From: a virus
Reading direction: 5' to 3' (one strand)
Length of the DNA: 61,104 bases
IMG/VR virus record: IMGVR_UViG_3300027833_000051
Location: 1 to 61,104 of that record
Positions 1-61,104 of the stretch are shown piece after piece (the stretch's first letter is position 1; every line of letters begins with the position of its first letter). Position numbers and translations under genes: made by a program. Below the pieces are notes generated by a model. That model had not been told where the DNA came from and did no database searches. It was given only the letters and a program-made list of their open reading frames with translations.

Positions 1-205
1 TTTTATGTAATTTTTTTAATCGTCTACGATTGTAGTTAGGACAAATATATACAATAGCCTGGTTGTTACCTAGTGGCTCAATCTCTCCAGACCATTGTAT
101 AATTTTTATTTCGCCTTTTTTGTGAGCAGCTCCGCTCCACGGACAAACTGGTTTAATATGTTGGAAATATGTTTCCCAATTAACCTCTTGACTTTTTCTT
201 ACCAC
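1..205 (-). CDS. Conserved hypothetical protein, 3' end outside window
   Basis: An open frame runs leftward off the window from a GTG at 203-205, giving 68 visible residues that start MVRKSQEVNWETYF. A good ribosome-binding site (AGAGGT) lies about 9 bases upstream, inside the end of the preceding gene, and the two genes overlap by 26 bases, which suggests translational coupling. The visible part contains a CPWS motif near residue 22 and a basic RRRLKKL stretch near the cut end. From memory, a short family with the same N-terminal pattern (W-x-x-Y-F, CPWS, L-K-K) is found near the terminase genes of marine T4-like phages, with no known function. No enzymatic motif is visible. The reading frame is solid and the family assignment is tentative. 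Confidence 0.6.
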   Translation of the reverse strand, partial: MVRKSQEVNWETYFQHIKPVCPWSGAAHKKGEIKIIQWSGEIEPLGNNQAIVYICPNYNRRRLKKLHK

Positions 206-695
206 GACTCTTTTTACCTCTAGAGCCCTCGGTTGTAGCTTTTTCTTGTAATGCAGCCCAAAGAGTTTCTTTGATCGATTCAAGTGCCATTGCATTATCA
301 CCACCGTCTACAGCAGGATATGGTTTCTTTGATTTGTTCAGATCGTTGCCGTCTGGAATAACAGCACTTACGTCACTGTATTCTTCTTCTGGTGAATTAT
401 CCCATTCATCAATTGACTCATCAGCTGCACATGATTCGCATCCACAATCTTCGCCGCACGGTGCATCTTCTTCGCCGCCCATTAGTGATATCATTGATTT
501 CATATCATCGTGACCATCGTGTGCATGATCATGCGGAGTAGGTAGCTGCTTACTTGGCGGCATTGGGATATCTGCTACTGGACCTGCTTGTGGCATTCCT
601 GCATTTTGTAATAGTTTGACTAACTCAGCAACTTCAGTTGCATCGTTGCCGTTCATCGAAATGTTCATCGAAGCTTCATTCATTGCTTTTGTCAT
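180..695 (-). CDS. Small acidic His/Cys-containing protein, likely virion-associated
   Basis: 171 residues of unknown function. The N-terminal third has a short helix-like segment (VAELVKLLQNAGM, about residues 22-34). It is followed by a His-rich patch (HDHAHDGHDD, about 55-64) and a Cys cluster (CGEDCGCESC, about 80-89), which together could bind a metal. The middle is strongly acidic and the C-terminus strongly basic (KKSRGKKKSRG), so the ends carry opposite charge. The gene starts 10 bases after the stop of the peptidoglycan-binding gene behind an AAGGAAAA ribosome-binding site and overlaps the next gene. Its place beside terminase and capsid-targeted genes suggests a minor head or core protein, but this is inference. 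A scaffold-like role is an alternative. Confidence 0.7.
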   Translation of the reverse strand: MTKAMNEASMNISMNGNDATEVAELVKLLQNAGMPQAGPVADIPMPPSKQLPTPHDHAHDGHDDMKSMISLMGGEEDAPCGEDCGCESCAADESIDEWDNSPEEEYSDVSAVIPDGNDLNKSKKPYPAVDGGDNAMALESIKETLWAALQEKATTEGSRGKKSRGKKKSRG

Positions 696-705
696 AATAT
701 TTTCC

Positions 706-2037
706 TTATGTAGTTTTATTAGCTGCGTCAGTTATTGCAGTCTGCAGTGCTTTAATAGTATTAGGCCCAACTTGTCCGTCAACAGTTAATCCGTTTGCTT
801 TTTGAAAATCTTGTACAGCTTTAAATGTGCCGGCACCGTACTTTCCATCGAGCCCGTTTGGATCAAAGCCTAAACGTGAAAGCGCAGTTTGCACTTGTTT
901 AACACTATCCATTGGTCGTTTGCCACCAGCATTATAATCTCTCATTAAACTTGCTGACGTAATTTGTCCTAATTTTCTAGCTAATGGCGAAATTACTGGT
1001 CGGTTTCCTGTTAGTCCGCCATCATCTGTTGCATCACCTGGTTCAGATGATGATCTAGGAATTCCTTGTGCTGTATCTGTTGCAGAAAGTTCGTCTTGTG
1101 CTGCAACTGGTTTTGGTTGATCAACTGGTGTAAGTGTTCCTGGATGTACAAAAAATTGTTGATCGGTTCCATCAGCGTCTTTAACTTCGGCCTCTATACC
1201 GTCAATAGTAATTATGTCGCCGTCTTTTAAATTATCTGCGTTATATGCATCATTGAGCGTGTCAAAAGTTTTGTTTGGTTCTTGTGCTGCTGGTCGTGTT
1301 GGTTCACGATTTGGTTCTTGACCACCTCTAGTTCCATCATCTGGGCCTGCGGTTGATTCTGGATCTGCATCTGGTGAAGTCTGTGGTCTAAGTTCATCCG
1401 CAGTTCCTGTTGCCGGTACCGGTTGTTCTAATGCAGCAATATCTTCTGGAGTTAACGGTTCGCCTATTATTCCTTTATCTAACCCACGCTTTTCTAATTC
1501 TGCTTGAATTTCAGCTGTAATTTTTGGAGTATCATCTGCTGGTCGATTGTTAGGTCTTGTTGTTGGTCCTGTTGATTCTGGATCTGCATCTGGATTTTCT
1601 TTATCCCAAGCTTCTTGATCTGATTTTAATTCAGCTAATCCTCTATCTAAACGTGCCTGCGCACCTACAAAGCCTGCGTCAACTTGTTGCCTTGCATTTA
1701 TAATACCATAAGGATCACCCTCATCATTCTCAGTTGGTCTCGGAGTAGTGTCACTATTAGCCTTAGTACCTGCTTGCGCATCTGTTCCTGTTTGTGCTGT
1801 ATCTGTTGCAGAAAGTTCGTCTTGTGCTGCAACTGCTGCTTTCTCTATATTTGCTTCAACCTCTGGAGTCACGTCACCTAAGAGATTGTCAACAGCGGCA
1901 TTAACAGATTCGTCATCTAGGCCTACTAGACCTTTAACCCAATCAACAAATCCCTCTTCTAGTTTTTCACTTTTTCTTACTTCCACCTCAGTGTACAAAT
2001 TAGTTAAATTAATAAATTTCTTTATGTCGTCGTTCAT
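706..2037 (-). CDS. Protein with C-terminal peptidoglycan-binding domain
   Basis: 443 residues. The last 65 or so (about 372-436) match a PG_binding_1 domain: V-K-x-V-Q-x-A-L, LDGKYGAGT, F-Q-x-x-N-G-L-x-V-D-G and G-x-x-T, the usual cell-wall-binding three-helix fold. The other 370 residues are a low-complexity linker rich in Asp, Thr, Pro, Glu and Ala with internal duplications. The N-terminal 30 residues are helix-like and contain LYTE, which fits the (L/I)-x-E pattern cut by T4-type prohead proteases. No lytic catalytic domain is visible, so it is a cell-wall binder rather than a proven hydrolase. The start overlaps the upstream stop as ATGA. It could be a head-packaged protein or a tail/baseplate component that touches peptidoglycan during injection; the sequence does not decide. 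Confidence 0.8.
   Translation of the reverse strand: MNDDIKKFINLTNLYTEVEVRKSEKLEEGFVDWVKGLVGLDDESVNAAVDNLLGDVTPEVEANIEKAAVAAQDELSATDTAQTGTDAQAGTKANSDTTPRPTENDEGDPYGIINARQQVDAGFVGAQARLDRGLAELKSDQEAWDKENPDADPESTGPTTRPNNRPADDTPKITAEIQAELEKRGLDKGIIGEPLTPEDIAALEQPVPATGTADELRPQTSPDADPESTAGPDDGTRGGQEPNREPTRPAAQEPNKTFDTLNDAYNADNLKDGDIITIDGIEAEVKDADGTDQQFFVHPGTLTPVDQPKPVAAQDELSATDTAQGIPRSSSEPGDATDDGGLTGNRPVISPLARKLGQITSASLMRDYNAGGKRPMDSVKQVQTALSRLGFDPNGLDGKYGAGTFKAVQDFQKANGLTVDGQVGPNTIKALQTAITDAANKTT
1066..1109. repeat. 44-bp direct repeat, copy A
   Basis: This 44-base stretch is identical to 1792-1835. Both copies lie in frame in the linker of the peptidoglycan-binding gene and encode the same AAQDELSATDTAQ segment. 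Perfect identity points to a recent internal duplication or gene conversion. Confidence 0.9.
1792..1835. repeat. 44-bp direct repeat, copy B
   Basis: Exact second copy of 1066-1109. A shorter shared segment (the DADPEST coding stretch, near 1351 and 1569) is also duplicated, so the linker has grown by repeated copying. Confidence 0.9.
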
Positions 2038-2552
2038 TTTGTTTTACCTGACGAAACGCTTTCTATAGGATCGATAGTACGTTCTTTGCGAGCTGTTTCT
2101 AATTCTTTTAGTAAGTTCATTACGTGTCCATCACCTACTGATTCCTGTGCGCTTTCGCCGCCCATATCTTCAGTATTTAATAATGATTCATATGCCTTAT
2201 TGTCTTCTATTGCATCTTGTTCTGTTTGCTTATCAACTGGATCTTCGTCTCCACGTACAATAAGATGTCCTTGTTCTGCGCAACAACTTAGTTCTTGGGC
2301 AAGCACTTGGCTAGTTGTAGGATATTTTACTTCTATTTCGTAATGTGTAACTTCCATATTTTGCAATGATGGGAAATCCATAGGCTTTTGACTAATTGGA
2401 GTTGTTTTTCCTGCACTAACATTTAACACTTCGTATCGTGATAAGATAGCTTTCATATTGTCTGCAAATTTCTCTGGAAGTTCTCCAGCAACTCGTACTT
2501 TAAATTTGTAAGTTTTTGTAGACTCTGTTAAAAATTCATTAAATGTTTTCAT
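2034..2552 (-). CDS. Conserved virion protein with T4 capsid-targeting-like N-terminus
   Basis: 172 residues. The first residues MKTFNEFLTES closely resemble the capsid-targeting sequence of T4 internal head proteins (pattern MKTYQEFIxEA). FLTE fits the (L/I)-x-E site at which the gp21 prohead protease removes that leader. The body has an alternating beta-strand look (YKFKVRVAGELPE near the start, YEIEVKYPTTSQVL near the middle) and an acidic C-terminal half. The gene ends in an ATGA overlap with the peptidoglycan-binding gene and lies just after the small terminase gene. Inference: it is packaged in the head and perhaps delivered with the DNA. The molecular function is unknown. From memory, similar short proteins occur in marine T4-like phages. 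Confidence 0.75.
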   Translation of the reverse strand: MKTFNEFLTESTKTYKFKVRVAGELPEKFADNMKAILSRYEVLNVSAGKTTPISQKPMDFPSLQNMEVTHYEIEVKYPTTSQVLAQELSCCAEQGHLIVRGDEDPVDKQTEQDAIEDNKAYESLLNTEDMGGESAQESVGDGHVMNLLKELETARKERTIDPIESVSSGKTK

Positions 2553-2572
2553 ATTACGGTTCCCTGTTACTG

Positions 2573-2581
2573 TTATTTATC
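2573..2581 (-). promoter_or_regulatory. Late-promoter-like element
   Basis: On the minus strand the bases read GATAAATAA, close to the T4 late consensus TATAAATA. The element forms the last codons and stop of the small terminase gene (GAT AAA TAA). It lies 21 bases upstream of the next start codon at 2552. Confidence 0.5.
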
Positions 2582-3076
2582 CATGTTTTTAAGTTTTTCA
2601 ATTAAACTATTACGATCTGTTACTACATACCCATCACCGTTTACTATATTGCCATCTGGATTTGAATTTGCTTTTTGGTCAATTGCTTGTTTTTTAAGTT
2701 GTAGCTCAACCATTTTTAGTTTGTTATTAATTTTTGCAACTTTGGCATCTAATCCTGTTTTAAGCATGCCGCCGGCAACCTCAAAAACTCTACTAGCATA
2801 TCGACTTTCGACATTCATTCCTAAGTCCATTAAATCATCATATGATGCTAACGCTTTATCAGCGATTTCATTTAGCTCATTATCTGCTAAATTCCCTAAC
2901 CCTTTTACTCTAGGTAATGCACTTGCAATTTTATCAAACTCGGCAATATCGCGCATAGTTTCGCGTGATTCTATTGCAACACTTTCTGCCTTTGTTTTCT
3001 TTTGTTCTACTTTTGCATCATCAACTATTTCTTTCGAATCAGGTAAATTTAAAAGTTCTTCTAATTTTTTAGTCAT
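2573..3076 (-). CDS. gp16: Terminase small subunit (T4 gp16 type)
   Basis: 167 residues, matching the length of T4 gp16 (164). The small subunit recognises concatemeric DNA and regulates the large terminase ATPase/nuclease (gp17, not in this window) at the portal. The layout fits: a short N-terminal LEELLNLPDS motif, a lysine- and glutamate-rich linker, then a helical central domain (about residues 75-140) with the SRYASRVFEVAGGML segment typical of marine T4-like gp16 and a run of heptads that would form the oligomeric coiled coil. It has its own TATAAATA late promoter and a GGAAG ribosome-binding site. Identification rests on pattern and position, since gp16 proteins diverge strongly. Confidence 0.75.
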   Translation of the reverse strand: MTKKLEELLNLPDSKEIVDDAKVEQKKTKAESVAIESRETMRDIAEFDKIASALPRVKGLGNLADNELNEIADKALASYDDLMDLGMNVESRYASRVFEVAGGMLKTGLDAKVAKINNKLKMVELQLKKQAIDQKANSNPDGNIVNGDGYVVTDRNSLIEKLKNMDK

Positions 3077-3102
3077 TATGATCTTCCATTAACTGCTTAT
3101 AT

Positions 3103-3110
3103 TATTTATA
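3103..3110 (-). promoter_or_regulatory. T4-type late promoter, exact consensus
   Basis: The minus strand reads TATAAATA, the exact T4 late promoter core, 27 bases upstream of the small terminase start. It falls in the gap between the sulfotransferase stop and that start, so terminase expression can be independent of the upstream genes. Confidence 0.7.
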
Positions 3111-3125
3111 CTATAAACACCGGCA

Positions 3126-3710
3126 TTAGAAATTATATCCTAAGTCATTGATATCATTGATATATTTTTGTGCTATAATATTTTTAGTTTTATTTGTATA
3201 ATACGATTGATAATCGCGCTGTCTATTAGAAGCATTTAACGTTTTTAAAGATACAAAGCAATTAAATGTTTGCTGTATTTTAATAAAGTCTGATTCTATG
3301 TTTTCTAGTCTTAGAATAAAGTCAACTCCCTGTATCAATTCAGTTTGTAGTGGCGGTGTGCTAGTTTCTACAAAGTACTCAAATCCTTTGTTCCATTCGT
3401 CTATAGCATGCTGATTACGATCGTTTGCCCACTTACCTTTATTTTTAAATTCATTTGATAATCTGCGCAATGCACGGTCTCTTTTAAAAAAGTACCAGCT
3501 TACTATATAGTCCCAGGGATTTCTAACAACAGCAAAACTAAAACTAATAGGTAAGTTATCTCGCTGTTGTATTTTATCTAATGACCAATGCTTTGCAGAT
3601 TTTACAGGTACGCTATCAGTATTATTTACAAGCCATTGTTGTATACTTGTTCCGCCTGTTTTTGGAACGTGTACAAATAGAGCTCTTGAAGAGGCACTGT
3701 AAACTGCCAT
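3126..3710 (-). CDS. PAPS-dependent sulfotransferase-like protein
   Basis: 194 residues. Residues 14-23 (HVPKTGGTSI) form the 5'-phosphosulfate loop of sulfotransferases, with Lys17 and Thr18-Thr21 contacting PAPS. Residues 60-70 (AVVRNPWDYIV) carry the Arg and the R-N-P-W pattern of the 3'-phosphate-binding region. These two motifs define Sulfotransfer_2-type enzymes, which move a sulfate group from PAPS to a hydroxyl or amine on sugars or other acceptors. The protein is slightly short for the family but holds both motifs. Its start overlaps the stop of the head-completion gene as TAATG, so it is co-translated with head genes, an odd place for an enzyme. The acceptor is unknown; a sugar on the host envelope or on a virion glycan would fit the sugar island further right. 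Confidence 0.85.
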   Translation of the reverse strand: MAVYSASSRALFVHVPKTGGTSIQQWLVNNTDSVPVKSAKHWSLDKIQQRDNLPISFSFAVVRNPWDYIVSWYFFKRDRALRRLSNEFKNKGKWANDRNQHAIDEWNKGFEYFVETSTPPLQTELIQGVDFILRLENIESDFIKIQQTFNCFVSLKTLNASNRQRDYQSYYTNKTKNIIAQKYINDINDLGYNF

Positions 3711-4144
3711 TATCGATTGCCGCTATGGAAAATATCGTGTTCAGTTACAATTCGAAATTTAATTTTATTTTGTTTACAGTATGCATTAGCAGCTTCGAAT
3801 TTAGCTTGATTAACAACTGCATGTAATTGATTATGTCTGCTGCGGCCTGCTTCTTTTAAACTAGTTTGATTTGATGGCTTTACTTCAATAAGTTCTACTA
3901 ACTGTTTGCCGTTTTTGTCAGCATATGCAATAAAGAAATCAGGTACATATATAGTATGCTTGCCAGTTAGTGGATTACGATACGGAATACGAATTGCTTC
4001 ACTTGCCCACTGTGTAACGTTTGCGTTTTCGTCACAGAATTTCATAAATGCAAACTCCCAGCCTGATCGATATGTTGGAACTTTGCCGCCTATGTACTTT
4101 CCTGGATTTTTAGGATTAAATTTGCCCTGCGCATACCTAGACAT
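3710..4144 (-). CDS. gp4: Head completion protein (T4 gp4/gp50 type, nuclease-like fold)
   Basis: 144 residues, close to the 150 of T4 gp4 (also called gp50), which finishes filled heads before the tail joins. The sequence follows the family: Q-G-K-F-N-P-x-N-P-x-K-Y near the start, YRSGWEFAFMKFCD (about 25-38), W-A-S-E-x-I-x-I-P-Y (about 46-55), then YVPDFFI (about 66-72) and LIEVKP (about 83-88). The spaced E, PD and E-x-K residues match the PD-(D/E)xK nuclease arrangement seen in TnsA-like proteins, so a DNA-end trimming role is plausible. It sits three bases after the preceding gene and overlaps the sulfotransferase start. Confidence 0.85.
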   Translation of the reverse strand: MSRYAQGKFNPKNPGKYIGGKVPTYRSGWEFAFMKFCDENANVTQWASEAIRIPYRNPLTGKHTIYVPDFFIAYADKNGKQLVELIEVKPSNQTSLKEAGRSRHNQLHAVVNQAKFEAANAYCKQNKIKFRIVTEHDIFHSGNR

Positions 4145-4146
4145 AT

Positions 4147-4515
4147 TTACACTACTACATTACGTTTTTCTAAAGTATTTACTGTAGAGGTATTTCTAAA
4201 TCCTAGTACACTAGAGTTTAATCTATTATAATTTAATACTTCTGCTACTACTGCACTTAGTTTTGCTTCGTCAAAACCTTTAAGTGTGTCTAATAAAACA
4301 AATACTTTAATGTCATCAAGTTTTGCTTGTTGTAATAAGATTGTTCCAGTGCTAATAGCTGCTGCTTTTTCAAATCCTCTTTTTTCAAAAAATCCAATAA
4401 CTGCATCAACTTCATTAGATGCAAATGATAATTTTTCAGTAAAGTACTTGTTAAAAAAATTCGTAACACCTTTGTCATTTGTCATTACCGGAGTTGGTAA
4501 ACTACTATTATTCAT
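4147..4515 (-). CDS. Conserved small T4-like structural-region protein
   Basis: 122 residues, mostly helical. Segments such as TPVMTNDKGVTNFFNKYF, ANEVDAVIGFFEKRGF... (modelled as helices) and ILLQQAKLDDIKVFVLLD are followed by LSAVVAEVLNYNR and a C-terminal beta-like tail. From memory, a family of this size and pattern accompanies gp4 in many marine T4-like phages as a presumed virion protein. No function is established. It is packed between the tube-like gene (stop immediately upstream) and gp4 (2 bases apart), so it is probably made together with tail and head completion proteins. Confidence 0.75.
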   Translation of the reverse strand: MNNSSLPTPVMTNDKGVTNFFNKYFTEKLSFASNEVDAVIGFFEKRGFEKAAAISTGTILLQQAKLDDIKVFVLLDTLKGFDEAKLSAVVAEVLNYNRLNSSVLGFRNTSTVNTLEKRNVVV

Positions 4516-5802
4516 TTATCGTATTCCTAACTGTTCGTCTAATTTTGCCATCTCTGCTGCATTATTTTTAATTGCTTGGTAGTTTGCTTTAGCTTGAGCT
4601 GCTGTTGCGCCAGTTCTAGATTGGTATTCTTTGATTGACTGACGTTGTCTTGCACTATCCAATGCTGCTGGATTATTTCCTAAATTTCTAGTAGCACTAG
4701 TTACTGCTGACACAATGCCAACACCGGCTGCTGCTATTAGTAAATCTTTGCTTCCGCCGTTCCCACCGTTTTTTGGAAAAAATGTTTGGGCAACTCCGCC
4801 TACGTTAATACCAGTTGCCTGGCCTAATGCACTAGTAAGTATATTAAATCCTTCTTGTCTAATACCTTCTTTAGACAAGCTTCTAACATTGCCTATTAAT
4901 TGCGCTCCTTGTAGTATAGTAAGGAGTGGATTGTTGTATGCTTCGCCACTAGCAATAAATTCATAAAGGTCTAATGCTCCGCCAATTGTTCCGCCTAATC
5001 CTAATTTTCCGCCGCCCTCTAATGATATCGGACTTGGCATTTTATCGTAGTGGTCTTGTCCGAAGCCTATCGGTTCGCCATTTGCTCCTATTGTAATACT
5101 ACTTTGATTATAAAACACTGCTTCATATGCAATTTGGATACTATTAGCCATAGTTCCTGCACCGTCACTATTGTCGTGATTATCATGACTCCAATTAGTT
5201 AAAATTGGATTTACTAAGGTATATGTAGTATATTCACCTCTTGATAGTGTACTTATTTTGATACTCTTAAAAAACGGAACACCAGAGTTATTTACATCCA
5301 TACCAAATTTGTAATTATTGCGAGATGATCCTTCATATGTGCTGTGCGGAACAACTGCATATGCACGACCGTTATCTTTCTGTTGATTTCCGTCTGCAAA
5401 ATAATATCTATAATATGCCTGCAATAGTGCAGTAGTAATACCTTCGTTGTCATCGTGTAAATCAATATCAACAGGATCGTAACTAATTGATGTTTGTACA
5501 TTTTTTACTCTATTGTACTTTTTCTTTGTTTCTACATTAGCTGTAAAGCTAGGCAAGTCTGCACGTTTTACTAACATGCCTATTTCGTTTAGTGTTGATC
5601 CGCTGAATAACTTAGGAGCAATCTGTTGTGCTTCATCTGATATTTCAAAGTTAACATGAAAAAGAAATTTTGATTTTGGCGCAAGGGCCATATCTCTATC
5701 GACATACAGCCGTGCGGCGTGTTGCCAATCGGCCATATTACCTTTTGGATTTAATAAACCGCTAGATACGTTATCTAATAAACTATTGAACTTACTTGCC
5801 AT
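4516..5802 (-). CDS. Tail-tube-like baseplate protein (gp48/gp54 candidate)
   Basis: 428 residues. The N-terminal 260 or so look like the tail tube fold: KFLFHVNFEI near residue 46, LVKRADLPSF near 78, then a long beta-rich stretch (NVQTSISYDPVDIDLHDD) and an LLQAYYRYYFAD helix as in tube and tube-initiator proteins. The C-terminal 150 residues are Gly/Ala-rich and then helical. It directly follows gp19, so it may be a second tube-type protein such as the tube initiator (T4 gp54) or tube cap (gp48), whose lengths (320 and 364) are not far off. Assignment among these is uncertain. The late-promoter-like element is so close to the ATG that the mRNA may be leaderless. Confidence 0.6.
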   Translation of the reverse strand: MASKFNSLLDNVSSGLLNPKGNMADWQHAARLYVDRDMALAPKSKFLFHVNFEISDEAQQIAPKLFSGSTLNEIGMLVKRADLPSFTANVETKKKYNRVKNVQTSISYDPVDIDLHDDNEGITTALLQAYYRYYFADGNQQKDNGRAYAVVPHSTYEGSSRNNYKFGMDVNNSGVPFFKSIKISTLSRGEYTTYTLVNPILTNWSHDNHDNSDGAGTMANSIQIAYEAVFYNQSSITIGANGEPIGFGQDHYDKMPSPISLEGGGKLGLGGTIGGALDLYEFIASGEAYNNPLLTILQGAQLIGNVRSLSKEGIRQEGFNILTSALGQATGINVGGVAQTFFPKNGGNGGSKDLLIAAAGVGIVSAVTSATRNLGNNPAALDSARQRQSIKEYQSRTGATAAQAKANYQAIKNNAAEMAKLDEQLGIR

Positions 5803-5806
5803 ACTA

Positions 5807-5815
5807 ATATTTATC
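5807..5815 (-). promoter_or_regulatory. Late-promoter-like element abutting a start codon
   Basis: The minus strand reads GATAAATAT. The ATG at 5800-5802 starts six bases after the 8-base core, where a T4-type late transcript would begin. No Shine-Dalgarno sequence fits between them. Confidence 0.5.
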
Positions 5816-5842
5816 TTTTACAATTAAGTACTAACATAAAGA

Positions 5843-5866
5843 TAAAAGGAGCCGAAGCTCCTTTTA
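5843..5866 (-). terminator. Intrinsic terminator with UUCG tetraloop
   Basis: On the minus strand a perfect 10-bp stem (TAAAAGGAGC with GCTCCTTTTA) closes a TTCG loop flanked by C and G, the very stable C(UUCG)G tetraloop. The run CTTTTATCTTTAT follows. It lies 30 bases after the gp19 stop and would end sheath/tube transcripts before the tube-like gene. Confidence 0.85.
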
Positions 5867-5895
5867 TTAGTTAGACTAAATGACCAGTGCTGCTA

Positions 5896-6525
5896 TTATG
5901 CGCCGCCGCCTGTTACTGATGTTCCAGTTGAACGTCCAATAGCTGTTCCAATACCTGTACCTTGCGGTGATTGGATAGCATTATCATAACGAATGTTAAG
6001 CGTAACACTCACTGGATCAGTTGAGTTAGAATATGCTAAACTATTATAGTTAGCACTTTCACAATAACAACCATACAGTTCGAATGTTTCAAGTACGTTT
6101 GGTACATTTGCGCCGTTGCCGCCGTCTAAGATTTCAATACGTGTAACGAATTTATAATCTTGTCCACTTGCTGCACTTGATTGCTCGTAGAAGTCAAATT
6201 GTTTCTGTAACTGTTCTCCTACAAGTTTTTGCACATTGTTGTTTACATCTTCACGTAAGTTAAGTACGATCGGTTCCCAAGTATGCTTACCAGCTAGGTA
6301 AACTCTTGAGTTGTATACATCAATAGTCATTTGTTCAAAACTTACATTTGGACGAGTTACGTCAATAACTTGTTTTGTAAGTTCTGTAGTCGGTGTTGAT
6401 ACACCAAAGTTTTCCAGTGACACTCGAAAGCGATACTGTAACTTTGGCATTAACAGTCCCTGGTTACTAGCGGAATCACCGCTAGCTAGGGGAACTGTAA
6501 TTTTACTTAATGTTGAAATAGCCAT
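5896..6525 (-). CDS. gp19: Tail tube protein (T4 gp19)
   Basis: 209 residues, somewhat longer than T4 gp19 (163). It forms the hexameric rings of the inner tail tube through which DNA passes. Matching features are LMPKLQYRFRVSLENFG near residue 24, V-I-D-V-T-R-P-N-V-S-F-E near 67, HTWEPIVLNLREDVNN near 97, and the VLETFELYGCYCESANY... strand pair near 145 followed by VSVTLNIRYDNA. The C-terminal 20 residues are Gly/Thr-rich and probably flexible. It lies directly after the sheath gene, as in T4, has its own late promoter, and is followed by a strong terminator. Two Cys residues in the CYC motif are a small oddity. Confidence 0.9.
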   Translation of the reverse strand: MAISTLSKITVPLASGDSASNQGLLMPKLQYRFRVSLENFGVSTPTTELTKQVIDVTRPNVSFEQMTIDVYNSRVYLAGKHTWEPIVLNLREDVNNNVQKLVGEQLQKQFDFYEQSSAASGQDYKFVTRIEILDGGNGANVPNVLETFELYGCYCESANYNSLAYSNSTDPVSVTLNIRYDNAIQSPQGTGIGTAIGRSTGTSVTGGGA

Positions 6526-6547
6526 TTAGTCTGCTCCTGTTCTAATA

Positions 6548-6556
6548 GTATTTATC
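6548..6556 (-). promoter_or_regulatory. Late-promoter-like element for tube gene
   Basis: The minus strand reads GATAAATAC, 23 bases upstream of the gp19 start, with a CAGGAGCA ribosome-binding site between. The same 9-mer recurs at 12003 and 54187. Confidence 0.6.
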
Positions 6557-6558
6557 GT

Positions 6559-9500
6559 TTAAAGTCCGGCAATTTCACCGGTGTTTTTCAAACGTAGTGG
6601 AATGTAAATAAACTCAACTGCTTTGACAGGTTCAATTGCTATATCTAAGTATAGTTCATTTCTGTCAATTCTACTTGGTGTATTATTTGTTTCGTCACAT
6701 ACAACTAGGTAATCATAAAGACCTCTTTGACCAACTAATTCAAGTAGCAAACTTTCTGCTGCTTGTTTAATCTCGTTACGTGTGATTGTGTCGTTAGGTT
6801 CAAAGATGTAAGGTTTAGCAAGTGTGTTTAGCTGACTACGTAAGTAGATAGTTAAACGTGCTACGTTAATACGATCTAATGCACTTGCGCCTCTTGCACG
6901 AGTTTTTTGTCCAAAGTTAACAAGTCCAGCACCACTAATAAACGTTATTGGGTTTATGTTGTTACTGTACAATGTATCACGTTGACCTTCGTTAAGTGAT
7001 ACACTTACAAATTCGCCTTCGTTATTAATATAACCAGTTGAACTTGCGTTAGTAATTCCGCCACGTCTTGTGCCTGCTGGTGCAAACCATGGATAACTAA
7101 CTTGGTCACTTAGTGCAACTGTACGCAACATCATGTGTGAAGCTGGTACTACAACGTTGTTGCCAAAGTTGTCACTGCTAAATCCTGCTGGATAAAATAC
7201 ACCTAAGTATTCATCACGGCTAACAAGACCATCATCATTATCTTCAACTGCTTGGTTAACATTAGTTGCCCATTCGTTAAGTGATGTTGCGTCTGGTGTT
7301 AAACGCATTGGTGAGTCGCCTAGGATAAATGCTGTTAAGCCTCTATCAAAGTTTAAGCTAATCATTTCTCCAATTAGTTCTGGATAACCAGGTGTTGCCA
7401 TCAAGTTAAACAAGCGTGATTCATCATCACGGATTTCATCGTTATTATTAACAACTGCTTGCAGTGATTGAACAACAACTTTACGCTGTGCCTTACGCCC
7501 AAAGCTTCCTGTTCCGTCTGCTTGATTGCCTGATTCAGTAACCCATCTATGTGGATAGTAATTTGACATATCTGCGTCACCCATACGTACATTATCTTCA
7601 GCTGTATCAACATAGTTGCGCTCAAAACGCTTAACGTTAAATCCGCTTCTACGTAAGTTCCATAGCAACATACCTTTTGGATATAGTGCTGGATCTGGTG
7701 CATCTGCATCTAAGAAGTTACTAGTACGTAGTTCTGCAATAGTAGCATCTGTTATAGTAGTTGTTGTTCCGCCTGTTGTACTCCAACGTGCATCAGCAAA
7801 CAATATACCTTCTTCAGTAGTTTGATCACCTGTGTCAAGTGGTGCTCCCCATTTCTGAGCAACTGTTCCAGCAACATTATCATTAAAGCGATATACTGTT
7901 GGATAGTTTTCTAAATCTGCTGTTGATACCCAAATGTCACCTGTTACTAATGCGCCACCTGATGATTGTACTGTTGGCATACTTGCACCAACAATTGGAC
8001 CATTTGCGTCTGCATCTGTAAAAGCAGTTGCATCATTATATCCAACCCAAGTTGTACCATTATGATACATCATGTCAACTTCGTCAACAACTGAATTGTA
8101 CCAAAGTTGTCCTTGAGTAGCTAAAGCTGTAGGTGCATTTGCACTTGCAGTGTATGTTAATACACGCCAGTTTGATGCTGTATACTGCTTTGGTGATGAA
8201 CTAGAATTAGTGCCATCTGTATATGCTAAGTTTGGTGTTGTAGCTGAATTTGTTGCAACAAATGGAGTAAATCCAATATTGTTTAATAAGCTATCAGTGT
8301 CTACAAAGTTAATTTCTCCACCTAATGCATGTGAAATTACAATTTTATTTTGTGCGTCAATTGTTGCGCTTACGTTAGTAACACCTGCTGATGTAATTGC
8401 ATTTGCAATTAATCCAGCGTCTGCACTTGCACTACCTGTTGTTGCAGGTACTGTTACAGTTACAGGAGTACTCATTGTTGCACTACCTTTAACACTTGCT
8501 GACATAGTAAATGATTTTGTTACACCGCTTGAGTTTCCTGGCGCTGCTGCTGTTACTACTGCACTGCGAATTGTTGTTGCGCCAACATTCTGTCTACGAT
8601 AAATTGTAAATGTACCTAATGGTTGGGCATCTGATGCAACATTTGTTTTAGCAAACATTTCGCCTATTGCTAGGTTTGTTCCGCCTGCAGTTGAATCTAG
8701 TTTAGCTAATGCTGCTGCATTATTGTCGTACATTCCTGTAGTCTTTTCGTCCCAAAGAAGTGTTTCTGCATTCCATTGGTTAACGCTTAAATTTGCACCA
8801 CCATTTGGCTTAGTTGTTTTAATCCAAATACTTCCAGTTGGACGTGTTACTGTGTCAGTGGATTTAAATTCTGGTACACTAGTATGTGCAGAAACTTGTA
8901 CAGCTGGTGGATGATATGTGTTAGCTGTAATTCCTAATAAAGCTAATTTATCAGTGTCGCCACCAATAACAATCGGTCCGCCTGTTACACTATCTTCAGC
9001 GCCTGAACTGTCACCATTACTGTAAATTTCTAAAAAGCCATCTACATTTGCTGCGGTAATACCTACTGCTGTTAAGAAAGAAGTAATAGATGATGCAACA
9101 TCGGTTACTGTATTAGCACCTACTGATATTGCAGTACCGTTAATTGTAATGTCAGCTGCTGGTCCTGTTAGTGTAGGATTAGCATTTGTGCCTTTAACTG
9201 TTGGCCAACTTGCTGTCCAGTCGTTGCTTCCAACTTCGACCCAGTTGCCTACCGAATTCTTATACCATGTACGGTTAAGTGTAGTTACTGCAACAATTGC
9301 ATAATCGCCAATAGCGCCTGTGCTTGCTTTTGGTGCATAGTTTGCACCGTCGTAGTCAACTACACCATCTGTAGTTTCAATTATAATTGGAGTTTTTGTT
9401 GTAAATGTTTGGCCGCCAGTTGTTGTTACTGCTGCGCCGTTCCATTGTTGGATACCATATTTTGAACTTGAAGTATCTAACCAGTACGTACCACTTAGTG

Positions 9501-9888
9501 GATTTGCACTTGGAGCAATGGCAGTTGGTGTTAACTCACCTAAGTCAATATCTGCACGTACTACCCATGCTCTGTTACTAACACCTAGTAAACTATATGC
9601 TGCTTGTAAGCCATACTCGTTTAGTTCGCCGCCGTGAATTGGATTATTATTATTATCAATTTGAAATAATGGATCACCAAAAGTGTCCGCTAAGTCTCGT
9701 TGTGAAGTAAGCAAGTATGGTTTACCTGCATTAGCTTTTAATGTACCTTGTGCTGTTCCTGTTCCTGCTGCATTAGTTTTATTACCTGCAGAGGCAACAA
9801 AAACTATTGGTACTGTACCTGGTTCAGCTGGGGTATAGAAACTTTCGTCTATTACGCTGACTTGTACGCCCGGTGATGTCAATGCCAT
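6559..9888 (-). CDS. gp18: Tail sheath protein (T4 gp18), very large
   Basis: 1,109 residues against 659 for T4 gp18. It builds the contractile sheath around the tube. The N-terminal part is typical (MALTSPGVQVSVIDES, then DLADTFGDP and YGLQAAYSLL with WVVRADIDLG near 107-116). The C-terminal third (about 736 to the end) has the conserved sheath domain: YPKGMLLWNLRRSG, NFDRGLTAFILGDSP, then TRNEIKQAAESLLLELVGQ and a final EFIYIPLRLKNTGEI. Between them, about 600 residues (roughly 120-730) form an insertion with repeated units of the type G-x-x-W-x-x-T/S followed by a W-x-x-x-T/W pair. This insertion probably decorates the sheath surface. It has its own promoter and an AGGAG site. Confidence 0.92.
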   Translation of the reverse strand: MALTSPGVQVSVIDESFYTPAEPGTVPIVFVASAGNKTNAAGTGTAQGTLKANAGKPYLLTSQRDLADTFGDPLFQIDNNNNPIHGGELNEYGLQAAYSLLGVSNRAWVVRADIDLGELTPTAIAPSANPLSGTYWLDTSSSKYGIQQWNGAAVTTTGGQTFTTKTPIIIETTDGVVDYDGANYAPKASTGAIGDYAIVAVTTLNRTWYKNSVGNWVEVGSNDWTASWPTVKGTNANPTLTGPAADITINGTAISVGANTVTDVASSITSFLTAVGITAANVDGFLEIYSNGDSSGAEDSVTGGPIVIGGDTDKLALLGITANTYHPPAVQVSAHTSVPEFKSTDTVTRPTGSIWIKTTKPNGGANLSVNQWNAETLLWDEKTTGMYDNNAAALAKLDSTAGGTNLAIGEMFAKTNVASDAQPLGTFTIYRRQNVGATTIRSAVVTAAAPGNSSGVTKSFTMSASVKGSATMSTPVTVTVPATTGSASADAGLIANAITSAGVTNVSATIDAQNKIVISHALGGEINFVDTDSLLNNIGFTPFVATNSATTPNLAYTDGTNSSSSPKQYTASNWRVLTYTASANAPTALATQGQLWYNSVVDEVDMMYHNGTTWVGYNDATAFTDADANGPIVGASMPTVQSSGGALVTGDIWVSTADLENYPTVYRFNDNVAGTVAQKWGAPLDTGDQTTEEGILFADARWSTTGGTTTTITDATIAELRTSNFLDADAPDPALYPKGMLLWNLRRSGFNVKRFERNYVDTAEDNVRMGDADMSNYYPHRWVTESGNQADGTGSFGRKAQRKVVVQSLQAVVNNNDEIRDDESRLFNLMATPGYPELIGEMISLNFDRGLTAFILGDSPMRLTPDATSLNEWATNVNQAVEDNDDGLVSRDEYLGVFYPAGFSSDNFGNNVVVPASHMMLRTVALSDQVSYPWFAPAGTRRGGITNASSTGYINNEGEFVSVSLNEGQRDTLYSNNINPITFISGAGLVNFGQKTRARGASALDRINVARLTIYLRSQLNTLAKPYIFEPNDTITRNEIKQAAESLLLELVGQRGLYDYLVVCDETNNTPSRIDRNELYLDIAIEPVKAVEFIYIPLRLKNTGEIAGL

Positions 9889-9918
9889 GTTGTTTCTCCT
9901 GTTGGATTGTTATTGTTA

Positions 9919-9927
9919 GTATTTAGC
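9919..9927 (-). promoter_or_regulatory. Late-promoter-like element for sheath gene
   Basis: The minus strand reads GCTAAATAC, 31 bases upstream of the sheath start, in the divergent gap shared with the HNH-type gene. It is a weaker match to TATAAATA than the other elements. Confidence 0.45.
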
Positions 9928-9994
9928 AGACTACAATAAAAATGTGCTAGTTATAGTGGTATAAAAGGGATCTAAAAGGTGAGGTAAATACAGT

Positions 9995-10330
9995 ATGAGA
10001 CCTTTATGCAAGTGTTCGCAAAGACCTGCGGCAATAAACTACAAAAAAGACGGAAAAACTTACTATCGCAAATTATGCGAACGGTGTTTACGTAACGGAG
10101 TGTATCATGGAGTTCCTAAATGGAAGCAAGCAGGTTATGTTAAAAAAGATACATGCGAAAAATGTAATTATAAAAGTACACATCAAGAACAATTTAATGT
10201 GTTTCACGCAGATGGAGATTTAACTAATTCTAGATTTTCTAACTTAAAAACTATATGTGCTAACTGTCAACGTATTATGCAAAAAGAAGGAGTTAAGTGG
10301 AAACAGGGAAATTTAATTCCCGACTTCTAA
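9995..10330 (+). CDS. Small zinc-finger HNH endonuclease-like protein
   Basis: 111 residues with several Cys pairs. CKCSQRP and CERCLRNG lie in the N-terminal half, and CEKCNYKS near residue 50 and CANCQRI near 92 in the C-terminal half. The two C-terminal pairs bracket the segment FNVFHADGDLTNSRFSNLKTIC, in which the H-A-D-G-x-x-x-N-x-x-x-x-N-L pattern is that of an HNH nuclease site on a zinc-stabilised fold. From memory, very similar short proteins occur in marine T4-like phages. It is alone on the plus strand, starts behind AAAGGTGAGG, and its end overlaps the dNMP kinase stop by 18 bases. It may be a homing-type or packaging-associated nuclease; the target is unknown. Confidence 0.75.
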   Translation: MRPLCKCSQRPAAINYKKDGKTYYRKLCERCLRNGVYHGVPKWKQAGYVKKDTCEKCNYKSTHQEQFNVFHADGDLTNSRFSNLKTICANCQRIMQKEGVKWKQGNLIPDF

Positions 10331-10822
10331 GAAGCTCATTAACTGGTCTAAATTAAACTTTAAATCTCCAAGTGTACCATTGTTGTCAATAGTATAATTT
10401 GCCATCCATTGTTCTAAACTCATTGAGTCAGTTGCTTCGGCTTCTAAATGCATACTACGATCAACCCAAATACAGTAATCAAATACACCTGTGTTTTGCA
10501 TTGCAAAGAATTCACGCTTATTTCTCAGCCCACAATAGATATCGTAAGCTTCAAACATCTCTCTACCTAGAGTTGCTGCATCAGGAACATTATAATCACA
10601 AATAGCATTATACCATTCTGCTCTGTGATTATGCCTGTCAGCATAACACTCTTCCTCATTAGCATATCCATACTTGTCCTTTAGATCATTGTATATAAAT
10701 TGTAGACTACAAAACTTTGAACTGCTTTCAAAAGTATATCCATAGTGATCGCGAAGCATTTCGCATACAGTATCTTTGCCGTGTCGTCCATGTCCAATAA
10801 CAAGTAGTTTAGGTTTGCTCAT
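10313..10822 (-). CDS. gp1: Deoxynucleoside monophosphate kinase (T4 gp1 type)
   Basis: 169 residues, shorter than T4 gp1 (241). It should phosphorylate dNMPs to dNDPs with ATP to feed phage DNA synthesis. The P-loop is residues 10-17 (GHGRHGKD), a variant of GxxGxGK(S/T) in which Asp replaces the final Ser/Thr, as seen in phage dNMP kinases. ESSSKFC follows near residue 33, with RAEWYNAICDY near 69 and a Y-C-I-W-V-D strand near 117 in the order of the family. It has a CTCCT-complement ribosome-binding site and converges with the HNH-type gene. The placement among tail genes is typical for marine T4-like phages rather than T4 itself. Confidence 0.8.
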   Translation of the reverse strand: MSKPKLLVIGHGRHGKDTVCEMLRDHYGYTFESSSKFCSLQFIYNDLKDKYGYANEEECYADRHNHRAEWYNAICDYNVPDAATLGREMFEAYDIYCGLRNKREFFAMQNTGVFDYCIWVDRSMHLEAEATDSMSLEQWMANYTIDNNGTLGDLKFNLDQLMSFLEVGN

Positions 10823-10875
10823 TAACTTCTCCTAGTAATAACTTATTATAAACTAAAAACTAGTAAGTGTCAACC

Positions 10876-11118
10876 TTAATCGTAACCTAAACGTGCAACA
10901 TTTTTCATTTCTTCTAAGAGTAGTTCTTGAGCACGATATTCATATGCTTCTTCAAAACCATCTTCATGGATATAAATTTCGTTGTTACCCCAAAGTCTTT
11001 TAAAATATGAATGGTAGGTTTTTTCGACTTCTATGTCGCTCCAGGATGTATCAATAAGTTTGCCTTTGATAATCCAATTTAGCCGATTGGCTTCTTTACG
11101 TACTTCTGGTGAACACAT
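10876..11118 (-). CDS. Small hypothetical protein
   Basis: 80 residues with no recognised family. It is charged and probably helical (RKEANRLNWIIKGKLI near the start, EYRAQELLLEEMKNVARLGY at the end) with several aromatic residues in between. A clear AAGGAGAA ribosome-binding site precedes the ATG, and the gene sits between gp13 and the dNMP kinase on the same strand, so the frame is probably real. One Cys at residue 2 is the only cysteine. The function is unknown. Confidence 0.65.
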   Translation of the reverse strand: MCSPEVRKEANRLNWIIKGKLIDTSWSDIEVEKTYHSYFKRLWGNNEIYIHEDGFEEAYEYRAQELLLEEMKNVARLGYD

Positions 11119-11139
11119 TAGCTTCTCCTTGTTACATAT

Positions 11140-11148
11140 GTATTTACA
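11140..11148 (-). promoter_or_regulatory. Possible late-promoter-like element
   Basis: The minus strand reads TGTAAATAC, 22 bases upstream of the 80-residue gene. It differs from the main motif at the first two positions. The flanking 11149-11229 stretch holds only short imperfect A/T hairpins and no gene. Confidence 0.35.
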
Positions 11149-11229
11149 CTATAACAAAATGTTGGCGCTAACGGTGGTGAGCTAAGTCATTGATTTTATT
11201 AGATTTTTTTCTCTAATGATTTCAATAGG

Positions 11230-11982
11230 TTATCCAATAACAAATCCGTATCCAGTACCACCTGCTTGTGCCATTGACACTTCGGCTTCAAGTTTTTCCA
11301 TTTCTTGCTGTGCTTCTGCTTTTAAACTAGAACCGTTTAAACTTGTGCCGCCTTGTGGGCCAGCAATAGTAGCAAACTTTTCTCTTGCTTCGCCTAGCAT
11401 ATATTTACAACCAGCAAGTGTATAGTCTTTAATCCACTGAATTGCCATATAGTCATTCAATAGTTCTTCGTCTGGACGATGATTATATACATATAACATT
11501 AATGTTTCGTTAGCTCTAGGACGTTGAAGTATTGTTAATTTTTTAGCAGTTCTATTCCATTTAAATTCAATGTATGCACCAAACATGCGTCCAACAAGTT
11601 CTTGATATTGACTAAACATATCGTACGTTGCAAGACCTCCCATATTACTACTCGATAGCAAATATGTATTAGTGTATGCCATATTAAATGGCTCAAATAC
11701 ACTGCCGCCTTCTCCGCCGCCAGATCGTGATCCAATACTCCTGCGGAATATTTGGCGTACTTCTATTACTTCTTTAGGTAAGACATAATCGTTTTGATCT
11801 ATTACTGTTGGCATAAACAAATATGATTCTTCTACTGAATTTTCAGTACGAGATCTATACCGCGTTAACGCCTTAGTTAATGCAGTTTCATAATGTATAG
11901 GATCGAGTTCAACGTCAATCATGCCTCCGCCAAGGAATGTGTTTACATAATCATATACTTCTTGTTTTTGCGTTGTTGCCAT
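11230..11982 (-). CDS. gp13: Neck protein (T4 gp13 type)
   Basis: 250 residues. It begins with a helical stretch (QEVYDYVNTFLGGGMIDVEL) and a Y-E-T-A-L-T-K-A-L-x-R-Y-R-S-R helix. The family's central pattern DYVLPKEVIEVRQIFRRSIG follows around residues 66-85, then an MFSQYQELVGRMFG segment and W-N-R-T-A-K-K-L-T-I with LYVYNHRPDEELL. This order (D-x-Y-x-L-P, I-x-x-V-x-x-I, then a W-x-x-x-x-x-x-L-x-I strand) is that of gp13-like head-to-tail connector proteins, which help close the filled head and dock the tail with gp14. It diverges from gp14 across a short shared promoter region. The assignment is by pattern; the protein is shorter than T4 gp13 (309). Confidence 0.7.
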   Translation of the reverse strand: MATTQKQEVYDYVNTFLGGGMIDVELDPIHYETALTKALTRYRSRTENSVEESYLFMPTVIDQNDYVLPKEVIEVRQIFRRSIGSRSGGGEGGSVFEPFNMAYTNTYLLSSSNMGGLATYDMFSQYQELVGRMFGAYIEFKWNRTAKKLTILQRPRANETLMLYVYNHRPDEELLNDYMAIQWIKDYTLAGCKYMLGEAREKFATIAGPQGGTSLNGSSLKAEAQQEMEKLEAEVSMAQAGGTGYGFVIG

Positions 11983-12002
11983 TATTATAACTCCTGTACA
12001 AA

Positions 12003-12011
12003 GTATTTATC
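12003..12011 (-). promoter_or_regulatory. Late-promoter-like element for neck protein gene
   Basis: The minus strand reads GATAAATAC, 21 bases upstream of the gp13-like start, with CAGGAG between. It is identical to the 9-mers at 6548 and 54187. Confidence 0.6.
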
Positions 12012-12027
12012 GTATCTGTTTCATTAC

Positions 12028-12036
12028 GCTAAATAT
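12028..12036 (+). promoter_or_regulatory. Plus-strand late-promoter-like element
   Basis: The plus strand reads GCTAAATAT. An ATG (12041) starts six bases after the 8-base core, exactly the spacing seen on the minus strand at 5807. This suggests a leaderless start for the gp14 operon. Confidence 0.45.
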
Positions 12037-12040
12037 GTAT

Positions 12041-13177
12041 ATGCCAAGATTAAGTTTATATAAACCGCAAAAAGGTAACGATTACAACTTTATAGACAAA
12101 CAAGTCTATGAGATGTTTACTGTGGGCGGAACAGACATTCATGTACACAAGTACTTAGGAACTGAAAATCCTACTGATGCAGAAGCTACAGCGGACCAGC
12201 CGCAATATGATAGTGTAGATACAACCAACATACAAGATTTATTATTTTTAGAAAATAGAGACAGAAAATATGATCCTGATGTATATACAATGCGTGGCAT
12301 ATATAATGTACAAGACATAGATTTCAACCTAAGTCAATTTGGGTTGTTTATGGCAAACGATACACTAATGCTAACAATCCATATTAATAGTAGTGTTAAA
12401 ACTATTGGTAGGAAAATTATTTCAGGTGACGTAATTGAGTTGCCGCATTTAGCAGACGAATATGCACTAAATGATTATACTGTTGCACTTAAACGTTTTT
12501 ATGTAGTTGAAGATGTAAACCGTGCAAGTGAAGGGTTTAGTCAAACTTGGTATCCGCACTTATACAGACTTAAATTAAAACAAATTGTTGACAGTCAAGA
12601 ATTTAAAGAAATACTTGATTTACCTGCAGAGGAAGATGCACCAGGTAGCAACACGTTACGTGATTTGTTATCTACTTACGATAAAGAAATGCAAATTAAT
12701 ACTGCTATAGTAAATCAAGCAGAAGCTGATGCAGCAAAATCAGGTTACGACACAAATCATTATTATAATTTACAACTAGATAAAGACGGTAATACAGAAC
12801 TTGTCGATACTGATGCTGACAATATTCCCGACACTATGCAAACACCTAATCGTCCAGGATACAACGGATATTTGTTAGGTGACGGAATACCAACTAATGG
12901 AGAGGCGTTTGGTTTTGGTATTGCATTTGCAGCAGAACCAGCGACCGGGGATTATTTTTTACGTACAGACTTTGCTCCAAATAGATTATTTAGATATGAC
13001 GGTGTGCGTTGGGTTAAGCAAGAAGATAATGTACGCATGACAATGACCCAAACAAATGCAAGAGATACACAAAAAGGTGGCTTTGTAAATAATACTACAA
13101 CTGACACCATCGGTGGTAAAACAACAATTCAAAGACAGAGTCTATCACAAGCACTTAGACCAAAGGCTGACGAATAA
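12041..13177 (+). CDS. gp14: Neck protein (T4 gp14 type)
   Basis: 378 residues from the ATG at 12041 (PRLSLYKPQKGNDY); an in-frame ATG at 12035 would add two residues. The core matches gp14: F-T-V-G-G-T-D-I near residue 27, L-L-F-L-E-N-R near 69, DFNLSQFGLFMANDTLMLTI near 95-114 (compare S-K-F-G-x-x-I-x-D in T4), and R-x-I-I-x-G-D-V-I-E-L-P. gp14 works with gp13 in joining head and tail. The C-terminal 170 residues are extra relative to T4 (256 residues in all); they contain a Gly- and Asn-rich turn region and the F-R-Y-D-G-V-R-W-V-K segment. It leads a TAATG-linked operon. Confidence 0.8.
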   Translation: MPRLSLYKPQKGNDYNFIDKQVYEMFTVGGTDIHVHKYLGTENPTDAEATADQPQYDSVDTTNIQDLLFLENRDRKYDPDVYTMRGIYNVQDIDFNLSQFGLFMANDTLMLTIHINSSVKTIGRKIISGDVIELPHLADEYALNDYTVALKRFYVVEDVNRASEGFSQTWYPHLYRLKLKQIVDSQEFKEILDLPAEEDAPGSNTLRDLLSTYDKEMQINTAIVNQAEADAAKSGYDTNHYYNLQLDKDGNTELVDTDADNIPDTMQTPNRPGYNGYLLGDGIPTNGEAFGFGIAFAAEPATGDYFLRTDFAPNRLFRYDGVRWVKQEDNVRMTMTQTNARDTQKGGFVNNTTTDTIGGKTTIQRQSLSQALRPKADE

Positions 13178-14196
13178 TGAAATATAGTGATATAAAAATA
13201 GTAGAATCTACTTTACTAGAAGGTGCACCTAGATTGTGTGCTGCACTAAGACGAGCCGCAGGTGAAACTCAATTTTACCAAGATATAGCATGGAAAGCAG
13301 CACTAAGACATATTGCCCTGTATCCTCAAGACGAAGCAGAACTGCGTAGGTGTGCAAACATGACAGCCGGAGACGGCGGAACTGGGACTGGTAGCGGTGG
13401 TGGTGACGGCGGCGGTAATGGTACAGGGACAGGAAATGGTGTTGGCCAAGCTGATGGCACTGGCGGCAAGGGTAATGGCACAGCTGACGGTAATGGCAAT
13501 GGAGATGCTACTGGTGTAAATCCAGGTGCTCAAGCTGCAAAAGATGCACAAGCTGAAAGAGATGCACAAGCCGCAAGAGATGCACAAGCTAAATTAGATG
13601 CAGAAGCAGCCGAAGCAGCAAAAGCAGCCGAAGTAGCTAGACAAGCAGAAGCAGAGACAAAAGCTGCCGAAGCTGCTGCTGAACAAAGAAGAATAGATGC
13701 AGAAAAAGCTGAAGCTGCTGCTGAACAAAGAAGAATAGATGCAGAAAAAGCTGAAGCTGCTGCACAAGCTGAAAGAGATGCAAAAGAAGCAGAGGAAGCA
13801 GCAGAGGAAGCAGCACGAGAAACTAGAGAAGCAGCCGAAGCAGCCGAAGCAGCCGAAGTAGCTAGACAAGCTAGAGAAGCCGAAGCTGAGAGACGTAGAG
13901 AAGCAGTTGAGCGTAGAGAGGCAGCTGAAGCAGCTAGAATAGCAGCAGCAGAGGCAGAAGAGGCAGAAGCTAGAGAAGCGGCGATCAAACAAGCTGAGGC
14001 AGAGGAAGCAGCAGCAAAAGCAGCAGAGGAGGCAGCTGAAGCAGCAGCGGAAGCAGCTAGAGAAGCTGAAGAAGCTGAAACATCAGATACAGAAACTGAA
14101 GAGCCAAAACCTGCTCCTTCAGTTAACCCAGTTGTACCTAATCCTGACGGTCCTAATGTAGATATTCCATTAATACCATGGGATATGGAGGAATAA
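13177..14196 (+). CDS. Ala/Glu-rich coiled-coil protein with capsid-targeting-like leader
   Basis: 339 residues in three parts. The N-terminus MKYSDIKIVESTLLEG contains I-V-E, a fit to the prohead-protease (L/I)-x-E site, and resembles the start of the next gene. Residues 65-110 are a Gly/Asn/Thr repeat (runs of GTG, GNG). Residues 115-300 are almost only Ala, Glu, Arg, Lys and Gln (AEAAEAAKAAEVARQAEAE style), predicted as one very long helix or coiled coil like TolA or a tape-measure rod. The last 35 residues are Pro-rich. It starts in the TAATG of gp14 and ends in a TAATG with the next gene. The function is unknown; candidates are an internal head protein or a structural rod. Confidence 0.75.
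   Translation: MKYSDIKIVESTLLEGAPRLCAALRRAAGETQFYQDIAWKAALRHIALYPQDEAELRRCANMTAGDGGTGTGSGGGDGGGNGTGTGNGVGQADGTGGKGNGTADGNGNGDATGVNPGAQAAKDAQAERDAQAARDAQAKLDAEAAEAAKAAEVARQAEAETKAAEAAAEQRRIDAEKAEAAAEQRRIDAEKAEAAAQAERDAKEAEEAAEEAARETREAAEAAEAAEVARQAREAEAERRREAVERREAAEAARIAAAEAEEAEAREAAIKQAEAEEAAAKAAEEAAEAAAEAAREAEEAETSDTETEEPKPAPSVNPVVPNPDGPNVDIPLIPWDMEE
13669..13752 (+). repeat. Two tandem 42-bp repeats
   Basis: Positions 13669-13710 and 13711-13752 are identical and in frame, each encoding EAAAEQRRIDAEKA. They lengthen the coiled coil by two equal 14-residue units, a multiple of the heptad. Confidence 0.95.
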
Positions 14197-15203
14197 TGAG
14201 ATATAAAGATATAAAAATAATAGTACGTGAAGAAAATGCAGAGTTGCCTATAAAAGATGCATATATTGTCCTAGTACGGTTTTCAGATGATTCACAAATA
14301 CGTATTGGTCCTATTCCGGTAGATGTTCTTACAAGTACTGATTTTAGAGAAAAATTAATAGCTAGACTCAAACGATCGTATAATGATTTAACTGTTTCAA
14401 GGTTTTACATCGAAGGTGACCCTGGTACTAACTACCCGTTTAATGTATTAAAGAGAGACGAAATTGCCGATCCCGATGATGTTAATGCTGTACCAGATTT
14501 TAGTGACGACGATAGTGAAACATCAGATATTGGCGAAATTGAGCCTCAAGACGGTGACGAAACTTCTAGCGATGACGACAAACAAGAATTTCCTGTAACA
14601 GGAGTTGGTACAATCTCATCTGCTGAAGCAGCAGAGCAATATAATTCATACGCAGATAGCGTTGACAAGGATCGAGATAATAAACATGACGAAACAGGTG
14701 AGCCAGTATCACGCATGAATGACGAGGGCAAGTTTGTAGATGCTGAAGGTAATATATTAGATATTCCAGCAAATAGCGTCAATCTTCCGTCGTTTGACCC
14801 TAGTAAGTTTGAACCAAGCGACAGTGGCGGCAGTGGTGGTGGTGGCATGACAGGCGAACAAGAAGCTGAAGTACCTAGCATTATCGAAGATTTATTTAAC
14901 GCTATGGACGGACTTGGTACAAACGAAGGTGGGTTGATTGCTGCACTAAGGCGTGTTATAACACCTGATCATTTTATTGAAGTACGAAAGCAATATCAAA
15001 ATGAATATGGCGATAAATTAGGTGAACGTATTAAAAGTGAATTCCAGATTGAGTCTGCAACGTTTGCACCAAATCTACAACAACAACTAAATGAATTAAA
15101 TACAGAGATGAGAAGACTCGGATGGCAATTAGTTCGACCAAAAGGTATACGAATCTTTAATGGACTTATTTGGAAAAAATATTCCGCACCGGAGTCAGAA
15201 TAA
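14196..15203 (+). CDS. Protein with annexin-like repeat and capsid-targeting-like leader
   Basis: 335 residues from the ATG at 14196 in the TAATG junction; a GGAGGA site sits just before it, so the longer frame from 14178 is unlikely. The leader MRYKDIKIIV is nearly the same as that of the preceding gene, including at the DNA level. A beta-rich domain follows (about 20-85), then an acidic disordered stretch and a Gly-rich linker (about 208-220). Residues about 229-280 read like one annexin repeat: LFNAMDGLGTNE, then LIAALRRV, then IEVRKQYQNEYGDKLGERIKSEF split over two helices. GLGT is the calcium-loop signature of annexins. The remainder is helical with a W-Q-L-V end. The function is unknown. 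Confidence 0.75.
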   Translation: MRYKDIKIIVREENAELPIKDAYIVLVRFSDDSQIRIGPIPVDVLTSTDFREKLIARLKRSYNDLTVSRFYIEGDPGTNYPFNVLKRDEIADPDDVNAVPDFSDDDSETSDIGEIEPQDGDETSSDDDKQEFPVTGVGTISSAEAAEQYNSYADSVDKDRDNKHDETGEPVSRMNDEGKFVDAEGNILDIPANSVNLPSFDPSKFEPSDSGGSGGGGMTGEQEAEVPSIIEDLFNAMDGLGTNEGGLIAALRRVITPDHFIEVRKQYQNEYGDKLGERIKSEFQIESATFAPNLQQQLNELNTEMRRLGWQLVRPKGIRIFNGLIWKKYSAPESE

Positions 15204-16711
15204 TGCAACATTTTTATGATGGACAAATAAGACGATACATAACACAGATCGTACGCCTTATGAGTAATTTTTCTGTTAAGGATGGCAAAGGCGCTCTTAC
15301 GCAAATCCCAGTAATATACGGTGATTTAACTCGTCAAGTTGCTAACATTATTAGAGAGAACAGTGAAAATAAGATTCCAAGTGCTCCGCGAATGGCAGTA
15401 TATATTACTGGCTTAGAACAAGACACTACTCGAATGTCTGATAGTAGCTATGTTAACAAAGTTAATATTAGAGAACGTGCATACGATGCAACCGGTAATG
15501 AATATCTAAATACTGAAGGCAAGAACTATACTGTTGAACGACTAATGCCAACTCCTTATACATTAACTGTAAATGTAGATATTTGGAGTTCTAATACAGA
15601 TCAAAAATTACAAATACTAGAACAAATATTAATGTTGTTTAATCCTAGTTTAGAAATACAAACAACTGATAACTACATCGACTGGACAAGTCTAAGCGTA
15701 GTAAATCTAACAAATACTGTGTTCAGTAGCAGAAGTATTCCAGTAGGTACAGAGAGTGATATTGATATTGCTACTCTAACATTTAGTACTCCTATCTATA
15801 TTAGTCCTCCAGTTAAGGTAAAACGCCTAGGTGTTATTACACAAGTTATACAAAGTATATTCAACGAACGCCAAGGCACGATTGATTTAGATCTATCAAG
15901 AGCAGGTGGGTATGCTTCATCTACTGCACAAGCTGATATTAAAACTAAAGTAGTAGCTGTTGATGATTTTGATAGCGTTACTGGAGTTGAAGAACAAATT
16001 ATAAATGAAGGTACAACTCTTGCTGATGTTAATTCTTCTATAATTAATTCACATGATAATTACGGTTTATTAATAATGGGCACAACTGCTAAATTAGTTA
16101 ATAAAGGTGTAGTTGGGGCTGAATCATGGACAGGGTATTTAAAATCTATGCCGTTTGAATTTACTACAGGTGTTACTGAGTTAAGATTGTCTAGACAAGA
16201 CTTATCAAATGACATTATAGGAACTGTAGTAGTTAATTCGGTTGATCCCTATCAATTGGCAATTACATGGGACACTGATAGTTTACCTGCAGACACAGTT
16301 ATTCCTGGACCAAATGGCGATAAGAATAAAATTGACTATATTATTAATCCGTATAAAACTAATCCAAGTTCATTAAAGTCAGGCAACCCACGCATACTGA
16401 TATTATCTGATATTAATGACAGTGAAAATGTAGGACAAGATGCCGGATATGAAACACCTGATAACTATGCATATGACGGTCCAGATGCTTGGAAAAATAC
16501 AGACGGCACCGACTTTGTAGCAGGTGCTAATGATATTATCGAATGGAACGGTACTGCTTGGTCTATTGTGTTTGACGCAAGTACGCAAGATGACACGGTT
16601 ATATACACTTCAAATCTTACTACTGGTAAGCAATATAGATACCAAAACGACGAATGGATACTAGCATACGATGGTGAATATCCAAGAGGCACCTGGAGAC
16701 TAGCATACTAA
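15203..16711 (+). CDS. gp15: Tail terminator / sheath stabiliser (T4 gp15 type)
   Basis: 502 residues from the ATG in the TAATG overlap (MQHFYDGQIRRYI); the open frame extends upstream but lacks a better start. The first 250 residues align by eye with T4 gp15 (272 residues): F-Y-x-x-x-x-R-R-Y, F-S-V-K, V-P/I-x-Y-G-D near residue 37, a P-R-M-A-V-Y-I-T-G strand, PTPYTLTVNVDIWSSN and LQILEQILMLFNPSLEI, then TFSTPIYISPPV. gp15 caps the finished tail and binds the neck. The extra 250 residues at the C-terminus, rich in Asn, Asp and Tyr with a W-N-G-T-A-W pattern, are not in T4 and may form surface domains. It ends the plus-strand structural operon. Confidence 0.82.
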   Translation: MQHFYDGQIRRYITQIVRLMSNFSVKDGKGALTQIPVIYGDLTRQVANIIRENSENKIPSAPRMAVYITGLEQDTTRMSDSSYVNKVNIRERAYDATGNEYLNTEGKNYTVERLMPTPYTLTVNVDIWSSNTDQKLQILEQILMLFNPSLEIQTTDNYIDWTSLSVVNLTNTVFSSRSIPVGTESDIDIATLTFSTPIYISPPVKVKRLGVITQVIQSIFNERQGTIDLDLSRAGGYASSTAQADIKTKVVAVDDFDSVTGVEEQIINEGTTLADVNSSIINSHDNYGLLIMGTTAKLVNKGVVGAESWTGYLKSMPFEFTTGVTELRLSRQDLSNDIIGTVVVNSVDPYQLAITWDTDSLPADTVIPGPNGDKNKIDYIINPYKTNPSSLKSGNPRILILSDINDSENVGQDAGYETPDNYAYDGPDAWKNTDGTDFVAGANDIIEWNGTAWSIVFDASTQDDTVIYTSNLTTGKQYRYQNDEWILAYDGEYPRGTWRLAY

Positions 16712-16724
16712 GATAATTATTAGT

Positions 16725-17162
16725 ATGAACTCAAACAACATTATTTGCAGTGGTGCTATTGTATATTCCCTCAATACTCAACGATTTTTATTCTTACATA
16801 GAGTAAAAGGACGTTCAGGAAAGCTATGGGGATTAGTAGGTGGAACAACCGAGGCAGCTGAAACTCCTTGGGAAGGGCTACAGCGTGAAATATTTGAAGA
16901 AATAGGTGAGATTACAATTAAGAAGACAATGCCTTTAGAGACATTTGTTAGTAATGACTCTCGCTTTCGATTTCACACATATCTTTGCGTAGTTGACAAA
17001 GAATTTATGCCAATATTAAATGACGAACATGACGGCTATGCCTGGGTTAATTTTGGTATGTGGCCAAAGCCTCTACATCACGGACTGCACAATACATTAA
17101 AAAATAAAGTCAATGTAGACAAATTAAAAACAGTATTCAAAGTTATAGATTTACTTGACTAA
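16725..17162 (+). CDS. Nudix hydrolase
   Basis: 145 residues. Residues 40-62 hold a near-complete Nudix box: Gly, five residues, Glu, seven residues, then R-E-I-F-E-E-I-G. The usual hydrophobic residue after the last Gly is Glu, followed by Ile. Nudix enzymes cleave nucleoside diphosphates linked to another group, such as nucleotide sugars, with magnesium bound by the box glutamates. The IVYSLNTQRFLFLHRV strand pair and GKLWGLVGG turn that normally lead into the box are present. It starts 13 bases after gp15 and leads the sugar genes, so nucleotide-sugar housekeeping is plausible, but mRNA or nucleotide cleansing roles seen in other phage Nudix proteins cannot be excluded. No strong ribosome-binding site is visible. 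Confidence 0.85.
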   Translation: MNSNNIICSGAIVYSLNTQRFLFLHRVKGRSGKLWGLVGGTTEAAETPWEGLQREIFEEIGEITIKKTMPLETFVSNDSRFRFHTYLCVVDKEFMPILNDEHDGYAWVNFGMWPKPLHHGLHNTLKNKVNVDKLKTVFKVIDLLD

Positions 17163-17189
17163 TTAACTAAGAGGTAGTATAATAACATT

Positions 17190-18332
17190 ATGACAAAAGT
17201 ATTAGTAATCGGCGATATAATAATCGACAAATATATTTATGGAACTTCTAACAGGTTAAGTCCCGAAGGTCCTATTCCTATTGTGAATTTAGAAAGTGTA
17301 AGAGAAACGTCAGGTGGCGCAGGAAATCTTTTTGAGAATCTAAAGTCTCTCGGTGTAGATGCAGATTTGTTAACTTACGACGGCGACAAAAGTGTTAAGA
17401 CTCGTGTGTTTAGTGATAGTCATTATGTTACACGTATCGACGAAGATCATATTATTGATGGTGATCAAATGTTACTTGATATTAAAAAGATTGATTTTTC
17501 TCCGTATACTTACGTTGTGTTAAGTGATTATGCTAAAGGTGTGTTAACTTACGCAAAAGAAATAATTGCACACATTAATACATTTGGTTGTAAAGTAATT
17601 GTAGACCCAAAGAGAGATGCTAGTCATTATGAAGGTGCCTGGCTTATTAAACCTAATAAACTAGAAGAAACTCAATACAACTTTAGTGAACATGACTGGA
17701 ACTGGATTGTAACAGATTCTAATTTGCCAGTTCGTGCAAAGATTGATAATATTTCATACACTATACAGCCTAAAGATGTTGATGTAAATGATGTTACTGG
17801 TGCAGGAGACTGCTTCTTAGCAGCTTTTGTATATGCATTAGTCGACGGTATTACTATGCACAACGCCCTTAAATTAGCGTGTGCAGGCGCAACAGAAAGC
17901 GTAAAGCATGTAGGCACATATGTTCTTGAAGAACGCGATTTAAAGAAAAAAGTTATCTTTACAAACGGCTGCTTTGACGTTCTGCACAAAGGCCACCTTA
18001 CACTGCTTAAAAAAGCCCGTAACATGGGTGATAAGCTAATTGTTGGCCTAAACAGCGACAGTAGCGTTAATACTTTAAAAGGCGGGGATAGACCGTTTAA
18101 CGACATACAAACAAGAATTGAACAATTAGAATTAATTCCATATGTTGACGAAGTAATAGTATTTGATGAATATGATCCTATACTTCTTATTAAAAAGCTA
18201 AGACCAGATATTATTGTAAAAGGCGGAGACTATCGTGTAGAGGAAGTTGTCGGTCACGACATTGCACCTGTGCGCATTATTCCATTAGTAGAAGGTTACA
18301 GTACTACTGAAATATTAAAGGACCGTAAGTGA
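17190..18332 (+). CDS. hldE: Bifunctional heptose 7-phosphate kinase / heptose 1-phosphate adenylyltransferase (HldE-like)
   Basis: 380 residues against 477 in E. coli HldE. The N-terminal PfkB-type kinase (about 1-245) has LSPEGPIPIV, SGGAGN, VVLSDYAKG and DVTGAGD near residue 200, whose Asp is the catalytic base. The C-terminal nucleotidyltransferase (about 250-380) has TNGCFDVLHKGHL with the HxGH motif, NSDSSVNTLKG, IVKGGDY and an STTEIL end. In bacteria this protein adds phosphate at position 1 of D-glycero-D-manno-heptose 7-phosphate, then transfers AMP to make ADP-heptose. The kinase half is about 70 residues short, mainly in the middle, so its activity needs proof. It has an AAGAGGT site and overlaps the next gene by four bases (GTGA). 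Confidence 0.88.
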   Translation: MTKVLVIGDIIIDKYIYGTSNRLSPEGPIPIVNLESVRETSGGAGNLFENLKSLGVDADLLTYDGDKSVKTRVFSDSHYVTRIDEDHIIDGDQMLLDIKKIDFSPYTYVVLSDYAKGVLTYAKEIIAHINTFGCKVIVDPKRDASHYEGAWLIKPNKLEETQYNFSEHDWNWIVTDSNLPVRAKIDNISYTIQPKDVDVNDVTGAGDCFLAAFVYALVDGITMHNALKLACAGATESVKHVGTYVLEERDLKKKVIFTNGCFDVLHKGHLTLLKKARNMGDKLIVGLNSDSSVNTLKGGDRPFNDIQTRIEQLELIPYVDEVIVFDEYDPILLIKKLRPDIIVKGGDYRVEEVVGHDIAPVRIIPLVEGYSTTEILKDRK

Positions 18333-19141
18333 AAATATTAATTACAGGTCATGAAGGATTTATAGGTAAAAACTTAGCACCATTCCTTGACAAAGATAAT
18401 GAGCTATTTGGTTATGAATTTAATCCCGAATCGTTGCCTGATGTTACTGGATATGACTGGGTAATACACATAGGGGCAATTAGCTCAACAACAGAACGAG
18501 ATATAGATAAAGTAATGTTGCAGAACTATGAATTTTCAAAATGGTTGTTTAACGAATGCAATAACAGAGGTGTAAATTTACAATATGCATCTAGTGCAAG
18601 CGTATACGGCACCAATATTGATTTTAATGAAGATGCGCCAAAGCAACCGCAAAGTTATTATGCAACTAGTAAGTATTTGTTTGATCGCTGGGTGATGCAG
18701 CAGTCGCATAATATTATAGTTCAAGGGTTTCGGTATTTCAATGTTTACGGCCCGTACGAAGATCACAAAGGCGACCAAGCAAGTCCTGTGTCTAAGTTCT
18801 TTAAACAAGCACGAGAGAAGGGCATTATTACTCTTTTTGAAAACAGTGACAAATATAAACGAGACTTTGTATATGTAGGCGACTGCTGTAACATACATCG
18901 TTATATGCTAACTTCGACTGAAACTGGTATATTTAATATTGGAACAGGTGTAGCAACTAGCTTTCAGACTATTGCAGAACTTATTGCTAAACGATTTAAC
19001 GCTAAAATTAAATACATACCAATGCCTGATTCACTAAATGGTCAATACCAAGAATACACTTGTGCAGACATATCTCAGTTAAGTAAATTAGTTAATATAA
19101 ACTTTACAACTCCAGAGGATTTTATAAATGGAAGAAACTAA
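18329..19141 (+). CDS. hldD: ADP-heptose 6-epimerase-like protein (HldD/RfaD type)
   Basis: 270 residues from a GTG inside the preceding stop (GTGA); E. coli HldD has 310. It is an extended SDR enzyme that would turn ADP-D-glycero into ADP-L-glycero-D-manno-heptose. The Rossmann motif GHEGFIG (residues 7-13) and the Y-x-x-x-K pair (YYATSKY, about 110-116) are intact. Family-specific segments are strong: VIHIGAISSTTE, LQYASSASVYG, GFRYFNVYGPYEDHKG, KRDFVYVGD and GIFNIGTGVATSFQ, followed by the MPDSLNGQYQEYT end. These match HldD far better than general sugar epimerases. The first loop after the Rossmann motif is shorter than usual. It overlaps the cupin gene by 14 bases. Confidence 0.9.
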   Translation: MKILITGHEGFIGKNLAPFLDKDNELFGYEFNPESLPDVTGYDWVIHIGAISSTTERDIDKVMLQNYEFSKWLFNECNNRGVNLQYASSASVYGTNIDFNEDAPKQPQSYYATSKYLFDRWVMQQSHNIIVQGFRYFNVYGPYEDHKGDQASPVSKFFKQAREKGIITLFENSDKYKRDFVYVGDCCNIHRYMLTSTETGIFNIGTGVATSFQTIAELIAKRFNAKIKYIPMPDSLNGQYQEYTCADISQLSKLVNINFTTPEDFINGRN

Positions 19142-19523
19142 CCAACCAACAAGACTAAGTGGCGCAGTAGAAAAAGGATGGGGTTATGAACTTATCTGGG
19201 CTACTAGTGATGATTACTGTGGTAAGATTATGTTCTTTAACAAAGTAGGTGGCAAAACAAGTATGCACTTTCATAAAATAAAAGATGAAACTTGGTTTGT
19301 AAATAGTGGTCGCTTTAAAGTAAGATATATTGATACTAAAGATTCTACAATGTACGAGAAGGAAATAGGTGAAGGCGAAGTATGGCACAATCCACCGTTA
19401 ATGCCTCATCAACTAATAGCAATGGAAGATGGTGCTAGTTTAACCGAAGTTAGTACTGCGGATAGTGTAGAAGATAATTATCGTATCGGTCCTGGTGATA
19501 GCCAGGCTGATGATACAGAATAA
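19128..19523 (+). CDS. Cupin-fold sugar-related protein (type II phosphomannose isomerase-like)
   Basis: 131 residues forming one cupin barrel. WGYELIW near residue 18 and the metal motif MHFHKIKDETWFVNSG (about 45-60, with the H-x-H and later E ligands) are followed by the second motif P-L-M-P-H-Q-L near residue 88. This layout is that of the cupin domain of type II mannose-6-phosphate isomerases and of free-standing sugar-binding cupins. Its start lies inside the end of the HldD-like gene, so it belongs to the same operon. The reaction is not known: isomerisation of a sugar phosphate is plausible, and it might supply a step missing from the heptose route, but that is speculation. Confidence 0.78.
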   Translation: MEETNQPTRLSGAVEKGWGYELIWATSDDYCGKIMFFNKVGGKTSMHFHKIKDETWFVNSGRFKVRYIDTKDSTMYEKEIGEGEVWHNPPLMPHQLIAMEDGASLTEVSTADSVEDNYRIGPGDSQADDTE

Positions 19524-19528
19524 ACACA

Positions 19529-20158
19529 ATGTACGATAAAAATAATATTGCACCTAAGTGTGTTATAGGATTAGATCGCGATGGTGTAATTAATGTTGAT
19601 CGCGGCACTTACACTTATAGGCCTCAAGACTTTATGCCAATACCTGGAAGTTTGGATGCAGTTGCTAGACTACGAAAGATGGGTCATAAAATTGCAATTA
19701 TTACTAATCAAGGCGGCATTGCAAAAGGATTATATACTGCGAATGATGTAGAACGTGTTCATGATTACATGTTTTCATTATTAGGACAAGCTGGGTGCGA
19801 TAGCATAGATGCTTTATACTACAGTGAGTCGAGCGCACGTAGTGACGTCCTTGCTAAACCAAATACAGGAATGTTTAAGTATTGCGAACAAGATGTTCCA
19901 TTTATTAAATTTAATAAAGGTTACTTTGTAGGCGATAAAATGTCTGATTTAAAGGCAGCGTTTAAAATAGGTGCAAAGCCTATTCTAGTACGTACCGGAC
20001 ACGGCGAAGAAACTATTAAAGAATTAAATAAATTTACTAATCAAAAGATAAAGAAAAAGACCATCATATTTGACGATCTTAGTTCTTTTGCAGATTGGAT
20101 AGAGTCTAAAAATATTAATTCTAATTCTAATAGCTCTATTAAATATTCTATTAGTTAG
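19529..20158 (+). CDS. gmhB: Heptose bisphosphate phosphatase-like HAD protein (GmhB type)
   Basis: 209 residues; E. coli GmhB has 191. The family removes the 7-phosphate from heptose 1,7-bisphosphate, the step between the two HldE reactions. HAD motif I is GLDRDGVIN with Asp16 and Asp18, motif II ITNQGG near 63, motif III the Lys of AKPNTGMF near 111, and motif IV VGDKMSD near 131. The stretch INVDRGTYTYRPQDFMPIPG is GmhB-like. The usual Cys/His zinc loop between motifs II and III is absent, replaced by SESSARSDVLAKP, as in some zinc-free relatives. It could instead act on a related sugar bisphosphate. The gene ends 8 bases inside the convergent oxygenase gene, in a long inverted repeat. Confidence 0.8.
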   Translation: MYDKNNIAPKCVIGLDRDGVINVDRGTYTYRPQDFMPIPGSLDAVARLRKMGHKIAIITNQGGIAKGLYTANDVERVHDYMFSLLGQAGCDSIDALYYSESSARSDVLAKPNTGMFKYCEQDVPFIKFNKGYFVGDKMSDLKAAFKIGAKPILVRTGHGEETIKELNKFTNQKIKKKTIIFDDLSSFADWIESKNINSNSNSSIKYSIS

Positions 20159-20183
20159 TAGCGCCTGTTTCTAATAGAATATT
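20142..20183. terminator. Bidirectional terminator-like inverted repeat
   Basis: A perfect 13-bp inverted repeat (AATATTCTATTAG at 20142-20154 and its complement at 20171-20183) with a 16-base loop spans both converging stop codons. It is AT-rich with no long U-tract, so it may stop or stabilise both transcripts. Confidence 0.6.
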
Positions 20184-20777
20184 AAAGGATAAACTAATAC
20201 GATCAGTATCAGTTTTATTTTCATTAACTCCGTGATCTAGATGACTAGGCCACATAACTGTTCTACCTTGCTCAGGCACAAACTGGGCTTCGTTTATTAC
20301 ACTTCCAATCGGATTACTTTTTAATGCTTTATTAGCATTTCTAAAAACTATATCACCGTCTTTGCCAGATGTCTTAAACCAATAGACTCCGCTAATTGAA
20401 TTAGTGCCGTGATCATGAATGTGTGCATATAATCCAGGTTTAGTAAGTGTTAACCACGAAGTACTAAGCACAGGTTTAAATCCTTCTTTAACTTGCATCA
20501 TGTTCATATAATTTTCACAGTGGTGTAGAATAAAAGATTTAGCAACTTTCATATCTTCATCGTTTAAGATAGACGTTGCAAAGTCGCCTTTATTAGATAG
20601 TTGTTGCGAGCTAGAGTCCCAATTTGGATTTTGCCCCCAAAGTTCATTTGAATACAGTTTGTCAACTACTCGCTGTATTTCTCCTTGCACTTCGTCGTAT
20701 TCTGTATCTTCTAGTTTATGTGTATATAACGGAGTAGGAAATAACGATATTATTTGACCTTCATTTTGTTCATCCAT
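20151..20777 (-). CDS. 2OG-Fe(II) oxygenase-like protein (2OG-FeII_Oxy_5 type)
   Basis: 208 residues. The start ISLFPTPLYTHKL is the usual opening of this family. Residues about 116-128 (AHIHDHGTNSISGVYWF) give the H-x-H...S-G-V-Y motif, WPSHLDHGVNEN near 174 the second iron-binding His, and DRISLSFNI near 195 the Arg that holds 2-oxoglutarate. Such enzymes use iron, oxygen and 2-oxoglutarate to hydroxylate a substrate; members are common in marine phages but their substrates are mostly unknown. It directly follows the carbamoyltransferase (1-base gap) on the same transcript, so it may modify the same glycan or a nucleotide-sugar. A protein-hydroxylating role is an alternative. Confidence 0.82.
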   Translation of the reverse strand: MDEQNEGQIISLFPTPLYTHKLEDTEYDEVQGEIQRVVDKLYSNELWGQNPNWDSSSQQLSNKGDFATSILNDEDMKVAKSFILHHCENYMNMMQVKEGFKPVLSTSWLTLTKPGLYAHIHDHGTNSISGVYWFKTSGKDGDIVFRNANKALKSNPIGSVINEAQFVPEQGRTVMWPSHLDHGVNENKTDTDRISLSFNILLETGATN

Positions 20778-20778
20778 A

Positions 20779-22692
20779 TTAAATTCCTTTGTTTCCTAAT
20801 CCGAAGTTGTCAATATTAACTTCATTAATTGTTTCTGTTTCGATTGATATTGTTGGTACTGCTCCGTGACCTGCTCCGTGTGCTATTTCAACCAGCATTT
20901 TTGTTGCAGGAAAGTATATATAGTTAATTTCTGAATTATATAACGTCTGCATTGCATCGTCAATAGTTTCAACTAATGGTTCGCCACCTAAGTTAAACGA
21001 AGTATTAAATAGTGCCGGTACTCCAGTTTGATTTTTAAATTCTTTAATTAAGCCGTGCCAGTGGAAGTTTTGTTCTTGAGTAACAGTTTGTATTCTGCAG
21101 GAGCCATCAACATGAATAACAGCCGGAATCTTTTCCGCTACACCTTCCTTACAACTAACAGCATACATCATACTAGGTGATTCTTCCATACCTCTAAGGT
21201 CAAACCAATCATGTACGTCTTCTTGTAATACTGATGCAGCAAATGGTCTAAAGTACTCTCTTTTCTTAATCAAGTTAACAAAGTCCTTACCATCGTGCAT
21301 TGTTGGATCAAACATTAACGATCTATTGCCCAAAGCCCGAGGACCGTTTTCGCATCGTTCTTGAAATAAAGCTACTATATTTTTTGATCTAATAGTATTA
21401 ATAACATCAGTATAACTTACATCATAACTAATTTTACCATTATATTTTGCAGCAGATTCTTCAATAGTTGTTGAGGTTATTTCTTGCACTGGTCCAAGGA
21501 AAAGACCTTCGTCTTTATCTCTAACTCGTGCGTCTTGGGTAATCTCATGATAATGATACAAAGCTGCTCCCATTGCAGTGCCTGCATCATTTGATATAGG
21601 TTCTACATATATGTTAACGTCTTCAGGTAAGTGCTTTAAGTAATAATAATTTGCGACACAATTTAATCCGTATCCGCCACTAATAACAATATTTTTATTA
21701 CCAGTGCGTTCGATAGACGTTTTAATCAAGTCAAGAACAAGCTTTTGAGATTCTATTTGAACATTGTATGCCATATTCCTGCGAGATGCTAATAATGTAA
21801 GATCTTCTTTATCAGCTTCTTCAATTAATTTACCAATTCTATTTGTTTCTTCTAGATCATCTGGGTCTGTTATTTGATCGTAAATATCTGCATATTTTAA
21901 TACTTTATCGTCAAGTTCTGGAAATTCTGTTTGATTTATTGACGAGCCGTTTGGATATGTATTAGACAATAAATTATTATCGCCACCCCATTTTCCATAA
22001 ATCTTAGGTGCCTTGTTTGGCTCACCGTACGGAAATAACCCCATAGTCTTTCCTGCTTCGATAGCGTCAAACCCGCAGAATCGAGTTACTGCTTCGTATG
22101 CTTTAACAATGCCTGCTTTATCATTAACAATTACTTCAAATCCGTTAGCATTATGATGCTCCGTTATCCACGGACCATTACCGCCAAAGTGCTTATAAAT
22201 GTCTTTAAAGTTTGCAGGATATGATACATCATACATACTTTCTACTTCCCACATAGTATCGCCATCTGGTCTAGGAACAAATGTGCCCGCACCGTCTACA
22301 ATAATTGCTGTAGCGGTTTCAAACCCGGATCTATAAAATGCACACGCAGCATGATTTCTATGATGTTGTTCCCAGGCATGCACTACTTGCGGATGTGGGC
22401 TAGTAGTCCTATTAGGTCTAATTAGTTTCATTTTTCTTGCTAACGAAGTATATGGGTCTTCAGCAGTATAGTCAGTTTTATTATCGTCTACAGCAGTGTG
22501 TGATATAACTAAATAATCTATCTTATCAGTATATTCTAAAATTTTAACAATACTAGCAAACGGAGTTCCGTCATATTTATATCTTGTTAATCGTTCTTCC
22601 TCAATAGAAAATACAATTTCTCCGTCTTTTAACAGACATACTCCAGCATTATGCCCGCGGGCTATTCCTGCAATGTATCCAGTTTGTTCCAT
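20779..22692 (-). CDS. O-carbamoyltransferase (NodU/CmcH/TobZ family) with fibre-derived tail
   Basis: 637 residues. The N-terminal domain (Carbam_trans_N) has GIARGHNAGVCLL, FSIEEERLTR and the paired-His motif QHHRNHAACAFYRSGF near residue 110, followed by IIVDGAG. The C-terminal domain has GPRALGNRSLM near 450, YFRPFAASVL and FNTSFNLGGEP near 562. This family makes carbamoyl-adenylate from carbamoyl phosphate and ATP and passes the carbamoyl group to a hydroxyl of a sugar or antibiotic. The usual end comes around residue 603. The last 34 residues instead match the 3,999-residue fibre protein (pattern GAGxGAxPTISxET, then EVNxDxFGLG). The gene overlaps the GT9 gene stop by one base. The likely acceptor is a glycan of this island. 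Confidence 0.92.
   Translation of the reverse strand: MEQTGYIAGIARGHNAGVCLLKDGEIVFSIEEERLTRYKYDGTPFASIVKILEYTDKIDYLVISHTAVDDNKTDYTAEDPYTSLARKMKLIRPNRTTSPHPQVVHAWEQHHRNHAACAFYRSGFETATAIIVDGAGTFVPRPDGDTMWEVESMYDVSYPANFKDIYKHFGGNGPWITEHHNANGFEVIVNDKAGIVKAYEAVTRFCGFDAIEAGKTMGLFPYGEPNKAPKIYGKWGGDNNLLSNTYPNGSSINQTEFPELDDKVLKYADIYDQITDPDDLEETNRIGKLIEEADKEDLTLLASRRNMAYNVQIESQKLVLDLIKTSIERTGNKNIVISGGYGLNCVANYYYLKHLPEDVNIYVEPISNDAGTAMGAALYHYHEITQDARVRDKDEGLFLGPVQEITSTTIEESAAKYNGKISYDVSYTDVINTIRSKNIVALFQERCENGPRALGNRSLMFDPTMHDGKDFVNLIKKREYFRPFAASVLQEDVHDWFDLRGMEESPSMMYAVSCKEGVAEKIPAVIHVDGSCRIQTVTQEQNFHWHGLIKEFKNQTGVPALFNTSFNLGGEPLVETIDDAMQTLYNSEINYIYFPATKMLVEIAHGAGHGAVPTISIETETINEVNIDNFGLGNKGI
20795..20880. 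repeat. 86-bp segment shared with fibre gene, copy in carbamoyltransferase
   Basis: Aligned by eye without gaps, this segment differs from 30058-30143 at about 15 of 86 positions. It is in the same reading frame in both genes and forms the last residues of the carbamoyltransferase. Confidence 0.88.
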
Positions 22693-23651
22693 TATTTTTC
22701 CTCTGTAATCATAGTAAATTGTTGTGTTTCTGCCAAACTATTATTAACGCCTTCAATAATTTGCGTCATAGTATCGTTAGTTAGTTTCATTAAATTTTCA
22801 TTATGTCTATCAATTCTAACATCAACTACAATTCTAATCGGAGAGTACAGGCGCTCGTCTTTACCATTATCAATAATAGTTATTGAACTATCAGCCGGGT
22901 GTGAAGTATTTTCAGGGAACGTACTTCCCATTACTACTGCGCCAGGTTTATTTAACGAGTGTGCAATATGCTGTCCTACTGAATCACAGCCTAAGAAATA
23001 ATCAGCAGCATTAATAATACCAGTCCATTGCAATAAGCTAACGTCTTCTGGGTGCATTACACCCATTGGGCGATCTATTGGTATTTTAAATTCGCTCATT
23101 AGTATAACAGCGTAATTTTTATTTAATTGTTCAATTATATTTAGAAGATCATCAAGTTCAAACGATCTTCCACTTTCGTCGAGAATTGTATTACCCTTTA
23201 GTGTAGCAGTAGATCCAAAGGGTTGTAATACTACTACTTTATCTTTTTTAAAGTGCGACTTTGCTTCCTGACACAAAGAGTGGCCGCCAATCATATCGTT
23301 CTTGCCAATAAATGTTTTAAATTGTTTAGTTTCTGGAATTTTCTTCGGAGGAATATCGTAATTGATTAGCATATCAAATGCTTGTACAAGATTGCATTTT
23401 TGATTAAAATATGCATTTAGTTGATAAGGTTCAGGAGAAATAATTTCTCTGTCTTTTACCTGTTCAAAAATATTAGGATCATTAGCTGGCCAAACGTTTC
23501 CAGCTAATATTTTACTAGTTAGATATAGGTCTAACCATCCTTCAACAACAATAACGGCTGTTGGGTCAGTGTGCGTTACATAATGTTCTAATGCTGGTAT
23601 AGCACAAAGCACCCTGCCAGCGCCACCATTTATAAAGAATGCCTTTTTCAT
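22692..23651 (-). CDS. GT9 (heptosyltransferase-type) glycosyltransferase-like protein
   Basis: 319 residues. Two GT9 regions are clear. The N-terminal nucleotide-loop region is INGGAGRVLCAIPALEHY (about 8-25), matching the G-x-G-D-V-L-x-x-x-P-A-L pattern of WaaC/WaaF. The donor-binding region is CDSVGQHIAHSLNKPGAVVMGS (about 221-242), matching D-S-G-x-x-H-x-A-x-A-L-x-x-P with a following G-P/S-T. VVLQPFGSTA near 140 fits the middle domain. GT9 enzymes take heptose from ADP-heptose, the product of the plus-arm genes. The catalytic Asp of the first motif is Arg here, so the acceptor or mechanism may differ, or the protein may bind sugar only. It leads the minus sugar operon behind a late-type promoter and GGAG site. 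Confidence 0.75.
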   Translation of the reverse strand: MKKAFFINGGAGRVLCAIPALEHYVTHTDPTAVIVVEGWLDLYLTSKILAGNVWPANDPNIFEQVKDREIISPEPYQLNAYFNQKCNLVQAFDMLINYDIPPKKIPETKQFKTFIGKNDMIGGHSLCQEAKSHFKKDKVVVLQPFGSTATLKGNTILDESGRSFELDDLLNIIEQLNKNYAVILMSEFKIPIDRPMGVMHPEDVSLLQWTGIINAADYFLGCDSVGQHIAHSLNKPGAVVMGSTFPENTSHPADSSITIIDNGKDERLYSPIRIVVDVRIDRHNENLMKLTNDTMTQIIEGVNNSLAETQQFTMITEEK

Positions 23652-23680
23652 TAATATTACAACTCCTTCAGTTAGTCATA

Positions 23681-23689
23681 ATATTTATT
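23681..23689 (-). promoter_or_regulatory. Late-promoter-like element for minus sugar operon
   Basis: The minus strand reads AATAAATAT, 30 bases upstream of the GT9 start. It suggests the minus sugar genes are expressed late, together with fibres and tail. Confidence 0.5.
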
Positions 23690-23726
23690 TGTGAGTATAC
23701 CTAATAAGGAGGAATGTGGCTAATAG

Positions 23727-23759
23727 TTATTGTGCTGAACATTACATCCAGCACAATAA
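23727..23759 (-). terminator. Perfect 11-bp hairpin between fibre and sugar genes
   Basis: TTATTGTGCTG at 23727-23737 pairs with its exact complement at 23749-23759 around an 11-base loop. It lies 10 bases after the stop of the tail-assembly-like gene. No U-run follows, so it may slow transcription or protect mRNA ends rather than terminate. Confidence 0.5.
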
Positions 23760-23769
23760 TATTTAAAAA

Positions 23770-24489
23770 TTAACTTACGCCACCTGGTAATTGTGCTATA
23801 GCGTCTGCATCGTCATCTGTTCGATCTGCAATCCTAATAACCGGTACGTCTGGATCATCAAAGTCTGTATCATACGTTTCATCAGGCGCCATCGGAAACT
23901 TTATTAAGTCATTAGGAACATCTGCCCATTCGCTAGGAAGATCTCTAAGACGCTGTCTATAATTCGTCCAAGCAGTTCTTAATGATTCTGGCATATCTGG
24001 AGCAAGTTTTGAATCACTTGCAGCTAATCGGCTATTTCTTTCATCTCTAATAAATTCATCGCTTCTATCTCTATCATTTGTCACGAATTCTAAGTCTGCT
24101 GTAAAATCTTCCTCTACAGTATGTATCTTATAAATCGCTCTAATGTCTGAAGGATCACTAATTGCATTATTTGGCAAATCACTAGGGCCTACTTCTATTT
24201 CGTATACTTTTGGAGTGGCCAGGCCGCCATATATTAGTCCAATTTTCATACAATTTATATCTGAGTCTGCACGTAATATTTCAACACGTTGATTTAATGC
24301 AGGGTCTCTATCAGTTAAATCGTCCGGAGCTGACCATATATCTTCTACAATGCCACTTTCGTCATCGACCCAAAGGATTATCTCTGCAGGTCCTTCGTAT
24401 AGCTGTGTACTAGTTTTACCTAGTGTAGTGGCTGTTGAATACATTTCATCTGGTACAGCGTATGTTAATAATCGAGTTACTGTTGTCAT
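23770..24489 (-). CDS. Tail-fibre-assembly/chaperone-like protein
   Basis: 239 residues, acidic. Near residue 165 it has L-R-T-A-W-T-N-Y-R-Q-R-L-R-D-L-P followed by P-x-D-x-x-K-F-P-M-A-P, the signature found at the end of many phage tail assembly chaperones (Phage_tail_APC-type: Y-R-x-x-L-R-D-x-P, then W/F-P-x-x-P). The N-terminal 150 residues hold a beta-rich segment (EIILWVDDESGIVEDIW near 33) and the C-terminus is acidic and probably flexible. It follows the Cys-rich adhesin-like gene by 12 bases. A role in folding or loading the neighbouring fibres is the natural reading. The motif is clear; the client protein is unknown. Confidence 0.7.
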   Translation of the reverse strand: MTTVTRLLTYAVPDEMYSTATTLGKTSTQLYEGPAEIILWVDDESGIVEDIWSAPDDLTDRDPALNQRVEILRADSDINCMKIGLIYGGLATPKVYEIEVGPSDLPNNAISDPSDIRAIYKIHTVEEDFTADLEFVTNDRDRSDEFIRDERNSRLAASDSKLAPDMPESLRTAWTNYRQRLRDLPSEWADVPNDLIKFPMAPDETYDTDFDDPDVPVIRIADRTDDDADAIAQLPGGVS

Positions 24490-24501
24490 TTATCTGTCTC
24501 C

Positions 24502-25347
24502 TTAACTATAAGTTACTTTAACTAGGCCGCCAGCGCCCCAGCTGCCCCAGCAAGCATTACGAGACATTGTTACGTGTCCTGCGCCACCACCACCTGGGAA
24601 AGCTGAGTGTGCAGCACAACAAGCCATGTTACCTGTACATGGGTGTTTGCCGCCTACTCCGTGTGGTGCTGCAAATGGTCCTGAAGGGCCGCCTGCTACA
24701 GAGAAGTGATCAGCACAACAATTGTACTGTCTGTTCATTGAGCCACCAGTGCCTCTAAATTCAACGTCAGAGCAGCGTGTAGCTTCGTTACAAACGTTTG
24801 CTTGCCAACTACTATTATACAAACCTCGGTTACATTGTACGTTACCAATGTGACAGTTATAACAGTTAGAAGATTTATCCCAAACTGTTGGGCCTCCCAT
24901 TCCGCCAATTGCGCAAAAATTATTTAGTCCCCAGCAACTGCCGCCACCGCCACGACACACATAGCTTTTACAGCCGTGTCTTGCGTTTACGTTACATCTA
25001 CAGCAACAACTACATGATGAAGTTCCGCCTGCACAAATAGTAAAGCAACTACTATCTGAAAATCCACAAGCAGATCTAGTAATTGTTTTTACACCATAGT
25101 TGCCGCCTTGTCCGCCGATACCAAAATCGTAGTCACCGCCTGATGACCCGCCTGGTCCGCCGCCGGATAAGATTTCAAATTTAATTGAGTTTGTACCGTT
25201 TGGTACATTCCATAAACAACAACGTCCGCCGTTTGTTACAGCCCAATGGTTTGAGTTGTAAACATAAAATTCATTTACTTCTGGCGCTTTTGCCATTACC
25301 TGGCCGCTGCTGAAAATGATACCTGTGTTTGATAGACATACTGCCAT
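24502..25347 (-). CDS. Gly/Cys-rich adhesin-like tail protein
   Basis: 281 residues with 26 cysteines by my count (about 9%) and many glycines. After a short N-terminal region (MAVCLSNTGIIFSSGQ) and the beta-like block NSIKFEILSGGGPGGSSGG, the rest is made of Gly-rich loops split by paired Cys (SCSCCCRC near 110, NCC, ACC) and ends GGAGHVTMSRNACWGSWGAGGLVKVTYS in two short pieces. Gly-rich loop stacks are the receptor-binding design of gp38-type phage adhesins. The disulfide or metal potential is very unusual for a phage protein made in the reducing cytoplasm. It has a GAGGAG ribosome-binding site and follows the S74 fibre, so it may sit at that fibre's tip. Confidence 0.75.
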   Translation of the reverse strand: MAVCLSNTGIIFSSGQVMAKAPEVNEFYVYNSNHWAVTNGGRCCLWNVPNGTNSIKFEILSGGGPGGSSGGDYDFGIGGQGGNYGVKTITRSACGFSDSSCFTICAGGTSSCSCCCRCNVNARHGCKSYVCRGGGGSCWGLNNFCAIGGMGGPTVWDKSSNCYNCHIGNVQCNRGLYNSSWQANVCNEATRCSDVEFRGTGGSMNRQYNCCADHFSVAGGPSGPFAAPHGVGGKHPCTGNMACCAAHSAFPGGGGAGHVTMSRNACWGSWGAGGLVKVTYS

Positions 25348-25349
25348 TT

Positions 25350-27545
25350 TTAATTGTCTCCTCTAAGTATATTTATTTCTTGTTTCAATTCTTTAATTGC
25401 TTCAATTAACAACGGTACAAGTTTTTCGTACTGTACTGTTTTGTAGTCTGCGTCTTCTGGCGCATCTTCACTATTATTTATCGGCGCATCACGAACTACC
25501 TCTGGCATTATTGCTTCAACTTCTTGTGCGCTAACACCTACTTGACGTTCTGTGTCATCAAATCCTAGTGACTTAGCAACTTCGTTACCTGTATAGTAAT
25601 AACCATTTAGTTGCATTACTTTATCTAATGCACCGTCAATCTTGCCGTCAAAGTCTTTTAAGCGTTCATCTGAGTAGTAAGATACAACCTCTGCAGTTGC
25701 TCGCATATAACCAGTAACTTCTATACCACCAGATAATGTTTTCATCTTTACGCCACTATCATAATATATTCTTGTTTCGCCGTTACGAATGTGTTCTAAA
25801 ATCCAGTGGTTATCTACGTCATTGTAAAGACCCATTGTACTTGAATTATCGTGCATCATTACAAAACGTCCGCCAACTGAGTAACCTTCCCAGCCACCGT
25901 GTGCGCCGCCGTCGATTTCAATCGAACCGTAGTTACCACTTACTGGACGGAAGTAACCGTTACCTGTATCACCTAATCTAGTGCCTGTTCCGTTAATTGT
26001 TACTTCTTGTACGCCTCCCACAACAATAGATATTTCATTGCCTTCAAAGTCAAGATATGTGTCAGTATCGCCAGCGTGTCTGATATAACGTGCAACGTCT
26101 AAGTTACCATTCACATCAAGACTTGTAAATTTACCTGTGCTTCTTGTTGATGCACCAATTGACATATTGTTAATCGATCCGCCGCCTGCTGGTGCTAGTG
26201 TAACTGTACCTGAGCCACTTGGACTAATTGTTACGTTAGCACCTGGGCTAAGTGTAACTGTGCTACTAGCACTTAATGTTGTAAATGATCCTGATCCGCC
26301 TGAAATATTACCAATAAAGCCTCCGCCGGAGTAAACTTTTTTAGCAATACTTGCGCCGCCTTCTACTCTTAAAATACCAGTATCACCAGTTGCGTTAGAT
26401 GCGTCAGTTGTTCCTGTAATATCTACAGTTGAGTTAGTTGTTAGAGTTGTAAATGCACCTGAGGATTTTGATGTATTACCAATCGGAGTGTTTTGAATAC
26501 TTCCTGCGTAAATTGCTCCACTAACACCTACACCACCTGTTACACGTAATGTTCCAGTTGTGGTATTAGTTGCTGCTGAATTTTGTGTAAACGATGTTGT
26601 ATTATTTGAACTAAGTGTAGTAAATGCACCTGCTGCTGCTGTGCCTGTTCCAAGTGAACCGTTTAGACTGTCTGCGTAAATTGCACCACCTACGCCTAAG
26701 CCGCCAGTTACAATTAATGCACCTGATGTTGTACTTGTAGAGGCACCTGAACTTGTAGCTGTAATTGTGGGCGCAGTAAGTGACGTAAATGCGCCTGTGC
26801 TTGGATTAGTGGCACCGATTGCAACGTTTGACATTGCACCAACAGTGTCTGAAGTAATTGTTAATGATCCGCCAGCGCCTATTGTGGCGTCACCAGCTGG
26901 ATCAATAGTTACCGATCCTGTCCCAGTTGGACTAATAGCTACAGTTTGGTTTAATGTTGTAAATGTTATATTACCTGGGAAGGTAGTTGTCTTACCTGCG
27001 TCACCTAGTGCTACTGTGCCTGTACTCGAACTTAATGTTAGGTCGCCAACTGGACGAATAGTTGCTTGTGCCCCTGGTTGAATACTAACAGAACTTTGTG
27101 GACTAATATCAACTAGTCCTGTTCCTGTTGGTTTAATTTCTACATTTTGATCTAGTGGATTAAGTTCTACCTTGCCGTCAGCATTAAGTAAATTGTTAAA
27201 GTTAACTGGAAGTTCGAATGTTGTTGTACCTGCTAACGCACTTGTAAGAACATAATCTGTACCATCTGATGTTAGTTGGTAGGTAGAGTTCTGAGGAATT
27301 TCAACTGATGTACCAAGTGCAACACCGTTACCTTTAAATTGGCCTGCTGCTGTCTCAAGAGTAATCATGCCATCAGTGGCATTATAGAATGTTTGTCTAC
27401 TGCCAGGAAAGAATACAGGACTTACAAGAACTACAGTATATCCTGCTGTTCCGGTAAGACTTATAATTCCCCCAGTAAATGCGTATCCAAATGTGAGTGC
27501 CCCACTTAAGACTAATGTTTGGGGTGCTGTATTATAACGTGCCAT
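25350..27545 (-). CDS. Tail fibre with C-terminal S74 self-cleaving chaperone
   Basis: 731 residues. The shaft (about 60-520) is a repetitive beta structure with at least five copies of the pattern S/T-x-G-A-F-T-T-L, plus ISPTGTG- and TLSPGAN-type runs. The C-terminal 130 residues are an intramolecular chaperone of the peptidase S74 (endosialidase-type) family: YYSDERLKDFDG near 622, where the Ser is the expected self-cleavage point, QVGVSAQEVEAIMPEVV, then VQYEKLVPLLIEAIKELKQEI. Such domains drive trimerisation and are then cut off. The gene stops two bases before the Cys-rich gene start, so the two products are likely made together. Confidence 0.88.
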   Translation of the reverse strand: MARYNTAPQTLVLSGALTFGYAFTGGIISLTGTAGYTVVLVSPVFFPGSRQTFYNATDGMITLETAAGQFKGNGVALGTSVEIPQNSTYQLTSDGTDYVLTSALAGTTTFELPVNFNNLLNADGKVELNPLDQNVEIKPTGTGLVDISPQSSVSIQPGAQATIRPVGDLTLSSSTGTVALGDAGKTTTFPGNITFTTLNQTVAISPTGTGSVTIDPAGDATIGAGGSLTITSDTVGAMSNVAIGATNPSTGAFTSLTAPTITATSSGASTSTTSGALIVTGGLGVGGAIYADSLNGSLGTGTAAAGAFTTLSSNNTTSFTQNSAATNTTTGTLRVTGGVGVSGAIYAGSIQNTPIGNTSKSSGAFTTLTTNSTVDITGTTDASNATGDTGILRVEGGASIAKKVYSGGGFIGNISGGSGSFTTLSASSTVTLSPGANVTISPSGSGTVTLAPAGGGSINNMSIGASTRSTGKFTSLDVNGNLDVARYIRHAGDTDTYLDFEGNEISIVVGGVQEVTINGTGTRLGDTGNGYFRPVSGNYGSIEIDGGAHGGWEGYSVGGRFVMMHDNSSTMGLYNDVDNHWILEHIRNGETRIYYDSGVKMKTLSGGIEVTGYMRATAEVVSYYSDERLKDFDGKIDGALDKVMQLNGYYYTGNEVAKSLGFDDTERQVGVSAQEVEAIMPEVVRDAPINNSEDAPEDADYKTVQYEKLVPLLIEAIKELKQEINILRGDN
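25369..25377 (-). promoter_or_regulatory. Late-promoter-like element inside fibre 3' end
   Basis: The minus strand reads AATAAATAT, 22 bases before the Cys-rich adhesin start, with GAGGAG between. It overlaps the last codons of the S74 fibre gene. Confidence 0.4.
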
Positions 27546-27560
27546 ATCTTTCTAATCCCT

Positions 27561-27881
27561 TTATGTAGTTGATGTTTCAATACCGTATACTGTACATCCA
27601 ATGTTTGCTAAACTGGAATAAACAACTACGTTTAAGCCGCCTTGCATAACTAGTCCAGTACGTTCAAAAACACCGTTTGGGATAATGATTGTATCATACT
27701 CCATCCACTCCTGGTCAGTCGGCGTAGCAGTTGTTGCCATTGCTACACGTATATTTACCGAAGTTGCGTTCCTGTTAGTTAATGATATATTTGCAACAGC
27801 GTAAGTACCTACGGGCACCGTATACGCTGTTGTGTTTGTTGTAGCTGGTATATCTACGTTGCCCAGTCTTCCTGTTGCCAT
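27561..27881 (-). CDS. Small beta-rich virion protein
   Basis: 106 residues with an all-beta look: YTVPVGTYAVANISLTN, VNIRVAMATTA, YDTIIIPNGVFERTGLVM and VYSSLANIGCTVYGI in order, with almost no charge clusters. Two other genes here (49450-49779 and 59484-59837) encode proteins of 109 and 117 residues with the same order of strands and a similar middle turn (I-x-P/L-x-N/A-x-x-x-R). They are probably one family of jelly-roll-like proteins, each next to giant fibres. It follows the 3,999-residue fibre by 15 bases. A spacer, cap or attachment role on fibres is plausible but unproven. Confidence 0.7.
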   Translation of the reverse strand: MATGRLGNVDIPATTNTTAYTVPVGTYAVANISLTNRNATSVNIRVAMATTATPTDQEWMEYDTIIIPNGVFERTGLVMQGGLNVVVYSSLANIGCTVYGIETSTT

Positions 27882-27896
27882 TTCTTTTCTCCGTTG

Positions 27897-30800
27897 TTAT
27901 CTTGCTAGGAAGAATCCAAGTGCAACTGGTGCACCGTCGACTCCGCCTGTAAAGTTCATCTTAGCTGTAATATTTAGCTGTCCGCCACTGGTTGTTGTAA
28001 TTTCATCGTTAGCAATAAACACTGTACCTGCTGTTAGCGTGTTAACGTTCAAGCTACTTTGTCCACCACCAATTTGTGCAGTAATATAAGATTTAATTGC
28101 ACGTTGTGTAGGAACAACACTGTCACTATTTGCAGTAAAGAATGGATCTGTACTAAACTGTGTAATAATTGCAGAGCCAATACCTAAACCAATACCTTGT
28201 AGCTGTAATGATTGTAGTCCTGCTAAGTTAAACGCATCAGCGTCCAATGTCGCAGTACCTGTACTCTGTTGTACTCCAAACAATCCGCCAACATTAAAGT
28301 TACCGTCTTGGTCAGTACTTGTAAAGAATACTCGTCCACCTTGACTGCCAAGGAATTGTCTTGATTGCAGTGCTGTTGTAATATCCACAAATGGATAATT
28401 TGTATCAGCTTGGTTACCAGTACCAATGTACAAGAAGTCGTGTCCTGTTAGACGTACTTGTGAATACTTGTTAGTAGCAGTTATTTTAGTTCCATCTAAT
28501 GGAGCATTTAATATAGTAAGTGCTGGACTTATTTGGAATGTTGCAGTATAATCACCTGCTAAGCCAATTACGTTATTAACAGCAACTAGTTTATAGAAAA
28601 CTCCTGGAATATTACCAAACTCAACGTTTGATCCTGGCTCTGGTAAGTCAAATAGTCCGCGAACTGCAACAAATGTACTTGCTTGGAACAAGTCTGCACT
28701 ACCATCGCCGCCTAATTCACCAGTAGCAGTTTGATATCCTGTACCTCTATTAGTAAACGTTGGATGACCTAATACTCCGTCACCTTGTCTAGCATCTGTA
28801 GGAGCAACAATAGTTGAATTAGGATCTGTAATAGTTACAATTGGTCCTGTTCTAAACGTTGCATTTGCAAATGTAGCTGTGCTTAATACAACTGGCGTTC
28901 CGCTATTAGCAATTAAGCTTACTGTAATTGTAGTACCATTTGGAATAGTATTAATATAGTACAATGAGTTATTAGTTAGTAATGCATCACCTACGCCTGT
29001 AAACTTAATTTGCTGTCCAACTAACAAGTTGTCAGTTGAGTCAATAGTAATAGTGTTTGCAGCCGTTGTACTTGCTACAGTACCTTTTGGATAACCTGAT
29101 CCTGGTTCTGTTATTCTAATTTCGTTTACAGATCCGTCTGCTTCTTTTAGTCTAGATTCAGCAGTTGCACCAGTTTTTAGTACTGACACTGCGGTGTTTG
29201 CCGCATTAGTCAATGCTACCCATCTTGGATTATTATCTGTGTTGCCAAACGCTAATGCGTTCCAATCTCCGCTTGCAGATAATGTTTGTCCAGTCCAAGT
29301 AACACCATCGTTACTTATTGCACATGCATCAGTACCTTCAGCTATAGCAACAAATAATCCATGTCCATATTCAACTTTTGACCAAGTTTGACTTGACGGA
29401 AGACCAGCAGCACTTGCGTACCACGTTGTTCCGTTATCAATACTATATGCAGCACTTCTGCCACCACTAGCAATTGCTACAAAACGACCGTTACCAAAAG
29501 CAGTACTTGACCAAGTAGTACTTGCTGGTAAGTTGCCTCCTTCTGCCCAAACAATACCGTTTGCACTTACTGCTGACTTATTACCGCCAGTGTTAATAGC
29601 TACGTACTTACCTGCGCCATGTGCCACACTTGAGAATGTACCTGCACTTAGTGCAATATTATCTCTTGATACCCATGTACTACCGTCTGTTGATGTTGCT
29701 GCGCTGCCTGATCCACCTGTTCCGCCAACTGCAACATAAGTGCCGCCAGCATAAACAATATCTGTAAAGTTATTGTTTGGTAATGCTGAACCTGCACTCC
29801 AAGCTGCATTTGCAGCAGCTGATAGTGCTAAGTTTGTATTAGCAGTAGATCCATTAGCAATAGCAACAAACTTAGCGTTTGTATCAACAATAGTTACTGT
29901 CGGAGCACTAGTGTAGCCAGCGCCTACTAATGGTTCGTCATTGCCGTCTAGTGTAAAGTTAATTGCAAATACGCCGCCGTTATCCATTGTTGGAAGTACA
30001 GTAGCTTGTGTGCTTGCGCCTCCACCTGATATTGTAACAGTCGGAGGACTAGTATAACCTAATCCAAAGCTATCAACGTTAACTTCAGTAATTTTATCTG
30101 TTTCAACTGATATTGTTGGTGCTGCTCCGTAACCTGCGCCAGTAGTAGTAATAGTTACTTCTTTAATTACACCATTAAGTACTGTACACACTGCTGTAGC
30201 TGCGCCACCGCCGTTTGTCGGTACAAGGTTAAGTGTCGGAGGTGATGTATAACCTTTTCCGCCATCAACGATTGTAATTTTAGCAACCTGCGTAGGACCA
30301 GGTAAACCAATGCTGTTAAGCTCGCCTAGTTCTGCTGTTAGTATAGCACCAGATCCACCTAAACCACCTACTACAGCACTTGCTGTAGCGCCTTGTCCGC
30401 CACCAAATGCCATTGCTGTCCAGTTAGCACTTGCAACTGCGCCACCAGCAGCCCAAGTAGTGCCGTCTGTTGAATACGTTGTAGCTGTGCCACTATTTTG
30501 TAATGCAACATATCTTCCTGCAGCGTATGTAGCTGCTTTATATGCTGTAGCACTATCTGTTGTAGTTGCTGTTGACGTAAATCCTGGAGCACTATATGTA
30601 ATACTTGGTTCAATAGTATAACCAGTTGTTAAGTCTAAGTTAGTTGCAATTGGAGTACCTTTAACAATATGATCCCAACCTGCTGCATACAATGTTACAG
30701 TTTGTGCAGTTGTAGTTGTTAATGCTACGGCTGCTCCACCTTCTGATGTACTTACAGTAAATGTAGTAGTATTTGGAATTGTAAGTACATAGTAAACTGT

Positions 30801-33800
30801 GTTAGCAGCTAAGTTACCAATTGCTGTACTTAGGTATATTGGCATGTTTACATATAAACTAGCAGTGTCAGCTACAGTTAGTACATTACTAGTTACAGTT
30901 GTTCCAGTAACAGTTTTGTTATCAAAACTATCTTTGTAAACTTTACTGATCTTAGTACCGTTGTTAAATGTTAACACTCTTGCAAACTGTCCAACACCTG
31001 TACCAGCAGTTAATATAATATTCATACCATTATATGCATTTGCTAGTGCAGTATCAGTAGCAGCAATAGTTACTTGTATTTCATTACCACCCTGTGCAAC
31101 GTTTTTAGCTGTTACATAATTTTCGCCGCCTGTCTCGTCGCCATCATCTAAGTCAATTAAGCGAGTTTCCATTATGCCGCCGTCTCTAAACTCGTCAGCA
31201 ATAACAGCAGCGTTAAATCCATCACCACTAATTGCAAAAGATGCGTTAGTGTAATCAGTACCTGCGTTATTATATTCTAGACGTAGAACTGCTTCGCCGT
31301 CTGTAATAACATTACCAATAAACGCATCATTTGATAAGTTATTAACTTCAGCAAACAATGGAATCTCACCAGTGTCAGTGCCTTCAGCAATAACACCGTA
31401 AGTACCATATGAACTGTTACCGTTAGTAGCACGAATACGTCCGCCTAAATCTGCAACATATCCTGAATAGTTATAGTATGAGAACACAGATACAAGCTCT
31501 GTTAATGAGTTGTTACCTGTACACCATACACCAATACCATCTGACAATACTTGTGTAAAGTCATTTGATACCATTGAACGGTTTCCGCCTGCGTGTAATG
31601 CTCCGTCGATCTTATTACCAACACAACCAACGCCAAAGTTAGTTACATTTTGAATATATGGTGATTTATTAGTAACCCATGCTTCACTATCATTTGGACC
31701 AAATCCTGGATCAAGTGCAACAAATGCACCTGCTGTAGGACGTCTTGTATTAAATTCATTAAGCTCAGTTAAGTTACCGCGTAATCCACTTAATGTTTGG
31801 TTACGTACACCAGTTGAGTTTCGTACACGATACAAGTCTGATCTTTCAGAACCATTAACAGCGTTTAAGTAAAGTTCTGCTGCTCTTAGTGCATGGTGAT
31901 TGCCCGGATACTGTAAATCGTATGTAATTGATTCAACATAGCGTATCATATCTCTGCGACATAATGCTTCATCGAAACTATAACTAACAACTGCTACTGA
32001 CGGACTGCCAGCTGTTGCAATTGCGTCTCCGCCTAAAGTTGCTGCTACTTCAATAGTTAGTTCATCAGTACGAGTAACAACATAATAAGTTACTCCTGCT
32101 GTTAATCCAAGTTCACTAACATCAAGCTTTATAGGATCTCCAACTACTAAGTTATGTGGAGTTGCAAAACCAATAGCTGCACTACTTGCACTTGTAATTG
32201 TTCCGCCGTACTGTGACTTAATCCAAGCTGTTGCTTCATTTGCAAGGAAGTTTGTATTAGCTTTAAGGATGTCAACACCTTTAATAACTTCAACATCATT
32301 TTTATAAGTGATTGTGCCAGTAACTTCTGGAGTTACGTTGCTGCCAAAGTCTAATACACTAATAACAATATCCATTAAGCTATTAACACGTTTTCTTGCA
32401 TTAGCAGTATTAAGTACGTCAAGTAGGATATCAGTGCTAGAAACATATGATGCTGCTACGTTTTTCAGTTCTCTAAATGATTGTACTGTAGCAGTTTTTT
32501 GTTTATTAAGCACCACGTCAGCTTGTGTTCCACGATAGTAAGACAATGCTGCAATAACAGTACGATAGTTACTATCCGTCATTAGATCCCAAGTCATTGC
32601 TTCAACAATTAATCCTACATCACGTTTGCATGTTTCTTCAACATACACAAGTGTTGGGTAATTTTCTGCAATATATTCGATAATTGCAGTTTTAATTAAC
32701 TCAACAGACCCTGCCAAGTTAGTAGCTTGTTGTTTTAGACTTGCATTAATACCAGTTGTCGTTGGACTATATGCCCAGACTTGAAGCACTTCTGTCGACG
32801 ATGCTTCATCTTGCATTACTGCCGTTGCGCCTTCAAAATATCTAGTTAATGTAAGCGTAGATGTTGTTGGAGTTGTTTTTACATAATATACTGAAGTAGA
32901 GTCAAGACCAGTAATTGAAGCTACATAAACTTGATCGTTTACTGCAAGACCGTGTACTCCGTCAGTAGTTATTACATTGGATGCAATACTAACTAAATTA
33001 ATTGTAGGTAGCGCAGCAATGCCTGTATCAATTATAAGTTTTAGTTGATCTATTAGTTCACCGACTCGTGTTGTTGTTGCTGCATCGCCAATTGTTTGTA
33101 CATCAGCATCTCTATACTTAGGAACAATAGCAGTTTGTATTGCACCTGGACTACCAAGTGTATTTTGTGCTAGGTCGCCTGTTAAGAATTTTGCATGATC
33201 ATACGCTGCAATTGTTGCTACTTTATCATCTTCGCTAATTACAAGTACTGCATTTTTATAATAAGATAATCCAAATTCATTTGTTGCACTATTACCACCG
33301 TATGTTAAGTCATAACGCAGCGCATCAACTAACATGCCTACATCTCTTTTACATTTTTCTTTACCGTATTCATTAGTTGGATATTCTTGATCTAAATATT
33401 CAATAACTTCAGTTTGAATAAATTCTTTATTTTCCCAAATAATTGCTGCACCGGCTACGTCTTGTGTATCAGTAGTCGATGTTGCTTGCCACTTAACACT
33501 TGGCTTCTTGCCGCCGTCAATAAACGATGTAATTTCATCAATAATTAATGATGTATGTGCTGATGCTGTAGTAGAAGCAATGTGTTTAACTTTGTAGGAT
33601 AAGAAATTAACTGCACCAATAGTAGCTTCTAATTCATTATTAGTTACTTCAGCTGTTGACGTTAACGCTCTATAATAGCTCATACCTGCTTTAATAGAAG
33701 CAAAGTTTGATCCTGTAACTAAGTCACGTGCTAATGCATCAACCATTAAGCCTGCATCTCTACGACATGTTTCTTGATTGTATTTTATTTTCTGCCAGAA

Positions 33801-36800
33801 TTTTTCAACCCAAAATACAACATCTTCAATAATTTCTAATCTGCGACTTACAAGATTATTGTAAGCAGCTCTTGTATCTGGTTCTGCCCAGGCCGTTGCA
33901 ATTTCAATAGTTGCATTTGGCTCAGCGTTGTTAATCCAATCTAATACATCATCTACTCTGTCATCTGCAAATTCAATTGTAAATGCGTTGCCAGCTGTTC
34001 CTGATGTGTCTTGTGTTAAGTTATTACCTGGTGATTTTGTTACAGTTGTTTCTGCAATAACTTCACCAATTACTGTTTTCATTCTAGCATAAGCTGCAAG
34101 TGTTGCTGGAAGTTCGTCCTGACCGATAGTTAATACAAAGTTTGAATAATATGCACTACCTGCAATTAATGACTGTGTATTGCCGCCGTATGTTAAATCA
34201 TAACGTACTGCATCAACAATATATCCAATATCTCGAATACAGTTATCTTGTGCAGAACTGCTTAGTGTTCCCCAAAATGTATCATAACTATTTGTTGAAT
34301 CTTCTAACCACTTACGCACTTCTAATTGTATAAACGCTTCGTTGGCGCCTAGTTGATCAGCAGCATTACTATAAGTTGCAACTGCTCCAGTTGTATTTGT
34401 TGCTGTAGCATATGCAAGGTCAGCAGTTAAATTAGTTGGCATAGTAAGAACATATCCAGGCAGTGCTTCTAACCCGTTTTGCACAATATTTTTAATATCG
34501 TTTGCTCTTGCAACTGCTACATTTGATTCAGCAGTTGTTCCAACCTTACTTTCAATACCTTCTGTAAGCTGAAGTAACGCTTGTTCAATAAAGTTAATAG
34601 TACTAATAGTCGGATCTAGTTGATCTGCAAGAACAACTCCGGCTGATGCTACACCTCTAAGATAAGACATGCCTGCTTTAGCAGTTCTAAAGTCACTTCC
34701 AAATAGTACATCATAAACAATAGCGTCAAGTATATACCCTACATCACGTGAACATGTAGCTTCGTTATACACTAGTGCAGGATACATAAAGTTAATGTAA
34801 TCAATTGCTGCTTCTTGTATAATAGCTTTTCTGTTGTCTACTACTGATTTAAATTGCACTAATGCAGTATCAACCCAAGCAGTACTCGGACTAATTAATG
34901 CAGGGCTATCGCCTGTGTCAATTGTAGCTTTAATTTCGTTAATACGGTCTTGTGCAAATGCTGCTGCTCCTGCACTGCCTGCTGTTCCACTAACATCTTG
35001 TGTTGTTGTGTTACCAGTAGATCTAGTAATAGCAGATCCTGTAGCAACATCATCAATAATATCAGCTATTCTAGTTTGTACAGCAAGTGCTGCTACCTTT
35101 TGGTCGCTTGGTTCTTGTAGTACTCCATTAACATAATACGAATTAGCAGCAACAATAGTTTCTAAGTTGCCACGGTATGTTAAATCATAACGCATAGCAT
35201 CAAGTATATAACCAATATCCCGCAAACATTTTGCTTTGTTAGCTACACTAAGTGAAGTCCATAAAACATTGTAATTTGTATTCATATATGCTTCAACTTC
35301 ATCAATTAAGAATTGTTTGTTAGCAACAATTAATCTACGAGCGTTAAAGAACCCAGTGTCGTAACTAGTTGGATCTGTAATAGTAAACGTAGTTGGCTCA
35401 ACTGTAGATATCATAATATCTCTAATTAGCTCTGCGCTTGTTTCAATTTTATTATTTCCTGAAGTTATATTTTTAATTTCAGATCTTAAAAACTCAATAG
35501 AGTCCAATGTAGCAGATAGTTGACTATCAATAACAACGCCAGCTGATGCAATACCTCTACGATAGCTCATGCCTGCTTTTAATGATCTAAAGCTACTATT
35601 AAACATAATGTCAAATCGTAGTGCATCAATTATAAATCCAATATCTCTTGAGCATTTAGCGTGATCATAAACAAATCCACTATACGTGTTTGTAATAAAT
35701 TGTAGTACTGCTGGTACAACAGTTGTATTTGTTAGTACGTCATTTGCATCACTTTCGATAGCGTCAGCTACCCAAGTAATACTAGGATAAACTACTGCCG
35801 GAATGTTACTTAAACTTCCTGCATCAATTGATGTTATAAGGATATCTAATAATGTGCTTACTTCAGCCTCTTCAGTTGCGCCTGTCAAGTAACCGTTAAT
35901 AATAGTTTTTAGCTGTGTCATTGCTAATACTTCAATAGCTCTTTGTGCTACCGGAAGTACTGATACCCAACCATCAAAATATGCTTTTGTTGATTCGATT
36001 GTTGCACTGTTACCGCCGTAGTTTACGTCATAGCAAAGTGCATCAATAATATAACCAGTGTCTCTTTCACAAGTTGCAGTATCATAACTTAGTGAAGGAT
36101 AGTTTGTTGTGATCCAAGTTGTTAATGCACTAATAATAGCTGCACGATTGTCTACCATTTCTGTACGTGCATCAGTTTTTGCTTGTACAGAATTTGTAAA
36201 TGTTAATGCATCTGCACTTGCTACACCGTTAGTAATGATGTCAGCTACTTCAGCCCAATATGCAGTATTACGTGTAATTGAATCTGCGTCTGAAAGTAAT
36301 GCTTCTACTAATATTTTCTCTTGTGCAATTGCTCCTAGTGTTTCAGTTAATTGGCCTGTTAATACTTTTACACTAGAACCTCTACGATATGAAAGACCAT
36401 CTCTTACTGCGTTAAAGTTAGTGTTTAATGCAATATCATATGCGGCGCCAGTTTTTAGTATACCAGAATCTCTACGACACTTAGCACTATCATATACAAA
36501 GGAACCAAAGTTGCTATTAATATAATCAATAACAGATGATTGTAATGTTGCTTTAGAAGAAAGGATCTCAGTGTTAACTGTTGTTAACGGTACTGATACC
36601 CAACTAGTGTCTGGAGCAACTACACTTGGCAATGTTCCGTCATTATCAATGCAGTCATAAATTTCTTGTATGCGTGTATCTGCAAAAGTTTCAGCAGCAC
36701 TACTACCAGCATCGTTGTCAACGTTTTGTGCAACGTTGTTACCAGTTGTTCCTACAACCGTAGTTTCAACAATGATGTCACCAATGATTGATTTTAAGTG

Positions 36801-39800
36801 TGCATATGTTGCAAGTGTTTCGTCTTTCTTGCCAGTACCGTATACTGGGTTGCCGTTTACAAAGTAACTTCTTGCAGCAACAGTAGTCTCTGAATTACCG
36901 CCGTATGTTAAGTCGTAACGTAAAGCGTCAATAATATATCTAGTATCTCTTTCGCAATTTAATGTATTAAACGTAAAGTCTGCTGCAAACGGTGCAATTA
37001 CACCGTCAACTTGTGCTTGAATCCAAGCAGTTTGTTCTGCAACAATAAACTCAACGTTTGCTGTAAGTTGTGCAACTGCATTAGCAAATCCTGCATCACT
37101 TGCATTGTTTGATCCGCTTGTAGGTGTACTACCTATTGCCGGTAATGCTGGAACTTGATCTAATCCAAGACCTAAAACATCTTGAATTAATTCTACACCA
37201 ACGTCTAATCTATCAGTAGCATCTGTTGTTCCGCCGTAGCCGTTAACAAATTGCTGTGCTGCTGTATTTCCGCTAGTAGGAGTAATTTCAATATTTTGCA
37301 TAAGATCTGGAACTAACGCTTTAATTCTGTTTAAAGAACTAATAGTTTTAGGTTTATCATTTGCTAGTAATGCAATTGCTGGTTGTGGTTGAACAACACT
37401 TGTACGTAGTTCGTCACCAACAACAGCAGTAAATTCTGGAACAATAATCGGTAATACTTCGTTATAAGTGCCAGTTTTTATAAACAGTGTTGTGTTTGGA
37501 TTAGTTACAGTAGGAATAGCTGTTGCCGAACCTGCATTTAATCCAGTTGTAATAATATCTATCATTGCTGCTGCTTTTGAAATACCAGTAGCTTCAGCTG
37601 TTAAACTAGTGTCAATGACTTGTATTGCTCTATCTCCAAGATCAATATCATTAAATGACTGATAGTTTAATGGTTGTTTGTTAGCTAAAACATCAGCTAT
37701 AATACTTTTTAGCTGTACATTTGCTGCAACTGTTTGAGTCTTTTGAGAGCCAAACGTTCCGTTAATGTATAAATTTCCTGCAGGCGTATAATAAGATTTA
37801 GCAGCTTCGGTAGTTTTTAAAGTTCCGCCTCGTGAAACATCATATATTATTGCATCAATAATTAAGCCAGTATCGCGCTCACACTTAACAGAATCGTAAG
37901 CTAAGTCGCCTACCATTCTACCAGATTGCGTAGTTAATACTAACGGAATGCCGCTATTTTGTACAGTACTAATTCTAAATTTTGTTGCAGAAGTAGCAGA
38001 TTCAACATAGTAAATTGTTCCTGCTGTGACGCCACCTAATGTGCCGGCAAACACAATTGGCATGCCAGGTGTTAGATTAGCTGTTGACGCTGTAGTGAAT
38101 TCTTGTGTACCAACTTGTGATGCTGTAACAACTACTCTATATGTATAGCCAATCCAGCTAGACACTTCCTTCATCATAAATTCTTTATTATTTTTAAGAA
38201 TAACTTTTGCTTGTGGATTCAAATAACCGTCACGTACTTGCTCTAGTGCATAACGCACACTGCTCCAAGGTTTGTCAACTGTTAGTCCGTTTATTGGTGC
38301 TGGTATGTTTTCGCCTAGTGGGCCAACATAAACAACGTTGTCGATCAAACCGTAGTTTGCCCAACTTGGTTTACCATCAGTAACACGTAGAATTTGGCCG
38401 TCAATACCAATCGGTAGTCTTGTTGGTCCGTTGTCGCCGTAATAAACTAAGTCACCTTCGGTAGTTAATGATAATGCTTCTGAACCTAATGTTAGTAGAT
38501 TCCAGTATGCTGCAACTGCATCGTTGTCTGGTCTTTTTGCTGTATCAGCTGTGTGCTTTTGTACACAGATAAAACTACTTGCTCCAAAGAACACTACATC
38601 GCCTACATTGTAAACTGTTGTTGATTTCCAAGAAGATGAATTACCTACGTGTGTAATTGTGTCAATTGCGCCTGCTGTAACACCTGTTACTGTAACAGTA
38701 ATATCGTTAGCAGGACTAGTTCCACCAACATTTGCGCCGGAGATAGTAACAACGTTAGTATCAGCATATCCTGTACCAGCAAATCCTGTTGATACACTAA
38801 TTGAATAAACTGTATTAGCTTTTACAACATCAAAACGTGCGCCTGAGCCACTTACTCCAGTAGCATTTACAGCCTGTACTTGTAGGAATGTTTCAGTACT
38901 CTGAGTCCAGTTAACACCGGAGTTTAATCGGCTCCATGCAGCGTCTGTAGTAGGCTCTGCGTCAGCGTTGTCAGTTAGTGCTACATAAGTCGAGCCACCT
39001 AATCTAACAACGTCTCCGACCAAGTAACTAGTTAGTGAAGAATATTCGCCTTGGAACTTAAAGCCGGTTGTAAATACTGACCAATCATCTGCGCTAATTG
39101 TTGGCTTGTCGCCTGTAGTATTTCTTTTAGCAACATAAACGTAACCACCATAAGTTACCGTGTCACCAGTTTGGTATGCAGTTCCAATTGCCCATGAGTC
39201 TTCAAATTGGAAGCCTTCGATGAACGAATCAAATTTAGCTTCGTCTGACTCAAACGCATTTGATGTGTGCGCCTCAGTTACAATCCAAATATTGCCGCCG
39301 TACTTAACTAAGTCATTAACACGATATCTAGTTGCTGTTACCCAGTCACCTGTGTAAACAATACCGTCACTAAATAATGTCCATTTAGAAGAGTCAGCTT
39401 CTAAACCTAAAATATCTGTTGCTGCTGAAACGTGTGCAGTATTACAAACATAAACAAATCCACCGTAGCGAACTAGGTCATTTATTTTAAATCTTGTTGT
39501 GTTTGTCCAAGAACTTTTCCAATCAAAGGAAGTTGCAAACGCTGTCCATTTTGACAAATCATTTTCTAATCCTAAATATGTCGGTGATGCATATGTAGCT
39601 GATACGTGACCAGTTTCGCAAATGTAAACATTTGCACCATACTTAACCACGTCACCCGGAGCATATTCTACTTCAGATTCCCAATCACCTTTCCAACTAG
39701 TTCCGTCAGATACTATTTCCCACTTAGGTATTTCATTGGTAAAATCTGTGTTAAATTCTGATGCAGCAGTGTGATTTTTAATACATATATAAGATTTGCC

Positions 39801-39896
39801 ACCAAAACTTATAACATCGTCTGCAACATATGCTCTACCTGTTGCCCAGTCACCCTGCCATACAAATCTAATTCTACCTAGTTTAAATTCTGCCAT
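27897..39896 (-). CDS. Giant fibre/adhesin with CBM-like, Cys-Arg-Asp, beta-helix and Asp-box repeats
   Basis: 3,999 residues, far larger than any T4 fibre. From the N-terminus: seven CBM5/12-like units (W-x-x-x-x-x-Y, G-D-x-V-x-Y-G-G, Y-x-C, H-T/V-S) in about 1-450; twelve Cys-x-Arg-Asp modules (31917-37883), mostly alternating between two types; a beta-helix region with SPYIQNVTNFGVGCVG, GGNRSMVSNDFTQ and ATNGNSSYGTYG; then Asp-box/BNR-like repeats (S-x-D-x-x-x-T-W, FGNGRFVAIASGG). A G-Y-T-S-x-P-T-V-T-I repeat follows, one copy of which matches the carbamoyltransferase tail. The end shares F-x-S-T-D-Q-D-G-N-F-x-V-G-x-L-F and VPTQRAIKSY with the next giant protein. No signal peptide is present. 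It is probably a long trimeric host-binding fibre. It has its own late-type promoter. Confidence 0.85.
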   Translation of the reverse strand: MAEFKLGRIRFVWQGDWATGRAYVADDVISFGGKSYICIKNHTAASEFNTDFTNEIPKWEIVSDGTSWKGDWESEVEYAPGDVVKYGANVYICETGHVSATYASPTYLGLENDLSKWTAFATSFDWKSSWTNTTRFKINDLVRYGGFVYVCNTAHVSAATDILGLEADSSKWTLFSDGIVYTGDWVTATRYRVNDLVKYGGNIWIVTEAHTSNAFESDEAKFDSFIEGFQFEDSWAIGTAYQTGDTVTYGGYVYVAKRNTTGDKPTISADDWSVFTTGFKFQGEYSSLTSYLVGDVVRLGGSTYVALTDNADAEPTTDAAWSRLNSGVNWTQSTETFLQVQAVNATGVSGSGARFDVVKANTVYSISVSTGFAGTGYADTNVVTISGANVGGTSPANDITVTVTGVTAGAIDTITHVGNSSSWKSTTVYNVGDVVFFGASSFICVQKHTADTAKRPDNDAVAAYWNLLTLGSEALSLTTEGDLVYYGDNGPTRLPIGIDGQILRVTDGKPSWANYGLIDNVVYVGPLGENIPAPINGLTVDKPWSSVRYALEQVRDGYLNPQAKVILKNNKEFMMKEVSSWIGYTYRVVVTASQVGTQEFTTASTANLTPGMPIVFAGTLGGVTAGTIYYVESATSATKFRISTVQNSGIPLVLTTQSGRMVGDLAYDSVKCERDTGLIIDAIIYDVSRGGTLKTTEAAKSYYTPAGNLYINGTFGSQKTQTVAANVQLKSIIADVLANKQPLNYQSFNDIDLGDRAIQVIDTSLTAEATGISKAAAMIDIITTGLNAGSATAIPTVTNPNTTLFIKTGTYNEVLPIIVPEFTAVVGDELRTSVVQPQPAIALLANDKPKTISSLNRIKALVPDLMQNIEITPTSGNTAAQQFVNGYGGTTDATDRLDVGVELIQDVLGLGLDQVPALPAIGSTPTSGSNNASDAGFANAVAQLTANVEFIVAEQTAWIQAQVDGVIAPFAADFTFNTLNCERDTRYIIDALRYDLTYGGNSETTVAARSYFVNGNPVYGTGKKDETLATYAHLKSIIGDIIVETTVVGTTGNNVAQNVDNDAGSSAAETFADTRIQEIYDCIDNDGTLPSVVAPDTSWVSVPLTTVNTEILSSKATLQSSVIDYINSNFGSFVYDSAKCRRDSGILKTGAAYDIALNTNFNAVRDGLSYRRGSSVKVLTGQLTETLGAIAQEKILVEALLSDADSITRNTAYWAEVADIITNGVASADALTFTNSVQAKTDARTEMVDNRAAIISALTTWITTNYPSLSYDTATCERDTGYIIDALCYDVNYGGNSATIESTKAYFDGWVSVLPVAQRAIEVLAMTQLKTIINGYLTGATEEAEVSTLLDILITSIDAGSLSNIPAVVYPSITWVADAIESDANDVLTNTTVVPAVLQFITNTYSGFVYDHAKCSRDIGFIIDALRFDIMFNSSFRSLKAGMSYRRGIASAGVVIDSQLSATLDSIEFLRSEIKNITSGNNKIETSAELIRDIMISTVEPTTFTITDPTSYDTGFFNARRLIVANKQFLIDEVEAYMNTNYNVLWTSLSVANKAKCLRDIGYILDAMRYDLTYRGNLETIVAANSYYVNGVLQEPSDQKVAALAVQTRIADIIDDVATGSAITRSTGNTTTQDVSGTAGSAGAAAFAQDRINEIKATIDTGDSPALISPSTAWVDTALVQFKSVVDNRKAIIQEAAIDYINFMYPALVYNEATCSRDVGYILDAIVYDVLFGSDFRTAKAGMSYLRGVASAGVVLADQLDPTISTINFIEQALLQLTEGIESKVGTTAESNVAVARANDIKNIVQNGLEALPGYVLTMPTNLTADLAYATATNTTGAVATYSNAADQLGANEAFIQLEVRKWLEDSTNSYDTFWGTLSSSAQDNCIRDIGYIVDAVRYDLTYGGNTQSLIAGSAYYSNFVLTIGQDELPATLAAYARMKTVIGEVIAETTVTKSPGNNLTQDTSGTAGNAFTIEFADDRVDDVLDWINNAEPNATIEIATAWAEPDTRAAYNNLVSRRLEIIEDVVFWVEKFWQKIKYNQETCRRDAGLMVDALARDLVTGSNFASIKAGMSYYRALTSTAEVTNNELEATIGAVNFLSYKVKHIASTTASAHTSLIIDEITSFIDGGKKPSVKWQATSTTDTQDVAGAAIIWENKEFIQTEVIEYLDQEYPTNEYGKEKCKRDVGMLVDALRYDLTYGGNSATNEFGLSYYKNAVLVISEDDKVATIAAYDHAKFLTGDLAQNTLGSPGAIQTAIVPKYRDADVQTIGDAATTTRVGELIDQLKLIIDTGIAALPTINLVSIASNVITTDGVHGLAVNDQVYVASITGLDSTSVYYVKTTPTTSTLTLTRYFEGATAVMQDEASSTEVLQVWAYSPTTTGINASLKQQATNLAGSVELIKTAIIEYIAENYPTLVYVEETCKRDVGLIVEAMTWDLMTDSNYRTVIAALSYYRGTQADVVLNKQKTATVQSFRELKNVAASYVSSTDILLDVLNTANARKRVNSLMDIVISVLDFGSNVTPEVTGTITYKNDVEVIKGVDILKANTNFLANEATAWIKSQYGGTITSASSAAIGFATPHNLVVGDPIKLDVSELGLTAGVTYYVVTRTDELTIEVAATLGGDAIATAGSPSVAVVSYSFDEALCRRDMIRYVESITYDLQYPGNHHALRAAELYLNAVNGSERSDLYRVRNSTGVRNQTLSGLRGNLTELNEFNTRRPTAGAFVALDPGFGPNDSEAWVTNKSPYIQNVTNFGVGCVGNKIDGALHAGGNRSMVSNDFTQVLSDGIGVWCTGNNSLTELVSVFSYYNYSGYVADLGGRIRATNGNSSYGTYGVIAEGTDTGEIPLFAEVNNLSNDAFIGNVITDGEAVLRLEYNNAGTDYTNASFAISGDGFNAAVIADEFRDGGIMETRLIDLDDGDETGGENYVTAKNVAQGGNEIQVTIAATDTALANAYNGMNIILTAGTGVGQFARVLTFNNGTKISKVYKDSFDNKTVTGTTVTSNVLTVADTASLYVNMPIYLSTAIGNLAANTVYYVLTIPNTTTFTVSTSEGGAAVALTTTTAQTVTLYAAGWDHIVKGTPIATNLDLTTGYTIEPSITYSAPGFTSTATTTDSATAYKAATYAAGRYVALQNSGTATTYSTDGTTWAAGGAVASANWTAMAFGGGQGATASAVVGGLGGSGAILTAELGELNSIGLPGPTQVAKITIVDGGKGYTSPPTLNLVPTNGGGAATAVCTVLNGVIKEVTITTTGAGYGAAPTISVETDKITEVNVDSFGLGYTSPPTVTISGGGASTQATVLPTMDNGGVFAINFTLDGNDEPLVGAGYTSAPTVTIVDTNAKFVAIANGSTANTNLALSAAANAAWSAGSALPNNNFTDIVYAGGTYVAVGGTGGSGSAATSTDGSTWVSRDNIALSAGTFSSVAHGAGKYVAINTGGNKSAVSANGIVWAEGGNLPASTTWSSTAFGNGRFVAIASGGRSAAYSIDNGTTWYASAAGLPSSQTWSKVEYGHGLFVAIAEGTDACAISNDGVTWTGQTLSASGDWNALAFGNTDNNPRWVALTNAANTAVSVLKTGATAESRLKEADGSVNEIRITEPGSGYPKGTVASTTAANTITIDSTDNLLVGQQIKFTGVGDALLTNNSLYYINTIPNGTTITVSLIANSGTPVVLSTATFANATFRTGPIVTITDPNSTIVAPTDARQGDGVLGHPTFTNRGTGYQTATGELGGDGSADLFQASTFVAVRGLFDLPEPGSNVEFGNIPGVFYKLVAVNNVIGLAGDYTATFQISPALTILNAPLDGTKITATNKYSQVRLTGHDFLYIGTGNQADTNYPFVDITTALQSRQFLGSQGGRVFFTSTDQDGNFNVGGLFGVQQSTGTATLDADAFNLAGLQSLQLQGIGLGIGSAIITQFSTDPFFTANSDSVVPTQRAIKSYITAQIGGGQSSLNVNTLTAGTVFIANDEITTTSGGQLNITAKMNFTGGVDGAPVALGFFLAR
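30058..30143. repeat. 86-bp segment shared with carbamoyltransferase, copy in fibre
   Basis: This is the counterpart of 20795-20880. It sits in a run of related GYTSPPTVTI-type repeats of the fibre, so the fibre is the probable source and the carbamoyltransferase the recipient. Confidence 0.88.
31917..37883 (-). repeat. Twelve Cys-x-Arg-Asp protein modules, mostly alternating
   Basis: Twelve copies of C-x-R-D-x-G-x-I/L-x-D-A-x-x-Y-D lie near 37,860, 36,930, 36,460, 36,045, 35,635, 35,205, 34,730, 34,220, 33,745, 33,325, 32,605 and 31,940. They are spaced by about 410-510 bases in the middle. From copy 2 to 11, copies ending LTYGGN plus YY-x-N (type A) mostly alternate with copies ending in FRS-x-KAGMSYxRG (type B). 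This points to duplication of an A-B pair of about 900 bases. Confidence 0.85.
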
Positions 39897-39923
39897 TTTA
39901 GCTCCATCTATTCTTTACTATTG

Positions 39924-39932
39924 TTATTTATC
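39924..39932 (-). promoter_or_regulatory. Late-promoter-like element for 3,999-residue fibre
   Basis: The minus strand reads GATAAATAA, immediately after the stop of the 3,029-residue gene and 28 bases before the ATG of the larger fibre, with ATGGAGC as its ribosome-binding site. Confidence 0.55.
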
Positions 39933-42900
39933 TTATTGCTGTCCTGAACGTGTAGGGTCGACTAATGTCTTAAAGAAATAGGTCATTGCCAGACCATCCC
40001 CTGCCCATCCGCTGTTTCCAAACGGTCCGTCAAACATTGCTTTAGTCCCAATCTTAATTTGGAAGCCTTCAGCACCTTCTGGTACTGTAGATGCTATGAA
40101 ATCTGGTCCGCCTACTTTAACTGTACCTGCTGTTAATAAGCCTGTAAACGTATCTGAGCCACCTTGCGACAATCTACCTGTTAAGTATGTTTTAATTGCT
40201 TTTTGTGTTGGCACTATAGTATTTGAGTTAGCAACAAATGTACCATCTGTTGAAAATTGAGTTACAACTACCGGTGAACCACCTAGTGCAACTCCGCCGA
40301 TTGATAGTTCTGTCAGTCCGTCTAATCCAAACTCGTCTGCACTTAGTGTAACAATACCTGTAGCCTGTTCAACTGCAAACAAGTCACCAACTCTAAAGTT
40401 ACCATCTTGGTCTGTTGAACTATAAAACACTCGTCCGTTATTTGTTTCTTGTATCTCATCTTGTGGTTCTAAGTTTGTATTTTCAGGTAGTCCAGGATAA
40501 TTAGATTGTATCTGGTTACCAAATCCAATATTTAGGAAGTCATGGTTAGTTAAGCGTACTTGGCTAAACCTACTACGCATTGTAAATGTTGTATTATGTG
40601 CTGGGGATAATACTTCGCTCATAGTCGGTGATATCTGCACTGATGCTTCTAAGTTTGGAACAGTTGTTCCTCTTAACACAGTTGCTTTAGCAACACGATA
40701 TGTTTCATCGTTGCCTTCAAACTCAATGTTATCGCCTGGTTGCGGCAATCTAGTTAGATTCTTAAGGATAATACGTAACCCTGTTTGGAATATATCTGAG
40801 AACCCGCTACCATTAATAGCAATTGCTGTAGATGTTGTACTGTAACCAGTTCCATAATTTGTAAACGTTGGTGCACCTAATACTCCGTTACCTATACGTA
40901 CTTGAGTAATTGCATCTTTAGAATTATTTGGATCTAACAGAGTTAACGTAGGGGCTGTAGTATAACCCGACCCACTAGTTAACATGCCGAACCCGGTTAA
41001 TTTAGTAGCCGTAATCGATGCTCTTGATTGTGCTCTTGATCCTGTAGATATTTTAGATGCAATACCGCCAGTTGCTAGTGATAAGAACCAACCTTTTCTA
41101 GTAGTAGCGTCAAAACTAAATCCAAGACCAGTATAATCTAATGCCTCAACAGGAACAACTTTCCAATCTAATCCGTCTTCTGACTGTCGAGATATTCCTG
41201 TAACATTATCAATTAATAAGAATATTCCGTTACCATATGAAAGTATATCTCCCTGGATTTGTAAATTAGAATTATACCAAGTTATGCCATCGAAACTAAA
41301 TGCCGCTGACCTTAAATCACTTGATACTGCAACAAATCTGCCGTTGCCAAATTCAATTTGGTTCCAGTTATTAATTGTAGAATCGCCTGAATTATCTAGA
41401 GTAGATTCTACCCAAGTTGCACCTTTATCTGTGCTACATTTGACTGCATGTGACGAACCAGCAATAGCAACAAATATTCCAGCGCCAGCTGCTATGTCGA
41501 CCCATTCATCATCGTCTATAGATTGATCAACTTCGATCCAAGTACTAGCGTTATTTGTAGAATATGCCGATTTACTTGATGTACCTACTACAACAAAAGA
41601 TCCGTTAGTATAAGATATTGCTGTATAAAATTCATTTGCGCCAAGTGTTGGCAAAGTTGATCTTAACCATGTAGCACCTTCTGATACAGAGTATAATACG
41701 TCCCCTGCTCTAGATATAAGAACCCAGGTGTTATTTCCATACACCATATCTACCCAACCACCGTTATATAAAGGGTTGTTAATTAGTGATCCTGGATTGT
41801 CTGGATCTTCAATTTGTAAATTTGTGTCGCCTTCAACTGGCAATGTAATACTTACGTCCCAAGCTGTATAGTCTGATGTGGATAATGCTGCAAAGCCATT
41901 TTCAGGTATTGCTATTGGATAGAATCCATTTGATGCAATTATTTTATAAGTTCCAGCTTCACCAGTTGATGCTAATGCAGTTTGTGTAAATGGCGGAGGA
42001 GTATACTTAGTTCTTGGTTCAATAGCATATACAGATGTTGAATCAAAGACTCCGACTAACGGAGTGCCTTGATTGATATGATCCCAGCCAACTGCACCAA
42101 TCTGCATTGACCCAATGTCTTGTATTAGTTGTACTGGAGTACCACTATCTAATGTTGTTTCAATTGTCATTTCGTTAATAACAGATTCGCCCGTTGGTAG
42201 CGATATACTTGTTATTTGAGTAGCGCCTGGTGAAGCCTCACTGCCAGCTGGAGCAGTTTGTACAGTAGTTCCTTGTATGATCACGCCGCCTGCTGGCGTG
42301 TCTGACCATTGACTTCCGCCAGTTAATGTAACTGTTAATTCACCGTACGTTGTATCTGTTATTGTAAATGCAGCTAATGTTGAATCTTCACCTAGTGTAC
42401 CTAATGCAGTAAGAAGCCCTGCTGCTGGTGCTGTGTCAAGCCCAATATTTAATGTGTTTTCAATCCAGTTAGTATCAACTGTCCAGTTTCCTGATGCGTT
42501 ATAAACATCTGCAGGAGTTGTTTCAATTTTTTCAAGAACATAATATGTTGTGCCTAAGTCAATGCCACCGAACGTTTCAGTATAGAACGAAGCGCCCATA
42601 GTTGCTCCGCCGCCTGCTGAAACTGTTTCTTTAGTTCCAGGAGTTTGTGTAACCATTGTACCCGTGTCATCTGTTATAGAAACTGTATTTGCAAGTGTTC
42701 TAACAATGATGTTACCGGTTGCTGTTAATAGCGGAACTGCTGCACCTGCTGCTGTTTCACTAATAGTAAAGGTTGTTGCATCGTTAACAACCTGGATAAA
42801 ATAAACTTTATCATTTTCAATACTTCCAAACGTTGAACCTGTTAAAATAATAGGAGTGCCAGGAATAAAGCCAGCAGTACTAGTAACTGTAATCAAGTTT

Positions 42901-45900
42901 GTTACTGCTTGAGATGCAGTTGCATTTGTTGTTATTACAGAATCTGATAACGTAAATGTAGTACCGTCTAATAATGTATTAACCCAGTACTGAGTTTTTT
43001 CAAGTAATCCGCCAATTGCTCCTGATCTAAAAGTTATAGGGTTCATTGGTATTAATGTAGAAGTATCAGCAATAGTTAAGCTATTAGTCGATGCAGTTGA
43101 TGCAGTTGTGTCAAACGTTAATCTATTTGCTGATATTGAAAAACGAGTTGCATCATATATATCATGAATAAAATAAGTCTGACCAAGAGTAACTTCGCCT
43201 AAACTTGTTCCAGTAAATTGTACCGGCAATCCAACACTCATATCTGCTGTGCTAGATGCAGCTAGGTAACTAGTCTCTGATGGAAAGTTTATTGTAAACT
43301 GCGGATACTCAGATGTTAAAACAATCGGTGCGCCTTGCGGGTCATCAATATTAGTATTAACTAGTGGCCAAACGCCGCCACCTAGTGTTGTTGATATTTG
43401 AATTGTTGTGTCGTCAATTATATTAATAATAAAATAGTCAAACCCTACAGCTACTCCGCCAAATGGTGTTCCAGTAAAGTTAACTTTCTGTCCAACTTTT
43501 AACTGTGTAGTAGTAGTAACATACAAGTAGTTATTTAAATCACCTAACGCAGCTAGTACTTGTGTTGCACTCTGTGCTGTAGAATCAACATCAACATCAT
43601 AAAATGTTGGCGTAAACTGTATTTTCTGTCCAGTATACACAGTATTAAAGTCTACATCATCGTCTAATCGAAATCTATCTGATGTTGCATTAGTTGAAAC
43701 AATTTCCAAGCTCTCAAATGATTCTTTAAGAACATCTGCACGTTTATTGTTTGCATTATACCTAGATATAATACCGTATTGTCCTGATCCTACACCACTT
43801 GAAATACTTAGTCGCATACTTTCATATTCTGGTGCAGTTGCAACTTCTGAACCTGCAAGTACCAAGTGTTCAGAATCACCTGATTGTGCATTATTGGTTT
43901 GGAATTTATATCCTAGGCCGCCTGATGTAAATGCAGAACTTTCTAATACACGAGTTTGGTATACTCCGCCGCTGCGCAATTCGTCTGCAACGATCATAGC
44001 ATCTCTACCTGCACCACTTACATTAACATTTGCATACGATGTAGGCGTAGTATCATCTGTTTCTAAGAAGAATGATAAATTGCCAGTTTGTAACTGTGCG
44101 CCGTAAAAGTTAGTTTCGCCTGATAGTCCATCAGTACCACGTGGATATACTTTAAATTGCAATGATGTATTTTGTGCAGTAATGTCCCAGTATGAATAAG
44201 AAATTCTATACCATCCATCTTCAAGAATAGTTGCAGTGTATACTTCTGGAACAATTCCATTATCAGGATCTACTATTGTAGTTAACACCCCTGTAGTAAA
44301 ATTAAACCTTACAGCAGATGTTCTAGTGCTATACCCTGAGAATATTGAATACATATCAAAATATGATGCTGTACCTTTCTTAGCATAGATACTTGTAGTA
44401 TACCGCAACGATGTACCATCTGGTACAGTACCGTCATGACTAACTTGTAAAATTGCCGTAATAGATAGTGTATCCACAGTAACTATAATATCGTTAACTG
44501 TAGGTTGGGCTCCAAATAACTGGCCGCTAAGTCTAATTTGATTGCCAACAACATAACCGCTTCCGCCGGCATTTACACTAACTTGATATCCGTCACTGAA
44601 TACTGTTACATCAAAGGTTGCATCAATTCCTGATCCATCTTCGTTTACCCCTGCAACTCCGACATATACTCTACCTTGTGGCGAAACAGGAACATCTTGA
44701 TAAAAATAACTAGAATTAGTTAAGTCAGTAATACCTTCAATTTTCCAGGCATCTTCATTTACAAATGGAGTTGTTGCTGCTTTAACAATGTTAAGATTTC
44801 CGTCTGTCTGCCAGGCTGTATCTACAAGGTTATTACTTTGTGGTAATAAGTTTGTTGTAGTTTCGTAGTACTCTTCGCCAGCATGACTAAATGCTATTTT
44901 TAAAATTTCAGCTTGTGTACCTAGCGCACTAACTGCTAGTGCCGATGCTTGATTACTTCTGTTATTTACATTACCAACTGCTGGTACTTCGTCTTCTGCA
45001 AAGCCTTCTGCAATGGCACCAAATTGTCCATATGAACTGTTACCGTTAGTAGCACGAATTCTACCACCGTCTTCTGCAAAGTATCCTGTGTAGTTATAGT
45101 ATGAGAACACAGATACACATTCTACTAGTGCGTCACCGCCTGTACACCATACTCCGATACCGTCTGATATAATTTGTGTAAAGTCGTTACAAACTATAGA
45201 TCTATTACCACCATTGTGTAATGTACTATCAATTTTTAAACCTACACAACCAATACCAAAGTTAGTAACGTTTTGAATGTATGGTGATTTACTAGTAATC
45301 CAAGCAGTAGTGTCATTTACGCCTTGGCCTGGATCTAGTGCAACAAACGATCCACCTGACGGTCTACGTGTTGAATATTCATTTTGCGGAGTAAGTGTAC
45401 CTAGTAGACCACTCATTGTTAAGTTACGCACACCACAGCCATTTTGTACACGTATCATATCATTTAGAGCGTTTCCGCCGTATACATACATATAACCAAT
45501 ATTAGTTGTTAGCAATACTTCTTCACCATCTGGAGTTGCACTAACTTTAAATGCGCCATCTCTAATTGACGATCCAATCACATAGTATGTTATACCTTGA
45601 ACAATGTTTGGTCCGCCTATTTTTGTACTAATTTCGTCAACTGGATTTAATGATACAAATTGTACTGGTGTGTTGTTAACCATATTAACTGTTGACCCAA
45701 CACGGAATTCATTAATCTCGCCAAACGTTCTTGTGCATAATGTGTTAATTGGATTAAGAGGCTTAATAGCTGCACCACGAAGTTCGTCACCGTTTAGTGC
45801 AGTTTTTGGAGGAAGTACAATCGGTAGCGATTCTTCGTACGTACCTGATTTAAGGTTAATTGTAGTATACGCACCTTGATTTGCCGGAGGAATATTATCT

Positions 45901-48900
45901 GGCGATCCTACCTCTAGTGGCTCTCTAATAATCTTTTCTAACGCATTTAATTGAGTGATAGTATCAGCTTCAATTGTTAATGCTGCATTAAAAAATTGCG
46001 GTACTGGAGTTTCGTATCCTTCTAGTGTTTGATAGCTGTCAGCTGGAGCAGTATTAGTTAATGCTAATTCTAAAAAGTTAAATAGTTGTCCAATTACCGC
46101 TGTATAATATATTGCTTGATCAGCAACTGTTTGGTTAGTATATTTGTTTGTACTTTCTAGATCAAAATACGATAGTGCATTTGTAACAGTTCTTGCATTT
46201 TGATCTCTTGACAAGTCAGTTATTACACCGTCTATTGTATAACGTATATCACGTTTAGTAGAAGATTCTAAGAAATCTACTGAGAAATCAAATGGTGAAA
46301 TATTTTGGTTCTGTTGGTATAAAAACCAAGCATATGTTTCTTCTACAGCCCATAATTTGTTAGCTTCTAGTAATGCTTTTTCATTTGCTTTACTGGTTCC
46401 CTTTGCAACTTGTTCAGCTGCATATTTAATTGTTTTCCAGGCAGTATCAGCTGTTGTTCCTCGATTTACAGAGTCAACCCCGTTAGTTGCAACATAATAC
46501 ACATTTGGTGTAAAATCAGTTTCTCTCCAGGCTGGTAAATTATCTACAACCTTTAAAACATTTGTTTGTGCGCCAATAGATAGTGCTGTCTTATCCCCGC
46601 CTGCCTGCACAATAATTTCGCCCTTTTGGGTAAGTGAATTAGTTTTATCGTGTTGTAAGTATACAGTCCAATAGTTATTTTGTAGATCATAATCTGGTCT
46701 ATTTACAAGAGCCGAGGTATGCTCTCTTGTACATACATATGTTGCATTTCCGTAATACGCAATATCATCTTGATTATAAAGTGTGCCAATTAACCATTTA
46801 CCTTCCCAACTAAATCCCGGAATCATTAATTCCCAATAAGACCAATTAGTTCCTGCAAATGTTAATACTGCGCTGTCTGGAATAGTTCCACTTGGTGGAG
46901 AAGTTAAAATAACTGTAGTTATATCACCTACAGTAGTAACTGACTGCACTGTTTGGCCATAGGAAAAACCTTCGCCAATTACTGCCATGCCTACTGTGAT
47001 TCCTCTAGGATCAGTACTATCTAAAGTGTCCAATTTAATAGTAGTTCCACTAGATCCATCTGCTTCATAAATTGCATCTATAGTAAAGTTACCCGGTGCT
47101 TGGTTTGTACTGTCTGTAAGTGCAACATAAAGGTCGCCGCCGTATGTTACGACACTACCAATTAAGTATTCTTCTGCACTAGACCATGCGCCTGATACAT
47201 CATATGCTTTGCTTATTATATCCCATTCTTCTCCTGCACCTGTATTAAACGAAGGCTTTTGATTAATGTTATTAATTGTTAAACTTTGATATAAGTAACC
47301 ACCATATAGTACAACGTCACCTGGTTGATAAATTACATCAGCAAGCCATACAGATTCAAAATCAAGTCCTGGCATCCAAAGTTCCCAGTAAGATGATGTA
47401 AACGCATCTTCTATTACGTTTGGTGCATTTTGTATTTGGGCAACATACCCAGAAACACCTGCATCATTGTCTTGGAATATACTTCTAATAGTTGCTAAAG
47501 ATGGTTTTGATATAACTGTTGAAAAGTAAATATTAAACAATGCATAACCTAATGGGTTATTAGCAAGCACACCTGCTGGTGTTCTTGAATCATCACTCCA
47601 TTCTGGAGAAAGAGATCCGTTTTCCCACAAGCTTGAATATTCAAACATTACAAAGTTAAGCAAATATGTATATTCTTTAGATGCAACTCTATAGGTGTCT
47701 GCTGTTGCAAGATTTCCGTCGCCGTATCCTGAAATATCAAACACGCCTGCTGTAACAGCTTCTTCCATTGCAAGATACAATGCACTTGTTGCCCAGTTAG
47801 CATCTAAGTCAGGATCATAAGGTAATGCCGCAGCCGATCCGGCCTTTGCACCACTTACACCAAATAAATGTAGTGTATGGAATATATGTTCAATTACTTC
47901 TGCTGCGTCATCATCGCCAAAAAATGGACGAGAGCTATTTGAATTTAAATACCAAACCATATCGTTTGTAGCATAGGAGTTCAAGAAGTCTGTATAACCT
48001 GCATACTGGGCGCTACCTTCGTCTGTTAGCCAATTAGGTGTATATGATGCTCCGCTACCGTACCCTATACGCTGTGCTGTTGGATAACCTGCATGTGCAG
48101 TGCCTACATCACCTTTTAATGTTGCAATTAAATTTTCTTGGGCTGGATCATCGATCCCTGCGCCATCTCTGTCTAAGAATAACTGAACCATTCTTGCAAC
48201 TTTATTTACAAACGTTTCTGGTATTAATCCTACACCTTGTTCAGCAGCTACAACAATCTTAAGACCGTTAACTGTTAGACTTTTGTCAAATACTGTCCCA
48301 TTAGTTGCATCTGCCGCTAATACACTACTTGTATATACTCCAAGATTAGAATCATCTATGTATGCCGCTGCCGGTACGTGTCCTTCAATACATTTGTATA
48401 CACTTGGACCATACTTAACTATATCGTTTAATTTATATCTTACTTCTGTAGAGTCAACAGCTCTATCATCAAATAAGCCTCTCCACTGAATACCTTCTTT
48501 AACAAGTTTCCATTTAACTAGTGTACTATCAATGCCATAATAATCTGCTTCTAAGCCGTCAATGTCAGTATCAGCTGAAGTATGTGAAATTATACATTCG
48601 TAAGATGAGCCGCCGTATTGCACAATATCACCAATACCATAACTAGATGATGTTGTCCATTCACTCTGCCATGTTTTAGATTCTGCGTAAACGTCCCACT
48701 TTGCAATGTCAGTATCTAGTGTTGCGCCACTTGTGTGCTGTGTATTACACTTATAAACAATACCACCAAAAATTGCAATATTGTCTAAGCTGTAAAATGT
48801 AAATTGAGACCAAGGACCTTTCCAAGTCTGACCAGTCATCATTAAGTCCCACTTAGGAGTAACTGCACCTAAGTCGGAATAGAACGAATTTGATGTGTGC

Positions 48901-49022
48901 GGCACTAAGCATACGTATGCTTTGCCTTCGTATTGAACAATTTGGTCCTTGTTGTAGGCAGTTTGATCTATCCATTCTCCTACCCAAGAAAAACGTAATC
49001 TACTGATTCTAAATTCTGACAT
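39933..49022 (-). CDS. Giant fibre/adhesin with CBM-like repeats and inserted helical domain
   Basis: 3,029 residues. It starts like its larger neighbour (RLRFSWVGEW, K-A-Y-V-C, H-T-S) with seven CBM5/12-like units in about 1-800. An unrelated, mainly helical domain of about 290 residues is inserted after the fourth unit. The middle carries a beta-helix-type segment (SPYIQNVTNFGIGCVG, GGNRSIVCNDFTQII, ATNGNSSYGQFG), closely matching the 3,999-residue protein but with only one weak Cys-Arg-Asp module. Further on lie T-x-x-x-F-x-I-S repeats and Asp-box/BNR-like units (CSTDKGATW, FGNGRFVAVSSD). The last 200 residues have F-Y-S-S-T-D-Q-D-G-N-F-R-V-G and VPTQKAIKTYLTG. It is probably a second long fibre that shares assembly modules with the first. 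Confidence 0.85.
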   Translation of the reverse strand: MSEFRISRLRFSWVGEWIDQTAYNKDQIVQYEGKAYVCLVPHTSNSFYSDLGAVTPKWDLMMTGQTWKGPWSQFTFYSLDNIAIFGGIVYKCNTQHTSGATLDTDIAKWDVYAESKTWQSEWTTSSSYGIGDIVQYGGSSYECIISHTSADTDIDGLEADYYGIDSTLVKWKLVKEGIQWRGLFDDRAVDSTEVRYKLNDIVKYGPSVYKCIEGHVPAAAYIDDSNLGVYTSSVLAADATNGTVFDKSLTVNGLKIVVAAEQGVGLIPETFVNKVARMVQLFLDRDGAGIDDPAQENLIATLKGDVGTAHAGYPTAQRIGYGSGASYTPNWLTDEGSAQYAGYTDFLNSYATNDMVWYLNSNSSRPFFGDDDAAEVIEHIFHTLHLFGVSGAKAGSAAALPYDPDLDANWATSALYLAMEEAVTAGVFDISGYGDGNLATADTYRVASKEYTYLLNFVMFEYSSLWENGSLSPEWSDDSRTPAGVLANNPLGYALFNIYFSTVISKPSLATIRSIFQDNDAGVSGYVAQIQNAPNVIEDAFTSSYWELWMPGLDFESVWLADVIYQPGDVVLYGGYLYQSLTINNINQKPSFNTGAGEEWDIISKAYDVSGAWSSAEEYLIGSVVTYGGDLYVALTDSTNQAPGNFTIDAIYEADGSSGTTIKLDTLDSTDPRGITVGMAVIGEGFSYGQTVQSVTTVGDITTVILTSPPSGTIPDSAVLTFAGTNWSYWELMIPGFSWEGKWLIGTLYNQDDIAYYGNATYVCTREHTSALVNRPDYDLQNNYWTVYLQHDKTNSLTQKGEIIVQAGGDKTALSIGAQTNVLKVVDNLPAWRETDFTPNVYYVATNGVDSVNRGTTADTAWKTIKYAAEQVAKGTSKANEKALLEANKLWAVEETYAWFLYQQNQNISPFDFSVDFLESSTKRDIRYTIDGVITDLSRDQNARTVTNALSYFDLESTNKYTNQTVADQAIYYTAVIGQLFNFLELALTNTAPADSYQTLEGYETPVPQFFNAALTIEADTITQLNALEKIIREPLEVGSPDNIPPANQGAYTTINLKSGTYEESLPIVLPPKTALNGDELRGAAIKPLNPINTLCTRTFGEINEFRVGSTVNMVNNTPVQFVSLNPVDEISTKIGGPNIVQGITYYVIGSSIRDGAFKVSATPDGEEVLLTTNIGYMYVYGGNALNDMIRVQNGCGVRNLTMSGLLGTLTPQNEYSTRRPSGGSFVALDPGQGVNDTTAWITSKSPYIQNVTNFGIGCVGLKIDSTLHNGGNRSIVCNDFTQIISDGIGVWCTGGDALVECVSVFSYYNYTGYFAEDGGRIRATNGNSSYGQFGAIAEGFAEDEVPAVGNVNNRSNQASALAVSALGTQAEILKIAFSHAGEEYYETTTNLLPQSNNLVDTAWQTDGNLNIVKAATTPFVNEDAWKIEGITDLTNSSYFYQDVPVSPQGRVYVGVAGVNEDGSGIDATFDVTVFSDGYQVSVNAGGSGYVVGNQIRLSGQLFGAQPTVNDIIVTVDTLSITAILQVSHDGTVPDGTSLRYTTSIYAKKGTASYFDMYSIFSGYSTRTSAVRFNFTTGVLTTIVDPDNGIVPEVYTATILEDGWYRISYSYWDITAQNTSLQFKVYPRGTDGLSGETNFYGAQLQTGNLSFFLETDDTTPTSYANVNVSGAGRDAMIVADELRSGGVYQTRVLESSAFTSGGLGYKFQTNNAQSGDSEHLVLAGSEVATAPEYESMRLSISSGVGSGQYGIISRYNANNKRADVLKESFESLEIVSTNATSDRFRLDDDVDFNTVYTGQKIQFTPTFYDVDVDSTAQSATQVLAALGDLNNYLYVTTTTQLKVGQKVNFTGTPFGGVAVGFDYFIINIIDDTTIQISTTLGGGVWPLVNTNIDDPQGAPIVLTSEYPQFTINFPSETSYLAASSTADMSVGLPVQFTGTSLGEVTLGQTYFIHDIYDATRFSISANRLTFDTTASTASTNSLTIADTSTLIPMNPITFRSGAIGGLLEKTQYWVNTLLDGTTFTLSDSVITTNATASQAVTNLITVTSTAGFIPGTPIILTGSTFGSIENDKVYFIQVVNDATTFTISETAAGAAVPLLTATGNIIVRTLANTVSITDDTGTMVTQTPGTKETVSAGGGATMGASFYTETFGGIDLGTTYYVLEKIETTPADVYNASGNWTVDTNWIENTLNIGLDTAPAAGLLTALGTLGEDSTLAAFTITDTTYGELTVTLTGGSQWSDTPAGGVIIQGTTVQTAPAGSEASPGATQITSISLPTGESVINEMTIETTLDSGTPVQLIQDIGSMQIGAVGWDHINQGTPLVGVFDSTSVYAIEPRTKYTPPPFTQTALASTGEAGTYKIIASNGFYPIAIPENGFAALSTSDYTAWDVSITLPVEGDTNLQIEDPDNPGSLINNPLYNGGWVDMVYGNNTWVLISRAGDVLYSVSEGATWLRSTLPTLGANEFYTAISYTNGSFVVVGTSSKSAYSTNNASTWIEVDQSIDDDEWVDIAAGAGIFVAIAGSSHAVKCSTDKGATWVESTLDNSGDSTINNWNQIEFGNGRFVAVSSDLRSAAFSFDGITWYNSNLQIQGDILSYGNGIFLLIDNVTGISRQSEDGLDWKVVPVEALDYTGLGFSFDATTRKGWFLSLATGGIASKISTGSRAQSRASITATKLTGFGMLTSGSGYTTAPTLTLLDPNNSKDAITQVRIGNGVLGAPTFTNYGTGYSTTSTAIAINGSGFSDIFQTGLRIILKNLTRLPQPGDNIEFEGNDETYRVAKATVLRGTTVPNLEASVQISPTMSEVLSPAHNTTFTMRSRFSQVRLTNHDFLNIGFGNQIQSNYPGLPENTNLEPQDEIQETNNGRVFYSSTDQDGNFRVGDLFAVEQATGIVTLSADEFGLDGLTELSIGGVALGGSPVVVTQFSTDGTFVANSNTIVPTQKAIKTYLTGRLSQGGSDTFTGLLTAGTVKVGGPDFIASTVPEGAEGFQIKIGTKAMFDGPFGNSGWAGDGLAMTYFFKTLVDPTRSGQQ
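47430..48320 (-). other. Inserted helical domain within the 3,029-residue protein
   Basis: About 290 residues interrupt the CBM-like series. They include KVARMVQLFLDRDG, HAGYPTAQRIGYG, NDMVWYLN, EVIEHIFHTLHLFG, ALYLAMEEAVTAG and NPLGYALFNIYF. The His/Glu-rich EHIFHTLH helix could bind a metal. The domain is absent from the 3,999-residue relative. I do not recognise a named family. Confidence 0.65.
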
Positions 49023-49053
49023 TGTGCGGTTCCTTGATCCTGTGTATTATAGT

Positions 49054-49062
49054 ATATTTATG
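49054..49062 (-). promoter_or_regulatory. Late-promoter-like element for 3,029-residue fibre
   Basis: The minus strand reads CATAAATAT, 32 bases upstream of the ATG at 49022, overlapping the stop of the preceding gene; AAGGAA lies between. Confidence 0.5.
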
Positions 49063-49438
49063 TGACTATCTGAGTTGCGTCATATGCATATGACTGATTG
49101 ATTCTTACTACTAATTCGCCTTCTTCATTCACATAATAGTACATATTTTTATTGTCCCAACGGTATTGATCCCATTGTAAGTTGTCGTATGGTCTACTAT
49201 GATCTACTTCAACACGTCCGTCAAAGAAGTCAACTCCGTATTCAAATTCAGTAAAGTCTCCTGTAGCTGCTCCAGGATTATTAATTGTAATTGTGTCTAC
49301 ATCTTTAAGCTGATCAATCTTTGCAAAAAATAATGTGCCGTCTTCTGTTCTACGCAATGCGTAAAAGTATCTTGGCTGTCCTTCGCCTAATAGTTCGTTG
49401 ATGCTAGGTGTTTGACCTACGTAATGTGTTGATGCCAT
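49058..49438 (-). CDS. Small conserved virion-region protein
   Basis: 126 residues from the ATG at 49436-49438, chosen because AGGAGATATAAG precedes it; the open frame extends upstream by 14 codons into the previous gene without a start signal. The protein begins MASTHYVGQTPSINELLGEG, then has YFYALRRTEDGTLFFAKIDQL split by a turn, FEYGVDFFDGRVEVDH and a Tyr/Asp/Asn-rich C-terminal third (WDQYRWDNKNMYYYV). It looks like a compact beta protein with aromatic surface. No recognised family or cysteines. It follows the 109-residue beta protein and precedes the 3,029-residue fibre, so a baseplate or fibre-attachment role is possible. Confidence 0.72.
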   Translation of the reverse strand: MASTHYVGQTPSINELLGEGQPRYFYALRRTEDGTLFFAKIDQLKDVDTITINNPGAATGDFTEFEYGVDFFDGRVEVDHSRPYDNLQWDQYRWDNKNMYYYVNEEGELVVRINQSYAYDATQIVT

Positions 49439-49449
49439 CTTATATCTCC

Positions 49450-49779
49450 TTAAACAATTTCTACAGTACTTAAAACGCAATCAATGCTATTATCAACATT
49501 TGAGTTTACATATAAGTTATTGTTTGGTGTTAAAATTAGTTTCTCGCCGCCGTTTAATACACGTAAACTTGTGTTTGGTGGAAGAATCATTTCCTTTGCG
49601 TAGAATCCAGTGGAACTATCTGCATCACGAAGTTGTACATTAATAAGCACTACTCCTTCAGTTAAGTTTGCTAAACTAAACCCAACTACCGTAATACGAT
49701 TGTTGTCATTAGTAGCTAGCACCTCTTGATACGCTGTCCCAATTCCTGTTACTACTTTGTTTCTAAATGTAGTTGCCAT
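49450..49779 (-). CDS. Small beta-rich virion protein
   Basis: 109 residues, all-beta in appearance: ITVVGFSLANLTEGVVLINV, then YAKEMILPPNTSLRVLNGGEKLILTP broken at a turn, then SIDCVLSTVEIV. The strand order and the L-P-P-N-T-S-L-R-V turn match the 106- and 117-residue proteins at 27561 and 59484, so the three likely share a fold. It lies 4 bases after the 1,429-residue fibre gene. It may cap or space fibres. No catalytic motif is visible, and the assignment is by look and context. Confidence 0.7.
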   Translation of the reverse strand: MATTFRNKVVTGIGTAYQEVLATNDNNRITVVGFSLANLTEGVVLINVQLRDADSSTGFYAKEMILPPNTSLRVLNGGEKLILTPNNNLYVNSNVDNSIDCVLSTVEIV

Positions 49780-49783
49780 TTTA

Positions 49784-52700
49784 TTATCCTAATACTAATA
49801 CTGTTGATAGTGCAATTTCTTCTGCATCGTTTCTTGTAATACCCGAAGCAGCACCAGCCACTGATACCCAATTTGTTCCGTCATATATTTCAACACGATT
49901 ATCTGTAGTGTTAAATCTTACTTGACCTTGCTCTGTGAATTCAAGAGGTGGACGATCTCCACTTTCGCCTGTTGGTAGGACGATTCCGTATGTTCCATCA
50001 AACTTAACATACCCGTTGTTAGTGTTTTCAAACAAAGTAACACTATTGTTTACTGTATTTGTTATTGTGTTTCCTTTAAACGCAAAATTATCAAATCTAA
50101 CAGAGCCTGTGCCATTTGCTGATAATTGTAAATTCTTATTTCCGTTAGTAGTAGTTATAACATTTCCGTCTACACGAATATCATCTACATCTAATCTAGG
50201 AACAGTTAATTTGTTTGCATCAATTGTTGCTATAGTACTTCCTGCAATAATAAATCTAATAGTGTCGTCGTTGGCACCTTCAGTATTTTCAGCAGTAATT
50301 TTGGTGTTACCATCTAAATCTTCAACGCCTTTAATGTTAATCCAGTTAGTGCCATTATAGCCTTCAAATCTATTTAAATCTGTATTAAATCTTAGTTGTC
50401 CAGAAGTAGCAGATGGTCTTTCAGCAGTAGTACCTGTTGGTAGTTTTACTGCGCCAGTTGCATTAATATTTAAAACATTACTACCTGGAGCAATAATAAA
50501 GTCGCCGCTGGTTGTAATTGTTGATGTGTTAAATCCAAATGTGTCTATAACAATAGATCCTGATCCATTTGCTCTTAAGTCTAAATCACTGTTTGCATTA
50601 GTTGTGGTGATAACATTATTATCAATTAAAATATCACCTGTTGTAATACTGTCTGCTGTAATTAAGCTTGTACTAGTAATATTTCCTACAGTAATTAAAC
50701 CGTCAACTGTTAAGTTATTTGTAATTTGTACATTGTTAGATGGTACAAAAATATTACCTGTGCCATTTGCTCTTAATTCTAAATTACTATTTGAATCAGT
50801 AGTAGTAACTGTGTTGCCTGAAATTTGTATTTCTTCAAACTGGATAATACTTGCACTGATAATAACTTCGCCAGTAACATCTAAGTTACCTGTTAGGTTA
50901 ATATTACCAACTTGGTTAACATTTCCAGTATGTGTTACGTTACCGACAATATTAGTATTTTTTAAGTTTGTAACTGAATTGACTGTTAAGTCTTGGTCAA
51001 TTACGACATTATTACTAGGAACATATACATTGCCTGTACCATTAGCTCTTAGTTCTAAATTACTATTACTTGCAGTTGTTTTAATAATGTTATCATCAAT
51101 TAAAATATCACCTGTGCTAAATCTATTAGCAGTAATAGTTCCAACACTATTAATGTCACCTACAGTAATTGTACCAGTAACATATAAGTCATTATTAATT
51201 GTAACATCGTTATTTGGTATAAGAATATTACCGAATGAAGTAGCACGTAATTCTAAATCACTGTTTGAGTCAGTAGTAGTAATAATATTATTTTCAATAT
51301 TAATATTTTCAAATTGTGCTGCTGACGAAACTGTAAGGTTTCCTGTAATACCTAAGTCGCCAGTTAAATCAATATTACCTGTTTGTGTAACATTGCCTGT
51401 TTGTGTAACATTACCTTGCAGAACTACAGTGTTTAGAGTCGACGTGCCAATTACTCGTAAATCTTCGTCTAGTAACATATTGTTGCTAGGTACATAAACT
51501 TTACCAGTACCGTTAGCACGAAGTTCTAGATTGCTATTTGAATCTGTTGTTTTAATGTAGTTTTCACGAATTACAATATTATCAAGATTAACTTCATTTA
51601 CATATAAGTTATTCCATATTTTAGTTTCTTCACCTAAACTATAAGTATCATTTACTTTAGGAGTAATATTACTATCAATACCTGCTATAATTTGTATTGT
51701 ATCACTTGCTTCGTCACCAATTGTAATATTACCAGTAATGTTTACGTTGCCAGTAACATCTAAACTACCGTTAACATTTACATTCGAGTTCAAATTAATT
51801 TCACCACTAGCTGCTTCAAAGTTTGCGTCTAGTGTTAGTGTTTCAACAGTGTTGCCGCTAAATCTCCAGTCGCCGGTTTCTACTTTTGTTCCGTCAATAA
51901 ATGTAGTATTACTACCAGTTACAAAACTAACACCATTGTCAGTATTAATTGTAAAATCATTAACAGCAAATGTTACGCTACCTGTATCTTGGTTAACATA
52001 AAATAAGTCTCCAACTCTAAAGTCGCCTTTGTGATCAACTGAGTTATATCTTACCTTTGCACCGTTAATTTCAACTACTTCATTTGCCTGTATAACTTCC
52101 AATAATTCGTTAGTAACTTCTTTACCAGTGCCGATGTATGCTAAGTTTTGGCCAATAGCATATATAATTGTTCCTAGACCGTTGCCTACTAATCCAAAGT
52201 TGCCATAAACACTAGCACTACCAATCATTCTAACTTCAGCGCCAAATGATCTTAAATCATAACTTGCAATACTAGTTGCTGTTGCTCCAAGACCGTTTGC
52301 AATACTTTGTGGAGTTAAATCAAATGCATATAAATCTAAGTATCCATCTATGTAAACATCATTGCCGTCCACGCTACTAATGGTGCCTGTAAGCACTGTA
52401 GAAGCGTCTGTGCTAGTGATAGTAAGTGTATTGCCTTGTGCAAAGGTACCTGTTATACCAGCTAGTGTGAGCTTTGTTTTGCCCGCTCCGTACTTGCCGT
52501 CTTGACTATCATAAGCATGAAAGCCTCTGTTTGCAAAATATGTAAACGAGTTTAACCACTCAACACGCACACCATTTGTTGCTGAAATTGCATCAACACC
52601 TGGTGTAATAAATGTTGCACTATGGAAAAGCATACTTGCTTCTTTACTAGCAGGTGTTGCATAAGCGCCATCTATGTATGCGCCTTTGCCTGCATCGCCT

Positions 52701-54073
52701 GCATTAAATCCTCTTGGGTCTTCAGCAGTAGTTGTACTACCTGAAGTAATTACTGTAATGTTTCTGATATAAGGAGAACGTGTAGTTACTGTGTAATCTG
52801 TTGCGAAACGGAATGCATACCCATTATCTGGAAATGTCCTAGTTCCGCCATTGCAACTAAACACTAGCCCTTTAACAAAGTTACTATTACCAGTAGATTG
52901 ATTTGTACCAGTGTGTGCAATTATTAATTCGCCAGTTACATTATTGTATGTTGCGCCGGTTACTGGATATGTATTAGTAACACCCGCTTGTTCAAAAGTA
53001 ACAGTACCGCCACTTACATAAGTGTGTGCAAATGGCGCTGGTCCAACATTTAATGATACTGAGTTTATGTTTGCAAACGTTGAATTATAAAAATTACCAC
53101 CACTAAAGAATCCAGTTATTGTTACATCTTCAATAGTTGACTCACCATTTAATAAAAACGCATCGTTATAACGTGTTGCAGTTGTAGGCTGTATAGATAC
53201 TCCGCGAATACCTTCGCCCTTAACCGTAACGCCTGCCGGAACTGTTAGTGGAAATATTTCTGTGTATATAGCAGGCGAAATGTGTATAACGTCTCCTGCT
53301 ACTGCTACACTAAGTGCTTGCTTAATACTTGCAAAGGGATCTAGTACGTGAGTACCTGTATTAGAATTATCACCGTTTTCTGCAACATATAGCATATTGC
53401 CATTTCTAAATGTTAAATCAATACCGTCAATTGCTAACGAGTCAGAATTAATATTAGTTGCAACTAAATTGTTAACGTAAACGTCATTCCATTCTTTGCC
53501 GCCGCCAAGTGGATCACTACCTAATGAATATGTATTTGTTGTTGCTGGAATAATATCTGAAGCAATTTCTGCATTAAAAATAACATTGTCTGTGGCTTGG
53601 TCACCAATAACAATATTACCGTCTGCTGATATATTACCACTAGCATGTATATTGCCTGTTACATTTAAGTCAGAATGTACGTCTACTGTACCTGTACCAT
53701 TTGGTCGTAATTCTAAATTAGCATTTGACGAATTAGTAGTTATTGCATTGCCTTCAATATCAATACTATCAATTCTAATTTTATTAAGCGCAACTACTGT
53801 GTCTAATGTTGCTAAATTTAAATACGCATTAGTACTACTAATTGTATTACCGACTATTGTGACTTCGCCAATATCTGCTTGCGTATCAACAATAAGATCA
53901 ACTGCTTTAGTTGTGCCTGAAACTTGTAATTCGTGTGTGGGTGAATTCGTGTTGACGCCAATGCGTTGTGAATTTACATCTAGATATAATAAGTCTGTCT
54001 CAAAAGCTAAATCTACTCCATTACGAATTAGATTCTCCTTCAAGAGCGGACCCGAAATGCGACCTACAGCCAT
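49784..54073 (-). CDS. Large fibre-like protein with LELRANGTG repeats
   Basis: 1,429 residues. The start GRISGPLLKENLIRNGVDL is shared with the 1,518-residue neighbour. A beta-helix-type middle follows, with SPYIRNITV, GAYIDGAYATPASKEASMLF, NGVRVEWLNSFTYFANRGFH and ASVYGNFGLVGNG in separate blocks, and a D-H-K-G-D-F-R-V-G-D-L-F module near 670. The rest is at least seven copies of T-T-x-S-N-S-N-L-E-L-R-A-N-G-T-G, most followed by V-P-S-N-N and an L-x-V-T-G run, with GNVTQTGN-type short repeats between. The last 60 residues have W-V-S-V-A-G and a hydrophobic end. It is likely a trimeric beta-helical fibre or baseplate spike. It has an AGGAG site and a long (about 110-base) leader. Confidence 0.82.
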   Translation of the reverse strand: MAVGRISGPLLKENLIRNGVDLAFETDLLYLDVNSQRIGVNTNSPTHELQVSGTTKAVDLIVDTQADIGEVTIVGNTISSTNAYLNLATLDTVVALNKIRIDSIDIEGNAITTNSSNANLELRPNGTGTVDVHSDLNVTGNIHASGNISADGNIVIGDQATDNVIFNAEIASDIIPATTNTYSLGSDPLGGGKEWNDVYVNNLVATNINSDSLAIDGIDLTFRNGNMLYVAENGDNSNTGTHVLDPFASIKQALSVAVAGDVIHISPAIYTEIFPLTVPAGVTVKGEGIRGVSIQPTTATRYNDAFLLNGESTIEDVTITGFFSGGNFYNSTFANINSVSLNVGPAPFAHTYVSGGTVTFEQAGVTNTYPVTGATYNNVTGELIIAHTGTNQSTGNSNFVKGLVFSCNGGTRTFPDNGYAFRFATDYTVTTRSPYIRNITVITSGSTTTAEDPRGFNAGDAGKGAYIDGAYATPASKEASMLFHSATFITPGVDAISATNGVRVEWLNSFTYFANRGFHAYDSQDGKYGAGKTKLTLAGITGTFAQGNTLTITSTDASTVLTGTISSVDGNDVYIDGYLDLYAFDLTPQSIANGLGATATSIASYDLRSFGAEVRMIGSASVYGNFGLVGNGLGTIIYAIGQNLAYIGTGKEVTNELLEVIQANEVVEINGAKVRYNSVDHKGDFRVGDLFYVNQDTGSVTFAVNDFTINTDNGVSFVTGSNTTFIDGTKVETGDWRFSGNTVETLTLDANFEAASGEINLNSNVNVNGSLDVTGNVNITGNITIGDEASDTIQIIAGIDSNITPKVNDTYSLGEETKIWNNLYVNEVNLDNIVIRENYIKTTDSNSNLELRANGTGKVYVPSNNMLLDEDLRVIGTSTLNTVVLQGNVTQTGNVTQTGNIDLTGDLGITGNLTVSSAAQFENINIENNIITTTDSNSDLELRATSFGNILIPNNDVTINNDLYVTGTITVGDINSVGTITANRFSTGDILIDDNIIKTTASNSNLELRANGTGNVYVPSNNVVIDQDLTVNSVTNLKNTNIVGNVTHTGNVNQVGNINLTGNLDVTGEVIISASIIQFEEIQISGNTVTTTDSNSNLELRANGTGNIFVPSNNVQITNNLTVDGLITVGNITSTSLITADSITTGDILIDNNVITTTNANSDLDLRANGSGSIVIDTFGFNTSTITTSGDFIIAPGSNVLNINATGAVKLPTGTTAERPSATSGQLRFNTDLNRFEGYNGTNWINIKGVEDLDGNTKITAENTEGANDDTIRFIIAGSTIATIDANKLTVPRLDVDDIRVDGNVITTTNGNKNLQLSANGTGSVRFDNFAFKGNTITNTVNNSVTLFENTNNGYVKFDGTYGIVLPTGESGDRPPLEFTEQGQVRFNTTDNRVEIYDGTNWVSVAGAASGITRNDAEEIALSTVLVLG

Positions 54074-54153
54074 CTTTGCTCCTCAACACGGGGATCCTGT
54101 CCCTCTAGCCAAATTTTCAGTCTAATGACTCTTTGCTGGTTAACCACAGTTTG

Positions 54154-54184
54154 TTATGTAAAACAATAGTCGCGTTTTACATAA
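54154..54184 (-). terminator. Perfect 11-bp hairpin in intergenic leader
   Basis: TTATGTAAAAC at 54154-54164 pairs exactly with GTTTTACATAA at 54174-54184 across a 9-base loop. It lies just downstream of the promoter-like element for the 1,429-residue gene and after the stop of the 1,518-residue gene. It lacks a U-run, so it could be a weak terminator or an mRNA-stabilising 5' hairpin. The rest of 54074-54217 holds no gene that I can see. Confidence 0.45.
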
Positions 54185-54186
54185 TA

Positions 54187-54195
54187 GTATTTATC
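54187..54195 (-). promoter_or_regulatory. Late-promoter-like element for 1,429-residue fibre
   Basis: The minus strand reads GATAAATAC, identical to those before gp19 and gp13. At 114 bases from the ATG it predicts the longest leader in the window. Confidence 0.55.
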
Positions 54196-54217
54196 GTAAT
54201 GATACAATACTGCGGTG

Positions 54218-57200
54218 TTACCCAAAGATTAGAGTATATTCTAGCATAAGATCTTCCATTTCTTCAGTAGAAATAGTTGCTGCGTTACCAGCTGCTGAAA
54301 TGTAAGTGTTGCCGTCCCAAGTTTCAAGTATTGTGTTTTCGGAGTTCCATCTTGTCATACCGACTTCAGTTGCGCCAGGCTTTCTAGTTGCATCAGTACC
54401 AAACGGAATTGCAATAGCAGAGTTAACATTAAATACTGCTCGACCGTATCCAGTTTGTGCAATAGAAATAGCGCCAGCATTAGTATTTTGTATTTTATTA
54501 TCATAAAAGTTAGTACTATAAAGGGCTAGTTTACCTGAGCCGTTTGCTGACAAATCTAAATCACTATTTGAAACATTTGTATTAATAGTAGTCCCATTGA
54601 ATAATATATCATCAACATCTAATCCATGTATAGTAATTCCGTCAGCAGTTGTACTGCCTACAGATGCTGCTGCTATTCTAAAGTTAATAGTATCATTAGT
54701 TGGATGTGCTAGCACACTAGATCTTCTATCACTTGAGTAAACACCGCCGAAAGATAATATGGTTGAATTGCTATATGCTTCAAATACATTATCTGTGCTA
54801 TTAAATCGTAATCCACTATTTACTACCTGACGTTCAGTTGTAGTACCTAGCGGAACAATTATTGCACCATTTGCAGTAATATTTAAATTTTGTGCAGGTG
54901 TTAGATTAATATCTAATGTGGTAGTTTGTATTGTGTCGTTATTAACTCTTAGATTTTCTAAAAGAATTTCTGCATTAAATGATCGTAAATCTAAGTTACT
55001 GTTTGATGTAGTTGTAGTAATAATATTATCATAGAATTTAATATCCGAACTTAACAAAAATTGGTCTGATTCAATTTGTTGTGTTACATTAATATCTGTT
55101 GAAGATAGTGTGCCTAATGACACATTATTGATAATAGATACATCATTTGATGGTATTGCAAGAATGCCAGAACCATTTGCTCGCAGTTCTAAATTAGCAT
55201 TACTTTCTGTTGTTTCAAAAACATTGTCATTAAATAATATATCATCAAATTGAATTTCACTTTTAATATTAGAAGTACTTACAGTTACATTACCAATAAC
55301 GTTCAAATTACCAGTTTGATTTCTATTTCCAGTCTGTGTAATAGTTCCAACTACATTTAAGTTGTCAATATCGGTATTTCTATTAACTGTTAAATTTTGA
55401 TCTATAACTACATCAGATGTTGTCATAGTTATATTTTGAGTAGCACGTAGTTCTAAATTTGTATTTAATGTACTAGTAGAAATAAAGTTATCATCTATTT
55501 GAATATTATTAGTTGTAGTAATAATATCGTTTAATCCTGCATCTGCGGTAACTATAATATCATTAGCTATTATTGATGCTGCAGATAAATCATTTGATAC
55601 TCTAACATCATTAGACGGCATTAACACTCTGCCAGAACCATTTGCTTGCAGTTTAAAATCTGCCCGATAGTAATCGCCTAAAAATAATTCACTGTTATAT
55701 TTTCCTGGGTTTGCGAATTCGTCTTCTAAAAGTGCATTTACTATTGGAGTAAGAAACGCATCATATGCGACATTATTAGTAGTACCGTTTGCAACATATT
55801 GCAGCCAAGCTAATGAATCAGCTGACGTTAGCGTGCCGCTAGCATTTACATCAAGATAAGAATTAGCATACGGTGCAGAAGTGCCATTAGCAAGGTAAGT
55901 AATTAATGTCTTTTCAGTTGTCCCTGCATAGTCGTCAACTGTTGCTCCGTCAATCATTGCTGACACAATTTGAGGTATTGACAATACTCCATACGGGTCA
56001 CTTGGGTTTAGACGTAAATCTTCTCTAATATTTTGTATAACATTATCATTAATATTAAAGCTAGCAATATTGAAGTCGTTAGTAGATGTTAAATTTCCTG
56101 TAACTTCAGTATTACCAGTTTGTGCAATGTTACCAATTTGCGTTGTATTACTAGATTGTGTTGTATTACCTGTTATATTTACTTGCACAGGTGTTATAGT
56201 TTCTACTAGTCCAATATCTTCAATTAACGAAATATTATCCCATTCAATGACGGTGTCTACTGCACGGAAAATAATATCAATTGTAGTTGTTGTAGGTACA
56301 ACTGTTGCTGTTACTACTTGATTGTTAGTAAGACCAGTAGTTTGATCCCACTCAAATAGTGTGCCGACTCCAGATTCAAATACTCTTAAATAAAATGCAT
56401 TTCCATTTGACACACTTTTAAATTGTGCTGCAAAGTCATATGTCTTGCCAATTTCTACAGTAATTTCTTGAGCAACGTTTTGTGCAGCACCTGTGGCACT
56501 AATGCGCAGATTTCCGTTAGGAGCAGTGACTGCTCCGCCGCCTGTTAAACTCCAGTTTGCTACATTTGAATCAAATGTTCCGTTAACTACAAGATCTGAT
56601 CCGTACTCATAAGCTATAGTACTATTTTTAAATGTAGATATTTTACCTACAGTAAAATCGTTATCAATTTCTAAATTTTCAGGTATGCTAATAATACCCG
56701 AGCCATTTGCTCGCAATTCTAAATCAGCGTTACTTGAATCACTAGTAATATAATTTTCGTTACTAGTAATATCTCCTGCTTGCATTTTGCCCAGATAAAC
56801 ATTATTCCAAAATTTATCTAAGCTTCCTAAATTGTGTACAAGTGTGCGATGAGGATTAAAATTTTGTTCAAAGTTAACATTAAAATCAAGACTATCTGAG
56901 GCTTGATCCCCAGAAACATTTAGCGCACCACCAAAGCTAAAGTTATCTCTAACAAAAAGATTCTGACTTATAGTTGTATTATCTTTAAGATTGATAGTAT
57001 TAGTGCCACCAGCTAAGTTTAAGTCTCCTGATAATGACGTAATTCCATTATTAAGAATTTCAATATTTCCGGTAGTGACTACGTTGCCATTAATTTTTGT
57101 CGACACTTCGCTGCTACGAATTATTAATCCACTTAGTGATTCTATTGACCCATTGTCAATATTAATATTAGTGTTTCCTGTTTCTAAATCAACAAAGAAG

Positions 57201-58774
57201 TTGTCGCCGATTCTAAAATTACCTTTTTGGTCAGTTGAAACATAGTGTATCTTGCCGTTATTTAATTCTACAGTTTCATTTGCTTGAATAACATCTGCTT
57301 CGTTATTATCGGTACTTGCACCTGCCCCAATATATGCAAAGTTGTGTTGAATTAAGTACATTAGTGTATCAGCACCATTTGCAACGGCGCCATATGTTCC
57401 GTATACGTTTGCTGATCCAATTGATCTTAATTCAGCGCCGTATTTAACAGTACTACCGTCTTGTGATATTCTGCCCTCTGACCCATTAAATGCATGCAGA
57501 CCTCTGTTAGCAAAGTATGTAAAACTGTTTAGCCATTCTACCCTAACGCCATTAGTCATATTAATAACGTCTGCACCTGGTGATATAAATGTACAACTAT
57601 GAAATAACATTGTTGCTAATGTACTTGCTGAATTAAGTTCGTCCCCGTCAACCCAGGCGCCACGACCAGCATCAGTTCCGCCTGGAGTTGTTGGTTGAGT
57701 AAGTACTGTAATATCTTGAATGTACGGCGAACGTTCACTTATAATTACATTAGGTGCATATCTAAATGCATATCCTGTATTATTGCTACTATTATAATAA
57801 AAGTTTTTAATTGTTAGTTTAGATACTGTACTATTATTTCCTAAGTGAAATACGTCTTTGCTTTGGCTACTAGCATCTGGAATAATGATACAGTTTCTAA
57901 TGTTCTCGCCTACAATACTAACATTATTAGGTACAACTAACGGAAGTGCTTCAGTGTATGTTCCTGGTGAAAGATGAATAACAAACGGCTGCTCACCACT
58001 TGCATCTGCTGCTTGTAATGCACGAGCTAATGTAGCAAATGGAGCAAATATGTGTTCGCCTATGTTATTATCATCTCCGTTTTCTGAAACATACAATTTG
58101 CCTCCAGAACGAAACCCACCATCAATAAAGCCGACAATTAATTCAGATACGTTAACTGATGTGCCGTTTACTAGATTGGTATATAGTGCTTCCCAGCGGC
58201 GAGTATTAGTACCTAGATTATAAGTATCAGTTTGGTCTGGAATAACATTTGACGTAACTGAAGCATTAAAATCTACAGTATCAAGATATTGATTGCCTAA
58301 TGTTATTGTGCCGTCGAATGTAATATTTCCAGGAGTGTGTATATCGCCAAATACATTTAAGCTATCAGAGTTAACTTGACCAGTTCCGCTAGGCAGTAAA
58401 TCAATATTAGCATTTGAAATAGTAGCACTAATTGTATTATCGCTAATACGTAGTGTACCGTTTTCTATATTAGAAAATACAACTGCTTCTGCTGCATTTA
58501 AATATATGTCGCCAACTAGCACACTTAAATTATTATCTGATATTGTATAGTTTGCTATTGAACTAGTATTTGTAATTAAATTAGATGACCTTGCAGTACC
58601 GCCTATTTCAAGATCGTACCCTGCTACGTTTTTATTGACGGCTATTTTGTTTGTAGATACATCAAGGTATAATAATCGAGTATCTGACGAAGTATTTTTA
58701 AACGAAAGATCAACGCCGTGTCGTTCAAGATTTGCTTGTAATAATGGACCTGTTATTCTACCGACTTGTGACAT
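54218..58774 (-). CDS. Large fibre-like protein with CBM-like and dockerin-like insertions
   Basis: 1,518 residues, a relative of the 1,429-residue neighbour (G-R-I-T-G-P-L-L, RGVDL-type start, SPYIQDITVLT, NGVRVEWLNSFTYFANRGLH, S-T-D-Q-K-G-N-F-R-I-G-D). It has about seven degenerate copies of S-N-x-x-L-E-L-R-A-N-G-S-G. Two segments are absent from the neighbour. About 56,200-56,610 encodes a jelly-roll-like block (VVNGTFDSNVANWSL, IGKTYDFAAQF, IEWDNISL) resembling CBM4/9-type carbohydrate-binding modules. About 55,780-55,960 encodes YLDVNASGTLTSADSLAWL, a calcium-loop pattern like a dockerin half. The protein is probably a fibre or spike carrying extra binding modules. It has an AGGAG site and a late-type promoter. 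Confidence 0.82.
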   Translation of the reverse strand: MSQVGRITGPLLQANLERHGVDLSFKNTSSDTRLLYLDVSTNKIAVNKNVAGYDLEIGGTARSSNLITNTSSIANYTISDNNLSVLVGDIYLNAAEAVVFSNIENGTLRISDNTISATISNANIDLLPSGTGQVNSDSLNVFGDIHTPGNITFDGTITLGNQYLDTVDFNASVTSNVIPDQTDTYNLGTNTRRWEALYTNLVNGTSVNVSELIVGFIDGGFRSGGKLYVSENGDDNNIGEHIFAPFATLARALQAADASGEQPFVIHLSPGTYTEALPLVVPNNVSIVGENIRNCIIIPDASSQSKDVFHLGNNSTVSKLTIKNFYYNSSNNTGYAFRYAPNVIISERSPYIQDITVLTQPTTPGGTDAGRGAWVDGDELNSASTLATMLFHSCTFISPGADVINMTNGVRVEWLNSFTYFANRGLHAFNGSEGRISQDGSTVKYGAELRSIGSANVYGTYGAVANGADTLMYLIQHNFAYIGAGASTDNNEADVIQANETVELNNGKIHYVSTDQKGNFRIGDNFFVDLETGNTNINIDNGSIESLSGLIIRSSEVSTKINGNVVTTGNIEILNNGITSLSGDLNLAGGTNTINLKDNTTISQNLFVRDNFSFGGALNVSGDQASDSLDFNVNFEQNFNPHRTLVHNLGSLDKFWNNVYLGKMQAGDITSNENYITSDSSNADLELRANGSGIISIPENLEIDNDFTVGKISTFKNSTIAYEYGSDLVVNGTFDSNVANWSLTGGGAVTAPNGNLRISATGAAQNVAQEITVEIGKTYDFAAQFKSVSNGNAFYLRVFESGVGTLFEWDQTTGLTNNQVVTATVVPTTTTIDIIFRAVDTVIEWDNISLIEDIGLVETITPVQVNITGNTTQSSNTTQIGNIAQTGNTEVTGNLTSTNDFNIASFNINDNVIQNIREDLRLNPSDPYGVLSIPQIVSAMIDGATVDDYAGTTEKTLITYLANGTSAPYANSYLDVNASGTLTSADSLAWLQYVANGTTNNVAYDAFLTPIVNALLEDEFANPGKYNSELFLGDYYRADFKLQANGSGRVLMPSNDVRVSNDLSAASIIANDIIVTADAGLNDIITTTNNIQIDDNFISTSTLNTNLELRATQNITMTTSDVVIDQNLTVNRNTDIDNLNVVGTITQTGNRNQTGNLNVIGNVTVSTSNIKSEIQFDDILFNDNVFETTESNANLELRANGSGILAIPSNDVSIINNVSLGTLSSTDINVTQQIESDQFLLSSDIKFYDNIITTTTSNSNLDLRSFNAEILLENLRVNNDTIQTTTLDINLTPAQNLNITANGAIIVPLGTTTERQVVNSGLRFNSTDNVFEAYSNSTILSFGGVYSSDRRSSVLAHPTNDTINFRIAAASVGSTTADGITIHGLDVDDILFNGTTINTNVSNSDLDLSANGSGKLALYSTNFYDNKIQNTNAGAISIAQTGYGRAVFNVNSAIAIPFGTDATRKPGATEVGMTRWNSENTILETWDGNTYISAAGNAATISTEEMEDLMLEYTLIFG

Positions 58775-58790
58775 ACAATACTCCTATGTA

Positions 58791-58799
58791 GTATTTATT
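58791..58799 (-). promoter_or_regulatory. Late-promoter-like element for 1,518-residue fibre
   Basis: The minus strand reads AATAAATAC, 17 bases upstream of the ATG, with AGGAG between. It lies four bases after the previous gene's stop. Confidence 0.55.
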
Positions 58800-58802
58800 G
58801 TA

Positions 58803-59483
58803 TTACTTGTCGAAGTTGTGTATAGCTGTTACTCCGTCGCTAACCGGAGGTGCTGATGTAAACACAAGATAATACCCTGATACTCTTGCTACACCTGTTC
58901 CTGTTCCTGCTCCGGTAGCAGTAAATACAGTATTAGCAACACTGTCTGCGGCACCAATTAATGTAAAGTCTGTATTACCTGGCGTAATAATTTTATATTC
59001 AGAACCAATAACAAAAGCACCTGCTGATGTTGTTGCTCCGGTGCCCACTGCGGCTGCTGGATTTTGTACTAGTGTATAGTTGGTTGTTGAAATTTGAAAA
59101 ACATTTTCAACTAATACTATAACATTTTGAGCTGCTGCTGGTACTGGATATGATGGATCGCCACTTTCTAACGGTCCAAATACAACTGCTGATGCATCTC
59201 CGTTACCTAAGTTTTGTTGTGTGATACCCGGATCTTGATTTGGTTCTTTAAATCGAAGGAGGCGCCAAGAGCTATTCTGGTATGCTTCAAACTGTTCTGT
59301 TGTAGTATTATATCTTATATGTCCGTTATTTGGTGATGCAGGACGTTCAGCAGTAGTTCCTTTAGGTATTAATAAAGTATTTGTACTGTTTATCTTTATT
59401 TCATCATCAAGGCTAGTATGAATACCAACTGCACTAGGTTGAATAGTACGTAGACTAGTGGTTTGTTGCTTAATTAATCTCAT
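58803..59483 (-). CDS. Virion/fibre-associated protein
   Basis: 226 residues with two parts. The first 90 resemble the terminal unit of the large fibres (INSTNTLLIPKGTTAERPASP, then IRYNTTTEQFEAYQNSSWRLL), which matches segments such as GTTAERP...RFNTDLNRFEGYNGTNW in the 1,429-residue protein. The second part is beta-rich (AAQNVIVLVENVFQ, ISTTNYTLV, a Gly/Thr-rich loop, YYLVFTSAPPVSDGVTAIHNF). The start follows GGAAG and abuts the stop of the next upstream gene. It may be a short fibre or an adapter between the 346-residue protein and the large fibres. The function is unknown. Confidence 0.7.
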   Translation of the reverse strand: MRLIKQQTTSLRTIQPSAVGIHTSLDDEIKINSTNTLLIPKGTTAERPASPNNGHIRYNTTTEQFEAYQNSSWRLLRFKEPNQDPGITQQNLGNGDASAVVFGPLESGDPSYPVPAAAQNVIVLVENVFQISTTNYTLVQNPAAAVGTGATTSAGAFVIGSEYKIITPGNTDFTLIGAADSVANTVFTATGAGTGTGVARVSGYYLVFTSAPPVSDGVTAIHNFDK

Positions 59484-59837
59484 TTATACTTCCAAATAAC
59501 TCACTGTAGCTGCTAGATTTGTTAAAGTTGCTCCGATATCAGGCTCGGCAACAAATACAAGCTTATCTCCTTCTTCTAATACTATCCGTTCACTGTCAAA
59601 AGTAAAAGTTTCGCTTGCGGGCAAACTAAGTCCTTTAATTACTCGGGTAACTTTATTTGCTAATGCATTACCACTCGGTATTAAGTGCATATCAAATGTT
59701 GCAGTAGCAGTATCATCAGTATTACAAACCATAATATTTGTAATAGCATAACTTTTACCTACTGGTACACCTTGACTAGTTGATTGATCAATTATATCTA
59801 GTGCAGTTGTTTTTAATTGTGCGTTTACTATTGCCAT
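59484..59837 (-). CDS. Small beta-rich virion protein
   Basis: 117 residues: VPVGKSYAITNIMVCN, FDMHLIPSGN, VTRVIKGLSLPASETFTFD, LEEGDKLVFVAEP and LAATVSYLEV occur in order, a compact beta-sandwich style. It shares strand order and the L-P-A-S-E-T-F turn with the proteins at 27561 and 49450. It has an AAGGAAAAC site and lies between the 346- and 226-residue genes with gaps of nine and zero bases. It is probably a structural accessory to fibres. The identification is by pattern and position only. Confidence 0.7.
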   Translation of the reverse strand: MAIVNAQLKTTALDIIDQSTSQGVPVGKSYAITNIMVCNTDDTATATFDMHLIPSGNALANKVTRVIKGLSLPASETFTFDSERIVLEEGDKLVFVAEPDIGATLTNLAATVSYLEV

Positions 59838-59846
59838 TTGTTTTCC

Positions 59847-60887
59847 TTAAAAAAGCATGCCATATAACAATGCTCTGTTTTTACTTATTATTTCATCTGA
59901 TTTACTATTTTGATTTACAAAATATAGACCCGATCCACCTGTGCCCTCTGTAGTGGAATAAAGTTTAATTCCACTAGTAGGAGGATTTGCTGTCGGTAAA
60001 TTAGAATCATTGTCATACAACGATGCTGTAATTTCTAAGGCATCTTTTACAACTACACTCTTTGGGCCGTTTGCAGTTAGAATTAATTCTTCATTAGTAT
60101 CAGTAGTAGTAATTAAATTATCAATAATTTCAATTCCACTTAAAGATAACCTGTTAGTATAAAAGTTAGCAGCTACTATACCGTCTACTGTTACCTTAAC
60201 TGTACTTTCTTGTCCAGGATTAGACTCTTGGTCTAAAACGGCAACTTCTGAATCATTCTGCACAATATTATTATCACTATAAATTGATAATGCATATGTA
60301 ACATAATCAGCTGTGCCTTTTGCATTTGGAATAAAATCATTATTTAAAATTACATTACCGTTGCCTGGATCAACAATTAATCCACCTACACCATAATTAA
60401 ATACATTTTCTTCATAGTCAACAGTTCCGGCTACGTTAATAGCACTGTTAGGTGTTGTTATATATAACGGGCCTTCAGCATTAATACTGTTTACATTAAG
60501 TGGTAAAAATCCGCCATTTATATCTTCAAATCTAAATGACCCTGTGCCGCTATTACCGCCAGCAACATAAGGACTTTGTTCATCAAATACTAATCTTGCA
60601 GTAGGCAAGCTGCCTCTATCAATTTCAATACCTGCTTTGTATTGGAAGCTAGCACGTATTCCTGCACCGGCTTCACCTTCATTAAGAGTTAGTATGTTAT
60701 CAGCAATAGTAGTAACAGAAGATTCTACAGTTGTTTGTGTACCTTTGACTTCTAGGTCGCCGGTAATTACAACAGTGCCTCTTGGGCTTGCTGCACCACT
60801 AGTAGTATCTAAGTAGATCGTTCCGGTTGGACCGTTATCTACTATAATTTTGTAGTTGCCGTCTGTTACTCTTAATACTTTTGACAT
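59847..60887 (-). CDS. Fibre-like structural protein
   Basis: 346 residues. The N-terminal half is beta-rich (YKIIVDNGPTGTIYLD, RGTVVITGDLEVKGTQTTVES and VTTIADNILTLNEGE in separate strands), a layout found in the first domains of several phage fibres and head decorations. It also contains the TTTDTNEELILTANG unit related to the LELRANGTG repeats of the large fibres and ends with a hydrophobic LLYGMLF. The AGGAAATAAG site precedes the ATG. It follows a strong terminator and is the first gene of this large block, so it may start the fibre operon. The exact role is unknown. Confidence 0.72.
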   Translation of the reverse strand: MSKVLRVTDGNYKIIVDNGPTGTIYLDTTSGAASPRGTVVITGDLEVKGTQTTVESSVTTIADNILTLNEGEAGAGIRASFQYKAGIEIDRGSLPTARLVFDEQSPYVAGGNSGTGSFRFEDINGGFLPLNVNSINAEGPLYITTPNSAINVAGTVDYEENVFNYGVGGLIVDPGNGNVILNNDFIPNAKGTADYVTYALSIYSDNNIVQNDSEVAVLDQESNPGQESTVKVTVDGIVAANFYTNRLSLSGIEIIDNLITTTDTNEELILTANGPKSVVVKDALEITASLYDNDSNLPTANPPTSGIKLYSTTEGTGGSGLYFVNQNSKSDEIISKNRALLYGMLF

Positions 60888-60909
60888 TCTTATTTCCTAT
60901 ATAAAAAAG

Positions 60910-60931
60910 TAGGGGGAACTTAATCCCCCTA
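60910..60931 (-). terminator. Intrinsic terminator at start of fibre block
   Basis: TAGGGGGA at 60910-60917 pairs with TCCCCCTA at 60924-60931 around a six-base loop. On the minus strand a C plus six Ts follows. It should end the transcript of the gene at the right edge. A T-rich stretch on the other side means it could work both ways. Confidence 0.88.
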
Positions 60932-60939
60932 AATTATTT

Positions 60940-61104
60940 TTAGTCAGCTTCGAAATCATCTGCGCCAGTGAAGTCAGCTGCTGTTCCAGCTTCTTCCATT
61001 TCAACTGCGCCATCATCGGTAGCATTACTAAAGTTCCAAGCAATTCTGTCACCTGAATCAAGTGTTACCATACGTCCTGCAATTTTAGTAACTTGACGAG
61101 CTGT
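60940..61104 (-). CDS. Partial gene, C-terminus of an unidentified structural protein
   Basis: A 54-residue open frame enters from the right edge and ends at a TAA at 60940-60942, just before the terminator. The visible end contains VTKIAGRMVTLDSGDRIAW, then NFSNATDDG and a strongly acidic tail (MEEAGTADF, GADDFEAD). The acidic C-terminus and its place upstream of fibres suggest a virion or assembly protein, but too little is present to name it. Confidence 0.55.
   Translation of the reverse strand, partial: TARQVTKIAGRMVTLDSGDRIAWNFSNATDDGAVEMEEAGTAADFTGADDFEAD

Follow-up and report, generated by a model that had tools for sequence, protein, structure and literature searches.

A carbamoyltransferase tail copied from a giant fibre-like gene in a small clade of T4-like phages

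The carbamoyltransferase encoded by the 61,104-nt stretch of viral DNA analysed here (the window) ends in a tail whose 28 codons match, in frame, a unit of a giant fibre-like structural gene located elsewhere in the same stretch. Comparison with the sequences of relatives demonstrates that the copying ran from fibre to enzyme and that the tail is restricted to one clade. The account given here, to which we attach good confidence, is that short ectopic copying took place once and produced a tolerated C-terminal extension that has been loosely constrained since then. The phage is T4-like (contractile-tailed), judging from the gp15-type tail sheath stabiliser and the sheath C-terminal domain encoded in the window, and the tail-bearing group consists of a few uncultured T4-like viruses of bacteria.

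The enzyme, the fibre unit and their match

The carbamoyltransferase gene (positions 20779..22692, minus strand; 637 amino acids, NodU/CmcH/TobZ type) is identified by its Pfam domains, Carbam_trans_N and Carbam_trans_C, which score 94.8 and 187.6 bits against curated cut-offs of 24 and 27, and by matches of its predicted structure. Foldseek confirmed the O-carbamoyltransferase fold of the model, the matches being VtdB (7xb6, E 7.8e-33) and the TobZ entries 3ven-3vf4 (3ves, E 1.1e-31), with E values of 1e-29 to 1e-33. Residues His110, His111, His114, Asp369 and Gly371 are invariant in 58 sequences, and we take them to belong to the metal and nucleotide sites, with roles as in TobZ and Kae1-type enzymes. 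The next gene downstream, a putative 2OG-Fe(II) oxygenase (20151..20777, minus strand), starts one base past the carbamoyltransferase stop codon, and the neighbourhood also includes a cytidylyltransferase/PfkB-type gene, an epimerase, a cupin and a HAD phosphatase. From these gene families the role of the enzyme is probably sugar carbamoylation. In three relatives (L013 at 4432-5518, L014 and L016) a 362-amino-acid partial paralogue, absent from the window, lies directly upstream of the full carbamoyltransferase gene.

The catalytic body ends well before the stop codon. The match to the Pfam C-terminal domain stops at residue 594, and in the AlphaFold2 model (mean pLDDT 82, 35 sequences) the body is folded to residue 603, its last strand spanning residues 599-603. 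The C-terminus then reads ...MLVEIAH, followed by GAGHGAVPTISIETETINEVNIDNFGLG and by NKGI and the stop codon. The grafted segment comprises residues 606-633 (84 nt, 20794..20877, minus strand), and the model leaves residues 610-637 unfolded, with a pLDDT of about 30, a value that is low partly because only two rows of the alignment carry the tail, which lowers confidence by itself.

The donor unit, GAGYGAAPTISVETDKITEVNVDSFGLG, occupies residues 3253-3280 (30057..30140, minus strand) of a fibre-like structural frame of 3,999 amino acids (27897..39896, minus strand), which has CBM_5_12 repeats near its N-terminus. The surrounding repeat region (29691-30440, 250 amino acids) gave no tblastn match among 50,697 isolate phage records, and nothing meaningful came back when the fibre fragment was compared with solved structures by Foldseek (best E 0.24); despite the lack of a database match, AlphaFold2 modelled the region with confidence (mean 86, 14 sequences). 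In this model the copied segment is a beta-hairpin among GxGYTSxPT-type repeats, with strands at positions 109-113 and 116-127 of the fragment and pLDDT above 90. The window encodes a second giant fibre-like protein of 3,029 amino acids; both genes are alike at their ends and look like paralogues, with 300 nt (31380-31679 and 45003-45302) at 76% identity.

Enzyme codons 606-633 (nt 20877-20794) align with fibre codons 3253-3280 (nt 30140-30057), both on the minus strand and in the same frame, with 70 of 84 nucleotides (83%) and 20 of 28 residues (71%) identical. A preliminary description of the sequence had noticed this in-frame match at about 83% identity by eye and had proposed a BLASTN comparison of the tail with the window. 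The match was confirmed by blastn of the enzyme gene (E 3.4e-20, 92 bits), and an unguided repeat search returned it as well (20795-20877 with 30058-30140, 84% over 83 nt). Of the interval given in that description, 20795-20880, the match is real, and the 5' edge is 3 nt too long, positions 20878-20880 reading CAC in one gene and ACT in the other. On either side of the 28-codon block the similarity drops to chance level, so that its borders are sharp. Codon-shuffled versions of the tail (300) scored at most 51/84, and none of 145 other 84-nt segments taken from the enzyme gene scored above 47/84 elsewhere in the window; these controls, together with the blastn E value, rule out random-level similarity. 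An assembly chimera is ruled out too, because the tail is confirmed by five further contigs from other assemblies (L001-L005).

Distribution of the tail and origin of the unit

Eighty viral relatives of the carbamoyltransferase were listed in a scan of IMG/VR, and each was read to its stop codon. The tail was present only in L001-L005, the five closest relatives, whose proteins are 93-100% identical and whose DNA identity to the window is 99.96% for L001 and about 90-92% for the other four. The next relatives (L006-L016 and L029, 68-74% identity) terminate exactly where the graft starts, with endings such as H-NDRA-stop and H-NERE-stop; more distant carbamoyltransferases terminate near positions 601-610, a few of them with short unrelated endings, and the isolate-phage enzymes, among the matches listed, stop by residue 607. 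Hence, the comparison of tailed and tail-less enzymes that the preliminary description had suggested places the tail in a single clade, and its statement that normal family members end before this segment holds for 75 of the 80 listed viral relatives, the closest outgroup included. A tblastn search of isolate phage records with the 32-residue tail gave no match, E values up to 10 being allowed, and no encoded relative of the tail turned up when one genome each for 84,980 species of bacteria and archaea was scanned by pattern. A tail common in carbamoyltransferases without any relation to fibres, which would have spoken against copying, was thus not found among the viral relatives, the isolates or those species. 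That the enzyme family had the tail from early on and most members lost it, or that the tail is a widespread domain unrelated to the fibre, is extremely improbable given this distribution and the native place of the unit in a series of fibre repeats; in these searches no tailed carbamoyltransferase was found outside the clade, and the idea of an old family feature was rejected.

The fibre unit is distributed in another manner. When tail and fibre units served as queries, the hits were the five tailed enzymes and, for the rest, large fibre-like frames. In 15 other viral contigs the unit occupies the orthologous place of a fibre-like gene, always in the context ..GVIxEVxxTxT-GAGYxxxPT..ETDKxT..-GYxxxPTVTxxGGGAS.., and in three of them (L009, L010 and L029) the orthologous unit and a tail-less enzyme lie on a single contig. 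Since the unit is widespread in fibres, also in phages with tail-less enzymes, the copying must have run from fibre to enzyme, as the preliminary description had supposed. At the DNA level the tails share 83-86% identity with the window's fibre unit, against 54-56% with that of these tail-less relatives, and so the donor was the clade's own version. The features to be expected of an ectopic copy are therefore seen together: the relatives of the recipient lack the segment, those of the donor carry it at the orthologous place, and the DNA similarity is sharply bordered and highest to the donor of the same clade. A recurrent mobile patch was also considered and, within the reach of the searches, rejected, as the unit was found in one enzyme clade and one fibre-gene place and the window holds no other patch of this kind shared across genes. 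At E 1e-9 the tail is the sole short partial match between genes of the window when at least one of the two is under 900 amino acids.

Junctions, timing and change after copying

The 5' junction of the graft lies directly after His605, a residue common to the relatives. The 3' edge can be read in two ways, with an ambiguity of about 15 nt covering the last codons NKGI-stop (20779..20793, minus strand). They may correspond to the NDRA-stop of the relatives, which would make the graft a pure insertion of 28 codons, or they may be the translated ribosome-binding site AAAGGA of the oxygenase gene, in which case the old end would have been replaced. Both readings leave the fibre-derived block unaltered. 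Inspection of the junctions revealed no convincing microhomology.

The number of events can be judged from the two tail alleles, which at certain bases agree with each other against both of the clade's fibre units (CAC for TAC, ATY for GTT and AAT for AAC). A codon likelihood fit places the two tails together (lnL -214.15 vs -216.60 and -216.79), in conflict with codon 23 of the unit, where the window tail goes with the window fibre and the L002 tail with L083. Most simply, a single copying event before the two lineages split would explain these patterns, a reading with modest support. A history in which the fibre converted the tail repeatedly is disfavoured by the grouping of the tails. Between tail and fibre dS is 0.22-0.45, which is of the same order as the values between the lineages (0.20-0.33 for the enzyme bodies and 0.28 for the fibre units), and the copy thus seems not much older than the lineage split.

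Two further observations concern recombination in these genomes. In the carbamoyltransferase genes of L002 (4840-6765) and L003 (2952-4865) the bodies differ at a dS of 0.24 while their final 60 codons and the tails are identical, a pattern that signals recent homologous recombination close to the 3' end. Apart from this, an exact 44-nt direct repeat (1066-1109 and 1792-1835, 726 bases apart), which encodes VAAQDELSATDTAQ twice, sits in a minus-strand frame with a peptidoglycan-binding domain (706-2037). A single copy can be recognised in each of the relatives L116 and L118, so the repeat of the window may be a recent short-patch copy, and it hints that such copying occurs elsewhere in the lineage.

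Since the 3' ends of L002 and L003 are identical, the independent tail sequences number two, of 28 codons each. Between the window and L002/L003 the tail shows a dN of 0.218 and a dS of 0.295, whereas the enzyme body shows a dN of 0.019-0.029 and a dS of 0.20-0.33; that is, the amino acids of the tail have changed about 10 times faster than those of the body at similar dS. The ratio of non-synonymous to synonymous changes is 12:5 in the tail vs 41:103 in the body (Fisher test, p 0.0016). A codon model gave the tails an omega of 0.44, which differs from the 0.076 of the body (p 0.0035) and not significantly from 1 (p 0.195), a neutrality test that is weak because only two independent alleles are available. 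The fibre unit has an omega of 0.11 between the clade's two fibre sequences. Between tail and fibre omega is 0.2-0.4, along a path that includes part of the fibre's own evolution, and was significantly below 1 in one case (window tail vs window fibre, p 0.019). The frame has stayed open in both tail lineages, as would be expected with a probability of 0.7 when about 2% of changes are nonsense and 17 changes have occurred.

Fate and significance of the tail

The events can be arranged as follows. A single ectopic recombination or template-switch in the ancestor of the clade would have taken one 28-codon beta-hairpin unit of its giant fibre-like gene, within one genome or between co-infecting relatives, and put it, in frame, at the 3' end of the enzyme gene, adjoining the original stop. 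Since it follows the final strand of the catalytic fold and leaves the next gene intact, the new tail would plausibly have been harmless and tolerated, and it would afterwards have drifted under little constraint, presumably without an important function.

A small general benefit of a C-terminal extension, independent of the fibre and in which the exact sequence matters little, is improbable, although it comes next after tolerated drift. Stability, solubility, or a loosened overlap or spacing with the next gene would be candidates. The end of the enzyme and the start of the oxygenase appear to overlap in the tail-less L007, L008 and L010 and are separate in the tailed clade, as such a benefit would have it, but they are also separate in the tail-less L006.

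The preliminary description had set plain recombination beside a docking tag that brings the enzyme to the fibre. The former is favoured, and positive evidence for the latter was not obtained. The hairpin would recruit the enzyme to the fibre, for example by adding strands to its beta-sheet, and the enzyme would then be packaged into virions or would modify sugars bound to the fibre. The copied piece, a hairpin in the fibre, is indeed nearly a whole structural unit, from GxG turn to GxG turn, the frame was kept in two lineages, and both tails show PTISIET and FGLG unaltered. However, the amino acids change rapidly, in a manner indistinguishable from neutral, the tail is unfolded in the enzyme model, tail-less phages possess the orthologous unit together with the orthologous enzyme, and a copy of part of a protein need not bind that protein. 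Docking is accordingly given a very small chance, which it owes to the small number of known alleles and to a copied piece that nearly makes up a structural unit. Its most specific form, a self-made docking module whose strand pair inserts into the sheet of the fibre repeats so that the fibre carries a sugar-modifying enzyme, is a shade less credible still. If docking were true, the target would itself have supplied its targeting signal in a single step, of which there would be few examples.

This is a clean case of a protein gaining a new C-terminus: one can see which gene gave and which received, in what direction and at what relative time, and one can trace what became of the copy. It is also a warning that patches common to two phage proteins need not imply an interaction. 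In the literature no report of a graft from a fibre to a carbamoyltransferase was found.

The window enzyme has counterparts in cultured phages. The carbamoyltransferases of marine T4-like phages (annotated as 'Nol-like carbamoyltransferase', for instance in Synechococcus phage S-SSM7 and Prochlorococcus phage P-SSM2) are 45-53% identical to its body over residues 4-603, with which they share the TobZ/VtdB/GdmN fold, and among the matches listed none of these isolates has the tail. The cyanophage genes listed by Sullivan et al. 2010 (PMC3037559) measure at most 1,803 bp, and the window gene 1,914 bp.

The process itself is ordinary phage mosaicism; what is neat is that donor, recipient and direction can all be seen. 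In phage mosaicism, segments of tail-fibre genes are exchanged between phages as modules. The case described here resembles such exchange in that a short in-frame fibre segment was moved between non-allelic places by recombination, and differs from it in that the recipient is a metabolic enzyme instead of a fibre and the copy is only 84 nt long.

Follow-up and report, generated by a model that had tools for sequence, protein, structure and literature searches.

The twelve repeated modules of a 3,999-residue viral tail fibre are, in fold and homology, almost certainly phycobiliprotein-type (bilin-binding globin) domains. The fibre is encoded in IMG/VR record IMGVR_UViG_3300027833_000051, of which the whole stretch from position 1 to 61,104 (61,104 nucleotides, hereafter the window) was analysed. 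Very probably, these modules represent members of the phycobiliprotein/bilin-binding-globin superfamily arrayed in tandem, with their fixed Cys, Arg and Asp corresponding to the chromophore site and lining a conserved pocket. Searches of the open-access literature turned up no earlier description of phycobiliprotein-like domains from a phage fibre, and the three PHROG tail fibre families that match the protein (4527, 5342 and 9851, the first two spanning the module region) are annotated as tail fibre only, without domain or function.

The fibre ORF occupies 27897..39896 on the minus strand and combines N-terminal CBM5/12 repeats, the twelve modules and a beta-rich C-terminal part. Its translation contains exactly twelve copies of C-x-R-D—against a mean of 0.04 and a maximum of 2 in 1000 composition shuffles of the fibre—and the first and last motifs delimit 37883..31917, in agreement with the fibre and the motif span of the original prediction. 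Of the 15-residue pattern proposed there, C-x-R-D-x-G-x-I-x-D-A-x-x-Y-D, the C-x-R-D core was recovered in all twelve units, but the full motif is exact in only five. In an alignment of the twelve units, the Cys, Arg and Asp are invariant, as are the 'YD' Asp and a Tyr some 30 residues C-terminal of the Cys. The modules, spaced 136-309 aa apart (median 158) and all on the minus strand, are located at 37596..38048 (module 1, Cys672, type A-like), 36669..37121 (module 2, Cys981, type A), 36192..36644 (module 3, Cys1140, type B), 35784..36236 (module 4, Cys1276, type A-like), 35367..35819 (module 5, Cys1415, type B), 34941..35393 (module 6, Cys1557, type A), 34467..34919 (module 7, Cys1715, type B), 33954..34406 (module 8, Cys1886, type A), 33480..33932 (module 9, Cys2044, type B), 33066..33518 (module 10, Cys2182, type A), 32343..32795 (module 11, Cys2423, type B) and 31674..32126 (module 12, Cys2646, divergent and type A-like). 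A thirteenth module (E 3.5e-8), carrying T-K-R-D with Thr in place of Cys, lies in a neighbouring 3,029-aa fibre at 46128..46397, likewise on the minus strand.

When the complete fibre served as a single query, its only PDB matches were to the CBM-type N-terminal repeats, so a profile of the units was needed. With the 12-unit profile, 33 of 177,635 PDB sequences were matched, all of them phycocyanin alpha (best E 1.5e-4); the Cys, Arg and Asp of the modules fell in register with Cys84, Arg86 and Asp87, and a Gly-Gly located 18-19 residues past the Cys shared this register. A wider 100-unit profile gave a best E of 3.5e-4, with phycobiliproteins contributing 36 of its 38 matches, and PDB matches were almost exclusively phycobiliproteins with three different profiles or queries. 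The hhalign comparison of the 12-unit profile with one phycocyanin yielded a Prob of 89. Against the whole fibre, the NCBIfam C-phycocyanin alpha model (TIGR01338) reached E 9.6e-8 and 32.2 bits, below its curated cut-off of 269, with a match in module 10 at residues 2168-2208; the Pfam Phycobilisome model (PF00502) matched module 7 with 19.1 bits, below its cut-off of 22.2. Because the scores stay under both family cut-offs, filing the modules as light-harvesting subunits was rejected. When 100 single units were searched, only phycobiliprotein models were matched by more than one unit (six units for Pfam, ten and two for NCBIfam). The similarity to solved phycobiliproteins is confined mainly to some 35-75 residues flanking the C-x-R-D site. 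In phycobiliproteins, C-x-R-D is the motif that binds the chromophore, and its photoglobin form is CxQD (PMC10151467). The original prediction knew of no named domain with this motif, a view contradicted by the NCBIfam match and the sub-threshold Pfam match.

Structure prediction led to the same family. Two-unit stretches, one A-B pair and one B-A pair, were modelled with AlphaFold2 without templates (module 6 lies inside model m6c51ea01dbde, modules 7 and 8 inside model m178126bee807), with pLDDT values of 93.4 and 90.8 and a pTM of 0.90. Both unit types are predicted to adopt the globin-like helical fold of phycobiliproteins: for each of them, all top-50 structure matches were phycobiliproteins or bilin-binding relatives and designs, with Z values of 14.3-15.8 over 117-169 aligned residues of the predicted models. 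Foldseek, run on a model, gave probabilities of up to 1.00 with a best E of only 0.084.

Relatives were collected with a degenerate DNA motif, which identified at least 120 stretches—a lower bound on abundance. Among the matches listed, 425 non-redundant units conserve the Cys, Arg and Asp at 94, 92 and 99%, respectively, and 383 of them retain all three. As the search motif favours carriers of C-x-R-D, conservation was recounted in units that the motif could not match, giving 91, 89 and 98%. The commonest Cys-containing variant was CxQD. Loss of the Cys is coupled to loss of the Arg, Tyr86 and Thr103 and uncoupled from the structural Asp70, and this pattern of co-loss persists after clustering at 40-50% identity. 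Together with the predicted fold and the sequence register, the chromophore motif favours the ligand pocket among the three roles first suggested for these residues, the others being a trimer core and a metal site.

In known members of the family, the Cys forms a thioether to ring A of the bilin, with the Arg and Asp making hydrogen bonds elsewhere on the chromophore. We propose that each phage module would fold independently as an all-helical domain of the phycobiliprotein/bilin-binding-globin superfamily, that the modules multiplied by tandem duplication within a phage tail fibre, and that the array would form a long, beaded fibre shaft with the family's chromophore site—the fixed Cys, Arg and Asp—as a conserved pocket in every bead. 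In at least some members, this pocket may still hold a linear tetrapyrrole: in cyanophages, a phage lyase would load host bilin during infection; in other phages, the ligand would be biliverdin, taken up without a lyase. The bound bilin could then stiffen, protect or help position the fibre. For bilin as the putative ligand in some members, our confidence stops just short of an even chance.

A ligand-free co-option, which is nearly a toss-up and leans slightly towards the unlikely side, accepts the same fold and homology and denies the ligand; the modules would be rigid spacer beads or receptor-binding domains, in which the Cys, Arg and Asp merely pack a helix junction. It draws on the gene content of the carriers, since 37 metagenomic module contigs of at least 44 kb encode no CpeT, CpeS, haem oxygenase or psbA/psbD, and the scanned ORFs of the window include neither a bilin gene nor CpeT. 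On the basis of these contigs, many carriers may not infect cyanobacteria. The module-bearing isolates have cyanobacterial hosts; a restriction of the module to such hosts is countered by the psbA-less contigs and by the window itself, which encodes a jumbo-phage sheath and looks like the genome of an Atu_ph07-like jumbo phage. The Cys-less unit of the neighbouring fibre likewise suits a ligand-free role, as do cyanophages with a short CpeT, whose units mostly keep the Cys and Asp and often lose the Arg. Against it stand the site residues themselves, which rank with the best-conserved positions of the domain and disappear together while Asp70 stays, and the co-occurrence of the module with CpeT in cyanophages.

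This co-occurrence was recorded in 26 T4-like cyanophages, 18 of which carry both module and CpeT, three the module only, none CpeT only and five neither (p 9e-4, uncorrected for kinship); as related genomes are not independent, the association may rest on few events. In S-RSM4, S-CAM4, S-PM2, Syn1 and S-RIM32, a full-length CpeT lies less than about 2 kb from the gene of the modular fibre, an adjacency that may be one inherited arrangement. The bilin reductases PebS/PcyA, also considered as partners, did not track the module (p 0.52); in the first set of cyanophages, 5 of the 16 module carriers encode them. None of the 42 records tested for the S-type lyase CpeS contained it. The modular protein of S-SM1 is T4-GC969, which has been reported in the S-SM1 virion proteome, and the same work called the role of cyanophage pcyA and pebS a mystery and left that of cpeT unresolved (PMC3037559). 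More tentatively still, and rather doubtfully, the fibres of cyanophages and perhaps of other marine phages could be true biliproteins, to which CpeT would add covalent bilin, so that the phage bilin genes would serve virion assembly, in place of host light harvesting or in addition to it.

The two other roles first suggested for the fixed residues are very improbable, and no result of the analysis speaks for either. A trimer core or metal site would suit the usually trimeric state of phage fibres and the conservation of these residues; however, C-x-R-D falls on the bilin-binding helix by both sequence register and predicted fold, and the unit alignment lacks a further conserved Cys or His that could complete a metal site. 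Least probable of all is local convergence, in which the helical repeat would be unrelated to phycocyanin and similar to it only in the vicinity of C-x-R-D: the short sequence matches, the Foldseek E-values above 0.05 and the Z values near 13-14 that helical models can reach by chance would allow it, but the nearly uniform PDB matches across three profiles or queries, the uniform top-50 matches of two models over most of a domain and the Gly-Gly in register argue against it.

Profile scoring of the two unit types, based on orthologous arrays (L125, L003), gave the order A-A-B-A-B-A-B-A-B-A-B-A, with 10 switches at 11 junctions (p 0.0075 versus random order). The alternation, which the original prediction saw as mostly holding from copy 2 to 11, is thus strict from copy 2 to 12. 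In the tree, type B forms a single clade (support 96/95), whereas the 'type A' copies 1, 4 and 12 fall outside any single supported A clade, and every array position groups with its orthologue from other phages. Growth by pair duplication, inferred earlier from the alternation, is partly supported. In a relative (L127), the array is shorter and its units mostly cluster with copies 1 and 6-12, as would fit A-B pairs having been gained or lost. Alternation is common and not general across other phages (307 unlike versus 127 like neighbour pairs). A scan of a genome collection identified ten modules on a contig binned as Rhodobacteraceae (L133). A further locus from that scan (L132) contained no module and was probably a chance match.

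Compared with phycobiliproteins (PF00502, TIGR01338), the modules share the predicted all-helical globin-like fold and, with phycocyanin alpha, the Cys84-x-Arg86-Asp87 register, the Gly-Gly past the bilin helix and a similar preceding helix. They differ in their tandem arrangement within a virion fibre, in an identity of about 10-17% in structural alignments, with scores below the family cut-offs, and in carrying Asp where phycocyanin has Arg93 (80% of units at this position) and Cys98. By description, BBAGs and photoglobins also resemble the modules as bilin-binding globins outside phycobilisomes, with CXRD in BBAG-1/3 and CXQD in photoglobins (PMC10151467); the phage units show both forms, and BBAGs and photoglobins differ in being cellular, single-domain or fusion proteins. 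CpeT, a T-type phycobiliprotein lyase, is an enzyme and no relative of the module; its co-occurrence with the module and, in five phages, its proximity to the fibre gene make it a candidate partner. The phycobiliprotein superfamily would thereby extend to tandem repeats of viral fibres, and annotators would gain a name for long stretches labelled 'tail fibre' or 'virion structural protein'. A phycobiliprotein-fold acceptor in a virion protein, tracking CpeT, makes the role of cyanophage bilin genes testable.

The 3,999-residue fibre protein is translated from an ORF on the minus strand (27897..39896) and contains the C-x-R-D core twelve times, against a mean of 0.04 in shuffled sequences. The recurrence described in the original prediction holds for this core in 12/12 units, but only five copies match the full 15-residue motif exactly. 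Across the twelve-unit alignment five columns are invariant: the core Cys, Arg and Asp and, further along, D70 (the 'YD' Asp) and the tyrosine Y86. Searching with a profile built from the units recovers all twelve (E 1e-33 to 1e-52) and picks up one extra unit, without Cys, in the adjoining 3,029-residue fibre (39933-49022, minus strand). This single module is degenerate—reading T-K-R-D, with Thr replacing Cys—and the family phrog_9851 is common to both fibres. Type profiles return the order A-A-B-A-B-A-B-A-B-A-B-A, bearing out the proposed alternation. The N-terminus of the 3,999-residue fibre (residues about 1-470) carries six CBM5/12-like repeats, and residues from about 2750 to 3999 contain repeats of beta-propeller or BNR-like look, e.g., 'STDGTTWAAGG' and 'AFGNGRFVA'.

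The original prediction had no named domain to offer for the motif; profile searches point to the phycobiliproteins. Pfam gave a Phycobilisome match on the motif, below threshold, and the unit profile, compared with all PDB sequences, returned 33 matches, every one of them phycocyanin alpha (best E 1.5e-4). In these alignments Cys84, Arg86 and Asp87 of phycocyanin stand opposite the Cys, Arg and Asp of the unit, and a Gly-Gly 18-19 residues after the Cys is likewise aligned. The outcome was the same with the unit consensus sequence and with a profile of 100 diverse units. Moreover, the NCBIfam C-phycocyanin alpha model matched the whole fibre at 9.6e-8, phycobiliprotein models were the only families matched by more than one of 100 units tested individually, and two unit alignments, compared by hhalign with a single phycocyanin sequence (1jbo chain A), scored Prob 89 and 77.

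Template-free AlphaFold2 models, built from window and viral-contig sequences only, reached a pLDDT of 93.4 for an A-B pair and 90.8 for a B-A pair (pTM 0.90 for both). With either model, the best 50 VIA-align rows were all phycobiliproteins or bilin-binding relatives and designs (Z 14.3-15.8, where about 13-14 is attainable by chance for helical models), many superposing 120-150 residues at 2-3 Å and some at larger rmsd; the B unit by itself superposed 128 residues at 2.0 Å. Foldseek agreed in probability (up to 1.00) but not in E-value (best 0.084). It is the agreement between sequence and structure that carries the case for the fold. Judging from profiles and predicted structure, the repeat is very probably a phycobiliprotein-superfamily domain, arranged in tandem in phage fibres. 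We found no prior description of such domains in phage fibres in the open-access literature, although an earlier one may exist.

Hits to the consensus unit came from 290 phage records (by first name, 228 Synechococcus, 51 'Cyanophage', 10 Prochlorococcus and one 'Marine'). At least 120 viral-contig stretches matched the DNA motif on its own, and every locus examined from these matches carried modules, with a maximum of twelve in one ORF. A search of BFVD with the A-B model retrieved tail and structural proteins, from cyanophages as well as from uncultured phages. In S-SM1, all three modules lie on T4-GC969, which is listed among the virion proteins (PMC3037559); the domain is therefore part of a particle. 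The window phage seems not to be a T4-like cyanophage: the tail sheath (6559-9888, minus strand) is nearest to those of jumbo phages, e.g., Sinorhizobium Phosso, Xanthomonas XbC2, Pseudomonas PA5oct and Agrobacterium Atu_ph07, and its baseplate and fibre proteins are similar to cyanophage ones (the fibres to those of T4-like cyanophages). A 69.5-kb contig binned as Rhodobacteraceae bacterium Water_Bin34 (FZLS01000008.1) has one ORF with ten modules; it may be a phage contig that ended up in that bin, or it may point to a host outside the cyanobacteria. Among the structural genes of the window lies a TnsA-like endonuclease N-terminal domain (3710-4144, minus strand; E 1e-22). Sulfotransferase, cytidylyltransferase/PfkB, NAD-epimerase and Nol-like carbamoyltransferase genes (3126-3710, minus; 17190-19141, plus; 20779-22692, minus) suggest surface-sugar modification. 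A further fibre protein (25350-27545, minus strand) has a C-terminal chaperone domain of the peptidase S74 (endosialidase) type, and a tail assembly chaperone is encoded nearby (23770-24489).

In the unit tree, each window position groups with its equivalent in related contigs, which implies that the array predates the divergence of these phages. Type B forms one clade (support 96/95). Growth by pair duplication finds partial support: most units in the shorter array of a relative (L127) group with copies 1 and 6-12, a pattern that gain or loss of A-B pairs as blocks would produce, but copies 1, 4 and 12 are set apart.

CXRD is frequent in phycobiliproteins, where its Cys forms the covalent link to bilin ring A and its Arg and Asp make hydrogen bonds to the chromophore; photoglobins have CXQD (PMC10151467). 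Across 425 non-redundant units, Cys is conserved in 94%, Arg in 92% and Asp in 99%, and the values are 91%, 89% and 98% for those 297 units that lay beyond the reach of the DNA search motif. Units that have lost the Cys also tend to lack Arg (p 2e-14), Tyr86 (2e-12) and Thr103 (6e-8), also after clustering at 50% identity (2e-8, 7e-8 and 9e-6), but loss of the structural Asp70 shows no such association (p 1)—a pattern that fits a site retained or lost as a unit.

Among 26 T4-like cyanophage genomes, with the lyase CpeT called by Pfam PF06206 at the family cut-off, 18 have module and CpeT, three the module only (DSL-LC03, S-SKS1 and ACG-2014f), none CpeT only and five neither (P-SSM2, S-SM2, S-SSM7, S-CRM01 and P-TIM68). 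Fisher's test, uncorrected for kinship among the genomes, gives p 8.5e-4. The split is exact in the 16 genomes of PMC3037559; Syn1 (NC_015288), given as without CpeT in Table 3 of that study, was found here to have a CpeT frame of 187 residues (19950-20462). A multi-module fibre gene lies within about 2 kb of a full-length CpeT (183-189 aa frames) in S-RSM4, S-CAM4, S-PM2, Syn1 and S-RIM32. All three site residues are kept in 27/36 units from four of these five phages versus 7/33 from short-CpeT phages, where Arg is mostly altered and Cys mostly retained, the two groups probably being two lineages as well. The presence of bilin reductases in cyanophages does not track the module.

No bilin gene turned up among those window ORFs that were scanned, and CpeT, CpeS, haem oxygenase and psbA/psbD occurred in 0/37 metagenomic module contigs of at least 44 kb, all of them fragments. 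Since over 90% of T4-like cyanophages have psbA (PMC10665884), many of these carriers probably infect non-cyanobacterial hosts or belong to psbA-less lineages. Such contigs weaken lyase loading as a general rule, yet they are compatible with a ligand, because bilin-binding globins can be loaded without a lyase (PMC10151467). Bilin binding by at least some members is plausible, if somewhat short of an even chance, and loading by the phage CpeT in cyanophages is a more tentative proposal still.
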